A stretch of 64,000 nucleotides of DNA from Erysipelatoclostridium sp. An173 (GTDB lineage Bacteria; Bacillota_I; Bacilli_A; Erysipelotrichales; Coprobacillaceae). Where the stretch lies: the NCBI RefSeq assembly GCF_002160495.1, contig NZ_NFKR01000003.1, positions 62,001 to 126,000 on the forward strand, in the 5' to 3' direction. The notes under the pieces are model-generated. The model saw only the letters and a program-made list of their open reading frames with translations. It had not been told where the DNA came from and made no database searches. Shown in pieces: positions 1 through 64,000 of the stretch; within the stretch, counting starts at the first letter, position 1; each line of letters starts with the position of its first letter. The translations under genes and the position numbers were made by a program.

Positions 1-983
1 CCTGAAAAACCACCATATTCATCAACTAAAATAGCAATATGTTGATGATCTTCCTGTAGTTCTTTTAATAAATCATCAGTATTTTTTGATTCTAAAACAA
101 AATATGGTTTTCTTAAAAGCTTACTAATATCTACATTATCAAATCCAACTTTGCGAGCTTCAATAACAAAATCTTTCATATTCAAAATACCAATAATGTT
201 ATCGATTGACTTTTCATATATTGGAATTCGAGTATATCGCATTGTCATCATCTGTTCAATATTTTTACTTAAAGGATCTTCAATATCAATACAGTAGACC
301 TCTGTTCTTGGGGTCATGATATTTAATGCTAAACTTTCATCAAATTCAAAAATATTAGAAATCATATCACTTTCATTTTCATCAAAGACACCACTTTCTT
401 GACCACTTTTTACCAAAGAACGAAATTCTTCACGAGATATGGTATCTTCAGCATTTTCATCCTTCATACCAAAAATCATCAAGACAAATTTTGTTGACCA
501 AGATAAGATCTTAATAAATGGTGCTGCTATTTTACTAATAATTAAAACTGGTTTAGCACAAAACATTGAAAACCATTCTGCTTTTTGCAAAGCGATTCTT
601 TTAGGTACCAACTCACCAAAAATCAATGTAATAAATGAAATTAAAATGGTAATTAATACAACAGCAATCGTATCAGCATAAGGAACAGATAAACTTTTTA
701 AAAAGCTTGCAAAGGTAACTGAAATTCCTGTTGCAGCACTAGCAGAGTTAAAAAATCCAGCTAATGTAATAGCTACTTGAATAGTAGATAAAAAGTTAGT
801 TGGTTCCTCTAATAACTTTTCAACTAATTTGGCTTTTTTATTTCCAGCTTCACTTAAATTTTTTATTTTAGTTTTGTTGACAGAAACAATTGCCATCTCA
901 CTTGCTGCAAAATATGCATTAACTAACGTTAAAATAACAATTAAAACAATTTGAAATGAAATCGACTCGGGGCCTGAATCCAT
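1..983 (-). CDS. CNNM/CorC-type hemolysin-family membrane protein, 3' end beyond window
   Basis: Reading leftward from an ATG at 983-981 gives 327 codons that run off the window edge. The first roughly 190 residues hold several hydrophobic segments typical of the DUF21/CNNM transmembrane domain, including ITLAGFFNSASAATG and FGELVPKRIALQ. They are followed by a CBS pair that starts around the motif IMTPRTEVY and reaches VDEYGG before the edge, so the C-terminal CorC/HlyC domain is not visible. Family members are linked to divalent cation (Mg2+/Co2+) extrusion; the substrate here is not shown by the sequence. An AGGAG ribosome binding site precedes the ATG at good spacing. It follows a strong terminator, so it is probably transcribed alone. 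Confidence 0.88.
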   Translation of the reverse strand, partial: MDSGPESISFQIVLIVILTLVNAYFAASEMAIVSVNKTKIKNLSEAGNKKAKLVEKLLEEPTNFLSTIQVAITLAGFFNSASAATGISVTFASFLKSLSVPYADTIAVVLITILISFITLIFGELVPKRIALQKAEWFSMFCAKPVLIISKIAAPFIKILSWSTKFVLMIFGMKDENAEDTISREEFRSLVKSGQESGVFDENESDMISNIFEFDESLALNIMTPRTEVYCIDIEDPLSKNIEQMMTMRYTRIPIYEKSIDNIIGILNMKDFVIEARKVGFDNVDISKLLRKPYFVLESKNTDDLLKELQEDHQHIAILVDEYGGFS

Positions 984-1085
984 AAAATAATACACTCCTT
1001 TTTTATATAATTATATAATCTATATTCTATCAAAGTTAAAAACAAAAGTAAATATCAATGAAAAGTGAAGAATGTTAAGATTTGA

Positions 1086-1161
1086 TTAAAAAAGTGTATT
1101 AAATGAATTAAATCTTTAAAATTAGTCAAATTTTAAAGATTTAATCGCAATACACTTTTAA
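1086..1161 (-). terminator. Two-part stem-loop terminator after the MFS gene
   Basis: Nested inverted repeats: outer arms 1086-1100 and 1149-1161, inner arms 1108-1123 and 1129-1144 (TTAAATCTTTAAAATT and its complement). The outer right arm contains the stop codon of the leftward MFS gene. The structure ends the 4.4-1.2 kb operon before the hemolysin-family gene. Confidence 0.7.
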
Positions 1162-2372
1162 TCACTACATTTATTTTTAAAAATAATTCCACCAATAACA
1201 AACATAAAAGCAATAACGATTACACCATATTTTGAACTATCAGTCAATTGAGTAACAATTCCCATTAGTAAAGTTCCCATAAAAGAAGCTCCTTTACCAA
1301 ATATGTCAAATACACCGAAATATTCACTAGCCTGATTAGTAGGAATTATCTGAGTAAAATATGATCTAGATAATGCTTGAATTGCTCCTTGGAATACAGC
1401 TACAAAAACAGCTAAAACCCAGAATTTCCAAGCTGTATCTAACCATAAAGCAAATACAGCGATAAAGAAATAACCAGTAATACAAGTTAAAATTAAAGAT
1501 TTAACTGAATATTTTTTAGCTAGCTTACCAAATATCAAAGAAAATGGGAAAGCTACTACTTGAGTCATTAATAAAGCTAATAATAAACTGCTATCGTTAA
1601 TTCCAACATCTTTACCATATGAAGTTGCCATTTCAATAATCGTATAAACACCATCAATATAAAAGAAAAAAGCAATTAAGAAAAATAAAACTTTTTTATC
1701 ATTTTTAATATTCGTCAAAACTCGTTTAAGATTACCTAATACAGGTTCTTTTTTAGTCGAATAATTTACTTGGCGATAATTTTTTAATAAAGGAATTGTT
1801 GCTAAAAGCCACCATAAAGCATTAATAATAAATGCAATTGCAGTAGCTTGTACAGTTGTTAATCCAATTGAATTAGCTCCTAAAATTAATAATAAACTAA
1901 TAGTAAAAGGAATACAGCTGCCAATATATCCCCAGGCATAACCATGTGAAGAAACTTCATCAACTCGATCACTAGTTGTAATATCAACTAGCATTGAATC
2001 ATAAAATACTAAGCTAGTAGATAATCCAGTTTTAGCGATAATAAAGAGTACTAGAAAAGCAATCCAGCCAAGAGGAACAGCCATAGCAACTAAACATAAA
2101 ACCCCCATTAGCATAAAAAAGGTAAATATTGGTTTACGAAGATTTTTTTGATCACCAATACTACCAAGTGTTGGACCAGCTAAAGCTACTATTAGTGTTG
2201 AAATAGAAATCGCATAGCTGTAGTATGCTGTTGAATCACTTAAAGAAATCCCAGCACTAGAAGCCAGGTTTTTAAAATAAATAGGAATAATAGTGGAAAC
2301 TAAAAGGACAAAAGCCGAATTTCCAACGTCATATAAAATCCAGTATTTTTCTAATTTAGTTAGTTTATTCAT
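1158..2372 (-). CDS. MFS permease, UMF1/Atg22-like
   Basis: A 404-residue polytopic protein with about twelve hydrophobic segments. The N-terminus has the motif WILYDVGNSAFVLLVSTII, typical of the Atg22/UMF1 branch of the major facilitator superfamily, and a GPTLGSIGD loop after the second or third helix that matches the MFS loop 2-3 signature. It therefore most likely exports or imports a small metabolite by secondary transport; the substrate cannot be read from sequence. Its start overlaps by 8 bases the stop of the upstream phospholipase-like gene, so the two are translationally coupled. This coupling is the only clue to a shared role, perhaps lipid-derived metabolites. Confidence 0.85.
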   Translation of the reverse strand: MNKLTKLEKYWILYDVGNSAFVLLVSTIIPIYFKNLASSAGISLSDSTAYYSYAISISTLIVALAGPTLGSIGDQKNLRKPIFTFFMLMGVLCLVAMAVPLGWIAFLVLFIIAKTGLSTSLVFYDSMLVDITTSDRVDEVSSHGYAWGYIGSCIPFTISLLLILGANSIGLTTVQATAIAFIINALWWLLATIPLLKNYRQVNYSTKKEPVLGNLKRVLTNIKNDKKVLFFLIAFFFYIDGVYTIIEMATSYGKDVGINDSSLLLALLMTQVVAFPFSLIFGKLAKKYSVKSLILTCITGYFFIAVFALWLDTAWKFWVLAVFVAVFQGAIQALSRSYFTQIIPTNQASEYFGVFDIFGKGASFMGTLLMGIVTQLTDSSKYGVIVIAFMFVIGGIIFKNKCSD

Positions 2373-3147
2373 AATTAAAATCGAATCGGTTAGATATTCT
2401 AGTATTATTTAAGTAACTTTCATAATAACCAATTATCTCCTTTGTTGCAGTATTAATTGACTGATTAAATATATTAACCAGGATGTCAATATCGTCTTTA
2501 ATTAAAGGTTCTGGTTTTGCTTGCATTACCATTCCTAAATAACTCTTAGCATTAACTAATTTCATTCCTGTTAAGATTATGGTTCTTTTAATATTGCTTT
2601 GACAAGCAAATAATTGATTAAATCGTCGAAATGATTTTAGAGAAGTTAAAATTGTATCAGGTTTCAATTTAAAAAATGGAGCAATTATAGTAGCTGTATC
2701 TTTATTAGCGATAAGATGTTTAGCACTACAATAATTGAACTTATCATTATTAATAATCATAAAACGCTGATCTAAATCCCGTTCAATGGCATAATGAGAA
2801 ATTTCTTTATTCTCCATGACAGTATCAATAAAACCATGACATTCACTATCAAGAATAAAATGATTAATGAAACCGAAGATATAAGCTAAAGCGGCTTCAC
2901 TATTAGTTTCTTTAAGCTGTTCTTTAGCTTTTTCAAAAAAATCGCGAGCAATTTCTTGATGAAGACGATTTCCCAATTCATTTACATAATTATTTTTTAA
3001 AGGATGATAAAAAAACAAAATATCGGGACCTTGAAGACCAATATTGTAATAATTTCGATTGTTGTTGATGATTTCAACAATTTTAGGATGATCAAGCCTG
3101 CTTAAAACTTGATTTCCAAAGTGTTGATGTGTATAACTTGCGGGCAT
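2365..3147 (-). CDS. Zinc-dependent phospholipase C-like protein (paralogue 1)
   Basis: 260 residues with the PF00882-type pattern: N-terminal MPASYTHQHFG, then GPDILFFYHP, LHQEIARDFF, a central FILDSECHGFID and an ERDLD segment, supplying His and Asp residues that in this family bind zinc. No signal peptide is visible, which differs from secreted clostridial alpha-toxins and fits the cytoplasmic 'zinc dependent phospholipase C family' proteins common in gut Firmicutes. An AGGAGG-like site lies just upstream of the ATG. It is a paralogue of the next gene upstream (3307-4095); shared blocks occur along the full length. The substrate is unknown; phospholipid hydrolysis is inferred from the fold only. 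Confidence 0.82.
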   Translation of the reverse strand: MPASYTHQHFGNQVLSRLDHPKIVEIINNNRNYYNIGLQGPDILFFYHPLKNNYVNELGNRLHQEIARDFFEKAKEQLKETNSEAALAYIFGFINHFILDSECHGFIDTVMENKEISHYAIERDLDQRFMIINNDKFNYCSAKHLIANKDTATIIAPFFKLKPDTILTSLKSFRRFNQLFACQSNIKRTIILTGMKLVNAKSYLGMVMQAKPEPLIKDDIDILVNIFNQSINTATKEIIGYYESYLNNTRISNRFDFNYE

Positions 3148-3306
3148 ATAAAACCTCCTGTCTAAACCATTATAAATAGTTTAAATTATTTTGTCATGTT
3201 TAATAGTTTAAGTTTAAGTTAATTTTTAACTACAACCGATAGTAAGTATTATAGCAGTTTTAGTTAAAAATTGCATTTTAATAAATAAAAAAGACGATGA
3301 ACTCGT

Positions 3307-4095
3307 CTATTTAAAATTGCGGTTAAATCGATTACTTAAAGAATGTTCGTTTTTTAAAGCAGCAATAAAATCATTAATATAAACAACACACTCATCAATA
3401 CTTTGGTTAAATAACTTTTCTAACGCAATAATATCTAAAGCAATTTTTTGATTTGGTTGATAATTAACAACAAAGCCTTGAAACCTTTTAAAAGTAAAGG
3501 TTATTTTTAATACCAAATAAATCAAGCCTCTTTTATACAATTGCGGAGCCACCAATAAACGATCATAAAATTTCATTCCTTTTAAACTCTTATAAATATC
3601 TTTAATGCTCGCTTGAGGATAAAAGATAGCAATATTACTAACAATATCATCATTAATATGGATATGATTAGCTAAATGAGTTTTTAAAGGATTCAAACCA
3701 TCTTTGACCATAAAATAACGATCTAACTCAGTTTCTATTTCAAAATGAGTAGTTTTAGTCTTATCCATTATTTCATTTACTAAAGGATGACAATTACTAT
3801 CTAAAATAAAGTGACAAACAAAACCACAAAGATACGCAAACTGAGCCTGACTTTTAGTATGTTGTAATGTTGTTATTGCTGGAAGTAAAAACTCACAAGC
3901 TTTTTGTTGATGAATAGCACTGCCTAAGCGATTGATTTTGCTATGTAAATAGGGCCGATTATAAAATAAAATATCCGGACCATGAAGACCAATATTATAA
4001 AAATCAATATTATCATTAATAATTTTTTTTAGCTGGTCATCAAGCTGTTTTAAAACGATTTTACCTAAACGATAATGACTATATGAAGCAGGCAT
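3307..4095 (-). CDS. Zinc-dependent phospholipase C-like protein (paralogue 2)
   Basis: 262 residues starting MPASYSHYRLGKIVLKQLD, with GPDILFYNRP, IHQQKACEFL, FILDSNCHPLVNEIM and IETELDRYFM in the same order as the neighbouring paralogue, so the putative zinc ligands (His and Asp) are kept. No secretion signal is visible. The ATG overlaps the stop of the Spx-like gene by one base (TAATG), implying translational coupling. A 159-base gap separates it from paralogue 1; that gap holds no clear terminator, but T-rich runs and an AGGAGG site for the next gene. The pair probably arose by tandem duplication; activity is inferred from family membership. Confidence 0.82.
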   Translation of the reverse strand: MPASYSHYRLGKIVLKQLDDQLKKIINDNIDFYNIGLHGPDILFYNRPYLHSKINRLGSAIHQQKACEFLLPAITTLQHTKSQAQFAYLCGFVCHFILDSNCHPLVNEIMDKTKTTHFEIETELDRYFMVKDGLNPLKTHLANHIHINDDIVSNIAIFYPQASIKDIYKSLKGMKFYDRLLVAPQLYKRGLIYLVLKITFTFKRFQGFVVNYQPNQKIALDIIALEKLFNQSIDECVVYINDFIAALKNEHSLSNRFNRNFK

Positions 4096-4445
4096 TATTT
4101 TAATGTATCATATTCACTAGCTTTAAAACCAACTAAAACGCGATTTTCAGTTTCAACGATTGGTCTTTTAACAAGCATACCATCACTAGCTAGAAGTTCT
4201 AATTGTTCATCTTCACCCATTGTTGGTAATTTATCTTTTAAATTTAATTCACGATATTTTAATCCAGAAGTATTAAAGAATTTTTTAAGTGGCAAATTAC
4301 TTTTTTTATATAAAGCATGTAGTTCTTCTTTGTTTAATTTTTCTTCAACAATATGACGATCCTGGTGCTCTAAACCAAGTTGATCTAAGTATTTTTTAGC
4401 TTTTTTACATGTACTGCATTTTGGATATTCAATAAAATTCAACAT
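4095..4445 (-). CDS. Spx/ArsC-family thioredoxin-fold protein (YffB/Spx-like)
   Basis: 116 residues from the ATG at 4445, chosen because GAGGTG lies 6 bases upstream; the in-frame GTG nine bases earlier sits inside that site. The N-terminal EYPKCSTCKKAKKYLDQLG has the redox CxxC of the family, and the C-terminal half has the conserved RPIVET segment that corresponds to the ArsC cis-proline region. Members are either arsenate reductase-like enzymes or Spx regulators of thiol stress acting on RNA polymerase; length fits both. It is first in a leftward run with the phospholipase-like and MFS genes, which does not settle the role. Confidence 0.8.
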   Translation of the reverse strand: MLNFIEYPKCSTCKKAKKYLDQLGLEHQDRHIVEEKLNKEELHALYKKSNLPLKKFFNTSGLKYRELNLKDKLPTMGEDEQLELLASDGMLVKRPIVETENRVLVGFKASEYDTLK

Positions 4446-4526
4446 TTTTCTCACCTCGATTAATAGTTTACCTCATTTGACAATATAATAACAATATTAT
4501 GCTTAATTATTTATAAAGGAAATAAC

Positions 4527-4566
4527 ACTTCCTAACAGATAGGAATTTTCCTATCTGTTAGGAAGT
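4527..4566. promoter_or_regulatory. Perfect palindrome with two TTCCTA-N5-TAGGAA units, likely operator
   Basis: 18-bp arms (4527-4544 and 4549-4566) around the loop ATTT form an exact palindrome. It contains two units TTCCTA-N5-TAGGAA at 4529-4545 and 4548-4564. It lies between two divergent genes, so it is not needed as an end-to-end terminator, and a similar TTTCCTA-N4-TAGGAAA lies before the PTS operon at 7112-7129. An operator for the PRD regulator encoded next door is the simplest reading; a transcribed hairpin is the alternative. Confidence 0.55.
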
Positions 4567-4621
4567 TTAATTATAGATATAAATCCTAAAAATGTGTTAG
4601 TATGATAGCGGAGTTGATGTC

Positions 4622-6517
4622 ATGCTTAATAAACGTCAAAATCAAATTATTGACATATTAAATAATGATAATAATTGGATTACAGGGAAAGAACTTGCCA
4701 AATTATTAAATGTCTCTGATCGTACTATTAGATCAGATATCGATGTTATTAATAAGTTTTATGATTGTTTATTGATTAAATCAAATAAAAGATTAGGTTA
4801 TCAAATTGATGAAGCTTTGCTTTTTAAACAAGATATTGAAACTAAGGAACTTATTCCTCAAAACTCACATGAACGTTGTGTTTATATCATTCGAGAGTTG
4901 TTATTTAAAAGCAAAGAAATTAATTTAATAGCTTTACAAGACCAGGTTTTTGTTAGTGGTTATTCAATTGATAATGATATTAAAAAGATTCGTAAGATGA
5001 TAAGTGAATATCCTAGCTTAAAATTGATTAGATCAAAGAATTATATTAGCTTACGGGGAAATGAAGCAGATAAAAGAAAATTATATAAACAATTATTAAC
5101 TGAGGAAACTCATGGTAATTTCTTGAATTTAAATTCAATTGCTGATTTATGGTCAAATTTTGATTTATTAGAAATTAAAGATATCCTTGAGGATGTTTGT
5201 GAATTGTATAATTATCAAATTCGTGAAATTGATTTTCCAATGATTATGATTCATGCTGGTGTTGCAATTGAAAGAATTATTAATCGTAATTATATTAATA
5301 GTAAAACTGCTAAACATCATTTAAATAATAATATTGAATATCAAATTTCATATGAGTTTTTTCATCGGGTTAGTAAAACAATTGATATTGAGTTAGTAGA
5401 AGATGAAGTTGTTTTATTTGCTCAATTATTAATTGGTAGTTATCAAAAAGATGATGAAGATGAAAATTTAGATAAGTTATTAAATCAAATTGTTGATGCT
5501 GTAATTAAAGAAGTAAAAGATTATTTTGATATTAATTTTTCTAAAGATAAGGATTTTAAGCTAGGCTTAAAAATGCATTTACAACTATTACTAGAAAGAC
5601 AGCAAAACAATGTTACGATTACTAATATTTATCTTCAAGAGATAAAAAGAAAATACCCATTGGTTTTTGAAATGGCAATTAGAGCTGGTGAAGTAATTGC
5701 TGATATTTGCAAGATAAATGTTAAAGAAAATGAACTATCATTTTTAGCTTTACATTTAGGAGCTGCTTATGATCGTGTAAATTCGATTAAACGTTATCGA
5801 GCGGTTATAATTATCCCGCACAATCAAATGTTATCAAATATGTGTATTGATAAATTAAAACTTAGATTTGAAGAACGAATGGTAATTGTAAAAAGATATG
5901 GTTTTTATGAAGAAACGATGATAAAACAACAAGAACCAGATTTAATAATTACGACTGTACCATTAAAACATAATTTAAATATCCCGACAGTGCAAATAAC
6001 ATTATTTGTTAATTATGAAGATGAAAGTAAAGTTTTCCAGACTTTAAATCTTTTAGATAAACAACGTTATCATGAAGATTTTGTAGTATTAGTAAATGAA
6101 TTAATACGACCAGATTTATTTCATGTAAAAAAACAAATGGCTAGTTCCAAAGAGGTTATTGATTTTTTATGTGATGAATTAATTAGTAAAAATTTAGCCG
6201 ATGAAAGATATAAAGAAGATGTATTTAAACGTGAGTCAGTTTCGGCAACATCATTTGTAAATGGTTTTGCAGTACCACACTCGATTGAAATTACTTCAAA
6301 AGAATCTTGTATATCAATTATGATTTTAGATAAACCAGTAAAATGGGGTGATTTTGAGGTCAAATTAGTACTTTTATTAGCGATAAGAGATACCGATAGT
6401 CATCTGTTGAAAATATTTTTTGACTGGCTAAGTAGTATTGTTAGTGATTCTAATAAATTCAGACAGTTATTAGAGGTTAAAAATTATCAGGAATTTATTC
6501 AGCACGTTATTGAATAG
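4622..6517 (+). CDS. PRD-containing transcriptional activator with EIIB-like and EIIA domains
   Basis: 631 residues. Domains in order: N-terminal HTH (about 5-60, GKELAKLLNVSDRTIRSDID), a linker, two PTS regulation domains (about 185-400, each with conserved His, e.g. MIMIHAGVAIERI and LALHLGAAYDRV), a degenerate EIIB-like domain around 405-490 that lacks the usual active cysteine at its loop, and a C-terminal EIIA-type domain (about 505-630) with FAVPHS as phosphorylated His. This is the BglG/MtlR/LicR class of phosphorylation-controlled regulators. A palindromic site lies 60-95 bases upstream and a related site lies before the downstream PTS operon, so it probably senses flux through that PTS and activates it. 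Confidence 0.88.
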   Translation: MLNKRQNQIIDILNNDNNWITGKELAKLLNVSDRTIRSDIDVINKFYDCLLIKSNKRLGYQIDEALLFKQDIETKELIPQNSHERCVYIIRELLFKSKEINLIALQDQVFVSGYSIDNDIKKIRKMISEYPSLKLIRSKNYISLRGNEADKRKLYKQLLTEETHGNFLNLNSIADLWSNFDLLEIKDILEDVCELYNYQIREIDFPMIMIHAGVAIERIINRNYINSKTAKHHLNNNIEYQISYEFFHRVSKTIDIELVEDEVVLFAQLLIGSYQKDDEDENLDKLLNQIVDAVIKEVKDYFDINFSKDKDFKLGLKMHLQLLLERQQNNVTITNIYLQEIKRKYPLVFEMAIRAGEVIADICKINVKENELSFLALHLGAAYDRVNSIKRYRAVIIIPHNQMLSNMCIDKLKLRFEERMVIVKRYGFYEETMIKQQEPDLIITTVPLKHNLNIPTVQITLFVNYEDESKVFQTLNLLDKQRYHEDFVVLVNELIRPDLFHVKKQMASSKEVIDFLCDELISKNLADERYKEDVFKRESVSATSFVNGFAVPHSIEITSKESCISIMILDKPVKWGDFEVKLVLLLAIRDTDSHLLKIFFDWLSSIVSDSNKFRQLLEVKNYQEFIQHVIE

Positions 6518-6526
6518 GAGAATAAA

Positions 6527-7111
6527 ATGGCAACTAAGGTAGAAAGAAAAAAAAGAAATAAAAAGAAAAAATATAATTATATTGATGCTTCAATGACAAA
6601 GCGTTTTATAAGTTACATAATTGACTGGTATGTTGGGGCTTTATGTACAGCAATTCCAATTGCAATTACATCACAAAAGTTAACTAATACAATGTTAAAT
6701 CAAAACATTGTTGAATTTGAACAGCCTTATGGAATTATTTCCGGGGTAATAGCTGTATTATTTGCGATTTTCTATTTTGTGATAGTTCCAACTTATATTT
6801 ATCCAGGACAAACAGTTGGTAAAAGAATTTGTAAAATTAAAATTGTTCAAAACAATAATGAACCAGTAACAATTAAAAATATGTTATTACGACAATTATT
6901 AGGAATTATTGTTATTGAAGGGGTATTAGTTACTGCTAGTGCTATTTGGCATGAAGTTATTACGATTATTACCCAAATTAATTTTGTAACGCCATTGATG
7001 TACGCTGGATTTGTAGTTACAGCAGTTAGTATTTTGTTGTATTTATTTAAAGGTGAACATCGTGCTTTACATGACTATATTGGAAATACTAAGGTAGTTT
7101 CATGCAATTAA
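6527..7111 (+). CDS. RDD family membrane protein
   Basis: 194 residues with a very basic N-terminus (KVERKKRNKKKKYNY), then the RDD signature: MTKRFISYIIDWYVG with Arg and Asp in the first helix, and a YPGQTVGKRICKIKI loop between helices followed by a C-terminal RALHDYIGNTKVV. Four hydrophobic segments are visible. The function of RDD proteins is poorly known; some act in ion transport or as accessory proteins. It follows the PRD regulator by 9 bases and precedes the PTS operon, from which a possible operator and a TATAAT box separate it. Confidence 0.85.
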   Translation: MATKVERKKRNKKKKYNYIDASMTKRFISYIIDWYVGALCTAIPIAITSQKLTNTMLNQNIVEFEQPYGIISGVIAVLFAIFYFVIVPTYIYPGQTVGKRICKIKIVQNNNEPVTIKNMLLRQLLGIIVIEGVLVTASAIWHEVITIITQINFVTPLMYAGFVVTAVSILLYLFKGEHRALHDYIGNTKVVSCN

Positions 7112-7129
7112 TTTCCTAATACTAGGAAA
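7112..7129. promoter_or_regulatory. TTTCCTA-N4-TAGGAAA inverted repeat before the PTS operon
   Basis: Immediately after the RDD stop codon, arms 7112-7118 and 7123-7129 are exact inverted copies. The half-site TTCCTA matches the double palindrome at 4527-4566. A TATAAT hexamer at 7162-7167 and the RBS at 7181-7186 lie downstream, so the site is about 33 bases before the -10 element, right for an activator-type operator. It could also act as a weak hairpin at the end of the RDD gene. Confidence 0.5.
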
Positions 7130-7194
7130 AATGAATAATAAAAAAAACGGGTAATAAATTTTATAATAATACTATAAGATAAGGAGAATTGATT

Positions 7195-7515
7195 ATGGAA
7201 GGATTAGAATTAGTAAGTTTTAAAATTATTTCAGCAGTAGGAATGGCTAAATCAAGTTATATTGAAGCTATGAAGGCTGCAAGTGAGGGAGATTTTGAAT
7301 TAGCTAAAGCTAAGATCAAAGAAGGAGAAGAATCATTTAATGGTGGACATAGTGCTCATGGTGAATTGATTCAAAAAGAAGCAAGCGGTGAACATGTTGT
7401 ACCAACAATTTTATTGATGCATGCAGAAGATCAATTAATGTCAGCTGAAACTATTAAAGTAATGGCATTAGAAATCATTCGTTTAAATGAACGTGTTGCT
7501 GCATTAGAAAAATAG
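7195..7515 (+). CDS. PTS lactose/cellobiose-type EIIA
   Basis: 106 residues from the ATG at 7195. I prefer it over an in-frame TTG six bases earlier because AAGGAG (7181-7186) is then at normal spacing. The helical IIA-lac fold is shown by FKIISAVGMAKSSYIEA, AAxEGDFELAKAKIKEGEE and the active-site block LLMHAEDQLMS, where His76 corresponds to the phosphorylated His of LacF/ChbA. The protein passes phosphate from HPr to the EIIB encoded 50 bases downstream. It is first in an operon running to YitT, following the TATAAT element at 7162-7167. Confidence 0.93.
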   Translation: MEGLELVSFKIISAVGMAKSSYIEAMKAASEGDFELAKAKIKEGEESFNGGHSAHGELIQKEASGEHVVPTILLMHAEDQLMSAETIKVMALEIIRLNERVAALEK

Positions 7516-7564
7516 TAATAAGTATGAAAATACTGATTATAAAAAATAAAGGGAGGAAAAAAAG

Positions 7565-7888
7565 ATGAAAAAAATTTATTTATTTTGTAGTGCTGGAATG
7601 TCTACAAGTATGTTAGCAAGCAATATGCAAGATGTTGCTAATCAACATAAATTACCAATTAAAGTAGCAGCTTTTCCACACAACAAACTAGAAGAAATCA
7701 TTAGTAATGATCGTCCTGACTGTATTTTACTTGGACCACAAGTAAAATATATGTATGATGAAACAGTGGCTCAATTTGGAAGCCAAGGGATCCCTATTGC
7801 TGTAATCGACCAAGGTGATTATGGAATGATGAACGGAGAAAAAGTTCTTAAAACAGCAATTAAATTAATTAAGGGGAATAAAAAATAA
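7565..7888 (+). CDS. PTS lactose/cellobiose-type EIIB
   Basis: 107 residues with the phosphocysteine loop LFCSAGMSTSMLAS near the N-terminus (Cys8), followed by the typical CILLGPQVKYM segment of cellobiose/lactose IIB proteins. It accepts phosphate from EIIA and gives it to the sugar bound by EIIC. The RBS is GGGAGGAAAAAAAG before the ATG. It sits between the EIIA and EIIC genes in the same operon. Confidence 0.93.
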   Translation: MKKIYLFCSAGMSTSMLASNMQDVANQHKLPIKVAAFPHNKLEEIISNDRPDCILLGPQVKYMYDETVAQFGSQGIPIAVIDQGDYGMMNGEKVLKTAIKLIKGNKK

Positions 7889-7911
7889 AATAGAAAAGAG
7901 GGCAAACTATT

Positions 7912-9279
7912 ATGATGAAAAAACTTGAAAAAGTTTTGATGCCTTTAGCGGAAGCTATTGGGCGTAACAAATATCTAGTTGCAATTCGTGATGGTTTCTT
8001 GGTTTCTACACCATTACTTATTGCCGGATCAATATTCTTATTAATTGGAAACTTTCCAATTACTGCATGGACTGATTGGTTAGAATCAGTTGTTGTTAAT
8101 TCAAGCACTGGTGAAACATTAGCAACATTTATTGCTAAACCAGCAAGTGCAACATTTGATATCATGGCAATTTTTGCTGTTGTTGGTATTGCTTATTCAT
8201 TTGCTCGTCAAATGAAAACTGACAAAATCTTTGGTGCAGCTGTTGCCATTATGTCATGGTTTTTAATTATGCCATATACAGTAGAAGGAACAATTACTGT
8301 AGGTGGTGAAGAAGTAGCAGCAAGCTTATCTGGTTTACCACTTGGATGGGTTGGTGCTAAAGGTATTTTTGTTGGTATCATTGTTTCTTTCATTGCCGTA
8401 CATATTTATTCTTGGGTAGAGAAAAAAGGTTGGGTAATTAAAATGCCTAAAGGAGTACCTCCTACTGTTGAACAATCATTTGGAGCTTTAATTCCAGCAG
8501 TTATTGTTATGACAGTATTCTTCCTAATTAACTTATTATTTGGTTTCTTAGGAACAAACGTATTCCAAATTATTTTCGAATTCTTACAAACACCATTATT
8601 AAACTTAGGTGATACTTTAGGAGCAATGGTTATTGCTTATATCTTCTTACATTTATTCTGGTTCTTCGGGGTAAATGGTGGATCTGTAGTTGGAGCAGTA
8701 TTTAATCCAATTTTACAAACTTTAGCAGTTGAAAACTTAGAATTCTTTAAAACAGGAGTTGGGGAAGGACATATTATTTGTCAACAATTCCAAGATTTAT
8801 TTGCAACATTCGGTGGATGTGGTTCTACATTATCATTAATTATTGCAATGTTATTATTCTGTAAATCTAAACGTATTACTGAATTAGGTAAATTAGCATT
8901 AGTACCAGGTATCTTTGGTATTAACGAACCAATCGTATTTGGGTTACCAATCGTATTAAACCCAACTATGTTAGTTCCATTTGTTTTAGTACCGACGATG
9001 AATATCGTTATATCTTATTTTGCAATGGCTCTGGATTTTGTTCCAATTTGTAGTGGGGTTCAAATTCCATGGACAACACCAGTAATTATTTCAGGTTTAT
9101 TAGCGACTAACTGGGTTGGAGCTATCTTGCAAGGATTATTATTAATTGCCGGTGTATTTATTTACATGCCATTTATTAAAATTATGGATAAACAATATTT
9201 AATTGATGAAGCTAATGCAGCAAACGAAGAAGAAGATGACGATTTCTCATTAGACGATTTATCATTTGATGATTTATAA
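7912..9279 (+). CDS. PTS cellobiose/lichenan-type EIIC permease
   Basis: 455 residues of polytopic EIIC. Recognisable blocks are IRDGFLVSTPLLIAGSIFLL near the N-terminus, HLFWFFGVNGGSVVG in the middle and PGIFGINEPIVFGLPIVLNP, the family's substrate-site loop with conserved Asn-Glu-Pro. The C-terminus ends in an unusual acidic, repeat-like tail rich in Glu, Asp, Phe and Leu (about the last 20 residues) that is not part of the conserved permease. Family substrates are beta-linked disaccharides such as cellobiose or chitobiose. Given the aspartylglucosaminidase downstream, a GlcNAc-containing substrate is plausible but not shown. A tandem ATG (7912 and 7915) leaves one residue of start uncertainty. 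Confidence 0.92.
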   Translation: MMKKLEKVLMPLAEAIGRNKYLVAIRDGFLVSTPLLIAGSIFLLIGNFPITAWTDWLESVVVNSSTGETLATFIAKPASATFDIMAIFAVVGIAYSFARQMKTDKIFGAAVAIMSWFLIMPYTVEGTITVGGEEVAASLSGLPLGWVGAKGIFVGIIVSFIAVHIYSWVEKKGWVIKMPKGVPPTVEQSFGALIPAVIVMTVFFLINLLFGFLGTNVFQIIFEFLQTPLLNLGDTLGAMVIAYIFLHLFWFFGVNGGSVVGAVFNPILQTLAVENLEFFKTGVGEGHIICQQFQDLFATFGGCGSTLSLIIAMLLFCKSKRITELGKLALVPGIFGINEPIVFGLPIVLNPTMLVPFVLVPTMNIVISYFAMALDFVPICSGVQIPWTTPVIISGLLATNWVGAILQGLLLIAGVFIYMPFIKIMDKQYLIDEANAANEEEDDDFSLDDLSFDDL

Positions 9280-9293
9280 AAGGAGGCAATAAA

Positions 9294-9815
9294 ATGAAAG
9301 TAATTATGATTTATGATCAAATCCAATCTGGTGCAGGTATTAAAGACGATCATATGGTTCCTTTAGGCGCAACTAAAGATCCAGTAGGACCAGCAATTAT
9401 GATGGAACCATACTTAAAAGCAGTAGGTGGTCGTGTTGTTGCTTGTCTATATTGTGGAGATGGTTTTTATGAAGCAAATCCTAAAGAAGTAAGTCGTAAA
9501 TTATGTGCAATGGTTAATAAATTAAAACCAGATGTAGTAATTTGTGGACCAGCATTTAATTATTTAGGATATGGAAAAATGGCAGCAAATATTGCTTATG
9601 ACATCAATCAAACTACAGATGTACCAGCATTTGCTGCAATGTCAAAGGAAAATGAAGAAACAATCAATGAGTTTAAAGATAAAGTTCATATTGTCGAAAC
9701 GCCTAAAAAAGGTGGTACTGGTTTAAATGAAGCATTAGATGGAATGTGTAAATTAGCAAAAGCCTTAGTAGATAAAGAAGATCTAAATCCAATTACTTCA
9801 AAGTATTGTTTCTAA
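9294..9815 (+). CDS. GrdB-related protein (glycine/betaine/proline reductase B-like, N-terminal domain only)
   Basis: 173 residues. Blocks such as DPVGPAIMMEPYLK, VVACLYCGDGFYEANPKEV and DVVICGPAFNYLGYGKMA align in order with the N-terminal part of selenoprotein B of Stickland reductases (compare GPVGP..., CGDNYF..., AGPAFNAGRYG). True GrdB is about 430 residues and has a selenocysteine in its C-terminal half; here the ORF ends in TAA and has no in-frame TGA, so it cannot be a normal reductase. It lies 14 bases after EIIC and before a hairpin at 9820-9845, inside the glycoasparagine-type operon. A small-molecule binding or redox role is possible; the function is not known. Confidence 0.7.
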   Translation: MKVIMIYDQIQSGAGIKDDHMVPLGATKDPVGPAIMMEPYLKAVGGRVVACLYCGDGFYEANPKEVSRKLCAMVNKLKPDVVICGPAFNYLGYGKMAANIAYDINQTTDVPAFAAMSKENEETINEFKDKVHIVETPKKGGTGLNEALDGMCKLAKALVDKEDLNPITSKYCF

Positions 9816-9819
9816 ACTA

Positions 9820-9845
9820 AAAAGGATGCTAAGAAGCATCCTTTT
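9820..9845 (+). terminator. Intra-operon hairpin with T-tract
   Basis: AAAAGGATGC (9820-9829) pairs with GCATCCTTTT (9836-9845) around the loop TAAGAA. It lies between the GrdB-like gene and the asparaginase gene, and could reduce expression of the downstream enzymes relative to the PTS or stabilise the upstream mRNA end. Confidence 0.7.
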
Positions 9846-9871
9846 GTTAAAAATAAAGGAGGAATTTATAA

Positions 9872-10828
9872 ATGTGGGGTATTATCGCAACATGGCGAAT
9901 GGCCATGGAAGGTATTAGCAAAGCTAGTGAAATGTTGGCAGAAGGAAAAGATGCTGGTGATGCTATTGAAACAGCAATTAGAGAAGTAGAAGATTTTCCA
10001 TACTATAAATCAGTAGGATATGGTGGCTTACCTAATGAAGAAATGGAAGTAGAATTAGACGCTGCATTTATGGATGGTGATACACTTGATATTGGTGCTG
10101 TAGCTGCTATTAAAGATTATGCTAACCCAGTTAGTATTGCTAGAAGATTATCAAAAGAAAAAGTTAATAATCTTTTAGTTGGTGCTGGAGCAGAAAAATT
10201 TGCTCATAAAGAAGGATTTGAAAGAAAAAATATGTTAAGCGATCGTGCTAAAATTCATTATCGTAATCGTGTTAAAGAAGTTCAAGAACAAGAAATTAAA
10301 CCATATGCTGGTCATGATACAGTAGGAATGGTTTGTCTAGATAGTCATGGTAAAATGACTTCAGCTACTTCAACAAGTGGATTATTTATGAAAAAAGCTG
10401 GTCGTGTTGGTGATTCACCAATTTCTGGTTCTGGATTCTATGTTGACAGTAAAGTCGGTGGTGCTAGTGCAACAGGACTTGGTGAAGATGTAATGAAAGG
10501 TTGCGTTGCTTATGAAATAGTTCGTTTAATGAAAGAAGGAATGCATCCACAAGCTGCTTGTGAAAAAGCTGTTAATGATTTTGATTTAGAATTAAAACAA
10601 CGTCGTGGAAAAGCTGGTGATATGTCACTAGTAGCAATGAATAATAAAGGAGAATGGGGTGTTGCTACTAATATTGAAGGATTCTCATTTGCAGTGGCAA
10701 CTGCTAATGAAAAACCAACTGTTTATTTAACTGAAAATATTGATGGTAAATGTGTTCATACAGTTGCTAGTCAAGAATGGTTAGATAATTATATGGCAAC
10801 AAGAATGGCTCCATTAGAAGAAAAATAA
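9872..10828 (+). CDS. N4-(beta-N-acetylglucosaminyl)-L-asparaginase (aspartylglucosaminidase), Ntn hydrolase
   Basis: 318 residues of the glycosylasparaginase family. The precursor is expected to cleave itself before Thr150 in GHDTVGMV, freeing the Thr nucleophile of the beta subunit; GRVGDSPISGSGFYV downstream carries the conserved substrate-site Arg and Asp. The enzyme splits GlcNAc-asparagine into aspartate and 1-amino-GlcNAc. No signal peptide is present, so it should act in the cytoplasm on an imported substrate, which fits the PTS genes just upstream. A typical AAAGGAGG site precedes the ATG. The enzyme family is clear; the exact physiological substrate is inferred. Confidence 0.9.
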   Translation: MWGIIATWRMAMEGISKASEMLAEGKDAGDAIETAIREVEDFPYYKSVGYGGLPNEEMEVELDAAFMDGDTLDIGAVAAIKDYANPVSIARRLSKEKVNNLLVGAGAEKFAHKEGFERKNMLSDRAKIHYRNRVKEVQEQEIKPYAGHDTVGMVCLDSHGKMTSATSTSGLFMKKAGRVGDSPISGSGFYVDSKVGGASATGLGEDVMKGCVAYEIVRLMKEGMHPQAACEKAVNDFDLELKQRRGKAGDMSLVAMNNKGEWGVATNIEGFSFAVATANEKPTVYLTENIDGKCVHTVASQEWLDNYMATRMAPLEEK

Positions 10829-10829
10829 T

Positions 10830-11930
10830 ATGGAAACAGAAATATTAAATAAAGTTGATGAAATATCAAAACAAATGATCGATGGCATTATTGATATTGT
10901 AAAAATTGATAGTGTTGAAAGTGAAGCTAAAGAAAATGCTCCATTTGGGACAGGAGTAAAAGAAGCTTTAGATAAAACATTAGCATTAGCGACGTCTTTA
11001 GGATTTAAAACAACTAATATTGATAATTATATTGGTTATGCTAGTTATGGTAGCAGTGATGATTATATTTGTGCCATCGGTCATTTAGATGTAGTACCTG
11101 TTAAAACAGGATGGAAACATCCGCCATTTAGCGGATACGTGGAAAATGGAACTATTTATAGTCGGGGAATATTAGATAATAAAGGACCTATTATATCTTG
11201 TTTATTTGCATTATATGCATTAAAGGAATTGAATATTGATTTAAGTCATGAAGTTAGAATTATTTTTGGCTGTGATGAAGAAAGTGGTTTTGAAGATTTG
11301 AAATATTATTTAAGTAAAGAAAAACCACCAATAATGGGATTTACTCCTGATTGTAAATATCCTGTTGTTTATGGTGAACGGGGACGGGCAGTAGTTAAAA
11401 TCACAGGAAAACAAGATCAGTTAGAAAAATTCTTTAACTTAGTTAATGATTATATTTTAAATACTAAAAATAATGGTGAATGTTTTAATATCGATTTTAA
11501 AGATGAAGAATTTGGATTATTGGAAGTTAGAAATTATCAATTATTATTAGACCAAGATCCTAGTATTCAATTTAGTGTTAGTTATCCTGCTAACGTAAGT
11601 GTAGAAACAATTATTGATAATATTAAAAAAGCAGTATCTGATTTTGATGTAATTTTAGTAGATAATTATAATCCAGTTAAATTTGAAAAAGATTGTAAAC
11701 TTGTTAAAACATTAGTATATACTTATGAAAAAGTAACCGGAAATGATGGTACACCAGTAACAACAACGGGAGGGACTTATGCAAAATTAATGCCAAATAT
11801 CGTTCCTTTTGGTCCATCTTTCCCAGGTCAAAAAGGTATTGGTCATTTACCTAACGAATGGATGACAATCGAAGATATTATTACTAATGCTAAAATTTAT
11901 GCTTTAAGTTTATATCATCTTGCAAAATAG
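10830..11930 (+). CDS. M20 family metallopeptidase (Sapep/PepV-like dipeptidase)
   Basis: 366 residues with the M20 zinc ligands in sequence: CAIGHLDVVPVKTGW (His, Asp), YSRGILDNKGPI (bridging Asp) and GCDEESGFED (catalytic Glu and ligand Glu), followed by a lid domain and a C-terminal GIGHLPNEWM with a ligand-type His. It starts one base after the asparaginase stop with only a weak RBS, so it is probably translated by reinitiation. PepV-like enzymes act on dipeptides; in this operon it may trim peptide from an imported glyco-asparagine substrate or process the resulting aspartyl product. Confidence 0.86.
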   Translation: METEILNKVDEISKQMIDGIIDIVKIDSVESEAKENAPFGTGVKEALDKTLALATSLGFKTTNIDNYIGYASYGSSDDYICAIGHLDVVPVKTGWKHPPFSGYVENGTIYSRGILDNKGPIISCLFALYALKELNIDLSHEVRIIFGCDEESGFEDLKYYLSKEKPPIMGFTPDCKYPVVYGERGRAVVKITGKQDQLEKFFNLVNDYILNTKNNGECFNIDFKDEEFGLLEVRNYQLLLDQDPSIQFSVSYPANVSVETIIDNIKKAVSDFDVILVDNYNPVKFEKDCKLVKTLVYTYEKVTGNDGTPVTTTGGTYAKLMPNIVPFGPSFPGQKGIGHLPNEWMTIEDIITNAKIYALSLYHLAK

Positions 11931-11946
11931 AAAGTAGGGAAAACGA

Positions 11947-12681
11947 ATGATTGAAATATGTTGTGGTAGTTACGAAGATGCCTTAAATGCTTATAATGGT
12001 GGCGCTAAAAGAATAGAATTAAATAGTGCTTTGCATTTAGGAGGTTTAACACCTAGTTTAGCTTCATTAAAAATGACTAAGGCTAATACTAACTTAACAG
12101 TAATCTGTATGGTTAGACCAAGGGGCGCAGGTTTTTGTTATAGTAAATCTGAGTATCGTCAAATGTTAATTGAAGCTAAAGATTTATTAGAAACAGGGGC
12201 AGATGGTCTTGCTTTTGGTTTCTTACATGAAAACCATGAGATTGATGTTGAAAGAACTAGAAAAATGGTTGAGTTATGTAAAAAATATCATAAAACAGCA
12301 GTATTTCATCGTGCTTTTGATTGTGTTAATGATCCATATAAGAGTATTGAGATTTTAATTGATTTAGGTGTTGATCGCTTACTTACAAGCGGTTTAAAAG
12401 CTAAAGCAATGGATGGAATTGAATTAATTAAAGAATTACAAGCAAAATATGGGGATAAAATTGAAATATTAGCTGGTAGCGGTGTTAATGCTAGTAATGC
12501 TAAAGAAATTGTTGAAATTGCAAAAATCAATCAAATTCATTCCTCTTGTAAAGATTGGCGAACTGATCCAACTACAAGTGGAAAAGATGTTAATTATTGT
12601 TATGGACCTGAAACTCATCAAAATGACTATGATGTAGTTAGTTTAGATTTGGTTAAAAAATTAGTAAAATTAGGATTATGA
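11947..12681 (+). CDS. cutC: CutC family protein
   Basis: 244 residues forming a TIM barrel of the CutC family: MIEICCGSYEDALNAYNGGA at the start, GGLTPSLASLK, CMVRPRGAGFCY, TAVFHRAFDCV, LLTSGLKAKAMDGIE and ILAGSGVNASN follow in family order. CutC was named for copper tolerance in E. coli, but its real activity is unsettled and it is often found in carbohydrate operons, as here. It overlaps yitT-like by four bases (ATGA) and follows the peptidase by 16 bases. A role tied to the imported sugar is more likely than copper handling, by context only. Confidence 0.9.
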   Translation: MIEICCGSYEDALNAYNGGAKRIELNSALHLGGLTPSLASLKMTKANTNLTVICMVRPRGAGFCYSKSEYRQMLIEAKDLLETGADGLAFGFLHENHEIDVERTRKMVELCKKYHKTAVFHRAFDCVNDPYKSIEILIDLGVDRLLTSGLKAKAMDGIELIKELQAKYGDKIEILAGSGVNASNAKEIVEIAKINQIHSSCKDWRTDPTTSGKDVNYCYGPETHQNDYDVVSLDLVKKLVKLGL

Positions 12682-13538
12682 AAAAGAAAATCTGGTTTCG
12701 ATATTTAATCACTGCTCTTGCTGTAATTGCATCATCATTTTTACAAACTTATGCTATTAAAGTATTTGTTGAACCGGCTAATTTATTATCAAGTGGTTTT
12801 ACTGGGGTAGCAATTTTAATTGATCGTATTACTTCTTTATATGGTATCAGTTTTTCAACATCACTTGGGATGATTGCTTTAAATGTACCAGTTGCTATTT
12901 TGTGTTTTAAAAGTATCGGTAAAAAATTTGTTATTTCATCTTTGTGTCAGGTATTCTTAACAAGTTTTCTACTTAAAGTTTGTACTTTTCCACCATTGTT
13001 CGATGATGTGATCTTAAATGTATGTTTTGGTGGTTTTGTTTATGGTATTGCTACAGTAATAGCTTTAAAAGGAAATGCTTCAACAGCGGGAACTGATTTT
13101 ATCGCTTTATATGTTTCTAATAAAAGCGGTCGGTCAATCTGGGGTTATGTCTTTGTCTTTAATACATGTATATTATGTATTTTTGGTTATATGTTTGGTT
13201 GGATTTATGCGGGATATTCAATTGTCTTCCAGTTTATTTCAACTAGAACTATTTCATCGTTCTATCAACGTTACAAACGTGTAACTTTACAAATAACAAC
13301 TAAACATCCAGAACAAGTAGTTGATTTATATATTAAAAATTATCGTCATGGTATTTCAGTAATGAATGGTTATGGTGGCTATAGTAAAGCCCCAATGAGT
13401 TTATTACATACTGTTGTATCAGCTTATGAAGTACAAGATATTGTTCAATTGCTTCATGAAGGTGATGATAAAGCAATAATTAATGTAATTCCAACTGAAA
13501 ATTTTATTGGTGGCTTTTATCAAGCACCAATCGATTAA
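12678..13538 (+). CDS. YitT family membrane protein
   Basis: 286 residues: five or six transmembrane helices (DUF161/YitT_membrane) over about the first 190 residues, with FVEPANLLSSGFTGVAIL and GNASTAGTDFIALYVS, then a C-terminal cytosolic DUF2179 domain (about 200-286) containing GYSKAPMSLLHTVVSAYE and GGFYQAPID. The function of YitT proteins is not established. The ATG overlaps the cutC stop (ATGA), so it closes the operon; a terminator follows at once. Confidence 0.9.
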   Translation: MKKKIWFRYLITALAVIASSFLQTYAIKVFVEPANLLSSGFTGVAILIDRITSLYGISFSTSLGMIALNVPVAILCFKSIGKKFVISSLCQVFLTSFLLKVCTFPPLFDDVILNVCFGGFVYGIATVIALKGNASTAGTDFIALYVSNKSGRSIWGYVFVFNTCILCIFGYMFGWIYAGYSIVFQFISTRTISSFYQRYKRVTLQITTKHPEQVVDLYIKNYRHGISVMNGYGGYSKAPMSLLHTVVSAYEVQDIVQLLHEGDDKAIINVIPTENFIGGFYQAPID

Positions 13539-13561
13539 GGACTATTTTTATAGTCCTTTTT
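13539..13561 (+). terminator. Intrinsic terminator of the PTS/asparaginase operon
   Basis: GGACTA (13539-13544) pairs with TAGTCC (13551-13556) and is followed by a run of five T. It starts directly after the yitT-like stop codon. Confidence 0.8.
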
Positions 13562-13645
13562 AAATTATGTTATTTTGATAAAATAATAGCTTATATTTAT
13601 GTTAGAATTACAGTGAAAAATAAACTAGTAAAAAGGGGGATATAT

Positions 13646-14989
13646 ATGAGTTATAGTATTACTCGTGAAGAGTTAAAAAAAGTTTTATTAGATGGTGACC
13701 AGCAACAGATAAAGAAATTAATTACTAATATTCACCCTGCCGATATTTTAGATATTCTTCATGAAGATGAAGATAGTATTAAAGAATTAATGGATCATTT
13801 ACCTAATGATGTAGTTGCTAATATTATCGAAGAAGAAGACGACGAAGATGAACAATATGAATTGTTAAAATTATTTTCTGATGCCAAACAACGTAAAATC
13901 ATAGATGAAATGTCTAAAGATGAAATTACTGATTTAATTGGGGAACTAGAAGAAAATGAAAAACAAGACATTTTAAATAAGATGGATCAAGATGATAAAG
14001 CTGATGTTGAAAAATTATTAACTTTTGAACCTGATACAGCTGGTGGAATTATGACTACTGAATATATTAGTATTCGTTCTGGAAATACTGTCGAAAAGAC
14101 TTTAAAGTATTTACAAGAAAATACGGAACAAGATACTACTTATTATTTATATGTAGTAGATCCTCAAAATGTATTAAAAGGCGTCGTATCATTAAGAGAT
14201 ATTGTTAGTAGTACTTTTGATACTAAAATGATTGATATTACTAATCCTAATGTTAAATCAGTTTTATATAATGTTGACCAGGAAGAAGTTGCTCGAAAGT
14301 TTAAAAAATATGGTTTTATTATGATGCCTGTAGTAGATGAAGAAGATCATTTATTAGGGGTAATTGAATTCGATGATATCATTGATATTATGCAAGAAGA
14401 AAGTACTGAAGATATCAACTTATTAGGGGGTGTTGACTCTGAAGAACGTTTAGATTCAACTATCGAAGAATCTTTTAAAAGTAGAATTCCCTGGTTGATA
14501 ATTAATCTTTTTACTGCAGTTTTAGCAGCTTCAGTAGTTAGTTTTTTTGAAGGAACAATTGCTCAAGTAGTTACTTTAGCTACAGTAATGCCAATTGTAA
14601 CTGGTATGGGTGGTAATGCCGGAACTCAAACTTTAACAATCGTTGTTCGAGGATTATCACTTGGTGAAATGACAAAAGCCAACGCTATAAAAATAATGTT
14701 AAAAGAAATTGCAGTAGGAATGTGTAGTGGGATTATTATTGGTATTTTGGTTGCCATTGGTTCGATGATATTTGAAGGTAATCCAATATTTGGATTAGTT
14801 ACTGGATTAGCGATGTTTTTAAATATGATCTTGGCTAATATTGCTGGTTACTTCATCCCAGTAATTTTAGATAAGTTGAAAATTGATCCAGCTCTTGCTA
14901 GTGGGGTATTTGTTACTACGGTTACTGATGTTTTAGGCTTTTTCTTCTTTTTAGGACTAGCAACAGTATTTTTACCATATTTAATTTAA
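13646..14989 (+). CDS. mgtE: MgtE magnesium transporter
   Basis: 447 residues from the ATG at 13646, preceded by AAAAGGGGG; an in-frame GTG 33 bases earlier lacks an RBS. Domains in order: acidic N-domain with helical repeats (about 1-120), a CBS pair (about 130-255, FEPDTAGGIMTTEYISI marking its start), a plug helix and five transmembrane helices with VMPIVTGMGGNAGTQTLTIV, the pore signature. It imports Mg2+ and closes when Mg2+ binds the N and CBS domains. The high Glu/Asp content of the N-domain fits that sensing. No riboswitch was recognised upstream. Confidence 0.95.
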   Translation: MSYSITREELKKVLLDGDQQQIKKLITNIHPADILDILHEDEDSIKELMDHLPNDVVANIIEEEDDEDEQYELLKLFSDAKQRKIIDEMSKDEITDLIGELEENEKQDILNKMDQDDKADVEKLLTFEPDTAGGIMTTEYISIRSGNTVEKTLKYLQENTEQDTTYYLYVVDPQNVLKGVVSLRDIVSSTFDTKMIDITNPNVKSVLYNVDQEEVARKFKKYGFIMMPVVDEEDHLLGVIEFDDIIDIMQEESTEDINLLGGVDSEERLDSTIEESFKSRIPWLIINLFTAVLAASVVSFFEGTIAQVVTLATVMPIVTGMGGNAGTQTLTIVVRGLSLGEMTKANAIKIMLKEIAVGMCSGIIIGILVAIGSMIFEGNPIFGLVTGLAMFLNMILANIAGYFIPVILDKLKIDPALASGVFVTTVTDVLGFFFFLGLATVFLPYLI

Positions 14990-15004
14990 ATCAGGAGAAG
15001 ATCA

Positions 15005-16756
15005 ATGCAAATAAAATACGTAAAAAATAAGATATATAAAATTATTCTTATTTTATTAATTGTAATAACAATTTTATTGGGAATATATATTGCAGCGCTC
15101 CCTTTTACAAAAATAGATAATGAAATAATTATTGCCCTATTAGTAATTGTCATAATAGCTATTCCAGTAATCTATAATAAAGAAACTAATAATCGAGTAA
15201 TGACACTAAATGAAGCTGGTTTTGTTGATAAATATGGTAAATTTCAATTTTCAAAGATGAAATCTGTTTTTTATTCAAGTAATCAAATTCAGATTTCTTA
15301 TGATACTGGTAATTTAATTACTGATTATAATCAAGATTTAATTGATAAATTGAAAGAACAAAATATTGAATTTAATGATAAAAAGAAATCACTAAAAAAA
15401 ATAAATTATCTTATATTATTAATAATGTTTTTTATCATTGGTTATTTATTTTATAATCTTTTTACAATTTTATTTGGCTTTTATTATGTTAAAAATTATG
15501 ATTATGTAATTATTGATGGAATAAATTTAGTTTTACGAATATTAAAAGTTATCACTGGAATCGTTCTATTAATATTTTATCGTAATGTAAAAAAGAATAA
15601 GACGATCATAATTGTTTTGCTGACCTTTATGGCAATATTGATGATATCAAGTAATTTTATAAAAATTGATCATTACAACAATGTAAATGGTGATTATGTT
15701 TGTGTCTTAAAAAATAACAGATTAAGTATTTATAAAAATCTTATTAAAGAATACGGTGAATTTACAGATCGAATTAGTCATGTAAATAAATTTAAGGTTG
15801 TAACATTGACGGATAGTGATGATATTATAGTTTATCAAAAAGATAAAGAAACATTCTTACGACCTGTTTATCGTGATAAATTAAAAGAAACCAATATTAA
15901 TGAAATCATCAATCAATATGATGGCTTTGGTTTTGCTAATCTAGAATATTTATTAATATTTGATAAAGGAACGGTAAGTGTTTCTAATCTTGAGGGTAAT
16001 TATGATTATAAAACAATGTTTGTAAATCAACATTTATTAGAGGTGTATCAAAATAATAAGGTTATTGGTTATATTGTTTTAAATGATAAAATTGATGATG
16101 AATATTTTGATTATGAAAAGATGAATAGTATTGAATTTATTTGCTTAAACGATAATCAATTAAAATATAATCATCTAGAAATAGTTGAAAGTAGCGAAGC
16201 AGAAAATAACTATGATAATAGTACTACAAGTGATGATAGTGATATTATTGAAGATGAAGTATCTCCAGAAACTGATTTATCACCAGAAGTTGAGATGTCA
16301 TGTAAGGAAGCTGTTGATCAAATGAATCAAATTATTGCTTCAGGAATTGAAAACTTTGAATCTACACCAGAATTTGTTAAAATAGAAGCTGTAAGTGATG
16401 ATTATAATCAAATCATACTGGAAGTCGCTAAGCAATTTACAATTATCAATAATGATAATAATACACAAATTGATACTCAGATATTAAATATTAGTATTAC
16501 ATCAGGAGATATAAACGAATTTGGGGCTAGTGTCTTTGATCGTCAGGATATAACTAACCAGGAAAAGATAACTAATGATTATAAATATCGGGTAAAAAAA
16601 GCAGGTAATTATTATTTGGCTGCTCGTCTTAGTGAAAATAGTAATGTTGATGAAGGATTAGAGTTATTAGATAATCCTATTACAACTGATACATCATGGA
16701 CAACTGATTTTATGTATCGAATTAAAGGAAAAGAATACCTGGGTAATTCCTGGTAA
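15005..16756 (+). CDS. Unassigned multi-pass membrane protein with an acidic linker and extracytoplasmic tail
   Basis: 583 residues, no family recognised. Hydrophobic segments lie at about 12-34 and 39-58, then a soluble region of about 70 residues that reads like a small beta-rich (PH-like) domain, then hydrophobic segments at about 132-160, 167-190 and 196-213. The rest (about 215-583) is soluble, with a Ser/Asp/Glu-rich linker near 395-430 and a C-terminal region of about 150 residues ending NSW. It sits 15 bases after mgtE with a GGAG site and is followed by a 61-residue coiled-coil-like protein, so the three may be cotranscribed. Nothing in the sequence assigns a function. Confidence 0.7.
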   Translation: MQIKYVKNKIYKIILILLIVITILLGIYIAALPFTKIDNEIIIALLVIVIIAIPVIYNKETNNRVMTLNEAGFVDKYGKFQFSKMKSVFYSSNQIQISYDTGNLITDYNQDLIDKLKEQNIEFNDKKKSLKKINYLILLIMFFIIGYLFYNLFTILFGFYYVKNYDYVIIDGINLVLRILKVITGIVLLIFYRNVKKNKTIIIVLLTFMAILMISSNFIKIDHYNNVNGDYVCVLKNNRLSIYKNLIKEYGEFTDRISHVNKFKVVTLTDSDDIIVYQKDKETFLRPVYRDKLKETNINEIINQYDGFGFANLEYLLIFDKGTVSVSNLEGNYDYKTMFVNQHLLEVYQNNKVIGYIVLNDKIDDEYFDYEKMNSIEFICLNDNQLKYNHLEIVESSEAENNYDNSTTSDDSDIIEDEVSPETDLSPEVEMSCKEAVDQMNQIIASGIENFESTPEFVKIEAVSDDYNQIILEVAKQFTIINNDNNTQIDTQILNISITSGDINEFGASVFDRQDITNQEKITNDYKYRVKKAGNYYLAARLSENSNVDEGLELLDNPITTDTSWTTDFMYRIKGKEYLGNSW

Positions 16757-16771
16757 TCAAGTGGAGGAAAT

Positions 16772-16957
16772 ATGGAAGAAAAGTTAGATGAAATTATTGT
16801 TTTATTAAAAAATATTGATCGTAATTTACAAGTGCTAGTTGATAAAGATAATGCTGTTAAAGTAAGTAAACCTAGTAATGAGGCAATTTTAAAACAATTT
16901 GAGGAAACAGAAAAGTTATTTAATAAAGTAATGAATAAAGGTAAGAAGGTTGATTAG
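16772..16957 (+). CDS. Small charged helical protein (61 aa), unassigned
   Basis: The RBS GTGGAGG precedes the ATG. The protein begins MEEKLDEIIVLLKNIDRNLQ, an amphipathic heptad pattern, and ends with a Lys-rich tail. It is followed directly by a terminator, so it is the last gene of the mgtE run. It may form a coiled coil with the preceding membrane protein; this is inference from position and pattern. Confidence 0.7.
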   Translation: MEEKLDEIIVLLKNIDRNLQVLVDKDNAVKVSKPSNEAILKQFEETEKLFNKVMNKGKKVD

Positions 16958-16981
16958 GGTATAGGCGGCTATACCCTTTTT
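16957..16981 (+). terminator. Intrinsic terminator after the mgtE run
   Basis: GGGTATAG (16957-16964) pairs with CTATACCC (16969-16976), loop GCGG, followed by five T. Confidence 0.85.
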
Positions 16982-16990
16982 AATTAGTAA

Positions 16991-17006
16991 CTTACATGAT
17001 TGTAAG
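16991..17006 (+). promoter_or_regulatory. BceR-type box CTTACA-TGAT-TGTAAG
   Basis: An exact inverted repeat with 4-base spacing, fitting the TNACA-N4-TGTAA consensus known for BceR-like regulators. It lies just before the RBS of the response regulator gene, which suggests autoregulation, most likely negative at this position. A second copy precedes bceA. Confidence 0.6.
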
Positions 17007-17021
17007 GTAAGGAGAAAAGTT

Positions 17022-17681
17022 ATGAAGATATTAATTGTTGAAGATGATATTGAATTGAGAAAAGAGTTGAAAGTTTTATTAGATAATAATGGTTATCAAG
17101 GAATAATTTTAGATGATTTTAAAAATTCATTAAGCAGAATATTAGAAATTAATCCAGATTTAATTTTATTGGATATTAAAATACCCTATTTAAATGGCCA
17201 GCAATTATTAAAAAAATTAAGAGAAGTATCAAATGTACCTGTAATTATGGTTACAAGTAAAGATAGTGAAATAGATGAAATACTATCATATAGTTATGGG
17301 GTAGATGATTATATTACTAAACCATATAATCCAACTATCTTATTGTTACATATTGAAGCCATATTTAAACGGCTACAAAAAAATGAGCCTAAGTTAGAAT
17401 ATCATGGAGTTAAAATCAATTTATTGAAAAGTACGCTTGAAAAAGAAGATATGAGTTTATTGTTGTCGAAAAATGAAATGAGTATCTTTTATTATTTAGT
17501 AATTAATCAAGGAAAAATTGTTACTCGTGATGATATTATGAATTATTTATGGGGTACTGATAAGTTTATTGATGATAATACGTTAACTGTTAACATGACA
17601 AGATTAAGAAAGAAAATAGCTAAAATTGGGTTAGTTGATGTTATTGAAACAAGAAGGGATCAAGGGTATATATTAATATGA
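17022..17681 (+). CDS. bceR: BceR-like OmpR-family response regulator
   Basis: 219 residues: receiver domain 1-115 with acidic pocket Glu7/Asp8/Asp9 and phosphoacceptor Asp51 in DLILLDIKIPY, then Lys in YITKPY, then a winged-helix output domain (about 125-219) with ENTLTVNMTRLRKK-like recognition helix (here DDNTLTVNMTRLRKK). RBS AAGGAG at normal spacing. It overlaps the kinase gene by four bases. Together with the kinase and the BceAB-type ABC transporter it forms a peptide-antibiotic sensing and resistance module; the assignment rests on gene order and the BceR-type boxes. Confidence 0.88.
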   Translation: MKILIVEDDIELRKELKVLLDNNGYQGIILDDFKNSLSRILEINPDLILLDIKIPYLNGQQLLKKLREVSNVPVIMVTSKDSEIDEILSYSYGVDDYITKPYNPTILLLHIEAIFKRLQKNEPKLEYHGVKINLLKSTLEKEDMSLLLSKNEMSIFYYLVINQGKIVTRDDIMNYLWGTDKFIDDNTLTVNMTRLRKKIAKIGLVDVIETRRDQGYILI

Positions 17682-18691
17682 AATTACTAGATTATATTAA
17701 AGATCAGATTGTTTTGATATTATTGTATTTTACAATGATATTATTAGTGCAGTTTTTTTTAGTAATGTATCATTTACCAGCAACTTTAAAAGTATCTCTT
17801 TTGATTATAATGGTTTTATTTTTATTAATCGTTATTAGCTATGATTATTATCGAAAAAGTTTCTTTTATCAGGATTTTCAAAAAAAGTTAGATCAATTAG
17901 ATAAAAAATGTTTAATTAGTGCCTTAATAACAAGACCAAATTTTTTAGAAGGACAGATTTTGTATGATTCGCTATACGAAATTGATAAAGCAACATATGA
18001 AGAAATAGAAAAATATCAACAAGAAGTAAGTGATTTTAAAGAGTATATTGAATTATGGATTCATGAAGTTAAGTTACCGATGGCTAGTACTAAGTTAATG
18101 ATTCATAATCACGAAAGTAACGTTAGAAAACTCAAAGATCAAATTAATAAAATAGAAAATAATGTCGAATTAGTTTTATATTATGCTAGATTAGATAGCA
18201 GTGAAAAAGATTATTTAATAAAAAAATGTGATTTGAATCAGATCATAAAAAATGTTATTAAGAAAAATCAGGATAGTTTATTGTATCAAAATATTGCAAT
18301 TAAAATAAAAAATATTGAAGCAACAGTATTGAGTGATAGCAAATGGTTAGAATTTATTATTAATCAGATAATTAGTAATAGTATTAAATATCACGGTGAA
18401 AGTGATTGTTTAATTAGTTTTAATGTTATTCAAAATAAAAATTATATTTCCTTGGAAATATTAGATAACGGAATTGGGATAAAAGATAGTGAATTACCAT
18501 ATGTTTTTGATAAATCGTTTACCGGAGAAAATGGTCGCCTTGTTTCTAGTGCTACAGGTATGGGATTATATATTGTCAAAAATTTATGTCATAAGTTAGG
18601 ACATCAAATAGCTATTGAATCAAAACAAGGGAAGTATACTAAAGTGATAATCGATTTTAATAATGAAGATTATTACAAAGTTGTAAGATAG
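17678..18691 (+). CDS. bceS: BceS-like intramembrane-sensing histidine kinase
   Basis: 337 residues with two N-terminal transmembrane helices (about 12-33 and 37-58) separated by only a few residues, so almost nothing is outside the cell; this is the hallmark of kinases that sense through a BceAB transporter. The H-box WIHEVKLPMAS gives His129 as phosphorylation site; the ATPase domain shows NQIISNSIKYHG (N-box), DNGIGIKDSELPYVF (G1/F) and GMGLYIVKNL (G2). A BceR-type operator lies inside its 3' end. Confidence 0.9.
   Translation: MKLLDYIKDQIVLILLYFTMILLVQFFLVMYHLPATLKVSLLIIMVLFLLIVISYDYYRKSFFYQDFQKKLDQLDKKCLISALITRPNFLEGQILYDSLYEIDKATYEEIEKYQQEVSDFKEYIELWIHEVKLPMASTKLMIHNHESNVRKLKDQINKIENNVELVLYYARLDSSEKDYLIKKCDLNQIIKNVIKKNQDSLLYQNIAIKIKNIEATVLSDSKWLEFIINQIISNSIKYHGESDCLISFNVIQNKNYISLEILDNGIGIKDSELPYVFDKSFTGENGRLVSSATGMGLYIVKNLCHKLGHQIAIESKQGKYTKVIIDFNNEDYYKVVR
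18673..18686 (+). promoter_or_regulatory. BceR-type box TTACA-AAGT-TGTAA upstream of bceA
   Basis: A perfect TTACA-N4-TGTAA repeat inside the last codons of the kinase gene. A TATAAT hexamer at 18730-18735 with a TGTCAT element 17 bases upstream (18707-18712) would form the bceAB promoter; the box sits about 20 bases above that -35, a classical activator position. Confidence 0.65.
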
Positions 18692-18759
18692 TGTAAGGTA
18701 TTTCGATGTCATCTAGATTATCTGTTTTCTATAATAAAGATGTAAAGGAGAAAAAGATT

Positions 18760-19527
18760 ATGAAAAAGATATTAGTAATTGAAAATATTAGTAAATATTA
18801 TGGAAACAAGAGTAATCTAACAAAAGCAATTAATAATTTATCAATGTCAATTGATGAAGGAGATTTTGTGGCCATTATGGGGGCCAGTGGTTCTGGTAAA
18901 ACAACTTTGTTAAACTTAATTTCTACGATTGATAGGGTTACTAGCGGTCATATTTATTTAAAAGGAATCGATATTACTAAGCTTAAAGGAAATAAATTGA
19001 ATCAATTCAGACGCGAACAATTAGGATTTATTTTTCAAGAATTCAATTTATTAGACACTTTAACAGCTTATGAAAACATTGCTTTAGCTTTGCAAATTCA
19101 AAAAGTATCTTATCAGGAAATAGATAAACGAGTTAAAGAAGTCGCTAGTAAATTAGATATAAGTGATATTTTAGATAAATATCCATCACAAATGTCTGGT
19201 GGACAAAAACAAAGAGTAGCTAGTGCCAGGGCAATTATTACTAATCCCCAGTTAGTCCTAGCGGATGAACCTACGGGTGCTTTAGATTCCAAGAGTTCTA
19301 GGTTATTACTTGAAAGATTAAATAAATTAAATCAAGAATACAAAACGACTATTTTAATGGTTACTCATGATGCTTTTAGTGCTAGTTATGCTTCTAAAGT
19401 TATCTTTATTAAAGATGGTCAGATTTTTAATGAGTTTAGTCGTGGTAATCAAAGTCGCAAAGAATTTTTTGATAAGATCATCGATGTTGTTTCTCTATTA
19501 GGAGGCGATATTAGTGATGTTATTTAA
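18760..19527 (+). CDS. bceA: BceA-like ABC transporter ATPase
   Basis: 255 residues from the ATG at 18760 with AAAGGAG at good spacing; an in-frame ATG 54 bases upstream lies between the -35 and -10 of the proposed promoter. Motifs: Walker A GASGSGKTT, Q-loop FIFQEFNLLDTLTAYEN, signature MSGGQKQR, Walker B LVLADEPTGALD and switch His in VTHDAFS. BceA subunits power a MacB-type permease that frees cell-wall lipid targets from peptide antibiotics such as bacitracin. It overlaps the permease gene. Confidence 0.92.
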   Translation: MKKILVIENISKYYGNKSNLTKAINNLSMSIDEGDFVAIMGASGSGKTTLLNLISTIDRVTSGHIYLKGIDITKLKGNKLNQFRREQLGFIFQEFNLLDTLTAYENIALALQIQKVSYQEIDKRVKEVASKLDISDILDKYPSQMSGGQKQRVASARAIITNPQLVLADEPTGALDSKSSRLLLERLNKLNQEYKTTILMVTHDAFSASYASKVIFIKDGQIFNEFSRGNQSRKEFFDKIIDVVSLLGGDISDVI

Positions 19528-21496
19528 TCTATCGTTTAAAAATATTAAAAAGAGTTTTAAAGATTATGTTATTTATTTTGTAACTTTGATTTTAGGAATA
19601 ACAATCTTTTATATTTTTAATTCTTTACAGTCCCAAACTGTTATGTTGGAAATTAGTGACTTGGCTAGAGATATTATTAAAATGATGAATGATATTTTAT
19701 CAGGTGTAAGTGTTTTTGTTTCTTTTGTATTAGGATTTTTGATTGTTTATGCTAATCGCTTTTTAATGAAACGTAGGAAAAGAGAATTTGGTATTTATAT
19801 GATATTAGGAATGTCTAAACAGCAGATTTCTAAGATTCTAATTGTAGAAACTTTAATTATTGGTTTAATATCATTGATTGTTGGTCTTGTTTTAGGAATT
19901 GTATTATCACAAGTGATGTCTATTATTGTAGCTAATATGTTTGAAGCTGATATGAATAGATTTACATTTGTATTATCAGGATCAGCATTATTAAAAACAA
20001 TATGTTATTTTGGAATTATGTATTTATTAGTAATTGTTTTTAATACAGTCCAGGTTAATCGTCAACAATTAATAAATTTAATGACTGCTCATCAACAAAA
20101 TGAATTAATTACTAATAAAAATCCAATTGTTTGTTTATTTGTATTTATTGGTGCGGTTTTACTTTTATCTTATGCTTATTATAACGTTACAAGTAATGTT
20201 GAAAATTTAACAACCTTTTTTTCAATAATCTTGCAAATGATCTATGGAGCCGTAGCAACATATTTAATTTACTGGTCTTTATCAGGATTATTATTAAAAT
20301 TAGTTTTGAAAATTAAATCAGTCTATTTTAAAAACTTAAATAGTTTTACTGTTAGTCAGGTTGTCAGTAAAATTAATACTACAATACTATCAATAACCGT
20401 TATTTGTTTATTACTCTTTTTAACAATTTGTATATTCTCAAGTACTGTGGCTTTAAATGATAGTGCTAATAGTGAAATTGATGAATTAGTACCAGTCGAT
20501 TTACAAATGATTACAAATGTAAAAGATAGTCAAATGACAGTAAAAGAATATTTAAATAGTAATAATATAAATTTAAATGATGAGATTAATTTACAAGAAG
20601 AATTAAATTTTGAAACTTATTATAGTGATGAATTAACATATGGTGATACCTATGGCAATATGTATAGCGATGTTAGTGAGGAATTTTTAAATGAGCATGA
20701 ACGTATAATAGGAGTGAGTGCATATAATCAAGTAGCTAAACTATATAATTTACCAACCTATCAATTAGAAAATGAATATGTGGTAATGGGTAATTATAAC
20801 AATGTTTGTAATATTAGAAATATGGTTTTAAAAAATAAACCTGATATTGAATTAAATGGCAAGGTTTATCATAGTAAATTTGCTTCTTGTCAATATGGTT
20901 TTTTAACGATTCAATCAAGTCCAGCTGATATGGGATTTTATATCGTACCTGATGAAGCAGTAAAGAATTTGAATGTTGATGAAAGCTTTTTGATAGGTAA
21001 TTATAGTAGTAGTAAAGCTAAAAGAGATGAAATTAATGAAAAACTATTAGGATATCGTAGTGATGATTTAATTGTTACTACTAAACTAGAGATTGCTACT
21101 AATAATATCGGAACTGGAGCAATGGTTATCTTTATTGGTTTATATATTGGATTAGTATTTTTAATTTCATGTGCAGCAATATTGGCTTTGAAAGAATTAT
21201 CACAATGTATTGATAATAAAGAAAAGTATCAGATTTTACGAAAAATAGGTGTCGATGAAAAGATGATCAATAAATCATTATTTATTCAAATTGCAATATA
21301 TTTTGCTTTTCCATTAATTTTAGCTTTGATTCATTCTGTTTTTGGAATTCAAGTATGTAAATTAATGTTAGAGTCATCAGGTCAATTAAATGTTTTTGGT
21401 GCTATTAAGATAACAATATTATTTTTAATTATCATTTATGGTGGTTATTTTTATATCACTTATTTATCAGCTAAAAATATTATCAAAGAAAGATGA
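19517..21496 (+). CDS. bceB: BceB-like FtsX-family permease
   Basis: 659 residues from the ATG at 19517, overlapping bceA by 11 bases; GGAGG lies at 19501-19505. An in-frame GTG one codon earlier is also possible. About ten transmembrane helices are visible, with one large extracytoplasmic domain between helices 7 and 8 (about residues 310-530), which is where antibiotic specificity resides in this family. An FtsX-like segment with RKREFGIYMILGMSKQQI follows helix 2. With the two-helix kinase this gives the flux-sensing arrangement. The antibiotic it recognises cannot be told. Confidence 0.9.
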   Translation: MLFNLSFKNIKKSFKDYVIYFVTLILGITIFYIFNSLQSQTVMLEISDLARDIIKMMNDILSGVSVFVSFVLGFLIVYANRFLMKRRKREFGIYMILGMSKQQISKILIVETLIIGLISLIVGLVLGIVLSQVMSIIVANMFEADMNRFTFVLSGSALLKTICYFGIMYLLVIVFNTVQVNRQQLINLMTAHQQNELITNKNPIVCLFVFIGAVLLLSYAYYNVTSNVENLTTFFSIILQMIYGAVATYLIYWSLSGLLLKLVLKIKSVYFKNLNSFTVSQVVSKINTTILSITVICLLLFLTICIFSSTVALNDSANSEIDELVPVDLQMITNVKDSQMTVKEYLNSNNINLNDEINLQEELNFETYYSDELTYGDTYGNMYSDVSEEFLNEHERIIGVSAYNQVAKLYNLPTYQLENEYVVMGNYNNVCNIRNMVLKNKPDIELNGKVYHSKFASCQYGFLTIQSSPADMGFYIVPDEAVKNLNVDESFLIGNYSSSKAKRDEINEKLLGYRSDDLIVTTKLEIATNNIGTGAMVIFIGLYIGLVFLISCAAILALKELSQCIDNKEKYQILRKIGVDEKMINKSLFIQIAIYFAFPLILALIHSVFGIQVCKLMLESSGQLNVFGAIKITILFLIIIYGGYFYITYLSAKNIIKER

Positions 21497-21521
21497 AATG
21501 AAGGAAATTTCCTTCATTTTA
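21496..21521. terminator. Bidirectional terminator between bceB and the methyltransferase gene
   Basis: AAATGAAGGAAA (21496-21507) pairs with TTTCCTTCATTT (21508-21519) with T-rich flanks on both strands; the two genes converge here. Confidence 0.75.
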
Positions 21522-21523
21522 TC

Positions 21524-22216
21524 TTAAAATATTTTTCTGGCTCTGACGATAATAATTTCTGGTTTTTCTTGATCATGAAAACATTCTTCATAAAAACCAT
21601 CAATAACAAAACCATTTTTAAAACATACATTAAAGATGTCTTGTAGTGATCGATGATAATAGCATTGTTTTTTAGGTTGCCCATCAATTGCAATATCATA
21701 ATAACTATGAGCGCTCATATATTTATCAGTTAAAGTAACAAAACAGGGATGTTGAGTTGCAAATACAAAAGTTCCATTTTCAATTAATAGCTCATTAACA
21801 CATTTAAATAGGGTAGATATTTCAAAAATATCCATTATTGCCATATTAGAAACAGCTTTAGTATACGGGAGATCTTTTTTTAATGTCATTAGACTTTGTT
21901 TATTTGTAGCATCAATAACATGAAATTCAATTTTATTAATATAACGTGCTTGTCTTTTTTTAGCTAGTTCAATCATTTTTGAAGAATAATCAAAAGCAAC
22001 AACATTTACACCCTGATTAACTAAATATGCAGAATAATTACCATTACCACAAGCAATATCTAAGACATAGTCATCTTTTTGAATATCAAGTAATTTATTT
22101 ACTTTAGGGCGAACTACTTCACGATGAAACTGATTAGAATTATCTCCCATACACTCATCCCAAAATTTAGCATTAGTTTGCCAGGCCTCTAAACTATCTT
22201 CAAGTGAATATTTCAT
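21524..22216 (-). CDS. Class I SAM-dependent methyltransferase
   Basis: 230 residues from the ATG at 22216, preceded by GTGAGGTG; an in-frame GTG three codons earlier overlaps that site. Motif I is YVLDIACGNGNYSAYL, followed by VVAFDYSSKMIELAKKR (acidic motif post I with Asp) and a C-terminal segment KPEIIIVRARK. The fold is a standard small-molecule methyltransferase (UbiE/Methyltransf_25 type); length is normal. The acceptor is not indicated. It stands alone, converging with bceB and divergent from the symporter. Confidence 0.85.
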   Translation of the reverse strand: MKYSLEDSLEAWQTNAKFWDECMGDNSNQFHREVVRPKVNKLLDIQKDDYVLDIACGNGNYSAYLVNQGVNVVAFDYSSKMIELAKKRQARYINKIEFHVIDATNKQSLMTLKKDLPYTKAVSNMAIMDIFEISTLFKCVNELLIENGTFVFATQHPCFVTLTDKYMSAHSYYDIAIDGQPKKQCYYHRSLQDIFNVCFKNGFVIDGFYEECFHDQEKPEIIIVRARKIF

Positions 22217-22285
22217 TAAGGTCACCTCACATTTTATAAAATTATAACAAATTTTAAGGGCAATAAATACTAGTTATTATATTTC

Positions 22286-22314
22286 TTGACAGATAAATAT
22301 GATTATTATAGATT
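22286..22314 (+). promoter_or_regulatory. Likely promoter of the symporter gene
   Basis: TTGACA at 22286-22291, then after 17 bases TAGATT (22309-22314), or TATAGA at 22307-22312 with a 15-base spacer. It lies about 130 bases before the symporter ATG, leaving a long leader. Confidence 0.5.
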
Positions 22315-22350
22315 TATATCATACTGTTTTAGTAGGAAAAGAGTGAAAGA

Positions 22351-22401
22351 ATGATTTTTGATGACTTTATAAGAAAATTGTATTTTGAACGATGTTGGTA
22401 A
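22351..22401 (+). CDS. Possible 16-residue leader peptide ending in Cys-Trp
   Basis: ATG at 22351 opens a 16-codon frame, MIFDDFIRKLYFERCW, ending in TAA at 22399-22401. The stop codon forms the base of a 9-bp stem that reaches the RBS of the symporter gene. A weak GAGTG lies upstream. It is included because position and pairing suggest translation-dependent control, not because coding is proved. Confidence 0.3.
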   Translation: MIFDDFIRKLYFERCW

Positions 22402-22443
22402 ACTGTCAAGTATAAAATAATTTAAAGAAAAGAGGACAGTTTA
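22399..22443 (+). promoter_or_regulatory. Hairpin sequestering the symporter ribosome binding site
   Basis: TAAACTGTC (22399-22407) is an exact complement of GACAGTTTA (22435-22443); the right arm begins at the last G of the AGAGG ribosome binding site and ends one base before the ATG at 22445. Confidence 0.5.
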
Positions 22444-22444
22444 T

Positions 22445-23746
22445 ATGAATATTTTAGAATTAGGAGCGCTATTATTAGCGGGAGTATTTTTTATTATTAT
22501 TTATTATATGGATAAAGTAAAAAAAATTGATTTTAGTATCTTAACGATATTAGGATTGGTTTTTGGGATTATTGTAGGAATTGTATTTAAAGGATATTAT
22601 CGTTATTTAGAAGCCATTGGTAATATTTATTCGAATTTGATTTTAGCAACTGTAATTCCTTTATTGTTTTTTAGTATTATTTCTAGTATTACCGATTTAG
22701 ATAGTTCAATTAGACTTAAAAAAATAGGGGCTAAAACAATTTTCTTTTTATTGTTGAATACATTTTTAGCAGCAGTGATTACGTTAATATTAGCAGTAGT
22801 TAGTAACGTTGGTTCAGGAATCAATTATCAGTTAGCTAATAATTATGAAGCTGTTAATGTTCCTGATTTTATTGATACGATCGTTAATCTATTTCCTAAA
22901 AATCTTGCTGATAGTTGGGTAAATGGTGAAGTAGTACCAATAGTTGTTTTTTGTATAATAATAGCAATTGCTTATAATAAAGCTGCTACTAATAGCCAAA
23001 AGGAAATATTATTGTTTAAAAAATTTATTGATGCTGGTAATGCAGTAATGAAAGAAGTAATTAACTTTGTTATTAGTTTTACACCATATGCTGTTTTAGC
23101 ATTGATTGCAAGAGCAGTAAGTAAAAGTACAATTGTTGAACTAATACCATTAGTTAGTGTTATGTTTTTAGCTTATTTAATATGCCTCATTCAAATTTTT
23201 GGTGTTAGTAGTTTATTATTAAAAATAGCTGGATTAAAACCATTAACTTTTTTTAAAGGAATCTGGCCAGCTGGAATAGTTGCTTTTACTAGTCAAAGTA
23301 GTATTGGAACTATTCCAATTACGGTTAAACAATTAACAAAAATAGGGGTTAATGAAGATATTGCTAGTTTTGTAACTAGTTTAGGAGCCAATTTAGGAAT
23401 GCCAGGATGTGCTGGAATGTGGCCGATATTGTTAGCAATTTTAGCAATTAATGTATTAAATATTAATTATACTTTAGGGCAGTATTTATTTTTAATTGTT
23501 TTAGCAGTTGTAGTTTCTTTAGGTACGGTAGGAGTTCCAGGTACAGCGACTATAACGGCAACAGCATTATTTGCAAGTGCTGGTTTACCGATAGAAATAA
23601 TTGTCATCTTAGCACCAATATCAAGTATCGTTGATATGATTAGGACTGCTACTAATGTTACCGGAGCTTCATTAGCTGCTATATTAGTAGCCAAAAGTGA
23701 AAAGCAAATAGATTTAGATAAATATTATTTAAATCAAAAAGTATAA
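22445..23746 (+). CDS. Dicarboxylate/amino acid:cation symporter family protein, TcyP-like (cystine type)
   Basis: 433 residues with eight or nine hydrophobic helices of the DAACS family. The re-entrant loop SQSSIGTIPITVKQLTK and the following SLGANLGMPGCAGMWP resemble the cystine carrier branch (TcyP/YdjN) more than glutamate or C4-dicarboxylate carriers. GTVGVPGTATITATAL covers the second re-entrant region. Transport would be driven by Na+ or H+. The upstream leader with a Cys-containing mini-ORF and RBS hairpin would fit cysteine-linked control, but that is inference. Confidence 0.82.
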   Translation: MNILELGALLLAGVFFIIIYYMDKVKKIDFSILTILGLVFGIIVGIVFKGYYRYLEAIGNIYSNLILATVIPLLFFSIISSITDLDSSIRLKKIGAKTIFFLLLNTFLAAVITLILAVVSNVGSGINYQLANNYEAVNVPDFIDTIVNLFPKNLADSWVNGEVVPIVVFCIIIAIAYNKAATNSQKEILLFKKFIDAGNAVMKEVINFVISFTPYAVLALIARAVSKSTIVELIPLVSVMFLAYLICLIQIFGVSSLLLKIAGLKPLTFFKGIWPAGIVAFTSQSSIGTIPITVKQLTKIGVNEDIASFVTSLGANLGMPGCAGMWPILLAILAINVLNINYTLGQYLFLIVLAVVVSLGTVGVPGTATITATALFASAGLPIEIIVILAPISSIVDMIRTATNVTGASLAAILVAKSEKQIDLDKYYLNQKV

Positions 23747-23801
23747 ATAAAAAAGAAAAATGAATTATTAAGGGAGTATATAATATCGAGGTGATATAAA
23801 T

Positions 23802-24716
23802 ATGGTTAAACGACCAGATAAAATCTATGATTTTAAAAACGACTTTATGTTTAAACACTCCCTTGGTAATGATCAAGATCCTGACGCTAAATATCTTTTA
23901 AAACTTTTTATTGAAGGTATCTTAGGTATTGTTTGTAAATCAATTACTATTTTAAATCCTGATCTTGTCGTTGAAAATATCGAAGACAAAGATATGGTCC
24001 TCGATATTCGAGCTCAGTTGGATAATGGTGATTATGTCAACATTGAAATGCAAAGTTCAGCTTTTTCTAAAAATCAATATCAAAGATTTCAGATTTATGG
24101 AGCATCATTATTATCCCGACAAGAAAAAACCGGCGATGATTATAAAGAAAAGATCCGGCATGTTTATCAGATAATTTTTATTGATGGCATCGATAAAAAT
24201 AATTTGAAGCTGTACGATAAATATGAAAGCCGTAATGAAGAAGGGAAAGTAGAGCAGTATAATCTAATAACAAGAGTCTATGTTCAAATGCCGTATATCA
24301 ACATTATAAAAAAACAAAAAGAACTAAAAGAATTCAGTGAATTAGAAAAAGGGATCTACATATTTGAAAACGGATTGACAGATGATATAATGGCATTAAA
24401 GGGACATAAGGTGATTGAAGTTATGAAAAACAAGATAGATAAGTTCAACAAAGATGAAGAGTTAAGAGATATGGCCTATAAAAGAAGCTTAAATCGCTGG
24501 GCAAATGAACAGGATAAACAAGATATGTATGAAAAAGGAAAAGAAAAAGGAATCATAGAAAAAAACAGAGAGAAAACAAAACAGTTATTTAAAAAATATT
24601 ATCCTGATGAAAATCCAGATATCTTAGATAATTTAAACAATGAACAATATGATAGAATATTTGAAATGATACTGGATAATTGTAGTGTTGCAGAAATTAA
24701 AGAAATGATAAAATAA
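23802..24716 (+). CDS. Rpn family PD-(D/E)XK nuclease / putative transposase
   Basis: 304 residues. The N-terminus KIYDFKNDFMFKHSLG and the catalytic core VLDIRAQLDNGDYVNIEMQS (Asp, then Glu-x-Gln) match the Rpn/PDDEXK_2 family; the C-terminal third is the usual Lys/Glu-rich helical region with EKGKEKGIIEKNREK and a YYPDENPDIL tail. Rpn proteins are DNA endonucleases that raise RecA-independent recombination and often vary between strains. It stands alone with its own terminator. Codon use is somewhat more C/G-rich in its first half than its neighbours (e.g. several GAC, ATC), hinting at recent transfer. Confidence 0.88.
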   Translation: MVKRPDKIYDFKNDFMFKHSLGNDQDPDAKYLLKLFIEGILGIVCKSITILNPDLVVENIEDKDMVLDIRAQLDNGDYVNIEMQSSAFSKNQYQRFQIYGASLLSRQEKTGDDYKEKIRHVYQIIFIDGIDKNNLKLYDKYESRNEEGKVEQYNLITRVYVQMPYINIIKKQKELKEFSELEKGIYIFENGLTDDIMALKGHKVIEVMKNKIDKFNKDEELRDMAYKRSLNRWANEQDKQDMYEKGKEKGIIEKNREKTKQLFKKYYPDENPDILDNLNNEQYDRIFEMILDNCSVAEIKEMIK

Positions 24717-24721
24717 TATTT

Positions 24722-24757
24722 AAAGGATTAAACTAAAATTATTGGTTTAATCTTTTT
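24722..24757 (+). terminator. Intrinsic terminator after the Rpn gene
   Basis: AAAGGATTAAAC (24722-24733) pairs with GTTTAATCTTT (24745-24755), one G-T pair, followed by T-rich sequence. Confidence 0.7.
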
Positions 24758-24895
24758 ATTTTAAAATATATTGTTATTTATTCTAATTATAAAAGCTAAG
24801 CATATATATTGATAAATGAGGAATGTTTCTATTTAAAAACATTGATTAAAACAGTATAATTAATATTGTATTATGATATCTATTGTGATATATTG

Positions 24896-25047
24896 TAGAC
24901 AGATATTAGATAGAGGCGCGAAATGTTAAGAAACTAATATTGATGATGCTGCAACTATGATGTTAGTAGAGGGGCTTTCGCCGAAGGGGTAAATAATTGC
25001 AGTTATTTATTCTCTGGGTTTATAGAGAACATCTATAAGACTGTCAT
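24896..25047 (+). ncRNA. Lysine riboswitch (L box) aptamer
   Basis: The conserved core elements occur in order: GATAGAGGCGCG near 24908-24920, a later TAGTAGAGGGGCT block, the invariant TTTCGCCGAAGGGG, CTGGGTTTATAGAGAAC, and closing CTGTC at 25041-25045 that pairs with GACAG at 24898-24902 to form P1. A terminator hairpin follows 46 bases later, in front of genes for lysine and diaminopimelate synthesis. The RNA should switch the operon off when lysine is high. Confidence 0.93.
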
Positions 25048-25092
25048 TATCTTTTGATAATGGTGAGCTATCATTGTTCATACGCTGTTTAT

Positions 25093-25122
25093 GTTGCAAT
25101 GATACTCATTGCAACTTTTTTT
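25093..25122 (+). terminator. Riboswitch-controlled terminator
   Basis: GTTGCAATGA (25093-25102) pairs with TCATTGCAAC (25106-25115) around a TAC loop, followed by seven T. The upstream stretch around 25066-25080 repeats part of the left arm (ATCATTG) and could form the antiterminator. Confidence 0.88.
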
Positions 25123-25137
25123 GTAAAGGAGAGAACA

Positions 25138-25611
25138 ATGATGGAAAAGGTTATTGATGCAGTGAGCTATGAGGACAATATTATACAACTACAACTAAAA
25201 AATGTTCCTAAGCATCCTATGATAATTGCAAAAATTTTTACAATTATTAGTGAATGTGGTGTTAACGTAGATATGATTTCTCAAGTTATGATTGAAGATG
25301 CGATGCAAATCGAGATTACATTAGATGAAAAATATCAAAAAAATCTTAATGAAGCAATTTTACGTTTAAAAGAAGAAGTACAGCAGCTAGAAATTGCAAC
25401 TAATCGTAAATATTTTAAGATTGCTCTTGGGGGTAAACGATTAGAAACAACTCCAGGTGGTGCCGCTCAAGTATTTAAAGTTTTAGGTGAAAATAATATT
25501 CATTTTTACCAGGTTACTACTTCTAAGCGAACTATTTCAGTTATTGTCGATAAAAAGCATCGTAATTTAGCGATGGAAAAGTTAAATGAAGCTTTTGGCT
25601 TAAATATATAA
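25138..25611 (+). CDS. Stand-alone tandem ACT protein, aspartokinase regulatory-subunit-like
   Basis: 157 residues from the ATG at 25138 (ATG at 25141 is equally possible), preceded by AAAGGAG at 25125-25131. An upstream in-frame GTG is rejected because it lies before the riboswitch terminator. Two ACT repeats are visible: VPKHPMIIAKIFTIISECGV with NVDMISQ, and PGGAAQVFKVLGENNIHF with a TSKRTISVIVD strand and a final LNEAFGL. This matches the C-terminal half of LysC-type aspartokinase (the beta subunit), but no kinase domain precedes it. It is the first gene under the lysine riboswitch, so it may bind lysine and regulate an aspartokinase encoded elsewhere. Confidence 0.82.
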   Translation: MMEKVIDAVSYEDNIIQLQLKNVPKHPMIIAKIFTIISECGVNVDMISQVMIEDAMQIEITLDEKYQKNLNEAILRLKEEVQQLEIATNRKYFKIALGGKRLETTPGGAAQVFKVLGENNIHFYQVTTSKRTISVIVDKKHRNLAMEKLNEAFGLNI

Positions 25612-25621
25612 GGAGGTTATT

Positions 25622-26515
25622 ATGGCTATTTTTGAAGGTAGTGCAGTTGCACTAGTATTACCAATGCATGAAGATGGAAGCATTGATTATGATAGTTTTA
25701 GAAAACAGGTACAAAGAATGATTGACGGTGGGGTTCAAGCTTTATTAGTTAATGGAACTACAGGAGAAACACCAACTATTCATATTGATGATGAATTTGA
25801 ATTATTAGATATTACATTAGAAATGGCAGCAGGAACTGGAATAAAAGTTATTGCAGGTGCTGGTTCAAATGATACAGCAACAGCATTAACAAAAGCAAAA
25901 TACGCTAAAGAAAAAGGTGCTGATGCGATTTTAGTTGTTACACCATATTACAACAAAACTAGTCAACGTGGTTTAATAAAACATTATACAACAATCGCAG
26001 ATGCTGTTGATATTCCAATGATTCTTTACAATGTACCAGGAAGAACAGGAATTAATATTAGTGTAGATACAGTTGTCGAATTAGCTAAACATAAAAATAT
26101 CGTTGCGATGAAAGATGCAACAGATAACATTGCTTATGCAATGGAAGTTTTAGCTAAGACTCAAGGAATGGATTTTGATTTATATTCAGGGTGTGATGAT
26201 AATATCTTGCCATTTATTTGTGCTGGTGGAAAAGGTGTAATTTCGGTATTATCAAATTTATATCCACGTCAAACTGAATTGTTAGCACAATTAGCATTAA
26301 AAGGTGATTTACCACGAGCTCAAGAATTAGCATTTGCTTTAGAGCCGGTAAGTCGTTATTTATTCATAGATGTAAATCCAATTATGCCTAAAGCAGCTTT
26401 AGCACATATGGGAATTTGCAAAGAAACTGTTAGATTACCATTAGTTGAAACAACAGAAGAAAATAAAAAATTATTATTTGATGCTATGTCAGCATTTGAA
26501 AAGTTGGGGTTTTAA
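25622..26515 (+). CDS. dapA: 4-hydroxy-tetrahydrodipicolinate synthase
   Basis: 297 residues, TIM barrel. It condenses pyruvate with aspartate semialdehyde. Signatures: VNGTTGETPT, ILYNVPGRTGIN with the catalytic Tyr, and IVAMKDATDN with the Schiff-base Lys (around residue 162); VTPYYNKTSQRGL carries the other conserved Tyr. RBS AAGGAGG. Second gene of the lysine riboswitch operon; the stop is separated from the dapB start by one base. Confidence 0.96.
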   Translation: MAIFEGSAVALVLPMHEDGSIDYDSFRKQVQRMIDGGVQALLVNGTTGETPTIHIDDEFELLDITLEMAAGTGIKVIAGAGSNDTATALTKAKYAKEKGADAILVVTPYYNKTSQRGLIKHYTTIADAVDIPMILYNVPGRTGINISVDTVVELAKHKNIVAMKDATDNIAYAMEVLAKTQGMDFDLYSGCDDNILPFICAGGKGVISVLSNLYPRQTELLAQLALKGDLPRAQELAFALEPVSRYLFIDVNPIMPKAALAHMGICKETVRLPLVETTEENKKLLFDAMSAFEKLGF

Positions 26516-26516
26516 A

Positions 26517-27260
26517 ATGAAAGTAATAGTATACGGATATGGATTAATGGGTAAAAAAGTTGCCCATAAAGTAAGAAGTCAAGAAAATATGGAGTTAGTA
26601 GGTGTAGTTAGTTATGAATTTGATGAAAAAGTTCCTGAAAAAAGCTACTCTTCATTAGCTGAATGTGATGAAAAAGCCGATGTCATCATCGACTTTTCTC
26701 ACCCTAATAATTTAGATGATATTTTAGATTATGCACTTGCTAATAAAACAAAATTAGTAATCGCTACAACAGGTTATAGCGAAGAACAATTAAATAAAAT
26801 TGAAGAAGCATCTAAAAAAATACCAATCTTTCAATCTTATAATACTTCTTTTGGGGTTCAGATGTTTACAAAAATGTTACGAGCTTTTGCAAAAGAATTT
26901 TTTGAAGCAGGTTTTGATATTGAGATTTTAGAAAAACATCATAATCAAAAAATTGATGCACCATCAGGAACTGCTAAACTTTTATATGAAGTTATGGCAG
27001 AAGAAATCGACGGTGTTGAAGCTGTATATGATCGTAGTAGTTTACATGAAAAACGTAAACATGAAAGTATCGGAATTCAGGCAATGCGTGGAGGAACGAT
27101 TTTTGGTGAACACACTGTAATGTTTGCAGGAAATGATGAGATTATCGAAATTAAACATACAGCTTTATCAAAAGAAGTATTTGTCCAAGGTGCTATTAGT
27201 GCAGCATATGCATTATTAGATAAAGACCATGGATTATATACTTTAAAATCATTATATTAA
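26517..27260 (+). CDS. dapB: 4-hydroxy-tetrahydrodipicolinate reductase
   Basis: 247 residues from the ATG at 26517. An upstream in-frame ATG within dapA would add 24 residues before the Rossmann motif and is not supported. VIVYGYGLMGKKVA is the NAD(P) loop (first Gly of the usual GxxGxxG replaced by Tyr-Gly), VIIDFSHPNN and VIATTGYSEEQ follow, and EILEKHHNQKIDAPSGTA holds the catalytic His-His-Lys region. It reduces the DapA product. Immediate spacing to dapA suggests translational coupling, as no strong RBS is seen. Confidence 0.95.
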   Translation: MKVIVYGYGLMGKKVAHKVRSQENMELVGVVSYEFDEKVPEKSYSSLAECDEKADVIIDFSHPNNLDDILDYALANKTKLVIATTGYSEEQLNKIEEASKKIPIFQSYNTSFGVQMFTKMLRAFAKEFFEAGFDIEILEKHHNQKIDAPSGTAKLLYEVMAEEIDGVEAVYDRSSLHEKRKHESIGIQAMRGGTIFGEHTVMFAGNDEIIEIKHTALSKEVFVQGAISAAYALLDKDHGLYTLKSLY

Positions 27261-27272
27261 TAGGGGGAAGTT

Positions 27273-28583
27273 ATGGTATTACAAACAAAGTTTGCCGAAA
27301 TAAAAAATAACAATTTATACATAGATGATGTAAATGCCTGTGATCTGGCTAAAAAATATGGGACACCTTTATATGTAATGTCTGAAGGACATATTCGTAA
27401 TCAATTTAATACACTTAAAACAAAGATGATTGACAAATATGAAAATACTTTACCATTATTTGCATCTAAATCATTTTCTTGTAAAGCAATTTATCAAATT
27501 GCTAAAGAATACGGTGTAGGTATTGATTGTGTTTCTGCAGGAGAAATATCAGTAGCATTAAAAGGTGGTTTTGATCCTAAAAAGATTTATTTTCATGGTA
27601 ATAATAAATTGCCTTCAGAAATTGAATACGCTCTATTAAATGGTGTTGAAAATTTTGTTATTGATAATTTTTATGAAATTGAATTAGTTCAAGAAATTGC
27701 TGCTAAATTAAACGTTATGGTAAATGGAATTGTCAGAATAACACCAGGTGTTTATGCAGGTGGGCATGATTATATTCGTGTTGGAGCTAAAGATACTAAA
27801 TTTGGATTTAGTTCACATGATAATACATATTTAAAAGCAATCAAAAAAGTAATAGATGCACCAAATATTAAATTTGATGGTATTCATTGTCACGTTGGTA
27901 GTCAAATTGAAGATATTCAGGCATACGTACTAGCAATGAATAAATTTGTGGAAATAGCATATGAAATTTATGATATTTTTGGAATTGTAATCAATAAGTT
28001 AAATGCTGGTGGTGGTTTTGGAATTGCGTATACTAAAGCAGATCGTCCACTAGAATTTGATGAAGTTGTTAATACAATTATGGATATAATAACTAAAGGG
28101 TTTGAAGCTCGTGATTTAAAACGCCCAATGGTTTTAGTAGAACCAGGACGTTATTGTGTTGGTAATGCCGGTATTACATTATATACTGTAGGTTCATATA
28201 AGTATATTAAAGATATTCGTGATTATATAACAGTTGATGGTGGAATGACTGATAATATTCGTTCTTGTTTATATGACGCTAAATATGATGCAATAATTGC
28301 TAATAAAGCCCAAATGCCAGCTGATCATTTAGTAACAGTGGCTGGAAAGAACTGTGAATCTGGAGATATTTTAATTAAAGATATTATGTTACAAGATCCA
28401 CAACCTGGTGATATTTTAGCAATGTTTTCAACTGGAGCTTATCACTATTCGATGTCATCAAATTATAATCAGTTGCCAAAACCAGCAGTTGTTTTTACTT
28501 ATCAAGGTAAAGATCGTTTAGTTATAAGAAGACAAACTTTTGATGATTTAGTAACTTATGATGTAGATTCATCATATGAATAA
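27273..28583 (+). CDS. lysA: Diaminopimelate decarboxylase
   Basis: 436 residues, fold III PLP enzyme. The PLP Lys lies in LFASKSFSCKAIY, then HCHVGSQI, LNAGGGFGI, VEPGRYCVGNAG (usually EPGRS) and AGKNCESGDIL with the Cys of the active site, and FSTGAYHYSM near the C-terminus. It makes lysine from meso-diaminopimelate, completing the riboswitch-controlled set; the middle steps (DapL or DapD/C/E/F) are not in this window. A degenerate copy of its last 39 bases plus the flank occurs about 1 kb downstream. Confidence 0.95.
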   Translation: MVLQTKFAEIKNNNLYIDDVNACDLAKKYGTPLYVMSEGHIRNQFNTLKTKMIDKYENTLPLFASKSFSCKAIYQIAKEYGVGIDCVSAGEISVALKGGFDPKKIYFHGNNKLPSEIEYALLNGVENFVIDNFYEIELVQEIAAKLNVMVNGIVRITPGVYAGGHDYIRVGAKDTKFGFSSHDNTYLKAIKKVIDAPNIKFDGIHCHVGSQIEDIQAYVLAMNKFVEIAYEIYDIFGIVINKLNAGGGFGIAYTKADRPLEFDEVVNTIMDIITKGFEARDLKRPMVLVEPGRYCVGNAGITLYTVGSYKYIKDIRDYITVDGGMTDNIRSCLYDAKYDAIIANKAQMPADHLVTVAGKNCESGDILIKDIMLQDPQPGDILAMFSTGAYHYSMSSNYNQLPKPAVVFTYQGKDRLVIRRQTFDDLVTYDVDSSYE

Positions 28584-28623
28584 AAAAGATGCTATGTCAA
28601 CTTTAAATATTAACAAATAAATC
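28547..28623 (+). repeat. Direct repeat copy A: lysA 3' end and flank
   Basis: Aligns with 29551-29636 over its length at about 80 percent identity by eye, including TTTAGTAACTTATGATGT, TCATCATATGAATAA and ATGTCAA. The first half is the true end of lysA. Confidence 0.75.
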
Positions 28624-28631
28624 TATAGCTT

Positions 28632-28664
28632 AAATGAAGGATTAATAAAATCCTTCATTTTGCT
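28632..28664 (+). terminator. Terminator of the lysine operon
   Basis: AAATGAAGGA (28632-28641) pairs with TCCTTCATTT (28651-28660), followed by a short T-rich stretch. Confidence 0.75.
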
Positions 28665-28784
28665 TTATAGTGATATGTTATTTATCAACTAAGCTATTCC
28701 ATGTCCTTGTATAATGTATTTACAGTATATTTATTTGGGAATATAATGAAGTAAATAGAATGTGGGAAAGGGGAGAAAATATTC

Positions 28785-29357
28785 ATGAAATCAATATTTT
28801 TAGGAAATTTGATAGATAGGAAAAAAATTATTATTTTCTTAGTTATTGATATAATGTTGGAAATTGCTATCTGTTATACTTTTCTAGGAAAATATATTTT
28901 ATTTGATTTATTTTTCTTTATAATTTTATTATATATTACTATTAGTTTTTGTATAAATGAAAATTGGATCTTTACAGAAAATCATGTTGAAATAACCTAT
29001 AGAAACTCTTTTTATACTTCTTTCTTATTATTTTTTGGTTTTATTATAAAAAACAATCATGATAAAATATATAAAAAAATATCTTATAGTGATATTTTAT
29101 TGGTAAGTATTAAGTATAAAGCAGTTAAATCAAATGGACCTTTAAATACTTTAGGGGATAATTTTTATATTCAGATAAAGGAACGTAGCGGTGATATTCA
29201 TACATTTGATTTAAGATATGTGTATAATAATAAAAATAAGATCCTTGAAATAATAAAATTATTGAAGAATCATGATGTGCATATTAAAGATGAAGATAAT
29301 GTTATTGATTTAATTTTGAATGATGTAAATCTATATGATTATTTTAGAAAAACGTAA
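28785..29357 (+). CDS. Small membrane protein with cytosolic beta-rich domain, unassigned
   Basis: 190 residues. Two hydrophobic segments (about 16-38 and 40-58) are followed by a soluble domain of about 130 residues (ENWIFTENHVEITYRNS onward) with a strand-rich pattern resembling a bacterial PH-like domain, and a C-terminal helix. An AGGGGAG site lies before the ATG. The gene lies between two direct repeats of the lysA 3' end, so it may have entered this locus as an insertion. No family was recognised. Confidence 0.65.
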   Translation: MKSIFLGNLIDRKKIIIFLVIDIMLEIAICYTFLGKYILFDLFFFIILLYITISFCINENWIFTENHVEITYRNSFYTSFLLFFGFIIKNNHDKIYKKISYSDILLVSIKYKAVKSNGPLNTLGDNFYIQIKERSGDIHTFDLRYVYNNKNKILEIIKLLKNHDVHIKDEDNVIDLILNDVNLYDYFRKT

Positions 29358-29550
29358 TTTTAATAAGAGTTTAAATTAGAATAATATAGTAAACAACAAT
29401 GGTGTTTAATTTCAATTTATTAGTATGCCACTTATAAAGAGTACTCTATTAAATTATAAAAACAAAATAATTTGATATTTTATTTGGGAAGAATTAAAAT
29501 CATGATATATTGTGATATTGATACTTTAAAGTATCAGTATTTGTTAATTG
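29358..29550. other. Non-coding gap with a perfect 18-bp palindrome
   Basis: AT-rich, no convincing ORF. It holds TGATACTTTAAAGTATCA at 29519-29536, an exact palindrome just before repeat copy B, which may be an end of a former insertion or a regulatory site. Confidence 0.4.
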
Positions 29551-29636
29551 TTTAGTAACTTATGATGTTAGAGTCATCATATGAATAATGAAGATGTTAT
29601 GTCAATTCTAAGTAATGACAAACATCTAAAATAATA
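29551..29636 (+). repeat. Direct repeat copy B of the lysA 3' end
   Basis: Degenerate copy of 28547-28623. On the other strand it contains the last codons of the HAD gene, which suggests that lysA and the HAD gene once converged directly and the junction was duplicated. Confidence 0.75.
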
Positions 29637-30111
29637 TCGTATTTAATAATATCAGGATAATCTAGTGATGATGATATAGCATAAAATGGTAAATTGAAAT
29701 GTTTTGCCAGTAAATAGTCTGCTTCACTATCACCACAGTAGATTGAATTATTTAAGTCGATATTATATTTTGCCAAGGCCTGGTTAAAATCATACCAGGC
29801 TTTGGCTTTTTACAATTACAATGATCTTGTTCATTATGAGGGCAAAAATATATTTCTAAAATGTTAATATTATTATTTTGACATATCGATAAAAATTCTT
29901 GAGTAAATTGTTGATATTGATCTAAGGTAATAATACCATCATTAATTAAATACTGATTAGTAATAATAATGATGTGATAACCATTTGCAATTAACTTTTG
30001 CATTCCATCAATAGAACCCTCAAGAAATTCTGGATGTTTTATCGATGACCATTTTTCATCGGGATAGTCTTTAATTATGGTTCCATCACGATCTAAGAAA
30101 GCTACTTTCAT
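29598..30111 (-). pseudogene. HAD-IIIA family phosphatase, frameshifted
   Basis: The first 115 or so residues read as a GmhB/HisB-type HAD phosphatase: FLDRDGTIIKDYP (catalytic Asp-x-Asp), IIITNQYL and the zinc-type CPHNEQDHCNCKKPKPGMI. After the T4 run at 29786-29789 (A4 on plus) the frame ends at TAA, but the -1 frame continues with FNQALAKYNIDLNN, YCGDSEADYLLA and ends at 29598. One extra T would restore a full protein of about 170 residues. The final Asp-bearing motif is thus lost in the current frame. Substrate unknown; the family acts on sugar or amino acid phosphates. Confidence 0.75.
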
Positions 30112-30156
30112 GAACTTTTAATTCTTTTCTTTCATGAACTTTTAATTCTTTTCTTT
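30109..30156. repeat. 24-bp tandem duplication at the HAD/alarmone synthetase junction
   Basis: Two exact adjacent copies of a 24-base unit (30109-30132 and 30133-30156) beginning CATGAACTTTTAATTC. One copy holds the end of the alarmone synthetase gene, the other provides the region upstream of the HAD start codon. Confidence 0.85.
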
Positions 30157-30830
30157 GATTTATTTAATTCTTCATGAATTCCTTGCATTTTATAATCTAA
30201 GTGCGAAATTGTTTTAGCACATTCAATTAATTCATCACGAACACCATCAGGTACTTCACTATCAGATTTATAACGTAAATGATGTTCTAAACTAGCCCAA
30301 AAGTCCATGGCAATAGTTCTGATTTGGATTTCTACAGCTATAGGCTGGACTCTTTCTGCTAAAAAGATAGGTACTTCAACTACTAAATGTAAACTTCGAT
30401 AACCGTTTTCTTTAGGATGTTTAATATAATCTTTTTTTTGAATTAATTTAATATCACTTTGTTTAACTAATAATTCTGCAATCCGATAAACATCACTAAC
30501 ATAATTACAAATAACTCGGACACCAGCGATATCAGTTAAATTTTCAACCATTGATTCTAATGAAACCTCAAGGTTTCTTTTCTTTAGTTTGTTTACAATA
30601 CTATCTAGAGATTTTAATCGGTACTCCATATGATGAATAGGATTATGATCATGTTTTATTTTAAATTCATCATCAAGAATCTCTAATTTGGTCCTTATTT
30701 CTTTAATACCAGCTTCATAAACTTGTTGTAAAACAAGAAATTCTTTAACTGGTTGGTTTAATTTGATTTGAGAATTTAAAGACCCCAAGGAATCAGTAAC
30801 AATTTCTTTTTGCATTATTCGATTATTCAT
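30132..30830 (-). CDS. Small alarmone synthetase, RelA/SpoT-domain (RelQ/YjbM-like)
   Basis: 232 residues from the ATG at 30830, which has AAGAGGT at 10-base spacing; an in-frame ATG 45 bases upstream has none. The single synthetase domain covers about 45-200: EYRLKSLDSIVNKL, DIAGVRVICNYVSDVY, KHPKENGYRSLHLVV and AVEIQIRTIAMDFWASLEH. No hydrolase, TGS or ACT domains, so it should make (p)ppGpp without degrading it. The length suits the SAS1 (RelQ) class. The 3' end lies in a tandem duplication. Confidence 0.9.
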   Translation of the reverse strand: MNNRIMQKEIVTDSLGSLNSQIKLNQPVKEFLVLQQVYEAGIKEIRTKLEILDDEFKIKHDHNPIHHMEYRLKSLDSIVNKLKKRNLEVSLESMVENLTDIAGVRVICNYVSDVYRIAELLVKQSDIKLIQKKDYIKHPKENGYRSLHLVVEVPIFLAERVQPIAVEIQIRTIAMDFWASLEHHLRYKSDSEVPDGVRDELIECAKTISHLDYKMQGIHEELNKSKKRIKSS

Positions 30831-30906
30831 AAAACTTAATACCTCTTTTAAATATTTTTTGTATAACTTAATCATAGTTGGTAATAATGAACTTGAGGTG
30901 AACTAT

Positions 30907-31269
30907 ATGAAAAAAACAGTTATAATCTTATTAATTTTAATGAACATCGTAACCGTAGATGCTTCTGGCAATGAACCTAAATATAAAATAATAGCTAATA
31001 GTAACAGCAATGAAGATATAGAAACAATGTATGAAATTAAAGACTCTTTAATCAAAGATTATCAACAATGGGTTAAAAGTGTTGATGACGTTGATCAGGC
31101 TTTAGCCGATCATCAAAAAAACTATAATGCTAAATATTACAATGGTGAATATAAGATTGTTTTAGGTGAAGGTAAGGGAAAAAAATTGACCGGAGCATTA
31201 AAGACAAGTTATTGTGTTACAAGTAAGGAAATAAAAAAGAAATCATTTTTGGCAGAATTATTTTCATAA
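30907..31269 (+). CDS. Shortened SpoIIR-like protein
   Basis: 120 residues from the ATG at 30907 (TGAGGTG upstream); an earlier in-frame start would lie within the opposite gene's leader and lacks an RBS. A signal-like N-terminus (MKKTVIILLILMNIVTVDA) is followed by KIIANSNSNEDIETMYEIKD and a WVKSVDDVDQAL helix, close to the conserved start of SpoIIR (ILANSDS...IRDAV...W). Then YKIVLGEGKGKKL resembles the SpoIIR C-terminal GEG motif, but the WWCVLFPPLC block is missing and the middle is deleted. SpoIIR activates SpoIIGA in the mother cell. Whether this short form works is doubtful. Confidence 0.6.
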   Translation: MKKTVIILLILMNIVTVDASGNEPKYKIIANSNSNEDIETMYEIKDSLIKDYQQWVKSVDDVDQALADHQKNYNAKYYNGEYKIVLGEGKGKKLTGALKTSYCVTSKEIKKKSFLAELFS

Positions 31270-31291
31270 CTATCGAAAGATAGTTTTTTTT
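31268..31291 (+). terminator. Intrinsic terminator after the SpoIIR-like gene
   Basis: AACTATC (31268-31274), loop GAAA, GATAGTT (31279-31285), then a T-run. It overlaps the stop codon. Confidence 0.85.
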
Positions 31292-31422
31292 ATTAGCTAT
31301 AAAAATAAAAATTACAGTTAATAAATATTGGCTATTATTTCAAATACCGTTTTATGTTTAAAATAAAAATGTTTCGTTAATAATTTAAGAGGTGAAACAT
31401 ATAATAAAATTAGAGGTGGAAC

Positions 31423-33411
31423 ATGTTAACAAAATTTGATGAACAAGCCCAAAAAGCAATTGTAGTAGCTGAAAGCATTGCCTTTGATTTAGGACACAAT
31501 AATGTTGGCAGTGAGCACTTATTACTTTCATTATTGAAGATAAGTGATTGTAAATTGCGAGACTTAGTAAAAGAATACGGTGTAAATGAAAAAAACATAT
31601 ATGAAGATATAAAAAGGTTGTTTGGGACAAATGATGATCAACCTTTTTATATGGAATATAGTGATGCTGTAAAGAATATTTTAGAAACAGCTGTGGAAAT
31701 AACAAATAAGCAAAATAAAAGTAAAGTGACGCTTAATATTTTAACAATCTCTTTATTAAAAAATGCTGAATGTGTAGCACATGAGTTATTAAAAAAATAT
31801 CATGTAGATTTTGATGATATTATTTATCAGTTAAATGAAAATAGTGAATTAGAAACAAAATTAGATCAAATACCTTCATTAGTAAATCTAAATAAGAAAG
31901 TAAAACAAAGTGAACACTTAATTATTGGTCGTAAAAAAGAATTAGAAAAATTATGTATGATTTTAAGTAAGAAAGAAAAAAATAATGCTTTGATCATTGG
32001 AGAAGCTGGTGTTGGTAAATCAGCTTTGGTAGAAAAACTAGCCTATTTAATTAATCAAAATAAAGTAAATGATGGATTGAAGAAAAAAATTATTTATGAG
32101 TTAAGTTTATCTAGTATTGTAGCTGGAACAAAATATCGAGGAGAATTTGAGGAAAAATTACGAAAAATCATCGACAAAGTTAAAGACATGGATAATGTAA
32201 TTATTTTTATTGATGAAATTCATAATATAATTGGTGCTGGTGGTGCTGAAGGAGCCATTGATGCAGCAAATATTTTAAAACCATATTTAGCTCGTAAAGA
32301 TCTAACTATTATTGGTGCTACGACTACTGAAGAGTATTATCAGCATTTTGAAAAAGACCAGGCTATGAATCGTCGTTTTAGTGTTATTACTTTAAAAGAA
32401 AACACAAAAGAAGAAACATTAGAAATACTACAAAAAACAAAACTTTTTTATGAACGATTTCATCAGATTGAAGTCAATGATGAAGTGTTGACATATCTTG
32501 TAGAAAATGTCGATCGTTATATTAAAAATAGAACATTTCCTGATAAAGCTATTGATATATTTGACTTAGCTTGTGTAAAAGCTCGATTTAAACAACAGCA
32601 TATTATTACTAAAAAAATTGTAAAAGAGGTAATTGAAGAATATACATCTATAAAGATAAATGATAACTATGATTTTGAAAATATTAAAGCAAAACTAAAT
32701 CAAAAAATAGTTGGTCAAAGTAAAGCAATAGAACAAATTGTTAATCAATTAAAGCTCTCGAAAGATTCATTGCAGCCTAAAGTAATGATGTTTTTAGGAA
32801 ATAGTGGTGTTGGTAAAAGTGAGACGGCTAAAGAATTAGCTAGATTGTTATCAAGAAAATTAATTCGTTTAGATATGAGTGAATATCGTGATAGCAGCAG
32901 TGTTCAAAAAATTATTGGTGCTGCTCCAGGTTATGTTGGCTATGATAAGCCAAGTTTATTATTAGGACAATTGCAAACTTATCCTAAAAGTGTTTTATTA
33001 TTAGATGAAGTGGATAAAGCTAGTCCTGATGTTTTGAGTTTGTTTTTACAGGTATTTGATGAAGGGTATTTAGAAGATAGTCATAAACGTAAAGTATATT
33101 TTAATAATACAATTATTATTATGACATCTAATAAAGGAGTAGTTAAAAATCAATTAGGATTTAAAAAAGGTAATAATTTTAGAAAGGTCAATGTTTTTTT
33201 TAGCGAAGAATTTATTAGCCGGATTGATGAGATTATAAGTTTTAAAAATCTTAGTAAACAGGATTTAAAGAAAATTATTAGAAAACATTTTAAAGAAAAG
33301 ATTAGAGAAGAGGATATTGAAAATATCTTAGATGAATATAATATGGAATTACAAGGGCGCGGTATTATTAAAGCAGTAAATAAATATTTATTGAAAAGGG
33401 TAAAAACTTAA
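31423..33411 (+). CDS. ClpC-type AAA+ unfoldase lacking the middle (M) domain
   Basis: 662 residues. N-domain (about 1-140, two Clp_N repeats: SEHLLLSLLK and the degenerate second), first AAA+ module with GEAGVGKSA (from residue 193) and IIFIDEIHNI, second AAA+ module with GNSGVGKSETA (from residue 459) and VLLLDEVDKA, then the C-terminal D2-small domain. The Walker A motifs are 266 residues apart, about 70 fewer than in ClpC (810 residues), so the coiled-coil M-domain is absent. GRGIIKAVNKYL is at the end. It unfolds proteins for ClpP; a ClpP-loop was not located with certainty. RBS AGAGGTGG. Confidence 0.85.
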   Translation: MLTKFDEQAQKAIVVAESIAFDLGHNNVGSEHLLLSLLKISDCKLRDLVKEYGVNEKNIYEDIKRLFGTNDDQPFYMEYSDAVKNILETAVEITNKQNKSKVTLNILTISLLKNAECVAHELLKKYHVDFDDIIYQLNENSELETKLDQIPSLVNLNKKVKQSEHLIIGRKKELEKLCMILSKKEKNNALIIGEAGVGKSALVEKLAYLINQNKVNDGLKKKIIYELSLSSIVAGTKYRGEFEEKLRKIIDKVKDMDNVIIFIDEIHNIIGAGGAEGAIDAANILKPYLARKDLTIIGATTTEEYYQHFEKDQAMNRRFSVITLKENTKEETLEILQKTKLFYERFHQIEVNDEVLTYLVENVDRYIKNRTFPDKAIDIFDLACVKARFKQQHIITKKIVKEVIEEYTSIKINDNYDFENIKAKLNQKIVGQSKAIEQIVNQLKLSKDSLQPKVMMFLGNSGVGKSETAKELARLLSRKLIRLDMSEYRDSSSVQKIIGAAPGYVGYDKPSLLLGQLQTYPKSVLLLDEVDKASPDVLSLFLQVFDEGYLEDSHKRKVYFNNTIIIMTSNKGVVKNQLGFKKGNNFRKVNVFFSEEFISRIDEIISFKNLSKQDLKKIIRKHFKEKIREEDIENILDEYNMELQGRGIIKAVNKYLLKRVKT

Positions 33412-33432
33412 ATTTAAGTTCTTACCTTTTTT
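33396..33432. terminator. Bidirectional terminator shared by the Clp gene and dedA-like gene
   Basis: GGTAA-AACTTAAA pairs with TTTAAGTT-TTACC (33399-33426), preceded by A and followed by six T. Both converging stop codons lie inside the stem. Confidence 0.7.
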
Positions 33433-33992
33433 ACTATAAAAATAATAATTAATATAAAAACAATGATAATAGAATAACGTTGTAAATAAAAACTAATTAG
33501 TTGCCAGTTATCACCTAAAAAAATCCCAAAATATACTAAAACAGCATTCCAAATCAAACTACCAATAATTGTATAAATAGAAAAATTAAAAAAATTCATT
33601 TTAGTAATTCCCGCTGGAATTGATATTAAAGAACGAATAATTGGAATTAATCTTCCTAGAAAAACAATAATCTTACCATATTTATCAAACCAGTTGATTG
33701 AACGATATACAGAGTCATTATTAAAATGAAGTTTATTAGTCAAAAAAGAAATTAAACGATTATAATCAATTAAATAACCACAGAAATATAATATAACAGC
33801 TCCTAAATAAGAACCTAAAGTAGCAACAATAATTACACCCGGAGGATCAAGATTGGAAATTGTAGTTAAAAAACCACTAAAAGTTAAAATCAATTCACAA
33901 GGAATTGGTGGGAAAATATTTTCTAAAGTAATTAATACTAAAATGGCTTTATAACCATAAAGATTAATAAATTCTATAAAGCTAGTTAACAT
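33414..33992 (-). CDS. DedA family membrane protein
   Basis: 192 residues with four to six hydrophobic segments. Signatures of DedA/SNARE-associated proteins: LENIFPPIPCELILTFSGFL near the N-terminus, then KYGKIIVFLGRLIPIIRSLISIPAG with the conserved Gly-Arg and Arg. Recent work links DedA proteins to flipping of undecaprenyl phosphate or phospholipids across the membrane. Its ATG overlaps the stop of the Na/Pi-like gene by one base, so the two are coupled. Confidence 0.9.
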   Translation of the reverse strand: MLTSFIEFINLYGYKAILVLITLENIFPPIPCELILTFSGFLTTISNLDPPGVIIVATLGSYLGAVILYFCGYLIDYNRLISFLTNKLHFNNDSVYRSINWFDKYGKIIVFLGRLIPIIRSLISIPAGITKMNFFNFSIYTIIGSLIWNAVLVYFGIFLGDNWQLISFYLQRYSIIIVFILIIIFIVKKVRT

Positions 33993-34927
33993 TATTTCTC
34001 TCCTTTGGTTATGGGAATAATTTTATAAGCAAGATAGATTAAACAAGAATCAAATGGTAAAAATAAAATTGTTGAAGCTAGATTAAAAAATGTATGCATA
34101 TATGCTATTTGCATTGAATAGTTTGAAGTTAAATTTTCGATAAAAGAAACAAAAGGAATAAAATAAGATGCCACTACAAAAACTAATGTACCAATAATAT
34201 TGATCAAAACATGAATGACACTTAATCGTTTAGCGTTGGGATTACCATTAATAGAACTTAAAAAAGCTGTAATACAAGTACCAATATTCTGACCATAAAT
34301 AACATTGGTTGCCATATTAAAACTGATTAATCCTTTTTTATAGATTGTTTGTAAAACTCCAACTGAAGCAGTAGAACTTTGAATGATTGCTGTAAATAAA
34401 GTTCCAGCTAAAATAGCTATTAAAGGATTATTTAATTGAGAAAATAAGTTCATGAAAAAAGTAGATTTTTGAATTGGGGCAAGAGAAAGTGACATTGCAT
34501 CCATGGCTAAAAAAATCAAACCTAAGGCCATTAATAATCGGCCCAAGTATGTTATTTTGTTTTTAAAAAACATGAGGATAAAACCAATAATACAAAGATA
34601 AATCGCTGATTGACCCAAATCCAAAGCAATCATTAAACCAGTAACTGTTGTACCGATATTAGCGCCTAAAACAATCCAGGTAGCTTGATACAAAGAAATT
34701 AAATGACTATTAAGCAAACCAATAAGAATAATAGTCATCGTTGAAGAACTGTGGATGATGGCGGTAATTAAAGTACCGGTTAAAACGCCTACATATTTAT
34801 TTGCCGATAGATGATATAAGATTTTTTTTAATTTATCATTTGCTAAGGTATCTAAGCTAGTTGATAGAATGTGCATACTAAAAAGGAAAACACCTAAACT
34901 TAAAATAAAACCAATTATATTTTTAAT
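33992..34927 (-). CDS. Na/Pi-cotransporter II-like protein, probably starting at AUU
   Basis: PNaS-family membrane protein with the two QSS/HSS repeats: TALITAIIHSSSTMTIILIG-like (here GTLITAIIHSSSTMT) and GTLFTAIIQSSTASVGVLQ, each followed by GANIGTT or GQNIGTC. The first ATG is at 34876, but the normal N-terminal helix, MKNIIGFILSLGVFLFS (17 residues), is encoded just upstream in frame, with only ATT at 34927 (AAGGGTG at 9 bases) or similar codons before a TGA. I extend it to that ATT, giving 311 residues; starting at 34876 gives 294. It lacks the PhoU tail of longer members. Phosphate or another anion may be carried. Confidence 0.75.
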   Translation of the reverse strand: MKNIIGFILSLGVFLFSMHILSTSLDTLANDKLKKILYHLSANKYVGVLTGTLITAIIHSSSTMTIILIGLLNSHLISLYQATWIVLGANIGTTVTGLMIALDLGQSAIYLCIIGFILMFFKNKITYLGRLLMALGLIFLAMDAMSLSLAPIQKSTFFMNLFSQLNNPLIAILAGTLFTAIIQSSTASVGVLQTIYKKGLISFNMATNVIYGQNIGTCITAFLSSINGNPNAKRLSVIHVLINIIGTLVFVVASYFIPFVSFIENLTSNYSMQIAYMHTFFNLASTILFLPFDSCLIYLAYKIIPITKGEK

Positions 34928-35032
34928 GATTGATCACACCCTTTTTATTAAATTATATTAATTAGTTGATAGATAATGTTTATTTTCAAGATAATCATTA
35001 AATGATACAATAATCTAAAAGGGAGTGAGAAA

Positions 35033-35671
35033 ATGGATTATAGTGCAATTGTATTGTGTGCTGGAAAAGGTAGTCGTAGTGGCCTTAGCTATAATAAGAT
35101 GTTATATCGATTTAATGATAAAACAGTCTACGAAATGACGATGTCGGTATTTCTTCAAGATCAAAGATGTAAACAAATTGTAGTAGTGACTAAGGAAGAT
35201 GAAATTAATGAGATTAAAGAATTGGTTAATGACAAGCGAATTGTTTATGTTTTCGGTGGTAAAGAAAGACAAGATAGTGTTTATAATGGTTTGCAGGTAG
35301 TTAATCAAAAGATCGTCTTGATTCATGATGGAGCAAGACCCTATTTAACAATCGATAATATTGATAGTTTATTAGAATGTTTAATTAATAATGATGCTTG
35401 TTTATTAATGGTTCCTGTTAAAGATACAATTAAGTTATGCCAGGATGGTAAAGTGGTTGAAACACTACCTAGAAATTTATTAATGCAAGCTCAAACACCA
35501 CAGGCTTTTAAAGCTGGTTTAATTAAAGAGTGTTATCAAAGAGCTAAAGATGAAAAATACGAGGCAACAGATGATGCTTCATTAGTAGAAAAGTTTACTG
35601 AAGTACCTGTAATGGCTGTTTGTGGAAGCTATGAAAATATTAAAATTACTACTCCAGAGGATTTAAAATGA
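35033..35671 (+). CDS. ispD: 2-C-methyl-D-erythritol 4-phosphate cytidylyltransferase
   Basis: 212 residues. LCAGKGSRSGLSYNKMLYRF is the CTP-binding loop (usually AAGxGxRMG..PKQ); IVFGGKERQDSVYNGL, LIHDGARPYLT and LMQAQTPQAFKAGLI are all present, as is DDASLVEK. It makes CDP-methylerythritol in the MEP isoprenoid pathway. The family also includes TarI-type ribitol enzymes, but the motif set and length favour IspD. The stop overlaps the GH3 gene by four bases (ATGA). Confidence 0.85.
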   Translation: MDYSAIVLCAGKGSRSGLSYNKMLYRFNDKTVYEMTMSVFLQDQRCKQIVVVTKEDEINEIKELVNDKRIVYVFGGKERQDSVYNGLQVVNQKIVLIHDGARPYLTIDNIDSLLECLINNDACLLMVPVKDTIKLCQDGKVVETLPRNLLMQAQTPQAFKAGLIKECYQRAKDEKYEATDDASLVEKFTEVPVMAVCGSYENIKITTPEDLK

Positions 35672-36999
35672 CAAAAGCTAAAATAATAAGTAAATTGATT
35701 ATTATTGTTGTTTTAATAGGTTTAATTACTGGAGCTGGTTATTACCAGTATTTATTACTGATGGATAAAGATTCAAATATAATAATTAATCGAATTACGG
35801 CTCAAATAATAAGTGTCTCTAAGGATACAGTTACAATTAGAGATGATAAAAATAGTGAATATAAATTAGATAAGTCCCTTTTAAATGATTCAAAAAATTT
35901 GATTTTTGGTAATGATATTACAATTAGTTATACTGGTGATATTAAAAGTGAATATGAGATAATAAATAGTAAGGTTACCGAAAATAAAATTATCAATGCT
36001 GATATTAGTTTAGATAAACGAAAGGAATTATCAAATATAGTACAAGCAATGACCATTGAAGATAAAGCTGGTCAATTGTTATTAGTATTAGATTCAAAAA
36101 ACTTATTAACCGATCAAACAATGAGTGGCTGTGTATTATTTGAAGATGATTTTGCCAATAAATCTCGAAATGAAGTAATTGAAAATATTGAAAGATATCA
36201 AAGCAATGCCAAATACCCAATGATTATTGCTGTAGATGAAGAAGGTGGTTCTGTAGTTCGTGTCAGTAAATATTTGCGAGATAACCGTTTTAGATTACCT
36301 CAAGATGTTTATAAATCAGGAGGAATGGATTCAATAATAAGTGATGCGACAGAAAAATCAGAATATCTAAAAGAATTTGGAATAAATGTTAATTTAGCAC
36401 CAGTAGCTGATGTTGCAACAAATGAAGATGATTATATTTATAGACGCTCATTTGGAGTGGATGCTGATGCAACTAGTAATTATGTAAGAAATGTTGTAAT
36501 GGCTATGAGTAATATAAAAATGGGTAGTGTTTTAAAACATTTTCCTGGTTATGGAAGTGCTCCTGGTAGTGGTGGAACTTATCATGATAGTCGAGATTTT
36601 AATAGTTTAAAAAATAATGATTTATTACCGTTTAAAGCTGGTATTGAAGCTGGAGCTAATAGTATATTAGTAACTAATAATATTATTGATAGTGTCGATA
36701 ATCAAAATCCCGCTACTTTATCTAAAGATATTCATGATCTTCTAAGGGAAGATTTAAAATATAATGGGGTTATTATGACTGATGACGTTACTGATTTAAA
36801 TAATAATGAATTTGGAAATGATAGTGAAATAGTGATTAAAGCTATAAAAGCTGGTAATGATTTAATTATGACAAGTAGACCACAGATCTATTTTGAAAGT
36901 CTTATAGCAGCAATAAATAATGATGAGCTATGTTTAAATGAATTAGATCTTTCAGTTTTAAGAGTTATAGCATGGAAAGACAGCTTAGATATTATTTAA
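35668..36999 (+). CDS. Glycoside hydrolase family 3 protein, NagZ-like, membrane-anchored
   Basis: 443 residues. One N-terminal transmembrane anchor (about 8-30), an extracytoplasmic linker of about 80 residues, then a GH3 barrel: TIEDKAGQLLLV, IIAVDEEGGSVVRVS, LAPVADVA, VLKHFPGYGSAPGSG with a TYHDSRD loop (the NagZ-type His acid/base) and YNGVIMTDDVTDLNN with the nucleophile Asp. The second GH3 domain is absent, as in beta-N-acetylhexosaminidases. It may trim peptidoglycan or GlcNAc-glycans outside the cell; cotranscription with ispD is by overlap. Confidence 0.87.
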   Translation: MTKAKIISKLIIIVVLIGLITGAGYYQYLLLMDKDSNIIINRITAQIISVSKDTVTIRDDKNSEYKLDKSLLNDSKNLIFGNDITISYTGDIKSEYEIINSKVTENKIINADISLDKRKELSNIVQAMTIEDKAGQLLLVLDSKNLLTDQTMSGCVLFEDDFANKSRNEVIENIERYQSNAKYPMIIAVDEEGGSVVRVSKYLRDNRFRLPQDVYKSGGMDSIISDATEKSEYLKEFGINVNLAPVADVATNEDDYIYRRSFGVDADATSNYVRNVVMAMSNIKMGSVLKHFPGYGSAPGSGGTYHDSRDFNSLKNNDLLPFKAGIEAGANSILVTNNIIDSVDNQNPATLSKDIHDLLREDLKYNGVIMTDDVTDLNNNEFGNDSEIVIKAIKAGNDLIMTSRPQIYFESLIAAINNDELCLNELDLSVLRVIAWKDSLDII

Positions 37000-37025
37000 A
37001 AAAGATGATTTAATCAAACAAATTA

Positions 37026-37054
37026 TTGCTTTGTTTAAAAAGTTGTGCTATTAT
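37026..37054 (+). promoter_or_regulatory. Promoter of the rpsF operon
   Basis: TTGCTT (37026-37031), 17 bases, TATTAT (37049-37054), about 80 bases before rpsF. Confidence 0.6.
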
Positions 37055-37081
37055 AACTAAGCATGTAAAAATATTAATTTA

Positions 37082-37120
37082 CTGCCTGCTTATTCAAAAA
37101 GAAATAAGCCGATAGACCAT
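37082..37120 (+). ncRNA. S6:S18 autoregulatory leader of rpsF
   Basis: GCTTATT (37088-37094) pairs with AATAAGC (37103-37109) and is directly followed by CCGATAG, the CCG bulge bound by the S6-S18 complex in other bacteria. It lies just before the rpsF RBS. Both target proteins are encoded in this operon. Confidence 0.55.
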
Positions 37121-37134
37121 AGGAGGTATAAAAG

Positions 37135-37416
37135 ATGAACAAGTATGAAATTATGTTTATTGTAAAACCTGACGTTGAAGAAGATGCTAGAAATAAGTTA
37201 ATTGAATATTTCAAAGGTGTCTTAACAGCTAATGGTGGAACAGTAGATAACGTTAACGAATGGGGTTTACGTGATTTAGCTTATGAAATCAAAGACTACA
37301 AAAAAGGTTACTATGTAGTTGTTGATACAACTTGCAGTGGAGCTGATATCGCTGAATTTGAACGTTTATCAAACATTAATGCATCTGTATTACGTCATTT
37401 AACACTTCGTAGATAG
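37135..37416 (+). CDS. rpsF: 30S ribosomal protein S6
   Basis: 93 residues, normal length. MNKYEIMFIVKPDVEED, the WGLRDLAYEIKDYKKGYYV strand pair and the end RHLTLRR are typical of bS6. It binds S18 on the 30S platform. RBS AGGAGG. Order rpsF-ssb-rpsR is the classical bacterial one. Confidence 0.97.
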   Translation: MNKYEIMFIVKPDVEEDARNKLIEYFKGVLTANGGTVDNVNEWGLRDLAYEIKDYKKGYYVVVDTTCSGADIAEFERLSNINASVLRHLTLRR

Positions 37417-37428
37417 GAGGCATTATCG

Positions 37429-37893
37429 ATGATTAATAGAGTAGTTCTTGTCGGACGCATGACTAGAGATCCTGAATTAAGAAGAACACCCCAAGGTGAT
37501 GCGGTTACTTCATTTACTTTAGCAGTAAATCGTAATTTTACTTCTAGAGATGGACAACAACAAGCAGATTTTATTAACTGCGTTGTTTGGCGTAAACCAG
37601 CAGAAAATGTGGAAAGATATTGTTCTAAAGGAAGTCTAGTTGGAGTTGAAGGAAGAATACAAACTCGTAGTTATGATAACCAACAGGGACAAAGAGTTTA
37701 TGTAACTGAGGTTATCTGTGATAGTGTTCAATTTTTAGAAACAAAAGCTGCTAGAGAGAGAAATCAAGCTCAAATGCAGCAACAACCACAAAATAATGAT
37801 AATTTCTATGATATGAAAACAGTTGAATTAGAAAAAGAATTTGATAATTCATTGAATACTTTTGATATCATGGAAGATGATATTCAGTTTTAA
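37429..37893 (+). CDS. ssb: Single-stranded DNA-binding protein
   Basis: 154 residues. OB-fold (1-110) with [29 protein letters not shown] and [21 protein letters not shown]; a Gln/Asn-rich linker; and the acidic tip MEDDIQF, the docking site for replication and repair partners (consensus DDIPF, here Gln for Pro). RBS AGGAGG. Its stop overlaps a dispensable ATG upstream of rpsR. Confidence 0.96.
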
Positions 37894-37910
37894 TGAAAGG
37901 AGCTAAAAAA

Positions 37911-38141
37911 ATGGCATTTAGAAAACAAAGAATGGGTAGAAGAAAAGTTTGCTACTTCACAAAAAACAAAATTACTTACATCGATTATAAAGATGTTGAA
38001 TTATTAAAAAGATTTATCTCAGCTAACGGTAAAATTATTCCAAGACGTGTAACTGGTACAAGCGCTAAATATCAAAGACAATTAGCTACAGCTATCAAAC
38101 GTGCTCGTCAAATGGCTTTATTACCATATGTTGGTGAATAA
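37911..38141 (+). CDS. rpsR: 30S ribosomal protein S18
   Basis: 76 residues from the ATG at 37911, where [16 protein letters not shown] begins as in other bS18 proteins and AAAGGAG is well spaced. The ATG 18 bases earlier overlaps the ssb stop and would put the RBS inside the coding region. [12 protein letters not shown] and [14 protein letters not shown] are the signature parts. Followed by a strong terminator. Confidence 0.97.
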
Positions 38142-38153
38142 TAATTAGATATT

Positions 38154-38181
38154 AAAAACCTCGATTTATCGAGGTTTTTTT
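38154..38181. terminator. Strong terminator of the rpsF operon
   Basis: AAAAACCTCGA (38154-38164) pairs with TCGAGGTTTTT (38169-38179), with T-run; A-run on the left lets it serve the converging LysR pseudogene too. Confidence 0.9.
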
Positions 38182-38186
38182 GTATT

Positions 38187-39069
38187 CTAAAATGATTCTT
38201 CATTTCGATATAAATGCCAAGGAACATTACGAATTTCATTTTCTATTATACTATATCTATCATGATCATTTTTATTGTATATAGCATAGAATGATAAAGT
38301 TGCCTCTTTATCAGATATTGGTATATAGACTCTATCTTCAATCTTTTTAAATTTAGGAATTGTAATGTTTGTTCTAAAAGTAGGTAAAGAAGAGGCTTTT
38401 AATAAAGCGTTGTAAGCATCAATGTCTTCTTGAACAAGCATCAAAGATTCAGATAGTTTTTCATTACAGATTTCACTCCAGTATCCTGTTTTTGATAAAA
38501 GAAGAATATTAGTTCCGTTTAATTGTTCAAATGTAATTGATTTATAGTGGGATAATGGGTCATCTGGTCTTACTGCTATATATAAAGTCTCGCTAAATAA
38601 TTTAGTAGAAATTATATTTTTTTCATTAATTGGATAATCGAGGATAAGAATAGAAAACGCATGATTATTAAAAGCTTCTATTAATTCAATGTTATCTTCA
38701 CTGATAGTAGAATTAATTTTTATATCAGGATATTGTTTTAGAAAGATTTGCTTTAATCCCCATAATGGAGCTGGTGCACATGCTCCAATAGAAATACATT
38801 GTTTATTTTTTTTGATATGCTGCTAGATTTTTTAACATCAAATCTTTATCTTCTAAAACTTTTCTAGCGTATTTAACTGCTAGTTCGCCAGTATCGTTTA
38901 ACTTAAGACGATTTTTAACTCAATCAAATAGTGGATAACCTAGTTCATCTTCAAGGCTTTGGATAGCACGTGTTAATGCAGGTTGTGAAAACATTAAAAT
39001 TTCAGCTGCTTTAGAAATAGTTCCAGCTTCTGCAACTGTGACAAGACATTCTAATTGATGTAATTCCAT
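38187..39069 (-). pseudogene. LysR-family regulator, broken by a stop codon and a frameshift
   Basis: From the ATG at 39069: MELHQLECLVTVAEAG, TISKAAEILMFSQPALTRAI and LEDELGYPLFD form a complete LysR winged helix. TGA at 38922-38920 then stands where family members have Arg (LFD-R-VKNRL). Downstream, an A8 run (38806-38813 on plus as T8) shifts the frame; the other frame continues as CISIGACAPAPLWGL, then ILILDYPINEKN and ends RNEESF. Two independent lesions argue for a true pseudogene. It is divergent from the EFR1/aldo-keto reductase genes and was probably their regulator. Confidence 0.85.
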
Positions 39070-39187
39070 GAAATATTCTCCCTTAAAAACTATGCAATTT
39101 ACGTATAATTATATTCTATATTGATATTATACTTTTAAAAAAATCAAAAGTAAAATATAAACGAGAAGAGGAAAGGAGGTCAATAAA

Positions 39188-39943
39188 ATGATATTTTATT
39201 TTACTGCGACTGGTAATTGTCTATATATTGCTAAACAATTAGATCAACATCCGATAAGTATTGTTCAAGAATTGAAGAAAACAGAATTAAGTTATAAAGA
39301 TGAAACAATAGGCATTGTAGCACCGGTTTATGGTGGTGAACTACCTAAAATTGTCAGAAGATTTTTAGATAAAGCAAAATTTAAAACAGAATATTTATAT
39401 CTGATTTTAACTTATGGAATGAATGATAGTGTCGCAGGAGAATGGGCTTACTATTATGCTAAAAGTCAGAAAGTACATCTTGGTTATGTTCATACTTTAC
39501 AGATGGTTGATAATTATATCCCATCATTTGATATGAATGAGCAAAAAGCAATCGATAAGAAGATTGATTTACAATTAAAACACATTAAGGATGAGATTCA
39601 CGAAAGGAAACATTATATACCTGTACCAACACAAAAAGGCAGAGAGTTATATGAGATGGCAAGTCGTAGACCAGATAATGTTAATGATGGTTCACAGATT
39701 ACAGTTAATGAAGATAAATGTATAGGCTGTGGTATGTGTACACTTGTTTGTCCGATAGGAAATTTTAATTTACAGGATAAAAAAGCTAAACGTAAATCTA
39801 ATCAGTGTGAATTTTGTTTAGCATGTGCGCATCATTGTCCAAGAAAAGCTATTTATACTTCACTTTCTGATAAAAATCCAGAAGCAAGATTTATTAATGA
39901 AAATATTAAAATTTCAGAAATAATTAAAGCTAATCAACAATAG
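39188..39943 (+). CDS. EFR1-type ferredoxin protein (flavodoxin-like plus 2x[4Fe-4S])
   Basis: 251 residues. The N-terminal MIFYFTATGNCLYIAKQL is a flavodoxin-type FMN loop, with GIVAPVYGGELPKIV and LTYGMNDSV completing the flavin site (about 1-150). The C-terminal part holds two ferredoxin motifs: CIGCGMCTLVCP and CEFCLACAHHCP. Such EFR1 family proteins pass electrons between flavin and iron-sulfur partners in anaerobes. The AAAGGAGG site is strong. It precedes an aldo/keto reductase and is divergent from a dead LysR gene; it looks intact. Confidence 0.9.
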   Translation: MIFYFTATGNCLYIAKQLDQHPISIVQELKKTELSYKDETIGIVAPVYGGELPKIVRRFLDKAKFKTEYLYLILTYGMNDSVAGEWAYYYAKSQKVHLGYVHTLQMVDNYIPSFDMNEQKAIDKKIDLQLKHIKDEIHERKHYIPVPTQKGRELYEMASRRPDNVNDGSQITVNEDKCIGCGMCTLVCPIGNFNLQDKKAKRKSNQCEFCLACAHHCPRKAIYTSLSDKNPEARFINENIKISEIIKANQQ

Positions 39944-39962
39944 TAAAGGAGATGTTTAATAT

Positions 39963-40961
39963 ATGAAAACAGTAAAATTAGGAAACACAGATATAGAAAT
40001 TAGTCCAGTTGGTCTAGGGTGTATGGAATTTACCCACGCTTATGGCAAACCGATTGAAAAGCAGGAAGCAGTTAAAATAATTCTTAAGGCATATGATTTA
40101 GGATATACTTTTTTTGATACAGCTCAAAGATATACTGGAGTATATCCTGATGGAACAATTGCTTATAATGAAGAAGTTGTTGGCGAAGCTTTGAAAGATA
40201 TTCGTCATAAAGTAGTTATCGCTACTAAATGTGGAATTACAATGATTGATGGTAAAAGAACTTTAGATGCAAGACCTGAAACAATTAAAAAAACATTGAA
40301 TGAAAGTTTAAAAAGATTACAAACTGACTATGTAGATTTATATTATTTACATAGTATTGATCCTAATACACAAATTGAAACTGTCGCTAAAACAATGAAA
40401 GAATTATATTTAGAAGGAAAAATTAAAGCATGGGGAATTTCACAAGTGGATGAAGAAACGCTAAGAAGAGCACATAAAGTTTTTCCAGTTAGCGCAATTC
40501 AAAATAGATATTCAATGATGGCAAGAGATGAAGAAAAGATTTTTGATACTTGTAAAGAACTAGGAGTTACATTTGTAGCGTTTTCACCAATGGCGAATGG
40601 CTTTTTAACAGGCACTTATCATGGTGAAAAAATAAAAGAGGATCAAAGTGATTTTAGAAATTTAATGCCTCAATTTACTAAAGATGGCTATGAAGAATCT
40701 AAAGAACTATTATCATATCTTCAACAACTTGCAGATGAAAAACATGCTACAATGGGATAAATTTCTTTAGCATGGATGGAAAATAAAGACATAGATATTG
40801 TCCCAATTCCAGGAAGTAGAAAATTAGAACGACTAAAAGAAAATTTTGATAGTTGTAAAATAGAGCTTACTAAAGATGAAGTTAATAAAATTGATGATGT
40901 ATTAAATAAGATGAAAATAGGACCAGTGTATTTAGGAGCAAAAAATAAATCTAAAAAGTAA
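39963..40961 (+). pseudogene. Aldo/keto reductase with one in-frame stop
   Basis: Reads as a YhdN/AKR13-like enzyme: IEISPVGLGCMEFTHAYG, TFFDTAQRYTG (Asp, Tyr), IATKCGI (Lys), DLYYLHSIDPN (His), IQNRYSMMARD and FSPMANGFLTG. After KHATMG a TAA stands at 40758-40760, where homologues have Gln (ATxxQISLAW); the same frame continues ISLAWMENKDIDIVPIPGSR and ends KNKSKK. A CAA-to-TAA change explains it. Read through, the protein is 332 residues, normal for the family. The active-site residues lie before the stop but the NADPH phosphate-binding segment (IPGSRK) lies after it. Confidence 0.85.
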
Positions 40962-40970
40962 TCTATTATT

Positions 40971-40993
40971 AAAAGCCTCAATGTGAGGCTTTT
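40971..40993. terminator. Bidirectional terminator
   Basis: AAAAGCCTCA (40971-40980), loop ATG, TGAGGCTTTT (40984-40993); serves the aldo/keto reductase on plus and the LysR remnant on minus. Confidence 0.8.
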
Positions 40994-41511
40994 ATAAACT
41001 TAACAAATTTTCTTCAATGATATGTCGATATTGATTTAATAAAGTATTATTCTTATCATTTTGTCTGCGTATTTCATAAATCTTCATTTTTAATTCAGGA
41101 GTAGGAATACCAACTATATGTAATTACCTCTTTTCTTTATTGCTCATTGGAATTCCAATTGAAAAAGCATCAGTTTCACTAACAATCTTACTACGCAAAG
41201 AATGGTGATCAACTTCGATAGTTTTATGTGGATTAATATATTTTTGATAAGTGTCATAAGCGCCAGGTCTTTGGTTAATAAAATTAATAAATGGATAATT
41301 CCAAAGTCTTTCCTTAGAAAAATCATTTAGAATAGGATGATTTTCTCGAACATTAATTTGACAAACAGATTCCTTTAAACAATAGATTATTAAATTATGA
41401 GATAATGCAAAATCTTTAACTTGTTTTTCCATTGATGTAGGAATAATAAAATAAGCTACATCGATGATTTGCTGATATGTCTTTTCTAAAGCATCTTCTA
41501 CAGCACAAAAT
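40992..41511 (-). pseudogene. Second LysR-family remnant (C-terminal domain only)
   Basis: The minus frame reads CAVEDALEKTYQQIIDVA, then MEKQVKDFALSHN, LWNYPFINFIN, DHHSLRSKIVSETDAFSIG, a LysR effector-binding domain. A TAA at 41126-41124 interrupts after KEKR, and the same frame continues LHIVGIPTPELKMKIY to TAA at 40992. The N-terminal half, including the HTH, is missing: at about 41503-41511 the sequence changes into a MATE transporter fragment on the other strand. Confidence 0.7.
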
Positions 41512-41922
41512 TATAGTAATAATTCATATAATCGTATTAAAAAAGGAGCTAAAGATACTTTAAAGATTACAGTTTTATTAAGTTTAATAGTCGCTGTATT
41601 AGCACACTTTTTTAGTAGTGAATTTATGACTTTATTCGTAAATAAAAATGAACTACATATTATTTCTTTAGGAGTTCAATATATTTCTTTTACATCGTTT
41701 TGTTATTTTATTTTAGGTATAAACTTTATTGTTCGTTTTGTTTTAACCGGGGTTGGTGAATCATCAGTACCTCTTGGAGTTGGAATTCTTGAAATAATTG
41801 TTCGTTGTTTAGGAACATATTTTTTAGTTTATCCATTAGGTTTTCAAGGAATGATTTATATTAATCCATTATGTTGGGGAACTTCAATTCTATTAGTTGT
41901 TTGTCTTTATCCATATCTTTAA
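41503..41922 (+). pseudogene. MATE efflux protein remnant (C-terminal third)
   Basis: Open frame from about 41503: AQNYSNNSYNRIKKGAKDTL, then MTLFVNKNELHIISLG, FILGINFIVRFVLTGVGES and a last helix ending YPYL. This fits the second half of the C-terminal bundle of a MATE (NorM/DinF) exporter, usually 440-460 residues. No start codon or RBS; its 5' end is fused to the LysR remnant, so a deletion joined two genes of opposite direction. Confidence 0.7.
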
Positions 41923-42135
41923 AAAAAAGCATTTAAAAATTATAATGTAAAAACACTATAGTTATTAATAATTAATCTATATTTCAGGGTTTAATCTAAT
42001 CTTATTAAAGACAGTTTTAAATCCTTTTTTTATTAGAAAATAGTTAGTATAATTGAAATATATTGATAATCGAGAATGTAGTTAGATTGTTTATGTAATA
42101 TTATCGTGGTAGAATAAAAAAAGTAGGTGAAAAGG
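41923..42135. other. Intergenic region before the sensory operon
   Basis: AT-rich, no ORF. TATTAT-like hexamers occur near 42100 (TAATATTAT), so the promoter of the 42136-46348 operon lies here. The TGACA repeats seen at 46372-46433 are absent, arguing against strong autoregulation by that operon's response regulator. Confidence 0.4.
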
Positions 42136-43089
42136 ATGAAAAAAATTAATCGTAAATCAGTATACATTGTCATTATTTTAATAGTTGCTTTAATTACAAC
42201 ATTGATTTATAAGGAATATCAGTCACCATCAACCCAAAATCGAGTTTTTGGAGTAACGTATATGACAATGAATAACCCTTTTTATGAAGTTATTAATAAT
42301 GAATTAATAAAGGTTATTGAACAACATGAAGATCAACTTTTAGTTCGTAATCCGGCTTTAGATGTTGATAAACAAATTGAACAAATTTATTCATTCATTG
42401 ATAGGCAAGTTGATGGCATTTTTATAAATCCTATTGATTCACAAAAAATCACGCCCGCATTAAAAGCGGCACATGAAGCAGGAATACCTGTTATTATAGT
42501 AGATGCTCCTGTTGAAAATCCGCGGTTAGTAGATAGTACAATAGTTTCTGATAATTATGATGCAGGCGTACAATGTGCACGTGATATGATGAAAAAAATG
42601 GATTCGGCACAAATTATGTTATTAAAGCATACAAATGTCAAATCTGCCAAAGATCGTATTGACGGTTTTTTAGATACAATTAGTGGAAATTCACAATATC
42701 AGGTTATTGATGAAGGAGAATGTGAGGGACAATTAGAATTAGCAATGCCTTTGATGGAAGAAATGCTAGATAAAAATAGCAATGTTGATGTTGTAATGGC
42801 TTTGAATGATCCTAGTGCATTGGGGGCATTAGCAGCTTTAGAATCACGCCATATTAATGATGTTATAGTTTATGGTATAGATGGGACACCAGATTTAAAG
42901 TCGTTGATTAATAGCAATGAAATGGTAGCAGGGACTGTTGCACAATCACCAATTTCAATTGGAAATATCGCTGGCAAAAAGATGTACGAATTATTGTCAG
43001 GCAAAGATATTGAAGAAGAAATTATTATTCCAGTAAATTTAATTAATAAGGAAAATATTTCCTTTTATGATGAAACGGGGTGGCAATAA
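42136..43089 (+). CDS. Membrane-anchored sugar-binding protein (Peripla_BP_4/RbsB-like)
   Basis: 317 residues from the ATG at 42136; a GTG three codons earlier is part of the TAGGTG site. A single N-terminal helix (about 8-28) without lipobox Cys anchors it. The binding fold shows VFGVTYMTMNNPFYEVINNE, QVDGIFINPIDSQKI, AGIPVIIVDAPVE, STIVSDNYDAG, SAKDRIDGFLDTI and IYGIDGTP-like (here VYGIDGTPDL): the ribose/galactose-type two-lobe architecture. No ABC permease or ATPase is nearby. Its stop shares a base with the kinase ATG (TAATG). It is probably the ligand sensor for that kinase. Confidence 0.88.
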   Translation: MKKINRKSVYIVIILIVALITTLIYKEYQSPSTQNRVFGVTYMTMNNPFYEVINNELIKVIEQHEDQLLVRNPALDVDKQIEQIYSFIDRQVDGIFINPIDSQKITPALKAAHEAGIPVIIVDAPVENPRLVDSTIVSDNYDAGVQCARDMMKKMDSAQIMLLKHTNVKSAKDRIDGFLDTISGNSQYQVIDEGECEGQLELAMPLMEEMLDKNSNVDVVMALNDPSALGALAALESRHINDVIVYGIDGTPDLKSLINSNEMVAGTVAQSPISIGNIAGKKMYELLSGKDIEEEIIIPVNLINKENISFYDETGWQ

Positions 43090-44414
43090 TGATTTATTCA
43101 CATCGTAAAACATTGTCGATTTTACATAATACAATGTCAATATTAAATCTAATAATCGTTCTTTTTTACGGAACTGTGATTCTTTTAACCACTCGTTATA
43201 TTATTTTATCACAATTATCAAGAGACTTTTTAGATAATATTGATTACATACCTCATCATCCTTTAAAAGTTTTTTTTGGTTCATTATTTCTTTATGGTAT
43301 TTTAATTTTTATTATGTATGGTCGTAATGAGAATGTTACCACTCATAAGTATATGAATATTTTTTATAGCATTATCGAGATAATAGTAAGTTTTGCATTA
43401 ATTTATAGTATATATATGGGATATAATGGAATTTTATTTTTAGTATTTTGTGATTGTATTTTTCATTTAAAAGATGGTAGATATTCTAAATGGTTCATGG
43501 TGATATTGGTTATTGTATATCTAATATCTAGTTATGATGTTTTTTCAGCAATGTTTCCAATGGTAAGTGTCAATGACTATTTTCAAGTCTATGGATCTAA
43601 TATTTCTGGTGTATTTATGATTGTCAAAGCATGTTTAGAAACAATTAATATAATTTTGTTTATTAGTTTCATGATTGTTTATCTTGCAGATGAAATTCAA
43701 GAAAATGAACATATTAGTGAAGAATTAAATATGATTAATCAAGTGAATAAAGAATTACAAAATTATGCTGCAATAACTGAAAAAATAGGTGAAAATAATG
43801 AAAGAAAACGTTTGGCAAGAGAAATACATGATACTTTAGGTCATGCATTAACGGGGATTGCTGCGGGAATAGATGCTTGTTTAGCAATGATTGAAATTAA
43901 TCCTCAAGCTACTAAGCAACAATTAGAGGTTATTTCTAAGGTTGTACGTCAGGGAATAAAAGATGTACGTAATTCATTAAATAAACTTCGTCCAGGAGCA
44001 TTAGAAGAGCATAGTTTTAAAGAAGCTATTGAGCGGATGATAGATGAGTTTTCTAGTGTAAGCGATTTAACGATTGAACTAAATTATCAATTAAATAATA
44101 TTGATTTTGAAAAAAATAAAGAGGATATCTTATTTCGTATCATTCAAGAATGTATCACTAATGCTTTAAGACATGGACATGCAACATTTGTCGGTATTGA
44201 TATTTATCAGGAGATGGATTTTTTATACCTAAAGATACAAGATAACGGGGCTGGGTGTAAAAATATTAAATATGGTTTTGGATTAACTCAAATGAAAGAA
44301 AGGGTAGCTATTATCAATGGTGAAATTTATTTTGCAGGTGATAATGGATTTTTAACAATTGTCAAAATACCAATACAAAGGGGAGAAAAATATGGTGAAA
44401 GTAGTAATAGCTGA
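43089..44414 (+). CDS. Histidine kinase, HisKA_3 (LiaS/DesK-type), multi-pass
   Basis: 441 residues from the ATG at 43089 with GGGGTGG upstream. About six hydrophobic segments fill residues 10-205, a short coiled region follows (NEHISEELNMINQVNKEL), then the HisKA_3 box RLAREIHDTLGHALTGI with His247 and a C-terminal ATPase domain with IIQECITNALRHGHA (N-box), DNGAGC (G1) and YGFGLTQMKERV (G2). It lacks a recognisable extracellular sensor domain, so the solute-binding proteins encoded on either side of the TCS genes are candidate input partners. It overlaps the regulator gene by 23 bases. Confidence 0.9.
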   Translation: MIYSHRKTLSILHNTMSILNLIIVLFYGTVILLTTRYIILSQLSRDFLDNIDYIPHHPLKVFFGSLFLYGILIFIMYGRNENVTTHKYMNIFYSIIEIIVSFALIYSIYMGYNGILFLVFCDCIFHLKDGRYSKWFMVILVIVYLISSYDVFSAMFPMVSVNDYFQVYGSNISGVFMIVKACLETINIILFISFMIVYLADEIQENEHISEELNMINQVNKELQNYAAITEKIGENNERKRLAREIHDTLGHALTGIAAGIDACLAMIEINPQATKQQLEVISKVVRQGIKDVRNSLNKLRPGALEEHSFKEAIERMIDEFSSVSDLTIELNYQLNNIDFEKNKEDILFRIIQECITNALRHGHATFVGIDIYQEMDFLYLKIQDNGAGCKNIKYGFGLTQMKERVAIINGEIYFAGDNGFLTIVKIPIQRGEKYGESSNS

Positions 44415-45066
44415 TGATCAAGAATTAATAAGAGAATCACTGAAAATAGTTTTAGGGACTCACGAAGATATTCAAGTAGTTGCCACTGCAGTGGATGGAT
44501 TTGAAGTATTAAAAATTTTAGAACGAGAAAAAGTAGATATTATTTTGATGGATATTAGAATGCCAGGTATGGATGGGGTATATTGTACTAAAGTTGTCAA
44601 AGAAAAATATCCTGAAACAAAAATTATTATTTTAACAACTTTTGATGATGATGATTTTGTTTTTAGCGCTTTAAAATACGGTGCTAGTGGTTATCTGTTG
44701 AAGGGAGTAGGAATGGATGAGTTATATCAAGCTATTTTAACAGTAAATAGTGGAGGAGCAATGATTAACCCGGATATTGCTACTAAAGTATTTAGTATGT
44801 TTTCAAAGATGTCGCAAAATAATTTAGCTATTCAAGTTGACGAAGAAGCTATTCAGGATATCAATCAACCTGAATGGCGAGTTATTCAGCAGGTTGCATT
44901 TGGTTTATCTAATAAAGAGATTGCTCAAAAACTCTTTTTATCAGAGGGAACAGTAAGAAATTATTTGAGTTCAATATTGTCAAAGTTAAATTTAAGAGAT
45001 CGTACTCAGTTAGCTATTTGGGCTGTTCAGACCGGATTAACAACGAGGGATTTAAATAATGAATAA
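44392..45066 (+). CDS. NarL/LuxR-type response regulator
   Basis: 224 residues from the ATG at 44392 (AAAGGGGAG upstream). Receiver: KVVIADDQELIRESL, VDIILMDIRMPGMDG with Asp54, ILTTFDDDDFV and YLLKGVG with the conserved Lys. Output: a GerE helix-turn-helix (about 155-215), VAFGLSNKEIAQKLFLSEGT and VRNYLSSILSKL. NarL-type regulators bind inverted repeats as dimers; a long inverted repeat with TGACAAT arms in the PTS promoter downstream is the likely target. It overlaps the next gene by eight bases. Confidence 0.92.
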   Translation: MVKVVIADDQELIRESLKIVLGTHEDIQVVATAVDGFEVLKILEREKVDIILMDIRMPGMDGVYCTKVVKEKYPETKIIILTTFDDDDFVFSALKYGASGYLLKGVGMDELYQAILTVNSGGAMINPDIATKVFSMFSKMSQNNLAIQVDEEAIQDINQPEWRVIQQVAFGLSNKEIAQKLFLSEGTVRNYLSSILSKLNLRDRTQLAIWAVQTGLTTRDLNNE

Positions 45067-46348
45067 GAAAAAAATTATTTGTATTTTATTAGCTGTAGTA
45101 TGTGTTTTATTAATTATTTGGCAACCTCAAAAAATAACATTAAAGATTGGTATTTTTGCAGGAAGTAATTGGAATGTGCCTAATGGTGATTGTTATCAAA
45201 TTATTGATCAGGTTATTGAGAGATTTGAAAAAAAATATCCAATGGTTAATGTTGAATATGAAAGCGGAATTATAAAAGATGATTATTCACAATGGCTATC
45301 TTCGCAATATCTTAAAGGGGAAGAACCAGATGTATTTATGATATTAAGTGAAGATTTCAATACTTTAAGTGCTCTGGGAGCTTTAAAGGATTTGGATTAT
45401 TTAATCCAGCAGGATACACAATTTAATAAAGATGATTATTATGAAAGTGCTTTGGATACGGGAAAATATCATGGTGATCAGTATGCATTACCATACGAAA
45501 GTAATCCGACATTAATGTTCGTCAATAAAACGTTGCTAAAAAATGAAAATATAGAGATTCCCGATAATAACTGGACATTAGATGATTTTTATGAAATTTG
45601 TAAACAGATTACAAAGGATACTAATAACGATGGACAAATTGATCAGTATGGTTGTTATAATTATGATTGGCTAGATTCAATTTATAGTCATGAAATTAAT
45701 TTATTTGATGATGATGGAGATGAGTGTTATTTAAGCCAGGAATCTGTAAAGAGTGCTTTATCTTTTGCACAAAGATTAACGGAACTAAATCAAGGTTACA
45801 CAGTTACCTCTCAGGATTTTGATACTGGTAAAGTTGCATTTGCACCAATGACTTTTGCAGAATATCGAACTTACAAACCTTATCCATATAAAGTAAAAAA
45901 ATATTCACAGTTTGAATGGGATTGTGTTAAAATGCCAGGGATAACTCAAAAAACTGGAAGTGAAGTGTCATCTTTATTAATGGGAATTTCTTCACGTACC
46001 TCTTATGAAAAAAAAGCCTGGGAATTTTTAAAAATGTTAACGTATGATCAAGAATCTCAAGAAAATTTATTCCGTTATTCGCAAGGAATATCATCTTTAA
46101 AAACTGTTATCCAATCTTCAAAAGCTTTAAATATGTTGAGTGATGAAGAATTAGGAGATACACAAGTTGATTTAAGTTTATTAAATGAGGTTATGCAAAA
46201 TACAATAAGTCAAAATCAATTTAGAAAATATAATTCGGCATTAAGTATGATGGATACTCAAATTCAAAACATTATGAGAAATTGGCAAGATTTAGATTTA
46301 TCATTAATGTCTTTACAAAATGAAGTTAATGAATTTTTAAGAGAATAG
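45059..46348 (+). CDS. Extracellular solute-binding protein, family 1, membrane-anchored
   Basis: 429 residues with one N-terminal helix (about 5-22, no lipobox Cys) and an SBP_bac_1 fold: KIGIFAGSNWNVPNG, PMVNVEYESGIIKDDYS, LKGEEPDVFMILSEDF, YALPYESNPTLMFVNKTLL, then a tail with a short Gln/Asn-rich helix. Similar proteins feed oligosaccharide ABC importers, but none is encoded here. Overlap with the regulator gene ties it to the two-component system; it may be a second ligand sensor or a co-receptor. Its 3' end forms part of the terminator. Confidence 0.87.
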   Translation: MNKKKIICILLAVVCVLLIIWQPQKITLKIGIFAGSNWNVPNGDCYQIIDQVIERFEKKYPMVNVEYESGIIKDDYSQWLSSQYLKGEEPDVFMILSEDFNTLSALGALKDLDYLIQQDTQFNKDDYYESALDTGKYHGDQYALPYESNPTLMFVNKTLLKNENIEIPDNNWTLDDFYEICKQITKDTNNDGQIDQYGCYNYDWLDSIYSHEINLFDDDGDECYLSQESVKSALSFAQRLTELNQGYTVTSQDFDTGKVAFAPMTFAEYRTYKPYPYKVKKYSQFEWDCVKMPGITQKTGSEVSSLLMGISSRTSYEKKAWEFLKMLTYDQESQENLFRYSQGISSLKTVIQSSKALNMLSDEELGDTQVDLSLLNEVMQNTISQNQFRKYNSALSMMDTQIQNIMRNWQDLDLSLMSLQNEVNEFLRE

Positions 46349-46370
46349 TTTGTAACTATTCTCTTTTTTT
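46341..46370 (+). terminator. Terminator of the sensory operon
   Basis: GAGAATAGTT (46341-46350), loop TGT, AACTATTCTC (46354-46363), followed by seven T. It overlaps the stop codon of the solute-binding protein gene. Confidence 0.9.
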
Positions 46371-46371
46371 A

Positions 46372-46433
46372 TATGACAATTGTCATACTAATAATCTGTT
46401 GATTGTCATTAATAAAATGTGACAATAGACAGA
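46372..46433 (+). promoter_or_regulatory. Double operator in the mannose-type PTS promoter
   Basis: Site 1 is the 16-bp palindrome TATGACAATTGTCATA (46372-46387). Site 2 is an interrupted repeat: TCTGT (46395-46399), ATTGTCA (46402-46408), 11 bases, TGACAAT (46420-46426), ACAGA (46429-46433), symmetrical apart from one two-base step. Both share the half-site TGACAAT. They lie 58-119 bases before the first PTS gene and right after the terminator of the two-component operon, the expected place for its LuxR-type regulator to bind. Confidence 0.65.
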
Positions 46434-46490
46434 TGGAATGAATGAGTTTTATTGATAGAATTTAAGTGTCGAAAGAGGAGGGAATAAAAA

Positions 46491-46913
46491 ATGAGATATG
46501 TAGTTATGGTCAGTCATGGTCAATTTGCAAATGGATTAAAAGATGCGCTTATGATGTTGGCAGGACAACGTGAAGATGTTATAGCTTCAGGTTTAGAAAA
46601 CGGAAAAAGTGCTGATGAATTTGCACAAGATTTTGAAAAGACTATTGATTTTATCAATCAAGATGATGAAATCATTTTGCTTGGTGATTTAATAGGGGGT
46701 TCACCACTTACTACAGCAATGAATGTTATTCATGAAAAAAATATGGATGAACATTGCATCATTATTGGTGGTATGAATTTGCCATTAGCATTAACAACTG
46801 TTCTTATGAAAGACACATTAGATAAAGAAACATTTTTACAACAAGTTTTGCATGAGGGACAAACAGCTTTAAAAGAATTCAAAATTGAAAATGATGAAGA
46901 CGATGATATTTAA
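46491..46913 (+). CDS. Mannose-family PTS EIIA
   Basis: 140 residues. MRYVVMVSHGQFANGLKDAL carries the phosphorylated His9, followed by a DDEIILLGDLIGGSPLTTAM loop with the conserved Asp, and a Gly-Gly-Met-Asn segment. It takes phosphate from HPr for the EIIB below. RBS GAGGAGG. First gene of the transport operon and located immediately after the operator pair. Confidence 0.94.
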   Translation: MRYVVMVSHGQFANGLKDALMMLAGQREDVIASGLENGKSADEFAQDFEKTIDFINQDDEIILLGDLIGGSPLTTAMNVIHEKNMDEHCIIIGGMNLPLALTTVLMKDTLDKETFLQQVLHEGQTALKEFKIENDEDDDI

Positions 46914-46927
46914 AGGAGGAAAAAATT

Positions 46928-47419
46928 ATGTCAGTTTCATTTATTCGTATTGATGATCGGATGATTCATGGTCAAACATGTACACGTTGGGCTCGTGAAT
47001 ATCCTTGTGATGGGTTAATTGCTGTTAACGATAAGGCAGCAAAAAATGATGTTCTTAAGGCCGCTTATAAAGCAGCAAGTGGAAAAAAGACATTTGTATG
47101 GACATTAGCTGATTTTGAAAAAAAGAGTCAGAAAGTATTAGATAGTGATACACGTTATTTCTTAATCACTAAAAATCCAATTGATATGTGTAAAATTTTA
47201 GTAGATCAAAATTTTAAATGTGGTATTGATACAGTTATTGTTGGACCATGCAATGATAGAGAAGGTGCAGTTAAATTGGGAAATAATCAATCAATTACTC
47301 AAGAAGAGGCAGATGCATTTGAAAAAATAGCAAAAGCTGGCTATAAAATCAAATTCGCTTTATTACCTGATGTATCAATAGGAACATGGGATGATTTTAA
47401 AGGAAAATTTGGTTATTAA
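46928..47419 (+). CDS. Mannose-family PTS EIIB
   Basis: 163 residues. FIRIDDRMIHGQTCTRWARE contains the phosphorylated His14; the rest (VNDKAAKNDVLKAAYKAA, VGPCNDREGAVKLGNNQSI) follows the family. Met and Cys-Thr replace the usual RLIHGQV residues around the active site, which suggests a sugar other than plain mannose or fructose. RBS AAAGGAGG. Confidence 0.93.
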   Translation: MSVSFIRIDDRMIHGQTCTRWAREYPCDGLIAVNDKAAKNDVLKAAYKAASGKKTFVWTLADFEKKSQKVLDSDTRYFLITKNPIDMCKILVDQNFKCGIDTVIVGPCNDREGAVKLGNNQSITQEEADAFEKIAKAGYKIKFALLPDVSIGTWDDFKGKFGY

Positions 47420-47446
47420 TAATAATATAAAAAGGAGAAGTTAATT

Positions 47447-48286
47447 ATGGAAATTAGTTGGATTCAAGCGGCTTTGCTAGGATTATTCGCTTGTTTATCA
47501 AGTATGCCTGGTTTAGGAGGAACGTCAATCGGTAACTATACATTAGGACGACCATTAATTGGTGGTTTAGTGTGTGGTATTATTTTAGGGGATATTTATA
47601 CTGGTATTTTAGTCGGGGTTGCAATGCAAGTTGTATATATTGCATTGGTTACACCTGGTGGAACAGTTTCAGCAGATGTTCGTGCAGTAAGTTATATTGG
47701 TATTCCATTAGCAATGATTGCATTGAAGAGCTATGGTTTAGATGCTGGTAGTGCTGATGGGCAAGCAATGGCTACATCTTTTGGTACAATGGTTGGAACT
47801 TTAGGAACAGTTTTATTCTATGGTACTGCAACAATCAATCTTGTTTGGCAACATATGGGATGGAAAGCTGTTGAAAACGGAAACTTTAAAAAATTATATT
47901 TAGTTAATATGGGATTACCTTGGATCTCACACATTATTTGTTCTTTTATCCCAACATTAATCATGTGTAAAATGGGGGCACCAATGGTAGATTTAATTAA
48001 GAGTTATTTACCAATGGATGGAATTGCAATGATGACTTTATTTACAGTTGGTTCTTTACTTCCATGTGTCGGAATTGCAATTTTATTAAAACAAATTGTA
48101 ACTAAAGCTATTGATTTTATTCCATTTTTCTTTGGATTTACTCTAGCTGCTGCTTTAGGTATCAATCTTGTTTCTGCAACAATTATTGCTGGAATGTTTG
48201 CGTTAATTAATTACAGAATTAAAATGTTGACACTAAACAAAACGGTAGCAGTATCAGATGATGAAGATGATGAGGAGGATATTTAA
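47447..48286 (+). CDS. Mannose-family PTS EIIC
   Basis: 279 residues, polytopic. GLFACLSSMPGLGGTSIGNY, RPLIGGLVCGIILGDIYTG and VAMQVVYIALVTPGG are typical of ManY/AgaC-type subunits; an acidic tail (DDEDDEEDI) ends it. With EIID it forms the membrane channel. RBS AAAGGAG. Its tail encodes the GAGGAGG site for EIID. Confidence 0.92.
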   Translation: MEISWIQAALLGLFACLSSMPGLGGTSIGNYTLGRPLIGGLVCGIILGDIYTGILVGVAMQVVYIALVTPGGTVSADVRAVSYIGIPLAMIALKSYGLDAGSADGQAMATSFGTMVGTLGTVLFYGTATINLVWQHMGWKAVENGNFKKLYLVNMGLPWISHIICSFIPTLIMCKMGAPMVDLIKSYLPMDGIAMMTLFTVGSLLPCVGIAILLKQIVTKAIDFIPFFFGFTLAAALGINLVSATIIAGMFALINYRIKMLTLNKTVAVSDDEDDEEDI

Positions 48287-48287
48287 A

Positions 48288-49121
48288 ATGGATAAAAAGT
48301 TAACAAAAAAGACTCTTACAAAGTCATTTCACAATTGGTATTATGGGAATTTAACATGTTTTTCTCAAGAACATATGCAAACATTTGGATATTTGTGTTC
48401 AATGCTACCTGTTGTTGAAGAATTATATAATAAAAAAGAAGATAAAGAAAAAGCAATGAAAACTTATACAGCTTTCTTTAATACCGAACCACAAATTGGA
48501 TCAGTTATTGTTGGGATGACAGCTGGACTAGAAGAAGCTCGTGCCAATGGGGAAGATGTTGACGATGAAACAATTAATGGGTTACGTGCTGGGTTAATGG
48601 GACCATTAGCAGGAATTGGAGATTCGCTAGTTGTTGGAACAGTTATACCTATTTTATTAGGGGTAGCTTTAGGAATGTCAAGCGGCGGATCACCATTAGG
48701 AGCGATATTCTATATTATTGTATGGAACTTATTTGCTTACTTTGGAATGAAATTCTTATATTTTAAAGGATACGAATTAGGTGGAAAAGCAGTTGATTTT
48801 TTAGTCGGACCACAAGGAGAAGCATTAAGAGAATCAATCACTATGTTAGGTGGTATTGTTATTGGTGCTGTAGCTGCTACATGGGTTACTGTTACTACTA
48901 ATTTTACATTAACAGCTCAAGGTGCTAAAGAACCATATTTAGAATTACAAAAAACATTAGACAGTGTTTATCCAGGATTTTTAACAGCTGCATTTATTAT
49001 GCTTTGCTGGTATTTATTAGCTAAAAAGAAAATGTCACCAATTAAAGTAATGTTATTATTGGTTGTTATTGCCTTTGTTGGTGTATTAATTGGATTCTTT
49101 AATCCAGGTTTACAATATTAA
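48288..49121 (+). CDS. Mannose-family PTS EIID
   Basis: 277 residues from the ATG at 48288, which has GAGGAGG (48272-48278) upstream; a start 30 bases earlier would overlap EIIC and lacks an RBS. LTKKTLTKSFHNWYYGNLTC replaces the usual W-x-W-Q-x-S/FN-YER-Q segment, with SFHNWYYGN equivalent to its second half; GLRAGLMGPLAGIGDSLVVG is the conserved loop. It completes the permease. Confidence 0.92.
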   Translation: MDKKLTKKTLTKSFHNWYYGNLTCFSQEHMQTFGYLCSMLPVVEELYNKKEDKEKAMKTYTAFFNTEPQIGSVIVGMTAGLEEARANGEDVDDETINGLRAGLMGPLAGIGDSLVVGTVIPILLGVALGMSSGGSPLGAIFYIIVWNLFAYFGMKFLYFKGYELGGKAVDFLVGPQGEALRESITMLGGIVIGAVAATWVTVTTNFTLTAQGAKEPYLELQKTLDSVYPGFLTAAFIMLCWYLLAKKKMSPIKVMLLLVVIAFVGVLIGFFNPGLQY

Positions 49122-49136
49122 AAAGGAGATGAAGAT

Positions 49137-49403
49137 ATGGATGCAAAACTTAAAAATGCATATATTGCAGAAGTACAATATCAAACAAAAATGTTAAACC
49201 ATTTAAAAAAATGGTTAAGAAACCTTATTATTTTTTCCTCAATATCCTTAGTTCTTGTTCTGTTTGGTGCATCCATTCATCCATTCATGCAAATACTGGG
49301 AGTTGTATTGATGATTGTTAGTATTCTTGCATGTGTTTTAGTTGGGCTTGGATATAAAAATGGGCGCAACAATATTTGTAAAATTATAGATAATATAAAA
49401 TAA
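49137..49403 (+). CDS. Small two-helix membrane protein in the PTS operon
   Basis: 88 residues: amphipathic N-terminal helix (KNAYIAEVQYQTKMLNHLKK), two hydrophobic segments (about 30-48 and 53-72) and a basic end. RBS AAAAGGAG. It lies 15 bases after EIID. It resembles no family I can name; it could be an accessory subunit comparable in place with ManO-like small proteins, but not in sequence. Confidence 0.7.
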   Translation: MDAKLKNAYIAEVQYQTKMLNHLKKWLRNLIIFSSISLVLVLFGASIHPFMQILGVVLMIVSILACVLVGLGYKNGRNNICKIIDNIK

Positions 49404-49406
49404 AAA

Positions 49407-49439
49407 AATGGGTTTTGTTCTTTGAGAATAAAACCCATT
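49407..49439 (+). terminator. Hairpin after the small membrane gene
   Basis: AATGGGTTTT (49407-49416) pairs with AAAACCCATT (49430-49439). The downstream side is A/T-rich without a clean T-run, so it may attenuate or protect the mRNA instead of ending it. Confidence 0.55.
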
Positions 49440-49460
49440 AAAATTTAAGGAGGACTTAAG

Positions 49461-50264
49461 ATGAATCAAATAGTATTTAGTGATGTTGATGGAACGTTAT
49501 TAAATGATCATCACGAGATTACGTTTTTAACTAGAAAAGCTATTCTTGAATTAGAAAGTAAGAAAATTCCATTTGTTATTGTTTCTGCAAGAAGTCCTTC
49601 GGGAATTTTGTCAATTTTGAAAAAATATAATATTAAAGGAACTATTATTGCATATAGTGGTGCATTAATAATTGATAGCAAATTAGACATTATTTATACT
49701 CAGAGTATGAATGTAAATTATGCAGTAAATATTATTAAATATCTTGAAAAGGAGCATTTTGATTTATCATGGTGTGTGTATTCTTTTGATCAATGGCTAG
49801 TAAAAAATTGCAATGATTCAAGAATTCAAAATGAAGAAAATATTGTTAAAGTAAAGTCACAACAAACAACAATCGATCAATTATCTCAATTAACTGCTAT
49901 TCATAAGATTTTATGTATTTGTAATCCACAAAAAACATTATCAATAAAAGAAAAAATCCAGTCACATTTTAATAACTGTACTATTACTCAATCATCCAAT
50001 AATTTAATAGAAATAATGGATCAAAATGTTAATAAAGGTACTGCGATAAAAAAACTATGTGAGTTATGGCAAATACCATTGGATAATACAATTGCATTTG
50101 GTGATCAGTATAATGATTTAGAAATGTTGAAGATAGTAAAATATGGGTATGCAATGAAAAATGCCCCCAAAAATATTCAAGACCAGGTAAAAAGAGTGAC
50201 CTTGGACAATAACCATGATGGGATATATCATGCATTATTGAAGTTAAAAATAATTGAAAAGTAA
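49461..50264 (+). CDS. Cof-type HAD-IIB phosphatase
   Basis: 267 residues. VFSDVDGTLLNDHHEIT holds the Asp nucleophile and Asp acid, VIVSARSPSGI the Ser/Thr motif, and IAFGDQYNDLEMLKIVKYGYAM the acidic motif III with Mg2+ ligands; the insert domain between motifs II and III defines the Cof/IIB type. These enzymes dephosphorylate sugar phosphates. Its place after the PTS suggests control of intracellular sugar phosphate, perhaps to avoid stress. RBS AAGGAGG. Confidence 0.9.
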   Translation: MNQIVFSDVDGTLLNDHHEITFLTRKAILELESKKIPFVIVSARSPSGILSILKKYNIKGTIIAYSGALIIDSKLDIIYTQSMNVNYAVNIIKYLEKEHFDLSWCVYSFDQWLVKNCNDSRIQNEENIVKVKSQQTTIDQLSQLTAIHKILCICNPQKTLSIKEKIQSHFNNCTITQSSNNLIEIMDQNVNKGTAIKKLCELWQIPLDNTIAFGDQYNDLEMLKIVKYGYAMKNAPKNIQDQVKRVTLDNNHDGIYHALLKLKIIEK

Positions 50265-50282
50265 ATTAATAAAAGAAAAGAG

Positions 50283-52007
50283 ATGAATTGTAAAATGAAT
50301 TATGATAAATATCCAGAAACGAAAATTGCTGGATTTGATAAAGAAGTTTTTGGAACTTTATTAGCTATGGAAAAAGAGCTATCAACAGCAACACAGGCTG
50401 TTAATTGTCTTGTTGTAGATTGTTATCCTGGAGTAGATGATGAGGTTTTAAATTTTATTCAAGATGTTTATGAACCTAAAATATTAATTAGAAGTGAAGA
50501 TATTTTTTATAATAAAGAAAAAATAAACGAATTAATGCAACCACATTTAACAAATGATAGAGTACGTGGAGTTATGTTTTATGGTGTATTAGAAGATTTT
50601 GTAGATTATGAAAAATTGAATGAAGTAAAAAAATTTCTTCAAGATAAACAGAAAATTTTAATATATGGTGTTGGTGCTAGATTAATTAGCAATGGAGATC
50701 TTTATATTTATTGCGATTTAGCAAGATGGGAAATTCAATGTCGTTATCGCCAAGGAATGCCTAATTTTAAAGCGGATAATAATGATGAGGATTCACTACG
50801 AAAAATCAAAAGAGGATTTTTTATTGAATGGCGTATAGCGGATAAATATAAAATGAAAGTATTTGAAAAAGTTGACTATTTTATTGATAGTAATAAATAC
50901 GGTCATTTAAAAATGGTAACCGGCAACGCTTTAAGAAGTGGGTTAAAACAAATAGTAAAACAACCATTTAGACTTGTTCCTTATTTTGATCCCGGTGTAT
51001 GGGGTGGCCAATGGATGAAAGAACATTGTGGCTTAGATCCTAAAGAAAAAAACTATGCTTGGAGTTTTGATGGTGTTCCTGAAGAAAACAGTTTATATTT
51101 AAGATATGGAAATGTTCGAATTGAAATACCAGCTATGGATTTGGTTTTATATCAGCCAGTAGAATTGTTAGGTATAAAAAATTATTGCCGCTTTGGAGCT
51201 GAATTTCCAATTCGTTTTGATTTTTTAGATACAATTGATGGTCAAAATTTAAGTTTACAAGTTCATCCTTTAACAGAATATATCAAATCACATTTTGGAA
51301 TGACTTATACTCAAGATGAAAGTTATTATATATTAGATGCACAAAATCATGGTGGAGTATATCTTGGACTTAAAGAAAATATTAATCCCGAGGAAATGAT
51401 TGATGACCTTAAAGTAGCACAGTTAGGTAAAAAAACATTTGATGCTGATAGGTATGTTAATTTTTTTCCAGCTAAAAAACATGATCATTTCTTGATACCG
51501 GCAGGAACAATTCATTGTTCCTCTTCAGGATGTATGGTTTTAGAAATTAGTGCTACTCCATATATATTTACATTTAAGCTATGGGATTGGAATCGGTTAG
51601 GATTGGATGGTTTTCCAAGACCAATCCATATAGAAGATGGTAAAAATAATATTCAATGGGATAGAACTACACAATGGGTAAAAAATAATCTGGTTAATAA
51701 TATTGAAATTATTCATCAGGATAATGATTATTTAGAAGAAAAAACTGGTTTGCATGAGTTAGAATTTATAGAGACAAGAAGATTTACTACTAAAAAAAGG
51801 ACTTATCATTCTTCAAAGAAAGGAGTACATATGCTTAATTTAGTAGATGGTTCCAGTGCTGTTATTGAAAGTCCAAATGGTGCTTTTGAACCATTTATTG
51901 TACATTATGCGGAAACATTTATTATTCCTAGTGCAGTAAACGAGTACACTATTAGACCATATAATAAAGGTGAAACAATAAAATTTATCCAGGCATATGT
52001 TAGATAA
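50283..52007 (+). CDS. Mannose-6-phosphate isomerase, class I, with extra N-terminal domain
   Basis: 574 residues (562 if the ATG at 50295 is used). The C-terminal part from about residue 232 is a type I isomerase: PYFDPGVWGGQWMKEH, LDTIDGQNLSLQVHPLTEY (Gln and His zinc ligands), YYILDA, IPAGTIHCSS (His ligand) and a late cupin strand region. The first roughly 230 residues form a separate domain with an alternating alpha/beta pattern (CLVVDCYPGVD, KILIYGVGARLIS, YIYCDLARWEIQCRYRQG) that looks like a P-loop kinase fold without a P-loop, but I cannot assign it. It likely converts the PTS product to fructose 6-phosphate. Confidence 0.85.
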   Translation: MNCKMNYDKYPETKIAGFDKEVFGTLLAMEKELSTATQAVNCLVVDCYPGVDDEVLNFIQDVYEPKILIRSEDIFYNKEKINELMQPHLTNDRVRGVMFYGVLEDFVDYEKLNEVKKFLQDKQKILIYGVGARLISNGDLYIYCDLARWEIQCRYRQGMPNFKADNNDEDSLRKIKRGFFIEWRIADKYKMKVFEKVDYFIDSNKYGHLKMVTGNALRSGLKQIVKQPFRLVPYFDPGVWGGQWMKEHCGLDPKEKNYAWSFDGVPEENSLYLRYGNVRIEIPAMDLVLYQPVELLGIKNYCRFGAEFPIRFDFLDTIDGQNLSLQVHPLTEYIKSHFGMTYTQDESYYILDAQNHGGVYLGLKENINPEEMIDDLKVAQLGKKTFDADRYVNFFPAKKHDHFLIPAGTIHCSSSGCMVLEISATPYIFTFKLWDWNRLGLDGFPRPIHIEDGKNNIQWDRTTQWVKNNLVNNIEIIHQDNDYLEEKTGLHELEFIETRRFTTKKRTYHSSKKGVHMLNLVDGSSAVIESPNGAFEPFIVHYAETFIIPSAVNEYTIRPYNKGETIKFIQAYVR

Positions 52008-52173
52008 TGATTAAATATATTTAGTACAAATTATTTATTAGATTCTTGTTTTTTTATGAAGAAAGATATAATTGATTGAAAAAATGTTATTATAAAAATA
52101 ATATATAATAACAATTTGATATTTTATGTTAGCTATATCAAAATATTGATAGGTAATAGAAAGGTTAACAAAT

Positions 52174-52553
52174 ATGGAAAAAAATTAATCGTATGTGTTC
52201 ATAATTCATGTCGTAGTCAAATAGCAGAAGTATTAGGAAAGAAATTTATGAATGACAAATATGAATTTTATTCATGTGGTACTAAGTTAAAACCGTAAAT
52301 AAATCAAGATGACATTAGACTTGTTAAAGAAAAATATCAAATTGATATGGAACAAGAACAATATAGTAAATTAGTACAAGATATTCTTGATGTTGATATT
52401 ACAATAAGCATGGGATGTAATATAGATTGTCCATATATAGGTAAAGAATTTGATGATAATTGGAATCTAGATGATTCAACCGGTAAAAATGATGATGAAT
52501 TTATTAAAGTTATCAAGGAAATAGAAAAAAGAATAAAGAGTTTAAATTACTAA
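52174..52553 (+). pseudogene. Arsenate reductase/low-molecular-weight phosphatase-type ArsC, broken
   Basis: The active loop VCVHNSCRSQIAEVLG and FYSCGTKLKP are followed by TAA at 52296-52298 where homologues have Gln; the same frame goes on INQDDIRLVKEKY and ITISMGCNIDCPYIG, with the later redox Cys residues. At the 5' end the natural ATG (52174) is out of frame: the A7 run at 52178-52184 lacks one A relative to MEKKLIVC. So one deletion and one nonsense change. Full length would be about 126 residues, normal for thioredoxin-coupled ArsC. Confidence 0.8.
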
Positions 52554-52584
52554 AAATGAGCTTTTAATTATAAGCTCATTTTTT
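52552..52584 (+). terminator. Terminator after the arsC pseudogene
   Basis: AAAAATGAGCTT (52552-52563) pairs with AAGCTCATTTTT (52572-52583), then T. It overlaps the stop codon. Confidence 0.8.
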
Positions 52585-52815
52585 ATAACATAAGTGTTTG
52601 CAAAGAGTAAAGTTATATCAAAAGTGGATAATAATCTTTAAGTAAAAAAAACTAACATTATATTATTTAGAAGAATAGAGAAAAATGATCAAGTGTTAAT
52701 GTAATTAAAAAACAAAGTTACACTGATGATATTTGGTGATGTTGAAATGCTATTAGAAGAAATTTATAATTAATAATAGGATGTTAAGATAAATGAAAAT
52801 TAAAGGTGGTGTAAT
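52585..52815. other. Gap with possible gene debris
   Basis: AT-rich. A 15-codon open stretch from 52725 (MIFGDVEMLLEEIYN) ends at a TAA and may be the tail of a lost gene. Nothing else is recognisable; the RBS GGTGG for the response regulator remnant is at the end. Confidence 0.3.
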
Positions 52816-53296
52816 ATGATTACGATATTGGTTGTAGATGACGATAAAAATACTCGTTTATTTATGAAAAGTTTATTAGAAAACGAGAATTATAATGTTG
52901 TTTTGGCTAATGATGGTAAAGATGCTTTAGAGTGTTTAGATCAAAAAGCAATTGATTTAATGATCGTTGATATTATGATGCCTAATTTTAATGGTTTCAG
53001 CTAAGCAAAAAACGATTGATCGTAAAATGGGATATTTAGTAGGAATTGATGATTATATGAGCAAACCAGTTGATGAAGAAGAGTTTATTTTAAAAATAAA
53101 AGCATTACTTCGTCGAGCTAAGATTAATGATGAACGAAAGATTCGCATTGGTGATGTGGTTTTAGATTATGACTCTTTTACGGTATCAAGAAAAGATGAA
53201 GTAGTTGAATTGCCAAAAAAGGAGTTTGAATTACTTTATAAATTACTATCTTATCCAGGAAAAATTTTTACCCGAATTCAATTAATGGATGAAATC
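52816..53296 (+). pseudogene. OmpR-type response regulator remnant with internal deletion and lost 3' end
   Basis: ITILVVDDDKNTRLFMKSL and DLMIVDIMMPNFNGF form the receiver start, with the acceptor Asp. At about 52995 a deletion of roughly 50 bases removes helix 3 to strand 4; the other frame resumes VSAKQKTIDRKMGYLVGIDDY and MSKPVDEEEF, then a winged-helix start RIGDVVLDYDSFTVSRK and KKEFELLYKLLSYPGK. At DEI (53296) it is replaced by an Rpn-type sequence, so the recognition helix is missing. No cognate kinase is present. Confidence 0.75.
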
Positions 53297-54328
53297 TGTA
53301 AAGTGCTTCTTAGTGATATGCAGATATTAGCGCATATTTTAAAATATGTCGTTGATGAATTAAAAGATTTCACGGTTGAAGAGATTGTGAAGATCATCCC
53401 ATCAAATATTACTCATGAACCGGTATATCCAGGTAATCGAGTAGTTAAAACAAGCAGTAATGAATCAATTATTCCTGGTGAAGGATTGCTAAGATTTGAT
53501 GTTTGTTTTGAACTAGATATTTCTGAAAAAAACAGTCAAAATGGCTGTAAGATACATAGATATCGAGGCTCAAAATAGTATTTACAATACTTATGAGATA
53601 GTAACAAGAGGGATTGCTTATACAAGTAGACTGATATCTAAGCAAGTTAAAACAGTAATTGATGTTGATAATTATCAAAAACTGCAAAAAAGCTATTCAA
53701 TCTGGCTGATGCTACAGGCACCGCTAAAATATGATGGAACGATCAGGACATATCATATCCAAGAAGAAGTATTATCAGGGGTAGAATTAAAAGAAAAAGG
53801 AACATACGACAAGATTAAGATAGCAACGATCTATACAAGCAGCAAACATGAAGTAAGCCAAAAATATGAAAAGAATGATGAATTATTAAGACCGGTAATG
53901 TTATTATTTGGAATGAGTGGAAGAAGTGCAAAAGAGATAAAGGAAATACTGGAAAAAGAATATGGTTTTAAAATGAGTAATGAACTAAAAGAAGGAGTGG
54001 AAAATATGTGTAACTTAGCACAGGGATTAATAGTAGAAAATCAGGCAATAGGAAGAAAAATTGGAAAAAAGAGGGGCTGATAGAAGGAAGAAAAGCTGGT
54101 AAAACAGAAGGTTTGTTAGAAGGACGAGCTAAAGAAAAATATGAAATACTAATAAATTTATTAGAACAAACCAATATTTCATTAAAGCAAGTAATGAAAA
54201 TAGTTGGATTAGTAAAGGAAGAAGAAATTAAAGAAATAACAGATAAATTAATAGCTGATTTATCATTAAAAGAAGGTTATATAAATGGAAGACCAACTAA
54301 TATAACAATAGAAAGAATAATTGGTTAA
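53297..54328 (+). pseudogene. Rpn/PD-(D/E)XK family nuclease remnant, frameshifted
   Basis: Without its own start, it continues in frame from the response regulator remnant: VLLSDMQILAHILKYVVDEL, NITHEPVYPGNRVVK and GLLRFDVCFELDI. Around 53535 the frame shifts by one and goes on VRYIDIEAQNSIYNTYEIV with RGIAYTSRLIS, the catalytic E-x-Q core (EAQ) of this family. A second shift at the A6 run near 54068 separates the C-terminal helical region (EGLLEGRAKEKYEILINLLE). The N-terminal part is missing. It differs clearly from the intact Rpn protein at 23802-24716. Confidence 0.75.
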
Positions 54329-54329
54329 A

Positions 54330-54385
54330 TAAAGAAAGCTAGTACAATGTCATTAAGTATTTAGTGATGTTATACTAGTTTTTTA
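54330..54385 (+). terminator. Imperfect hairpin after the Rpn remnant
   Basis: AGCTAGTA...ATGTCATTA and TAGTGAT...TATACTAGT pair imperfectly and are followed by a T-run. Confidence 0.5.
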
Positions 54386-54417
54386 TTATATAGTAGATTA
54401 TTAAAATATTTTAGTTT

Positions 54418-54440
54418 ATTTCTTAATTTAGGAAATCGAT
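54418..54440 (+). promoter_or_regulatory. 23-bp motif shared with the YoaK-type gene promoter
   Basis: ATTTCTTAATTTAGGAAATC-GAT (20 + 3 bases) recurs at 56445-56467 with only two differences. Its core TTTC-N9-GAAA is an inverted repeat. It lies 63 bases before the first DJ-1 gene. Likely operator for the RpiR regulator of the same operon. Confidence 0.6.
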
Positions 54441-54502
54441 TGAAGACTAAGTTAAAGAAAATAAAATAATAAGTGTAGAAAATAAAAGAGGAGGTATGAG
54501 AT

Positions 54503-55063
54503 ATGAAAAAAGCAGCGGTTTTAGTAGCACCGGGATTTGAAGAAGGTGAAACTTTAACGATCGTAGATATTATTCGTAGAGCTAATTTACAATGTGATAT
54601 GTTTGGATTTGATGATGTGGTAATGGGAGGACATGAAATTCAGGTACGTTGTGATAAAAGATTAAGTGAAGAAGTTATTGATTATGATATGGTTATTTTA
54701 CCTGGGGGATATGATGGAGCGGCTAATTTAAGAGATAGTAAGCTGGTTATGAAGATACTTCAGGAAATGAATGAAAAAAATAAATATATTTGTGCAATGT
54801 GTGCAGCCCCAATTGCATTGGAAAAAGCAAATCTTTTAGTAGATAAAAATTATACAGCTTATATCGGGTATGATAAAAAAATTAAGCAAGGTCATTATCT
54901 TGAAGATAAGGTAGTAATTGATGGAAATATCGTAACAAGTCGAGGACCAGCTACTGCATATGCATTTGCATATAAGCTTGTGGATTTATTAGGTGGCGAT
55001 TCTTTAGCGGTTAAAAAAAGAATGGTTTATTTCAATGCGTTTAATGTAAAGGAGGATGAGTAA
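54503..55063 (+). CDS. DJ-1/PfpI family protein (first paralogue)
   Basis: 186 residues. AAVLVAPGFEEGETLTIVDI opens the fold (conserved Glu), MVILPGGYDGAANLRDS and YICAMCAAPIALEKANLL contain the nucleophile-elbow Cys (second Cys of CAMC), followed by TSRGPATAYAFAYKLVD. This is the ThiJ/YajL-like 4-methyl-5(b-hydroxyethyl)-thiazole type annotation; known members protect from glyoxals or act as chaperones. RBS GGAGG. Nine bases of RBS lie in its end for the next gene. Confidence 0.9.
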   Translation: MKKAAVLVAPGFEEGETLTIVDIIRRANLQCDMFGFDDVVMGGHEIQVRCDKRLSEEVIDYDMVILPGGYDGAANLRDSKLVMKILQEMNEKNKYICAMCAAPIALEKANLLVDKNYTAYIGYDKKIKQGHYLEDKVVIDGNIVTSRGPATAYAFAYKLVDLLGGDSLAVKKRMVYFNAFNVKEDE

Positions 55064-55064
55064 C

Positions 55065-55616
55065 ATGGCAAAAGTTGCTGTATTGATGGCTGAAGGTTAT
55101 GAAGAAGGAGAAACATTGACAATAGTTGATTTATTAAAAAGAGCAGGGATTGAATGTAGTACCTTTAGCTTTGGTAAGGAATTTGTTAAAGGAATGCATG
55201 GTATGTATATTAAGGCCGATAAAATATTTGGTGAAGAAGTTAAAGAATATGATATGTTAGTATTACCTGGAGGGAGACCAGGTGGAGCTAATTTAAAAAA
55301 TAATCCAGATGTTATTAACATGGTTCGTTATTTTAATGAAAATAATAAATATTTAGCTGCTATGTGTTCAGGAACAATTGTTTTATCCGAAGCAAAAGTC
55401 ATTGAAGGAAAAAAAGTAACGGGTTATACTGGTTATGAAGATAAATTAATTGGTGGTCGATTTGTTGATGATGTAGTTGTTTTTGATCAAAATATCGTAA
55501 CAAGTCAAGGACCAGCGACTCCTTATCCATTTGCATTTAAAATTGCTGAGGTTTTTGGAAAAGATGTAACGGAAATGAAAGAAAGATTAATGTATAATTT
55601 TGCTGGTGGAAAATAG
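55065..55616 (+). CDS. DJ-1/PfpI family protein (second paralogue)
   Basis: 183 residues from the ATG at 55065, chosen because GGAGG (55051-55055) is 9 bases upstream; an ATG 9 bases earlier directly abuts that site. KVAVLMAEGYEEGETLTIVD, LPGGRPGGANLKNNP and LAAMCSGTIVLSEA (nucleophile Cys) mirror the first paralogue; SQGPATPYPFAFKIAE ends the domain. The two proteins are about half identical by eye, so the pair is an old duplication and may form a heterodimer. Confidence 0.9.
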   Translation: MAKVAVLMAEGYEEGETLTIVDLLKRAGIECSTFSFGKEFVKGMHGMYIKADKIFGEEVKEYDMLVLPGGRPGGANLKNNPDVINMVRYFNENNKYLAAMCSGTIVLSEAKVIEGKKVTGYTGYEDKLIGGRFVDDVVVFDQNIVTSQGPATPYPFAFKIAEVFGKDVTEMKERLMYNFAGGK

Positions 55617-55633
55617 AAAGTGAGTGATAGAGG

Positions 55634-56407
55634 ATGATCTATGATAAATTACCAATTGTATTTTTAAGTACTATTGCTAGTGAAAAGAAAGATTCAACAA
55701 ATAGCCAGATTGCATCATATATACTAGATCATCTTGATGAATTACAAAATATTGGCATTAAAAAGATGGCATCTGAATGTAGTGTTGCAATTAGCTCAAT
55801 TTCTCGATTTTGTAAAGAAATTGGTTTAAGAGATTTTGCAGAATTAAAAGAATTATTACTGTCGACAGATTTATATTTTGAAGAACAATCTACTTTAAAA
55901 TCACCTCAAGATCGTTTACATGACTATAGTAAAAAAGTTAAACAAAGTATTGAAATGGTTGAAGCTTCCATAGATATGGATGCTATAGCAGATTTATGTG
56001 ATGATATTTATAAATATCAAAGGGTAGCGATTTTTGGATTATTGAAAGCAGGAGCAGTTTCTCTTAATTTACAAGGAGATTTATTAATGCTTGGAAAACA
56101 GGTATATACTAATATTTCATATCAACAGCAAATGGAATATATAATGTCCGCTAACGAAGATGATCTTATTATAATTTTTTCTTATACCGGTTCATACTTT
56201 GACTATCAAGAGATAAGAGCTTTAAAAAACAAATTAAAGATACCTAAAATCTGGTTTATTTCCAGTGAAAAGAGTGAATTTCCAACTTTTTTAGATCGAA
56301 TAATTACATTTAAATCTTTACAAGATCAAAATAGTCATCCTTATCAGTTACAGTTTATTGCTAGTTTGATTGCGCAAGAGTATTCTAGAAAGCACAAGTT
56401 TAAATAA
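55634..56407 (+). CDS. MurR/RpiR family transcriptional regulator
   Basis: 257 residues. N-terminal HTH_6 (about 1-80) with MASECSVAISSISRFCKEIG, and a C-terminal SIS domain (about 105-250) with RVAIFGLLKAG, DLIIIFSYTGSYFD and KIWFISSEKSEF. SIS domains bind phosphosugars in most members. It follows the DJ-1 genes by 17 bases, so it may be autoregulated. The shared 23-bp motif upstream of this operon and of the next gene is the probable binding site. The effector cannot be read from the sequence. Confidence 0.9.
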   Translation: MIYDKLPIVFLSTIASEKKDSTNSQIASYILDHLDELQNIGIKKMASECSVAISSISRFCKEIGLRDFAELKELLLSTDLYFEEQSTLKSPQDRLHDYSKKVKQSIEMVEASIDMDAIADLCDDIYKYQRVAIFGLLKAGAVSLNLQGDLLMLGKQVYTNISYQQQMEYIMSANEDDLIIIFSYTGSYFDYQEIRALKNKLKIPKIWFISSEKSEFPTFLDRIITFKSLQDQNSHPYQLQFIASLIAQEYSRKHKFK

Positions 56408-56419
56408 CTTGTGTTTTTA
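56393..56419 (+). terminator. Terminator overlapping the end of the RpiR gene
   Basis: CACAAGTT (56393-56400) pairs with AACTTGTG (56406-56413), followed by five T. Confidence 0.8.
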
Positions 56420-56444
56420 TATATTTTAAACAAAATTAAATACC

Positions 56445-56467
56445 ATTTCTTAATTTAGAAAATCAAT
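56445..56467 (+). promoter_or_regulatory. Second copy of the 23-bp RpiR-type motif
   Basis: ATTTCTTAATTTAGAAAATC-AAT, 21 of 23 bases identical to 54418-54440. It lies 56 bases before the YoaK-type ATG. Supports joint control of that gene with the DJ-1 operon. Confidence 0.6.
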
Positions 56468-56522
56468 AGCTAATATAAAAGATATTAGCTATACTAAAAA
56501 AAGAAATGGAGGTAAAAAGTAT

Positions 56523-57194
56523 ATGGATAATAAAAACAATCAAAAATCAGAATCTTTTATACTTGCTAGTTTATTAGCTATTGTAGGTGGTTTTTTAGAT
56601 GCTTATACATTTTGTTGTCGTGATAAAGTTTTTGCTAATGCCCAAACTGGAAATATTGTTAGAGTTGGAATTACTCTAGCCAATGGTGAATATTATAAAA
56701 CGCTAAGATATTCAATTCCAATATTGGCTTTTTCGATTGGAGTATTACTTGCTATGTATATGAGAAATAAGAGTTATTCTAAATGTCATTGGCGTCAGGT
56801 AGTTTTATTTTTTGAAGCAATGATTATTGTAATTGTAAGCTTTATACCTATGAATAATATTTTAAATATTATATCAAACATACTTATTTCTTTTTTATGT
56901 GCAATGCAGGCCGAGAGTTTCCGAAAAGTTTTGGGGAAACCATTTTCATCAACTATGTGTACTGGAAATTTAAGAAGCGGGACAGAATATTTATATAATG
57001 CTTTGGCTAGTAAAGATTACAAACTACTAAAAAATATGATGCAATATCTATTGATCATTATTTCTTTTATTAGTGGAGCGTTTATAGGAGTATTGATCAC
57101 TAATGCATTATTAGAAAAAGCTATTCTAATATCTTTAATACCATTATTTATTTCAATCTATATTATGTCAGATAAAATAAATTATGGTATGTAA
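56523..57194 (+). CDS. YoaK/DUF1275 family membrane protein
   Basis: 223 residues, six hydrophobic segments. LLAIVGGFLDAYTFCCRDKV, FANAQTGNIVRVGITLA and AMQAESFRKVLGKPFSSTMC with TGNLRSGTEYL are the DUF1275 signatures. Function not known. RBS ATGGAGG. It shares an upstream motif with the DJ-1/RpiR operon. Confidence 0.9.
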   Translation: MDNKNNQKSESFILASLLAIVGGFLDAYTFCCRDKVFANAQTGNIVRVGITLANGEYYKTLRYSIPILAFSIGVLLAMYMRNKSYSKCHWRQVVLFFEAMIIVIVSFIPMNNILNIISNILISFLCAMQAESFRKVLGKPFSSTMCTGNLRSGTEYLYNALASKDYKLLKNMMQYLLIIISFISGAFIGVLITNALLEKAILISLIPLFISIYIMSDKINYGM

Positions 57195-57278
57195 AAATAA
57201 AATATTATTAAAATTACGCCATTATCTAATCTTTAAATAATGGAGCTTTATAAATTATAAAACGATAAGCTATCTTAA

Positions 57279-58187
57279 CTAATTATCAAAATTAAACAAA
57301 TTTTGTTTATCATTAATATTACAATTAGGTAGATGAGTAATATCATTGTTTAGTAACAAGGATAAAATATATTCAATATCTTCATCGAAAGAAATTACGT
57401 TTGTTTCATTTCCAGGCATTGGTTGAGGAAAATCTTTATTAAAGCGAATTAAATGAGCGTTTTTATATTGATATACTATTTTTTCAAAAGGATAACGAAT
57501 AATACCAGGGGTATTAAACCCCACTCCTAATTCTAAAAAGACGACATTATGTTCAAGGGCATTTTTTAAAAACTGGTTATAATCATGATTTTGTTTATAC
57601 CATGTTTTTGTAGTAACAAAATATTGATCTTTGTGAACATGAATATCCATTTTTCCATTACAAACTGGACAAACAGGAACAAGCGTAACTGGTATTTTAC
57701 AATTTTTTGTTTGATGAACCATAGAATCAATGAGCTGATGATTATAGTATACTTTATCATGACAACCATTTTTACACTGCAAATATATATAATTACCCTG
57801 GACTTCAAAATACTTTTGCATATCAAAGCCATTAATATTAAATTGATTATCAGCATTAGTAGTAATTATAAAATATTTTTTATGTTCAATAAGTTTTAAT
57901 AATTTTTGATAAACAGGGGTAGGTTTTGTATCATAAGTATTACACTTAATCATCCTTGCCCAATAAGCCCATTTTTCTTCTTCAGTTTTAAAATTATAAA
58001 AAGTACCACTATACATATCGTGGATGTTATATTGTTTTTCAAAATCATCGAAATATTGATTAAAGTGTTTACTACCATAATGAAAACCAGCTGCTTCTGA
58101 TAAACCGGCTCCAGCTCCGATAATAATATAATCACTATTTGCTATTAATTCTTTTGTTTTATTGATACGTTCATTAAAATTATTCAT
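57279..58187 (-). CDS. Class M sirtuin (SirTM)-like protein, first copy
   Basis: 302 residues. IIGAGAGLSEAAGFHYG is the NAD loop; ITTNADNQFNINGFDM replaces the usual TQNIDxLH and QGNY carries Gln in place of the catalytic His of deacetylase sirtuins, the mark of class M enzymes. A zinc ribbon uses CKNGC and CPVCNGK. ELGVGFNTPGIIRYPF is the C-terminal NAD region. Known SirTM proteins transfer ADP-ribose to lipoylated GcvH-L. It follows the nitroreductase by 12 bases, as second gene of a leftward pair. Confidence 0.85.
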   Translation of the reverse strand: MNNFNERINKTKELIANSDYIIIGAGAGLSEAAGFHYGSKHFNQYFDDFEKQYNIHDMYSGTFYNFKTEEEKWAYWARMIKCNTYDTKPTPVYQKLLKLIEHKKYFIITTNADNQFNINGFDMQKYFEVQGNYIYLQCKNGCHDKVYYNHQLIDSMVHQTKNCKIPVTLVPVCPVCNGKMDIHVHKDQYFVTTKTWYKQNHDYNQFLKNALEHNVVFLELGVGFNTPGIIRYPFEKIVYQYKNAHLIRFNKDFPQPMPGNETNVISFDEDIEYILSLLLNNDITHLPNCNINDKQNLFNFDN

Positions 58188-58199
58188 AAATAAACCTTT

Positions 58200-58775
58200 T
58201 TAATATTTATAAATACGTGATTTTCTTTCTTTGATTGCAGTTTTCCCTTTTTGATAACCAACAATAATATGATAAAAAGCACGATATTTTTTAGTATCGA
58301 TTTCCTTTTTTTCTAGTAGCGCTTTACCAAAGTCACTATTCATCGTTAAAGCGGCCCGTGAAATCATACAACTTCCAAGTCCCAATGCATGAGCCATTAG
58401 CATCATATTTTGACAAGCAACGCAACAATCTGCTTCACTAAAGATAAAATCTTTTGGACCTAATAAAGTAATTACTGTAGGAGCCCCATATAAGGCACTT
58501 TTAATATCAGGGTTATCTATTATACTTGGCTGTTCTTTACTTACGTATCGACCTTTGACTACGTGTGCAACTTGGCGACTGATTTTTCCTAACTGTTCAT
58601 TAATTTGTTTATCTTGAGTTACCAAAAATAGTATCGATTGTCGTCCACCGGCATTTGGTGCATATAGTCCAGCTTCTAAAATCATATCAAGTTGCTGGTC
58701 GTTAATTTGTTTATCTTCAAATGTTCGATAGCTTCTACGCGTTTTTATTAATTCTAATAATTCATTTGGATTCAT
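58200..58775 (-). CDS. Nitroreductase family protein
   Basis: 191 residues from the ATG at 58775 with TTGGAGG upstream; a start 15 bases earlier would sit on that site. LIKTRRSYRTFEDKQI (FMN phosphate Arg), GLYAPNAGGRQSILFLV and LMLMAHALGLGSCMI-type segments (here MMLMAHALGLGSC) form the FMN fold; GYQKGKTAIKERK ends it. It reduces flavin-accessible nitro or quinone compounds with NAD(P)H. Divergent from the Rrf2 gene and operonic with a SirTM gene, which points to redox stress. Confidence 0.88.
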   Translation of the reverse strand: MNPNELLELIKTRRSYRTFEDKQINDQQLDMILEAGLYAPNAGGRQSILFLVTQDKQINEQLGKISRQVAHVVKGRYVSKEQPSIIDNPDIKSALYGAPTVITLLGPKDFIFSEADCCVACQNMMLMAHALGLGSCMISRAALTMNSDFGKALLEKKEIDTKKYRAFYHIIVGYQKGKTAIKERKSRIYKY

Positions 58776-58924
58776 AATTATAACCTCCAATTTAACTATC
58801 TTAATTAGAATTTTTTATTTTGTTAAGAAGGCACTTTTTTGTGCTATAGTTACTTTTTGGTTAGAATTTAGCTATTATGCTAGATAGGATAAATAAAAAA
58901 ATTTTTTATATTAATATCTATAAA

Positions 58925-58943
58925 TGTAATAATTGACATTACA
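58925..58943 (+). promoter_or_regulatory. Rrf2-type operator TGTAA-N9-TTACA over the -35 element
   Basis: TGTAA (58925-58929) and TTACA (58939-58943) are inverted with a 9-base spacer that holds TTGACA (58933-58938), the likely -35; a TATAAT hexamer follows at 58954-58959. Binding would block the promoter of the Rrf2 gene. Two more copies lie before the MFS gene. Confidence 0.65.
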
Positions 58944-58984
58944 TTTAAAAATATATAATATATACATAGAAAGGGGAGCTATTT

Positions 58985-59425
58985 ATGCAAATTTCAAGTC
59001 GATTTACAATTGCAGTTCATATATTTGCGTGTATTGATACATTTGAAAAAGATCAAAAAATTACAAGTGATTTTTTATCCGCAAGCATTAACGTTAATCC
59101 AGTAATTATTAGAAAAATACTTTCTTCACTTAAAAAAAGTGGTCTTATTAATGTATTGCGAGGAACCGGTGGAACAACAATTGCTAAACCATTAGATCAA
59201 ATAACTTTATTAGATATATTTCAGTCAGTAGAATGTCTTGAAGATGGTAAACTTTTTCATTTTCATGAAAATCCTAATGCCAATTGTCCAGTAGGTAAAA
59301 ATATTCATAGTATTTTAGATGATAAATTATTAAGGGTTCAAAAAGCTATGGAAAATGAATTAGCCTCTATTACATTAGAAGATGTTATTAATGATACAAG
59401 GTATTATGTAAAAAATAATGGTTGA
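58985..59425 (+). CDS. Rrf2 family transcriptional regulator
   Basis: 146 residues. MQISSRFTIAVHIFACIDT and SASINVNPVIIRKILSSLKK form the winged helix, GLINVLRGTGGTTIAKPLD the wing. Instead of the three Cys of IscR/NsrR it has a single Cys in the effector region (NANCPVGKN) plus a HFHEN stretch, so it probably does not hold a normal iron-sulfur cluster; a thiol- or metabolite-sensing YwnA-like role fits better. Its own promoter and that of the next gene contain TGTAA-N9-TTACA. Confidence 0.9.
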   Translation: MQISSRFTIAVHIFACIDTFEKDQKITSDFLSASINVNPVIIRKILSSLKKSGLINVLRGTGGTTIAKPLDQITLLDIFQSVECLEDGKLFHFHENPNANCPVGKNIHSILDDKLLRVQKAMENELASITLEDVINDTRYYVKNNG

Positions 59426-59429
59426 AATT

Positions 59430-59457
59430 AGTAATCTTAGATGATTACTTTTTTTAT
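59430..59457 (+). terminator. Terminator after the Rrf2 gene
   Basis: AGTAATC (59430-59436), loop TTAGAT, GATTACT (59443-59449), then T-run. Confidence 0.85.
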
Positions 59458-59466
59458 TTTATTAAT

Positions 59467-59527
59467 TGTAACCATTGACATTACAACAGAATAAGATTAT
59501 ATTATAGATGTAATAGAAATAGTTACA
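59467..59527 (+). promoter_or_regulatory. Two Rrf2-type operators in the MFS promoter
   Basis: TGTAA-N9-TTACA at 59467-59485 (spacer holds TTGACA at 59475-59480) and again at 59509-59527, 42 bases apart, about four helical turns. A TTATAT/TATTAT -10 region lies between them, so the pair brackets the promoter. Confidence 0.65.
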
Positions 59528-59545
59528 ATTAAAGAGGGAGCGAAT

Positions 59546-60678
59546 ATGAAAGAAAAATTGTGGACAAAAGAATACTTATTTTCACTATTATTAGTATTTG
59601 GGGTTAATATGGGATATGCCCTATTAAATTCTGTTATAGCCATTTATGGAACAGTTTTAACATCATCTAGTGTAATGGGTGGCTATATGATAACAGTATT
59701 TACGATATCAGCATTATTTGTTAGATTATTTATTAAAAAGTTAAACGAAAAATTTAGTAATAAGGTATTGTTGATATTTGGATTATGTTTAACGGTTATC
59801 GCTTCAATAGGTTATTGTCTAGCTAATGACATTGTCACTTTTCTTATTTTTAGAATGATTCATGGTTTTGGTTTTGGAATAAGTTTAACTTGTGCCACTG
59901 CTATTAGTAATGAATATGTACCTAGTTCTAGATTAAGCGAAGGGGTTGGCTTTACATTTTCTGCTAATACTATTGCTAATGCGATTGGACCAACAATTGC
60001 TTTAGAAATATTAGGTGAAAAATATACTAACTTTTTTACATTGTTTGCAGTATTATTAATTATTTCAGCTGTTATACTTGGTTTATCATTATTTGTAAAA
60101 AGTAATACAAAGGCTCAAAAAGTAAATAATGAACATCAATCATATAATGGCGTTATTATTGCTTGTGTATTCTTTTTAGCAACGTTTTGCCAAGGAGCAG
60201 TGAATAGTTTTTTAACTTCATATACAAAAGAATTGAATTTTGGCAATATTGGATTATTTTTTACACTTATGGCTATCGTAACTTTTATTTCAAGATTTTT
60301 TCAAGAAAAATACAGAATATATTTGGATTAAAAAAATTAAGTTTTATTTTATCAATAATAATGGCAGTAAGCATTGCTTTAATAGCTTTCATTCAAAATG
60401 AATTTCAACTATTTTTATTAGCGATTCCATTAGGTTTGTCAACGGGATTACTTTTTCCAATATTCAATTATCGAATTATCCAGACTGTTGATCCATCACA
60501 GTTTGCTTTTGCAACATCAATATATTATTGTGGACTTAATATTGGATATGGATTAGGAGCAGTTGTTTGGGGTTATGTTAGTCAATTCTTTGGTTATCAA
60601 GTTCTTTATGTTGTTGCTGCTTTATTGATAGTCGTAATGATTGTTTTTGATCAAATTGTTTATCAAAAAGTTAATTAA
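59546..60678 (+). pseudogene. MFS drug-efflux-type transporter, single frameshift
   Basis: The first frame covers about eight helices: VFGVNMGYALLNSVIAIYG, RMIHGFGFGISLTCATAI and YVPSSRLSEGVGF. At the T6 run 60296-60301 the frame leads to a stop at 60331; one more T continues ISRFFSRKIQNIFGLKKLSF into the second frame (60361 on), with GLSTGLLFPIFNYRII and the last helices. Restored length is about 377 residues, right for an MFS exporter. TTTTTTC could also be a -1 slippery site. Rrf2 operators control it. Confidence 0.78.
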
Positions 60679-60705
60679 AAGCAAAAGGTATTAAGGAGGT
60701 TTAAG

Positions 60706-61323
60706 ATGGAAATACAAGAGATACTTAACATCTTGCAAAAAGAAATTCACACCACAATAATAGCTACTGTTGATGATAAAGGAAATCCATATACATGTGC
60801 TATTGATATCATGTTAGTAGAAGATAATAAGTTGTATTTTTTAACAGCACGGGGAAAATCATTTTATCAAAGATTAATGAATAGACCATATATTGCATTA
60901 ACAGGACTAAAAGGCGAAGATACTATGTCATCTGTTGCGATATCTTTACAAGGACAGGTAAGAAATATCGGTCATAATAAATTAGCGGAAATCTTTGAAA
61001 ATAATGAGTACATGAAAAATATTTATCCTAGTCTTGAAGCTAGGGAGGTATTGGAAGTATTTGAAATCTATAGTTTTACTGGTGAGTACTTTGACTTAAG
61101 TCAAAAACCAATTTATCGTCAGAGTTTTGCTTTCCAAAAAGAAAGCCATGATAATAATTATTTTGTATCTAAAAGCTGTAATGGCTGTCAAAAATGTTAT
61201 GATGTTTGTCCTCAACGATGCATCGATATATCTAGAATACCAGTAACAATTAAGCAGGAACACTGTTTACATTGTGGTAAATGTAAAGAAATATGTCCAC
61301 AAAAAGCAATTATCCAGGTTTAA
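60706..61323 (+). CDS. Pyridoxamine 5'-phosphate oxidase-type flavoprotein fused to a 2[4Fe-4S] ferredoxin
   Basis: 205 residues. The N-terminal split-barrel domain (about 1-140) has TTIIATVDDKGNPYTCAIDI and LYFLTARGKSFYQRL, an FMN-binding fold. The C-terminal part carries CNGCQKCYDVCP and CLHCGKCKEICP. Such fusions are thought to pass electrons from ferredoxin to a flavin; no substrate is known. RBS AAGGAGG. It lies between the MFS gene and the second SirTM gene, at the head of a run with the macrodomain gene. Confidence 0.88.
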   Translation: MEIQEILNILQKEIHTTIIATVDDKGNPYTCAIDIMLVEDNKLYFLTARGKSFYQRLMNRPYIALTGLKGEDTMSSVAISLQGQVRNIGHNKLAEIFENNEYMKNIYPSLEAREVLEVFEIYSFTGEYFDLSQKPIYRQSFAFQKESHDNNYFVSKSCNGCQKCYDVCPQRCIDISRIPVTIKQEHCLHCGKCKEICPQKAIIQV

Positions 61324-61343
61324 TGAAAGAAAGGTGAAGTGTA

Positions 61344-62213
61344 ATGTTTGGTCATGAGTATTTGAATTATTCACAACAATTAAAAAATCTAGCTAATCAT
61401 ATAAAAGAATGTGAAGCAATTATTATAGGGGCTGGATCTGGTTTATCATCAGCAGCTGGATTGACTTATTCCGGTGAACGTTTTAATAAATATTTTTCTG
61501 ATTTTATTAATAAATATCATTTAACAGATATGTATTCAGCTGGCTTTTATCCTTATGAATCATTAGAAGAATATTGGGCTTACTGGTCAAGACATATTTA
61601 TTATAATCGTTATATTGATGCCCCTAAAGATACTTATCAAAAACTATTACAGTTAGTTAAGGATAAAGATTATTTTGTATTGACCACTAATGTAGATCAC
61701 CAGTTTCAAAAAGCCGATTTTGATAAAAAACGATTATTTTACAGCCAAGGTGATTATGGCTTATGGCAATGTTCTAAGCCTTGTCATCAAAAAACATATG
61801 ATAATAAAGAAATCGTAGAAAAAATGTTATTACAACAAAAAGATTTAAAAATACCGTCATCATTAATACCATATTGTCCTAAATGTGGTGCTTTCATGAC
61901 TATGAATTTAAGATGTGATCAAACCTTTGTCCAAGATGAAGGCTGGTACCAGGGACAATTTAGATATAATGATTTTATTAATAAACATAGAGATTTAAAA
62001 ATAATATATTTAGAATTAGGGGTTGGTCAAAATACACCAGTAATTATTAAATACCCGTTTTGGAATTATACTAATAGTAATAAAAAAGCAACATATGTAT
62101 GTATCAACTATGGTGAAAGTTTTTGTCCTGATGAGATAAAGAAACAAGCTATTTTAATCAATGGTGATATTGATCAGGTTATTAATGATTTATTATTAGA
62201 GCTGGAGGGATGA
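61344..62213 (+). CDS. Class M sirtuin (SirTM), second copy
   Basis: 289 residues. AIIIGAGSGLSSAAGLTYSG, FVLTTNVDHQFQKADFDKK and YSQGDYGLWQC give the class M signature: TTNVDHQF and Gln instead of the catalytic His. Zinc ligands are CSKPC and CPKCGA; YLELGVGQNTPVIIKYPFWNY is the C-terminal block. This copy resembles described SirTM enzymes of staphylococci and streptococci more closely than the first copy. In those, SirTM modifies lipoylated GcvH-L and a linked macrodomain removes the mark. The macrodomain gene here follows with a 2-base gap after the stop. Confidence 0.9.
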   Translation: MFGHEYLNYSQQLKNLANHIKECEAIIIGAGSGLSSAAGLTYSGERFNKYFSDFINKYHLTDMYSAGFYPYESLEEYWAYWSRHIYYNRYIDAPKDTYQKLLQLVKDKDYFVLTTNVDHQFQKADFDKKRLFYSQGDYGLWQCSKPCHQKTYDNKEIVEKMLLQQKDLKIPSSLIPYCPKCGAFMTMNLRCDQTFVQDEGWYQGQFRYNDFINKHRDLKIIYLELGVGQNTPVIIKYPFWNYTNSNKKATYVCINYGESFCPDEIKKQAILINGDIDQVINDLLLELEG

Positions 62214-62215
62214 TT

Positions 62216-62971
62216 ATGAATCAAAATGAATGTTTAGTCTATCTTATCAAATATCTATGTAAAGAAAGAAATGTTGATATTGAAATGCCTGAGAGTCATG
62301 ATGAACTTTTTCAGCTTTATCGTTCTTTAGTGAATATTCGCGAAGCTAAATCAATAGCACAAGAATTTTTGAAAGTTCAAGATCAAATGTTACAAGAAGA
62401 AAATAAAAATAAGGGCATTGTATCATTTGATGATGTAGAAGAAAATATTATTGTTTGGCAAGGAGATATTACTCGTTTAAAAGTTGGAGCAATTGTTAAT
62501 GCAGCAAATAATCAAATGGAAGGTTGCTTTGTTCCTGGGCATCATTGTATTGACAATGCTATTCACAGTTATGCAGGGGTTCAATTAAGGAATGATTGTC
62601 ATCAAATGATGCAAAGACAAGGTTTTTTAGAGCCAACCGGTAAAGCTAAAATAACTAAAGCTTATAATTTACCGTGTGATTATATTTTACACACCGTTGG
62701 ACCAATTATTAGAGGTCATGTAAGTAAAAAAGATGAGCAGCTTTTAGCATCATGTTATGAAAGCTGTTTAAGATTAGCTAGTCAGTATCAGCTTAAAACA
62801 ATTGCTTTTTGTTGCATCTCAACAGGTGTTTTCCATTTTCCTCAAGAATTAGCTGCTGAAATTGCTATTAAAACAGTTAAAGAATTTTTAAAAGATTCTT
62901 CAATAGAAAAAGTAATTTTTAATGTTTTTAAAGATGAAGATTATGCAATATATAATAAATTATTACAATAA
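62216..62971 (+). CDS. SirTM-linked zinc macrodomain, protein-ADP-ribose hydrolase
   Basis: 251 residues from the ATG at 62216; GGAGG at 62204-62208 is too near the ATG at 62210. After a helical N-terminus (about 1-75) the macrodomain starts: IIVWQGDITRLKVGAIVNAA and NNQMEGCFVPGHHCIDNAIH, where a Cys and His residues are the zinc ligands of this subclass, then YILHTVGPIIRG and CCISTGVFHFPQELAAEIA. It removes ADP-ribose from proteins modified by SirTM. GcvH-L and LplA2 genes of typical operons are not next to it. Confidence 0.92.
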   Translation: MNQNECLVYLIKYLCKERNVDIEMPESHDELFQLYRSLVNIREAKSIAQEFLKVQDQMLQEENKNKGIVSFDDVEENIIVWQGDITRLKVGAIVNAANNQMEGCFVPGHHCIDNAIHSYAGVQLRNDCHQMMQRQGFLEPTGKAKITKAYNLPCDYILHTVGPIIRGHVSKKDEQLLASCYESCLRLASQYQLKTIAFCCISTGVFHFPQELAAEIAIKTVKEFLKDSSIEKVIFNVFKDEDYAIYNKLLQ

Positions 62972-62987
62972 AATAATTATTATTAAT

Positions 62988-63018
62988 AAAAGTATCACAA
63001 ATTAACGTGATACTTTTT
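62988..63018 (+). terminator. Terminator of the SirTM-macrodomain operon
   Basis: AAAAGTATCAC (62988-62998) pairs with GTGATACTTTT (63007-63017), followed by T. Confidence 0.85.
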
Positions 63019-63194
63019 AGCTATAAAATATATTAATTAAATCAGCATGCATCAAAGGTATACTTTTATAAATTATTGATATTTTACTTTTTCAGATTTT
63101 GAAATTAAAATATTTTTTATAAAAAATCAGTTGACTTGAAGTTAACTATAAATACTAAAATATATTTAAAGAAAGAAAAAAGGAGGCAATTTTA

Positions 63195-64000
63195 ATGGAG
63201 TATATTATATTAAATAATGGTGTGAAAATGCCTAAATTAGGTTTTGGAACAATCAATCAGTTTGGTGATCAAATTATTGATAACGTTGCTTTTGCATTAA
63301 ATAATGGTTATCAGCTTATTGATACCGCTAATAGATACGGCAATGAAGTAGAAGTTGGAAAGGGGTTAAAAAAATCAGGAAAAGCTCGTGAAGATTATTT
63401 CTTGGAAACAAAACTTGGACCAACACTATATGAAAATGATCAAGCAATTGATGACACTTTAAAAAGATTAGATGTTGACTATTTGGATTTAATGATTTTA
63501 CATCATCCAGTTAACAACTATATTTATGCTTATAAAATGTTAGAAAAGGCATATAAAGAAGGTGAAATTAAAGCGATTGGTTTATCAAATTTCCCAGTAG
63601 AAAAAATTCAAGAAATATTAGATAACTGTGAAGTAGTACCAGCTGTTATGCAAGTAGAATGTCATCCTTATTATCCAGCAGAAGCTGTAAAAGAATTTTG
63701 TGATGAGCATAATATTGCTTTACAATCATGGTTCCCTTTAGGACATGGTAATAATGAAATGTTGAATGATGAAGTTTTTGTAAATTTAGCTAATAAATAT
63801 CAAAAAACAACAGTACAAGTAATTTTAAGATGGCATACCCAAATGGGATTTGGATTAGTTCCAGGTAGCAAATCAACAGATCATATTAAAGAAAACGCTG
63901 AAATTTTTGATTTTACTTTAACTGATGAAGAAATGGCTTTAATTGCTACTGTTAATAAACATCAGCCATTTTACCAAGTTACTAAAGAATCATTACAAAA
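63195..64000 (+). CDS. Aldo/keto reductase (AKR5-like), 3' end beyond window
   Basis: 268 codons visible. MEYIILNNGVKMPKLGFGT, LIDTANRYGNEVEVGKGL (Asp, Tyr), YFLETKLG (Lys), LDLMILHHPV (His) and GLVPGSKSTDHIKEN (NADPH phosphate contact) form the complete barrel set, as in 2,5-diketo-gluconate/glyoxal reductases. RBS AAAGGAGG. It is intact as far as visible, unlike the AKR pseudogene at 39963-40961, with which it shares only the fold. Confidence 0.92.
   Translation, partial: MEYIILNNGVKMPKLGFGTINQFGDQIIDNVAFALNNGYQLIDTANRYGNEVEVGKGLKKSGKAREDYFLETKLGPTLYENDQAIDDTLKRLDVDYLDLMILHHPVNNYIYAYKMLEKAYKEGEIKAIGLSNFPVEKIQEILDNCEVVPAVMQVECHPYYPAEAVKEFCDEHNIALQSWFPLGHGNNEMLNDEVFVNLANKYQKTTVQVILRWHTQMGFGLVPGSKSTDHIKENAEIFDFTLTDEEMALIATVNKHQPFYQVTKESLQ

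Follow-up and report, generated by a model that had tools for sequence, protein, structure and literature searches.

The 64,000-nt stretch of contig NZ_NFKR01000003.1 analyzed here (positions 62,001 to 126,000 of the forward strand; hereafter the window, in whose positions all coordinates are given) contains a cassette of four tandem plus-strand genes in the order binding protein, kinase, regulator, binding protein, with overlaps of 10, 23, and 8 nt. The first gene (42136..43089), in the LevT position, was identified from the ORF list, Pfam, and a profile search as encoding an RbsB-like solute-binding protein (Peripla_BP_4, E 2e-47); it starts at the ATG at 42136, with the GTG at 42127 as a possible alternative. 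It is followed by genes encoding a LevS-like sensor histidine kinase (43080..44414; HisKA_3, 1e-18, and HATPase_c) of a type that we take to be the HPK7 kinase class, a LevR-like NarL/LuxR-type response regulator (44392..45066; Response_reg and GerE, with an ATG start inside the listed TTG ORF), and, in the LevQ position, a family-1 solute-binding protein (45059..46348; SBP_bac_8 and SBP_bac_1). The ORF list and the Pfam matches agree with the first-pass annotation of this DNA, which had described four overlapping genes for these protein types.

The same annotation had assigned both binding proteins an N-terminal helix without a lipobox cysteine, and a simple pattern search found no lipobox in either window protein. 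Each has a predicted N-terminal membrane anchor (in the RbsB-like protein, a hydrophobic segment at residues 7-32), and both would be extracytoplasmic and membrane-anchored. A loose lipobox pattern matches some cassette binding proteins of relatives in the same bacterial family (3/32 and 7/32), and 11 of 21 cassette RbsB-like proteins in the ABC clade described below. Five hydrophobic segments are predicted within the first 240 residues of the kinase, giving a multi-pass membrane part with short loops. The 50 of 633 Foldseek matches listed for the kinase model are all to soluble parts of kinases (DesK, VraS, and others), and none of them covers the membrane part. The profile of the RbsB-like protein matches PDB 2x7x, labelled "sensor protein" (E 1e-24), which is presumably BT1754. 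BT1754 of Bacteroides is a fructose-sensing hybrid two-component protein; it likewise uses an RbsB-like fold in a sensor, but its sensor domain is fused to the kinase, without a PTS.

A complete mannose-family PTS begins 142 nt downstream, bearing out the claim that a PTS directly follows the cassette. Its plus-strand genes encode EIIA (46491..46913, levD-like; EIIA-man), EIIB of the sorbose subfamily (46928..47419, levE-like; PTSIIB_sorb), EIIC (47447..48286, levF-like; EII-Sor), and EIID (48258..49121, levG-like; EIID-AGA, with a later start near 48282 possible), every Pfam match being over the cut-off. Downstream on the same strand are genes for an 88-aa small membrane protein (49137..49403), which follows EIID in 27 of the 28 family loci with EIIA, for a Cof-type HAD phosphatase (49461..50264) found in the same place in some relatives only, and for a protein with a distant mannose-6-phosphate isomerase domain (50283..52007; 1qwr, E 3e-10), which has no Pfam or NCBIfam match and is similarly placed in loci L049 and L050.

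A search for the same gene order in related genomes, as the first-pass annotation had suggested, found EIIA following the cassette in 28 of the 32 other loci from the family, directly in 22 and with insertions in between in 6; in the remaining four, the contig ends before any PTS. Cassette gene order is kept in nearly all relatives. Across 43 family genomes, the kinase and EIIC co-occur in 32, the kinase alone is found in one, EIIC alone in none, and neither in 10. A class-wide sample gave matches in 22/395 genomes, all within the same family or a second family of its order. Searches of plasmids found no full relative: binding protein matches had 20-27% identity among the matches listed, and kinase matches covered <80% of the query.

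Between the cassette and the PTS lies a terminator-like hairpin with a T run (46339..46365, plus strand), detected by hairpin scan where the four-gene unit ends; the scan found four terminator-like sites in the region against 2.7 expected in shuffled sequence. Similar hairpins are seen by eye in relatives. Beyond the hairpin is the palindrome TGACAATTGTCA (46374..46385, unstranded), which by conservation and place is a candidate first site for the response regulator. A degenerate second copy, recognized partly by eye, lies 23 bp further on (46397..46408), and a degenerate third copy, TGACAATAGACA (46420..46431), starts 36 nt before a -10-like box, TAGAAT (46456..46461, plus strand), read from the sequence as that of the PTS operon. 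By eye this operon shows no -35 consensus, and a promoter scan, which overall found 60 sites versus 69 expected, did not include the 46456..46461 box. Given the terminator-like hairpin and the promoter-like region that separate them, the cassette and the PTS are probably transcribed as two units.

Of 77 loci, 74 have the palindrome TGACANNTGTCA with at most one mismatch upstream of their transporter genes, and 53 have it exactly. Among 59 other permuted half-sites used as controls, the best reached five loci at one mismatch, and the 28 compared for exact matches gave at most one. In 54 of the 63 upstream regions of PTS loci, a loose pattern places a -10-like box 36 nt downstream of a TGACA-like half-site; over all 77 regions, that spacing scores 55 versus 30 for the next best. 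In the source genome the palindrome occurs twice, equal to the count of the reversed control pattern; the second copy, considered as the site of a further regulon gene, was discarded, as it is inside a coding sequence read as dnaE. The case for the candidate operator in this genome is one of place and conservation.

The palindrome is present in 41 of the 43 family genomes, including eight of the ten without the kinase (1-7 copies), and another regulator may therefore use a similar site. This distribution, the hairpin that splits the cassette from the PTS, and three relatives that carry the cassette with no PTS or RbsABC genes in reach would fit a kinase and binding proteins that control something other than the PTS, their adjacency being incidental. 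We regard this as very improbable, given the co-occurrence of kinase and EIIC and the position of the palindrome upstream of transporter genes whichever kind of transporter is present.

To the first-pass annotation, neither binding protein had a transporter partner in the window, and none was recognized in the whole source genome, which is 100% complete by tool estimate. The four other Peripla_BP_4 matches all carry a LacI DNA-binding domain. The sole PF02653 permease adjoins an ABC_sub_bind (PF04392) protein rather than an RbsB-like one. All 13 PF00528 permeases were inspected. Two of the sets are Opp (with SBP_bac_5), one is Pst (PBP_like_2), and one has an SBP_bac_6 protein; others, assigned by eye only, are an amino-acid, a methionine, a polyamine, and a thiamine/nitrate-like set. 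No sugar ABC importer was recognized among the single PF02653 and 13 PF00528 matches, some sets being judged by eye, and no permease or ATPase gene paired with either binding protein was recognized elsewhere in this genome.

The cassette adjoins a different transporter in one clade, mostly of Clostridia, where RbsABC-type genes with a separate binding protein of their own lie beside it, and the palindrome is upstream of the RbsABC-type genes in 11/14. The gene for this separate protein precedes the ATPase gene, and its product has a lipobox in 17 of the 22 scored, some of the others being truncated. A transporter with its own binding protein fits a dedicated sensing role of the cassette proteins. 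The membership of both binding proteins in ABC-type families, and the existence of this clade, could be taken to mean that they belong to an ABC importer with a permease elsewhere, and that the two-component pair is an unrelated neighbor. That reading is likewise very improbable: no sugar-type permease set was recognized in the genome, the ABC-clade transporter has its separate, mostly lipobox-bearing binding protein, and the four-gene order is kept in nearly all relatives. The orphan importer was dropped for want of a recognizable permease or ATPase partner in this genome.

The cassette and PTS very likely constitute a LevQRST-type system of a Thomasclavelia-like bacterium, likened by parts, order, and published description rather than by comparison with Streptococcus mutans sequences. 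LevS and LevR belong to a class with an HPK7 kinase and a NarL-type regulator, according to PMC3353171. In S. mutans, the tooth-decay bacterium, the gene order is levTSRQ-levDEFG, and all four LevQRST components are described as needed for efficient activation of levD and fruA (PMC3043104). In both systems two ABC-type binding proteins flank a kinase with multiple membrane segments and a NarL-type regulator; the kinase has no more than five membrane segments and is little exposed outside the cell, as predicted here; and a PTS lies directly downstream, for fructose/mannose in S. mutans and of the mannose family here. Neither has a functional ABC transporter encoded nearby, as PMC3043104 remarks of the S. 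mutans operon. LevR binds the levD and fruA promoters in vitro (PMC3043104), and a fruA dyad at -72 to -59 is given as its likely target (PMC9241797); a dyad-symmetric candidate site likewise lies upstream of the target promoter here, although kinase-less genomes also hold the palindrome. Conserved Cys 181 of the family-1 protein and Cys 150 of the RbsB-like protein are close in numbering to C161 of LevQ and C149 of LevT, a hint, from residue numbers only, that LevQ is the family-1 and LevT the RbsB-like protein. A new kind of system was rejected as an interpretation, since LevQRST is already published. The earlier remark that it is unusual for ABC-type receptors to sense a PTS sugar is fair, with that published precedent (PMC3043104).

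Dedicated sensing binding proteins that act on a kinase are also described for CuaDSR of Ruminiclostridium cellulolyticum and XylFII-LytS of Clostridium beijerinckii (PMC10384115). There too, the sensing protein differs from the uptake protein, but each has one sensing binding protein and an ABC target, versus two binding proteins here. CuaS spans the membrane with two helices and has a large portion outside the cytosol (PMC10384115), unlike the short-looped kinase described here.

The ligand is probably fructose and/or mannose. According to PMC3043104, fructose and mannose induce the S. mutans system and glucose hardly does; the regulon of that system includes a fructanase gene. The source genome has no fructanase gene beside the cassette: its two GH32 genes are both elsewhere, one adjoining a LacI gene and the gene of a single-protein EIIABC PTS. 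In some relatives the palindrome would provide the link, being upstream of GH32 genes in six family loci, exactly in L049 and L050 and with one mismatch in L052, L053, L056, and L069. It is poor (2-4 mismatches) upstream of GH32 in L122, L125, L138, L054, L157, and two of the three L053 ORFs. GH32 is also beside the PTS in L122, L125, and L138 (Anaerostipes and another Lachnospiraceae). As only 11 of 98 loci have GH32 close to the cassette, the link was dropped as proof of ligand and kept as support. A less likely but possible reading is that the cassette senses another ligand (glucose, a host-glycan sugar, or an oligosaccharide) and that the PTS is a general glucose/mannose importer. EIIB, EIIC, and EIID share up to 96, 92, and 93% identity with relatives from another genus; in several relatives' loci the PTS or cassette adjoins what by eye look like enolase, Pgk, and TpiA genes, with a GH84 neighbor in one; one binding protein belongs to oligosaccharide-binding family 1; and none of the PTS proteins passes an NCBIfam cut-off, including those of the mannose, fructose, and sorbose models. 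The GH32 palindromes and neighbors and the S. mutans inducers argue for fructose and/or mannose.

Under the LevQRST-type reading, two membrane-anchored binding proteins, RbsB-like and family-1, would detect a hexose outside the cell, probably fructose and/or mannose, and pass the signal to a HisKA_3 kinase that spans the membrane several times and has no extracytoplasmic sensor domain. The kinase would phosphorylate the NarL-type regulator; bound to the array of TGACAWWTGTCA-like palindromes that precede EIIA, the regulator would turn on the mannose-family PTS. That two receptors feed one kinase, which switches on the PTS, had been the proposal of the first-pass annotation; taken as a whole it is partly supported, and it is the best explanation because of synteny, co-occurrence, the candidate operator, and S. 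mutans LevQRST genetics as reported in PMC3043104. The sensing model is well supported and not new; new here are the conserved candidate operator and the relatives with the same sensor beside a different transporter type.

We consider it fairly probable that the binding protein-kinase-regulator-binding protein unit is a portable sugar-sensing cassette, widespread in Bacillota, in which the operator was kept while the transporter was exchanged between PTS and ABC types; in the ABC clade the RbsB-like paralog would transport and the cassette binding proteins would only sense. The loci described here would place a sensor studied in oral streptococci in many other Bacillota, and the concrete candidate operator makes the cassette regulon predictable and testable. 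The same sensor with a changed transporter suggests that binding-protein sugar sensing is separable from transport mode, and these loci provide natural pairs for testing how two receptors of different folds act on a single kinase that has no sensor domain of its own.

ORF calling and domain matches in the window agree with the first-pass annotation of an overlapping operon of solute-binding protein (SBP), kinase, regulator and SBP genes next to a mannose-type PTS. The four overlapping genes lie in tandem and encode an RbsB-like SBP (42136-43089), a HisKA_3 kinase (43080-44414), a NarL-type regulator (44392-45066) and a family-1 SBP (45059-46348). Genes for mannose-family PTS components EIIA, EIIB, EIIC and EIID start 142 nt after the family-1 SBP gene. 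Three more genes come after these, for a small membrane protein of 88 aa, a HAD phosphatase, and a protein in which one domain distantly resembles mannose-6-phosphate isomerase. The 88-aa protein (49137-49403) has a weak, below-cut-off likeness to DUF202 and follows EIID in 27 of the 28 family loci having EIIA. The 574-aa protein encoded at 50283-52007, without a Pfam or NCBIfam match, resembles mannose-6-phosphate isomerase over residues 225-455 (1qwr, E 3e-10), and its first ~220 residues matched nothing in Pfam, NCBIfam or the search yielding 1qwr. The C-terminal piece of an OmpR-type regulator and an overlapping PD-(D/E)XK transposase-like ORF (below cut-off) at 52991-54080 look like gene remnants. 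Upstream of the cassette, at 39963-41922, an aldo/keto reductase ORF with an apparently short C-terminus and a MATE-like transporter fragment, recognised by eye, are possibly decayed genes.

The cassette-PTS system is real and conserved. Among 43 Coprobacillaceae genomes, the kinase was found in 33 (cut-off E 1e-20) and EIIC in 32 (cut-off 1e-80); 32 genomes have both, one the kinase only, none EIIC only and 10 neither. The contig of the sole kinase-only genome stops after the family-1 SBP. Neighbourhoods were retrieved for the 32 other kinase-bearing genomes, and the same gene order, cassette then EIIA, was found downstream in 28 of these loci. At L041, L046 and L070 the contig ends no more than about 210 nt past the family-1 SBP; at L051 this gene is followed by an antisense HAD-like ORF and then the contig end. 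The SBP-to-EIIA gap does not exceed 164 nt at 22 of these 28 loci and spans 878-4086 nt at the other six (L039, L055, L056, L065, L067, L069). At L056, genes for an AAA-like protein (just under the cut-off) and a TPR protein are inserted between the family-1 SBP and EIIA (5323-7675). The stretch for L066 begins within a broken kinase.

No ABC partner for either SBP was recognised when paired permease and ATPase genes were sought genome-wide. Peripla_BP_4 has five matches, the four besides the cassette SBP all carrying a LacI domain, and PF01547 has three. The single PF02653 match adjoins an ABC_sub_bind protein. All 13 PF00528 matches were inspected: Pfam assigned two Opp sets, one Pst and one SBP_bac_6, and the other four sets were judged by eye to be amino-acid, methionine, polyamine and thiamine/nitrate-like. 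No sugar-type ABC importer was recognised among the PF02653 and 13 PF00528 permeases, some sets being assigned by eye.

The kinase had been described as multi-pass and devoid of its own sensor domain, and its AlphaFold2 model (55 sequences, mean pLDDT 81, pTM 0.50) likewise has no visible extracytoplasmic sensor domain. In the model the membrane part consists of helices joined by short loops, and a long helix runs on into the dimerisation domain; among the matches listed, Foldseek aligned the model with soluble kinase parts only. With no such domain seen, the signal should reach the kinase by way of the SBPs or of its own membrane part.

By its parts and gene order the system belongs to a known kind, the LevQRST four-component sugar sensor of S. 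mutans. As described there, kinase LevS, with up to five membrane domains, and regulator LevR act with two ABC-type sugar-binding proteins; the order is levTSRQ with levDEFG directly downstream, and the account given places no functional ABC transporter near the lev operon (PMC3043104). Efficient activation of levD and fruA needs all four components, fructose and mannose are the inducers, and LevR binds both promoters in vitro; similar operons are reported from streptococci, lactobacilli, Clostridium acetobutylicum and Dorea longicatena (PMC3043104). LevS is of the HPK7 and LevR of the NarL class (PMC3353171), and a fruA dyad at -72 to -59 is the likely LevR target (PMC9241797). The first-pass proposal that two SBPs feed one kinase, which activates the adjacent PTS, is probably right in mechanism, but the arrangement it took to be unusual has this precedent.

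A candidate regulator site, the palindrome TGACAWWTGTCA or a near copy, lies upstream of EIIA at each of 29 family loci, the window among them (27 exact, two with one mismatch). The window copy is at 46374, with degenerate copies at 23-bp spacing and a -10-like TAGAAT at 46456. The site was examined upstream of 77 transporter gene sets (29 in the family, 34 further PTS, 14 ABC), each region being 60 nt or longer; seven ABC regions below 35 nt and 11 unassigned loci were left aside. It was exact in 53 and within one mismatch in 74; the 59 other permutations of the half-site reached at most five regions (≤1 mismatch). When a loose pattern is used, 55 of the 77 regions have a -10-like box 36 nt past a TGACA-like half-site, comprising 54 of 63 PTS regions and one of 14 ABC regions; the runner-up spacing of 59 (36 plus 23) scored 30 across the 77. 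Because the rows are related, none of these counts represents independent events. Cre-like stretches, called by a loose pattern without a control, occur upstream of EIIA at eight of 29 family loci (L044, L045, L049, L050, L055, L065, L067, L069), where CcpA may control the PTS; the pattern found none upstream of EIIA in the window.

Ahead of the first SBP gene, at a distance of up to about 260 nt, a palindrome copy (≤1 mismatch) also occurs in 18 of 31 family loci, but the window has none at that place. The window genome holds two copies, as many as of the reversed control pattern, the second inside a coding sequence. The palindrome is present in 41 of 43 family genomes, including eight of the 10 lacking the kinase (G001, G006, G009, G015, G018, G024, G026, G029; 1-7 copies, G029 having seven), where the control occurs mostly 0 or 1 times. 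Since it also occurs in these genomes, it is not exclusive to the cassette, which lends something to the idea that the cassette controls another target and adjoins the PTS incidentally; we consider this very improbable, and PTS activation remains the preferred reading.

GH32 genes lie near the cassette at 11 of 98 loci (L049, L050, L052, L053, L054, L056, L069, L122, L125, L138 and, weakly, L157) by a profile built from six of the same 11, named GH32 by Pfam beforehand. The palindrome precedes GH32 exactly at L049 and L050, with one mismatch at L052, L053, L056 and L069, and poorly (2-4 mismatches) at L054, L122, L125, L138, L157 and two further L053 ORFs. The short L054 GH32 adjoins, by eye, a sucrose-PTS-like gene, and both GH32 genes of the window genome lie away from the cassette. 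Alignment shows that the RbsB-like SBP retains most of the ribose-pocket residues of RbsB. The Arg following the conserved Asp of the pocket is not kept, so the ligand is likely a sugar other than ribose. Fructose and/or mannose is the probable ligand, but it may be another hexose, given glycolytic genes next to the cassette (by eye) and GH84 among neighbours in relatives, and no NCBIfam match above cut-off for the window PTS proteins.

Scanning named genomes with a family-1 SBP alignment turned up 253 relatives; the best 80 of these were retained, and removal of 14 duplicates of family genomes left 66 loci. The PTS follows the cassette in 23 and precedes it in 11, an RbsABC-type set adjoins it in 21, and 11 are unassigned, being contig ends or having other neighbours. 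The PTS-before loci (L127, L128, L135, L143, L153, L154, L158, L165, L172, L177, L178) form one clade in a quick tree. Cassettes at L115, L147 and L163 have neither PTS nor RbsABC-type genes within the stretch examined. RbsABC-type sets were called as an RbsB-like gene, an ATPase-like ORF of 470-560 aa and an ORF of 300-380 aa; L123, the only one run through Pfam, gave two ABC_tran and one BPD_transp_2 domain, with D-lyxose isomerase, PfkB kinase and class II aldolase after the ABC genes. Of 22 scored SBPs encoded ahead of the ATPase gene, 17 carry a lipobox. The quick tree, built on kinase and SBP sequences joined together (93 rows, neighbour known for 82), needs one PTS/ABC change, which may have run either way, since the tree has no root and contains several long branches that come together. 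The palindrome lies upstream of the ABC set within one mismatch in 11 of 14 regions and with two mismatches in the other three, and the regulator recognition-helix stretch is nearly identical between PTS and ABC clades among the 22 rows listed. To the LevQRST kind of system, this analysis adds a site consensus with its geometry and limits, the breadth of its distribution, and a switch in the kind of transporter that adjoins this one sensor.

Follow-up and report, generated by a model that had tools for sequence, protein, structure and literature searches.

The region between the sensory operon and the PTS operon of this locus is, with a probability of about 0.87, a mannose-family PTS promoter with three tandem sites for LevR, the NarL-type response regulator encoded beside it, from which sugar-activated LevR would switch on uptake. 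Coordinates (Table 1) refer to the window, i.e. the whole stretch of 64,000 nucleotides of Erysipelatoclostridium sp. An173 DNA that was analysed.

In the proposed mechanism, an inducing sugar outside the cell would be sensed by two binding proteins, and a LevS-type kinase would then phosphorylate LevR. Dimers of phospho-LevR are predicted to fill site 1, a perfect TGACA-N2-TGTCA palindrome, before binding sites 2 and 3, which follow at steps of about two helical turns, with a cooperativity that would depend on phosphorylation. The site-3 dimer, centred near -42, would contact RNA polymerase at this promoter, whose -10 is of the extended type and whose -35 is poor. In this way, class II activation by phospho-LevR would turn on sugar uptake.

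Gene content of the locus

Pfam assigns to one sensory operon a Peripla_BP_4 protein, a HisKA_3 kinase, a NarL-type regulator and an SBP_bac_8 protein, and to the operon on its 3' side a mannose-family EIIA-EIIB-EIIC-EIID set, which is accompanied by a small membrane protein; which binding protein is Q and which is T was assigned by position. The LevQRST-PTS synteny, checked with tblastn, recurs in orthologous loci of Erysipelotrichales, Streptococcus, Lachnospiraceae and others. Two binding proteins, a kinase and a response regulator beside a mannose-family PTS operon also make up the LevQRST/levDEFG/fruA system of Streptococcus mutans, in which efficient activation of fruAB and the PTS operon depends on all four sensory components (PMC3043104); the organism is a different one, and no second strong target was found in the present genome. 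The repeats described below lie, as the earlier note had placed them, between the terminator of the sensory operon and the PTS start, and that terminator is real, with a 12-pair stem and a T-run (z = -5.3).

On the 5' side of the sensory operon, positions 40721-42000 hold apparent gene remnants in the form of short ORFs, one of which resembles the C-terminal end of a membrane exporter. At the other end of this operon, relatives (loci L114, L126, L218, L219, L221 and L008) carry differing extra genes between levT and site 1, including a HAD hydrolase, a pair with a P-loop ATPase, an apparent transposase-like gene and others (names from translations), so that the junction of levT and the operator resembles a hot spot for insertions. 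Contigs C3 and C11 of genome G004 both end in the same operator sequence and may represent two arrangements within one assembly.

Table 1. Positions of genes, regulatory sites and promoter elements in the window
Feature	Position	Strand	Basis
LevQ-like sugar-binding protein, Peripla_BP_4	42127..43089	+	Pfam, synteny
LevS-like histidine kinase, HisKA_3	43080..44414	+	Pfam, relatives
LevR-like NarL-type response regulator	44392..45066	+	Pfam; genome self-match only at E<=1e-10
LevT-like sugar-binding protein, SBP_bac_8	45059..46348	+	Pfam
Intrinsic terminator ending the sensory operon; overlaps the stop codon of levT	46339..46365	+	
Site 1, TGACA-AT-TGTCA, forming the core of the palindrome (16 bp) at 46372-46387	46374..46385	.	
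Site 2, TGTTG-AT-TGTCA, with a left half that is weak in the window but resembles TGACA in the family	46397..46408	.	
Site 3, TGACA-AT-AGACA, adjoining the -35 region; its second half is oriented as a direct repeat	46420..46431	.	
Expected -35, ATGGAA, a poor match to TTGACA	46433..46438	+	sequence
Extended -10, TGaTAGAAT; its hexamer (46456-46461) follows the start of site 3 by 36 bp	46453..46461	+	
Predicted transcription start, placed 7 nt downstream of the -10 hexamer	46468	+	deduced from -10
Ribosome-binding site AGGAGG of EIIA	46476..46481	+	sequence
PTS EIIA, mannose family	46491..46913	+	Pfam
PTS EIIB, sorbose/mannose family	46928..47419	+	Pfam
PTS EIIC	47447..48286	+	Pfam
PTS EIID	48258..49121	+	Pfam
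Small membrane protein at the levX position	49137..49403	+	weak DUF202 match below cut-off; syntenic relatives

Conservation of the palindrome and its co-occurrence with LevS

Both repeats of the earlier note are present where it had reported them: the 16-bp palindrome TATGACAATTGTCATA at 46372-46387, made of inverted heptamers with a 2-bp spacer (TATGACA-AT-TGTCATA), and the 39-bp interrupted repeat TCTGTTGATTGTCATTAATAAAATGTGACAATAGACAGA at 46395-46433, whose arms agree at 12 of 14 positions. Since the window holds 12 perfect 16-bp palindromes, and the TGACANNTGTCA core has 3 places in the genome against 4 for a reversed control pattern, palindromy alone is weak evidence. The genome's own TGACANNTGTCA count was accordingly dropped as evidence; of the two places other than the site in the window, one is close to the gene for a tail-like protein and one comes after a dnaE-like gene. 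A scan allowing two mismatches (6 places against 3 for the control) was uninformative. By itself the 16-bp palindrome is unremarkable; it is conservation that exceeds chance, and this is decisive.

In a sample of 72 non-redundant regions upstream of the EIIA genes of orthologous PTS operons, TGACA-N2-TGTCA (TGACAnnTGTCA) occurs in 59 and the exact core is absent from 13; 100 rounds of dinucleotide shuffling gave no occurrence, and other permutations of the half-site pentamer in the same arrangement are each found in at most one of the 72. The motif is thus not missing before orthologous PTS operons that keep the two-component system, and the half-site TGACA(AT) proposed from the single sequence is supported. 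Among spacings between half-sites in these regions, 2 dominates and the next peak, at 23, corresponds to the step between site 1 and the right half-site of site 2. The operator is also shared with relatives in genera that have the known system, as at the S. sanguinis levD-type promoter L158 and fruA-type promoter L202.

Model R2, a profile that uses sequence alone and was trained on 15 sequences from streptococci and clostridia, with Erysipelotrichales left out, was run on the whole genome and returned the site in the window as its sole strong match (E 3.6e-9; next match 0.007); neither R2 nor model R1 gave a second strong match in this genome. These figures make chance palindromes or relics of a mobile element an almost negligible explanation for the repeats. 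Perfect 16-bp palindromes are indeed common in the AT-rich window, and foreign genes have been inserted beside the site in several relatives, but the core stands in 59 of 72 orthologous regions against none in the shuffles, the match with R2 was obtained out of sample, and the inserted genes sit upstream of an array that is left intact and still attached to the PTS promoter.

Across the family, an R1 match at E<=1e-4 was found in 29 of the 33 genomes with LevS and in none of the 10 without it, with the caveat that the training set of R1 includes some of the genomes that it scores and that related genomes are not independent; one of the four LevS-bearing genomes without a strong match has a contig that ends at the site. 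A hypergeometric count puts this co-occurrence at about 5e-7, a figure that ignores both relatedness and the overlap of R1 training with LevS-positive genomes. Taken with the 59 of 72 upstream regions, it supports the claim that the repeats are the target of the neighbouring NarL-type regulator. The array is also found at a PTS operon that is not next to levQRST: in Streptococcus caballi it precedes a PTS operon (E 4.6e-13) on a different contig from the levQRST locus, which has no adjacent EIIA in the fetched contigs.

Weak array matches (E ~0.01) lie just upstream of levQ in three genomes of one genus (G018:C19:15084-15133, G035:C46:15438-15487 and G030:C44:75071-75120), hinting at autoregulation in that genus; in the window, the region upstream of levQ showed no site of the TGACA type.

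Three tandem sites and the promoter

The geometry of the array was derived from 39 loci, chosen because another TGACA follows site 1 at 43-46 bp and aligned on this third TGACA as position 0; its perfect conservation reflects that choice, whereas the -10 was used neither to choose nor to anchor the loci. Half-site scores peak at -23 and -16, defining site 2 (TGACA-N2-TGTCA, with a weaker left half), and at +7, defining site 3 (TGACA-N2-[T/A]GACA, the second half being a direct repeat), so that the array consists of three tandem 12-bp sites spaced about 21-23 bp apart. A TAnAAT-like -10 box begins at +36, that is 36 bp after the start of site 3, with its T conserved in 38 of the 39 loci and its A and final T in all 39; most of the loci match TATAAT at 5/6, while the mean match of the -35 to consensus is 2.6/6 across the family.

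This layout departs from the double operator first described, in that the family has three tandem 7-2-7-type sites. Nor does conservation support the concentric arms that the earlier note saw in its second site: the outer-left arm TCTGT is not conserved (mean 2.4/5), as opposed to the TGACA at -23 (mean 3.8/5 across the same 39 loci). Because of the conserved family geometry, the 39-bp element is best described as sites 2 and 3 adjoining each other; the suggestion that it takes two dimers therefore holds for their number, but not for their arrangement, as they would sit side by side.

In the window itself, the strong inner half-sites are the TGTCA of site 2 (46404-46408) and the TGACA of site 3 (from 46420), and the left half of site 2, TGTTG, is poor, so that three dimers, rather than two plus a half-site, are deduced from the family. 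LevR could instead recognize two units, the palindrome of site 1 and an everted pair formed by TGTCA at 46404 and TGACA at 46420, in line with the second site of the earlier note, an arrangement that we consider possible but unlikely. TGTCA-N11-TGACA is the best-matching pair in the window, 27 of the 72 upstream regions have it at exactly that spacing, and fructanase promoters (see below) carry just two sites. Against such an everted pair, conservation of site 2's left half follows the 7-2-7 register that is normal for sites of NarL-type regulators; this half is perfect in 14 of the 39 loci, including some whose right half is degenerate, and the outer-left arm is not maintained.

Relative to the predicted transcription start, the three sites are centred near -88, -65 and -42, and the best reading of these positions is an activator array whose last site would occupy a class II position. 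The proposed promoter was not called by a sigma-70 consensus scan, owing to its poor -35. That LevR might instead act here as a repressor, or that the array might chiefly limit read-through from the sensory operon, appears very unlikely: a protein bound at site 3, which adjoins the -35 region, could block polymerase, yet a poor -35 combined with a fixed -10 spacing is what class II activation would be expected to show, the sensory operon is already ended by its intrinsic terminator, and S. mutans LevR is an activator of levD and fruA (PMC3043104).

Near the predicted start, a GTGTC motif (46466-46470 in the window) is common to many Erysipelotrichales loci. Inspection by eye revealed cre-like sequences between the -35 and the -10 in relatives, which suggest catabolite control in those organisms, and none that was obvious in the window.

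Related regulators and other operons carrying the array

In S. mutans, the promoter regions of levD and fruA are both bound by purified LevR in vitro (PMC3043104), and expression of fruA in this species requires a dyad at -72 to -59 that has been suggested as the LevR target (PMC9241797). Weaker streptococcal matches precede genes for large secreted proteins, and the three that were checked are all GH32 enzymes (FruA-type fructanases). In the four GH32 fructanase promoters examined, a 14-bp dyad lies in every case at -72 to -59 from the rule-predicted start, thereby coinciding with the S. mutans fruA dyad in a comparison by position and not letter by letter. These promoters have only two sites, with 23 bp from the dyad to the next TGACA and again a TA-rich -10-like hexamer at +36; the left half of the dyad is degenerate in one of them. 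Three sites are found before the PTS operon here, whereas the papers on S. mutans mention one dyad, at fruA (PMC3043104, PMC9241797).

The palindrome itself is shared with other regulators, the motif ATGACA-N2-TGTCAT having been attributed to DesR as well as to pneumococcal RR11 (PMC11034029). At Pdes of Bacillus subtilis, direct as well as inverted repeats take part in binding (PMC7726353). The palindrome in the window matches the motif quoted for DesR (PMC11034029). DesKR senses the state of the membrane, controls a desaturase and has no sugar-binding proteins. For RR11 (TCS11), the predicted motif, for which its authors ask for biochemical validation, is ATGACATTTGTCAT-N7-AGTGACA, and the only specific target found was its own operon with an ABC transporter (PMC11034029); it has the same palindrome, and another TGACA 22 bp on, which corresponds to the position of site 2 here (21-23). 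The helix-turn-helix region of LevR and PDB entry 4zmr, which is named just 'Response regulator' and which we take to be RR11, both contain LSxGT[VI]RNY, and VraR/LiaR-type regulators differ.

Given these nearly identical motifs (PMC11034029), a DesR- or RR11-type protein might bind the region in place of LevR. This is very unlikely, considering that LevR matches nothing but itself in the genome at E<=1e-10, that strong array matches track LevS across the family, and that they are located at LevQRST-linked or fructanase operons.

In other lineages, matches precede ribose-type ABC transporter genes and a phosphofructokinase/PTS operon, with gene names mostly read from translations and those of L162 and L163 checked with Pfam. 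At these last two loci, near levQRST, a LevR-type array adjoins genes for a ribose-type sugar-binding protein and a D-lyxose isomerase, a hint that the sugar in Lachnospiraceae may be a different one. A tentative generalization, to which we give slightly less than even odds, is that LevR-type regulators across Firmicutes read a rigid three-site array (~21 + 23 bp) placed 36 bp from the -10, and that this cassette has moved between mannose-type PTS operons, fructose PTS operons with phosphofructokinase, ribose-type ABC transporters and fructanases. If true, it would reveal a modular wiring of sugar sensors and a general promoter code.

The site type was already known, and what appears to be new is the family-wide definition of its layout, a finding ordinary in kind and well supported by comparison; the literature searched, which leaves out most subscription journals, contained no description of the three-site layout or of its wide distribution in Firmicutes. 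How LevR, DesR and RR11, with nearly the same palindrome, would be insulated from each other where they coexist is a question that this similarity raises. In summary, the comparison would provide a precise architecture of operator and promoter for a sensing system known chiefly from work on oral streptococci, and would extend that system to gut Erysipelotrichales and Lachnospiraceae. It would also account for the fruA dyad of S. mutans, which would be the same element in an identical position, and yield a search model with which targets of such sugar sensors could be sought in gut bacteria.
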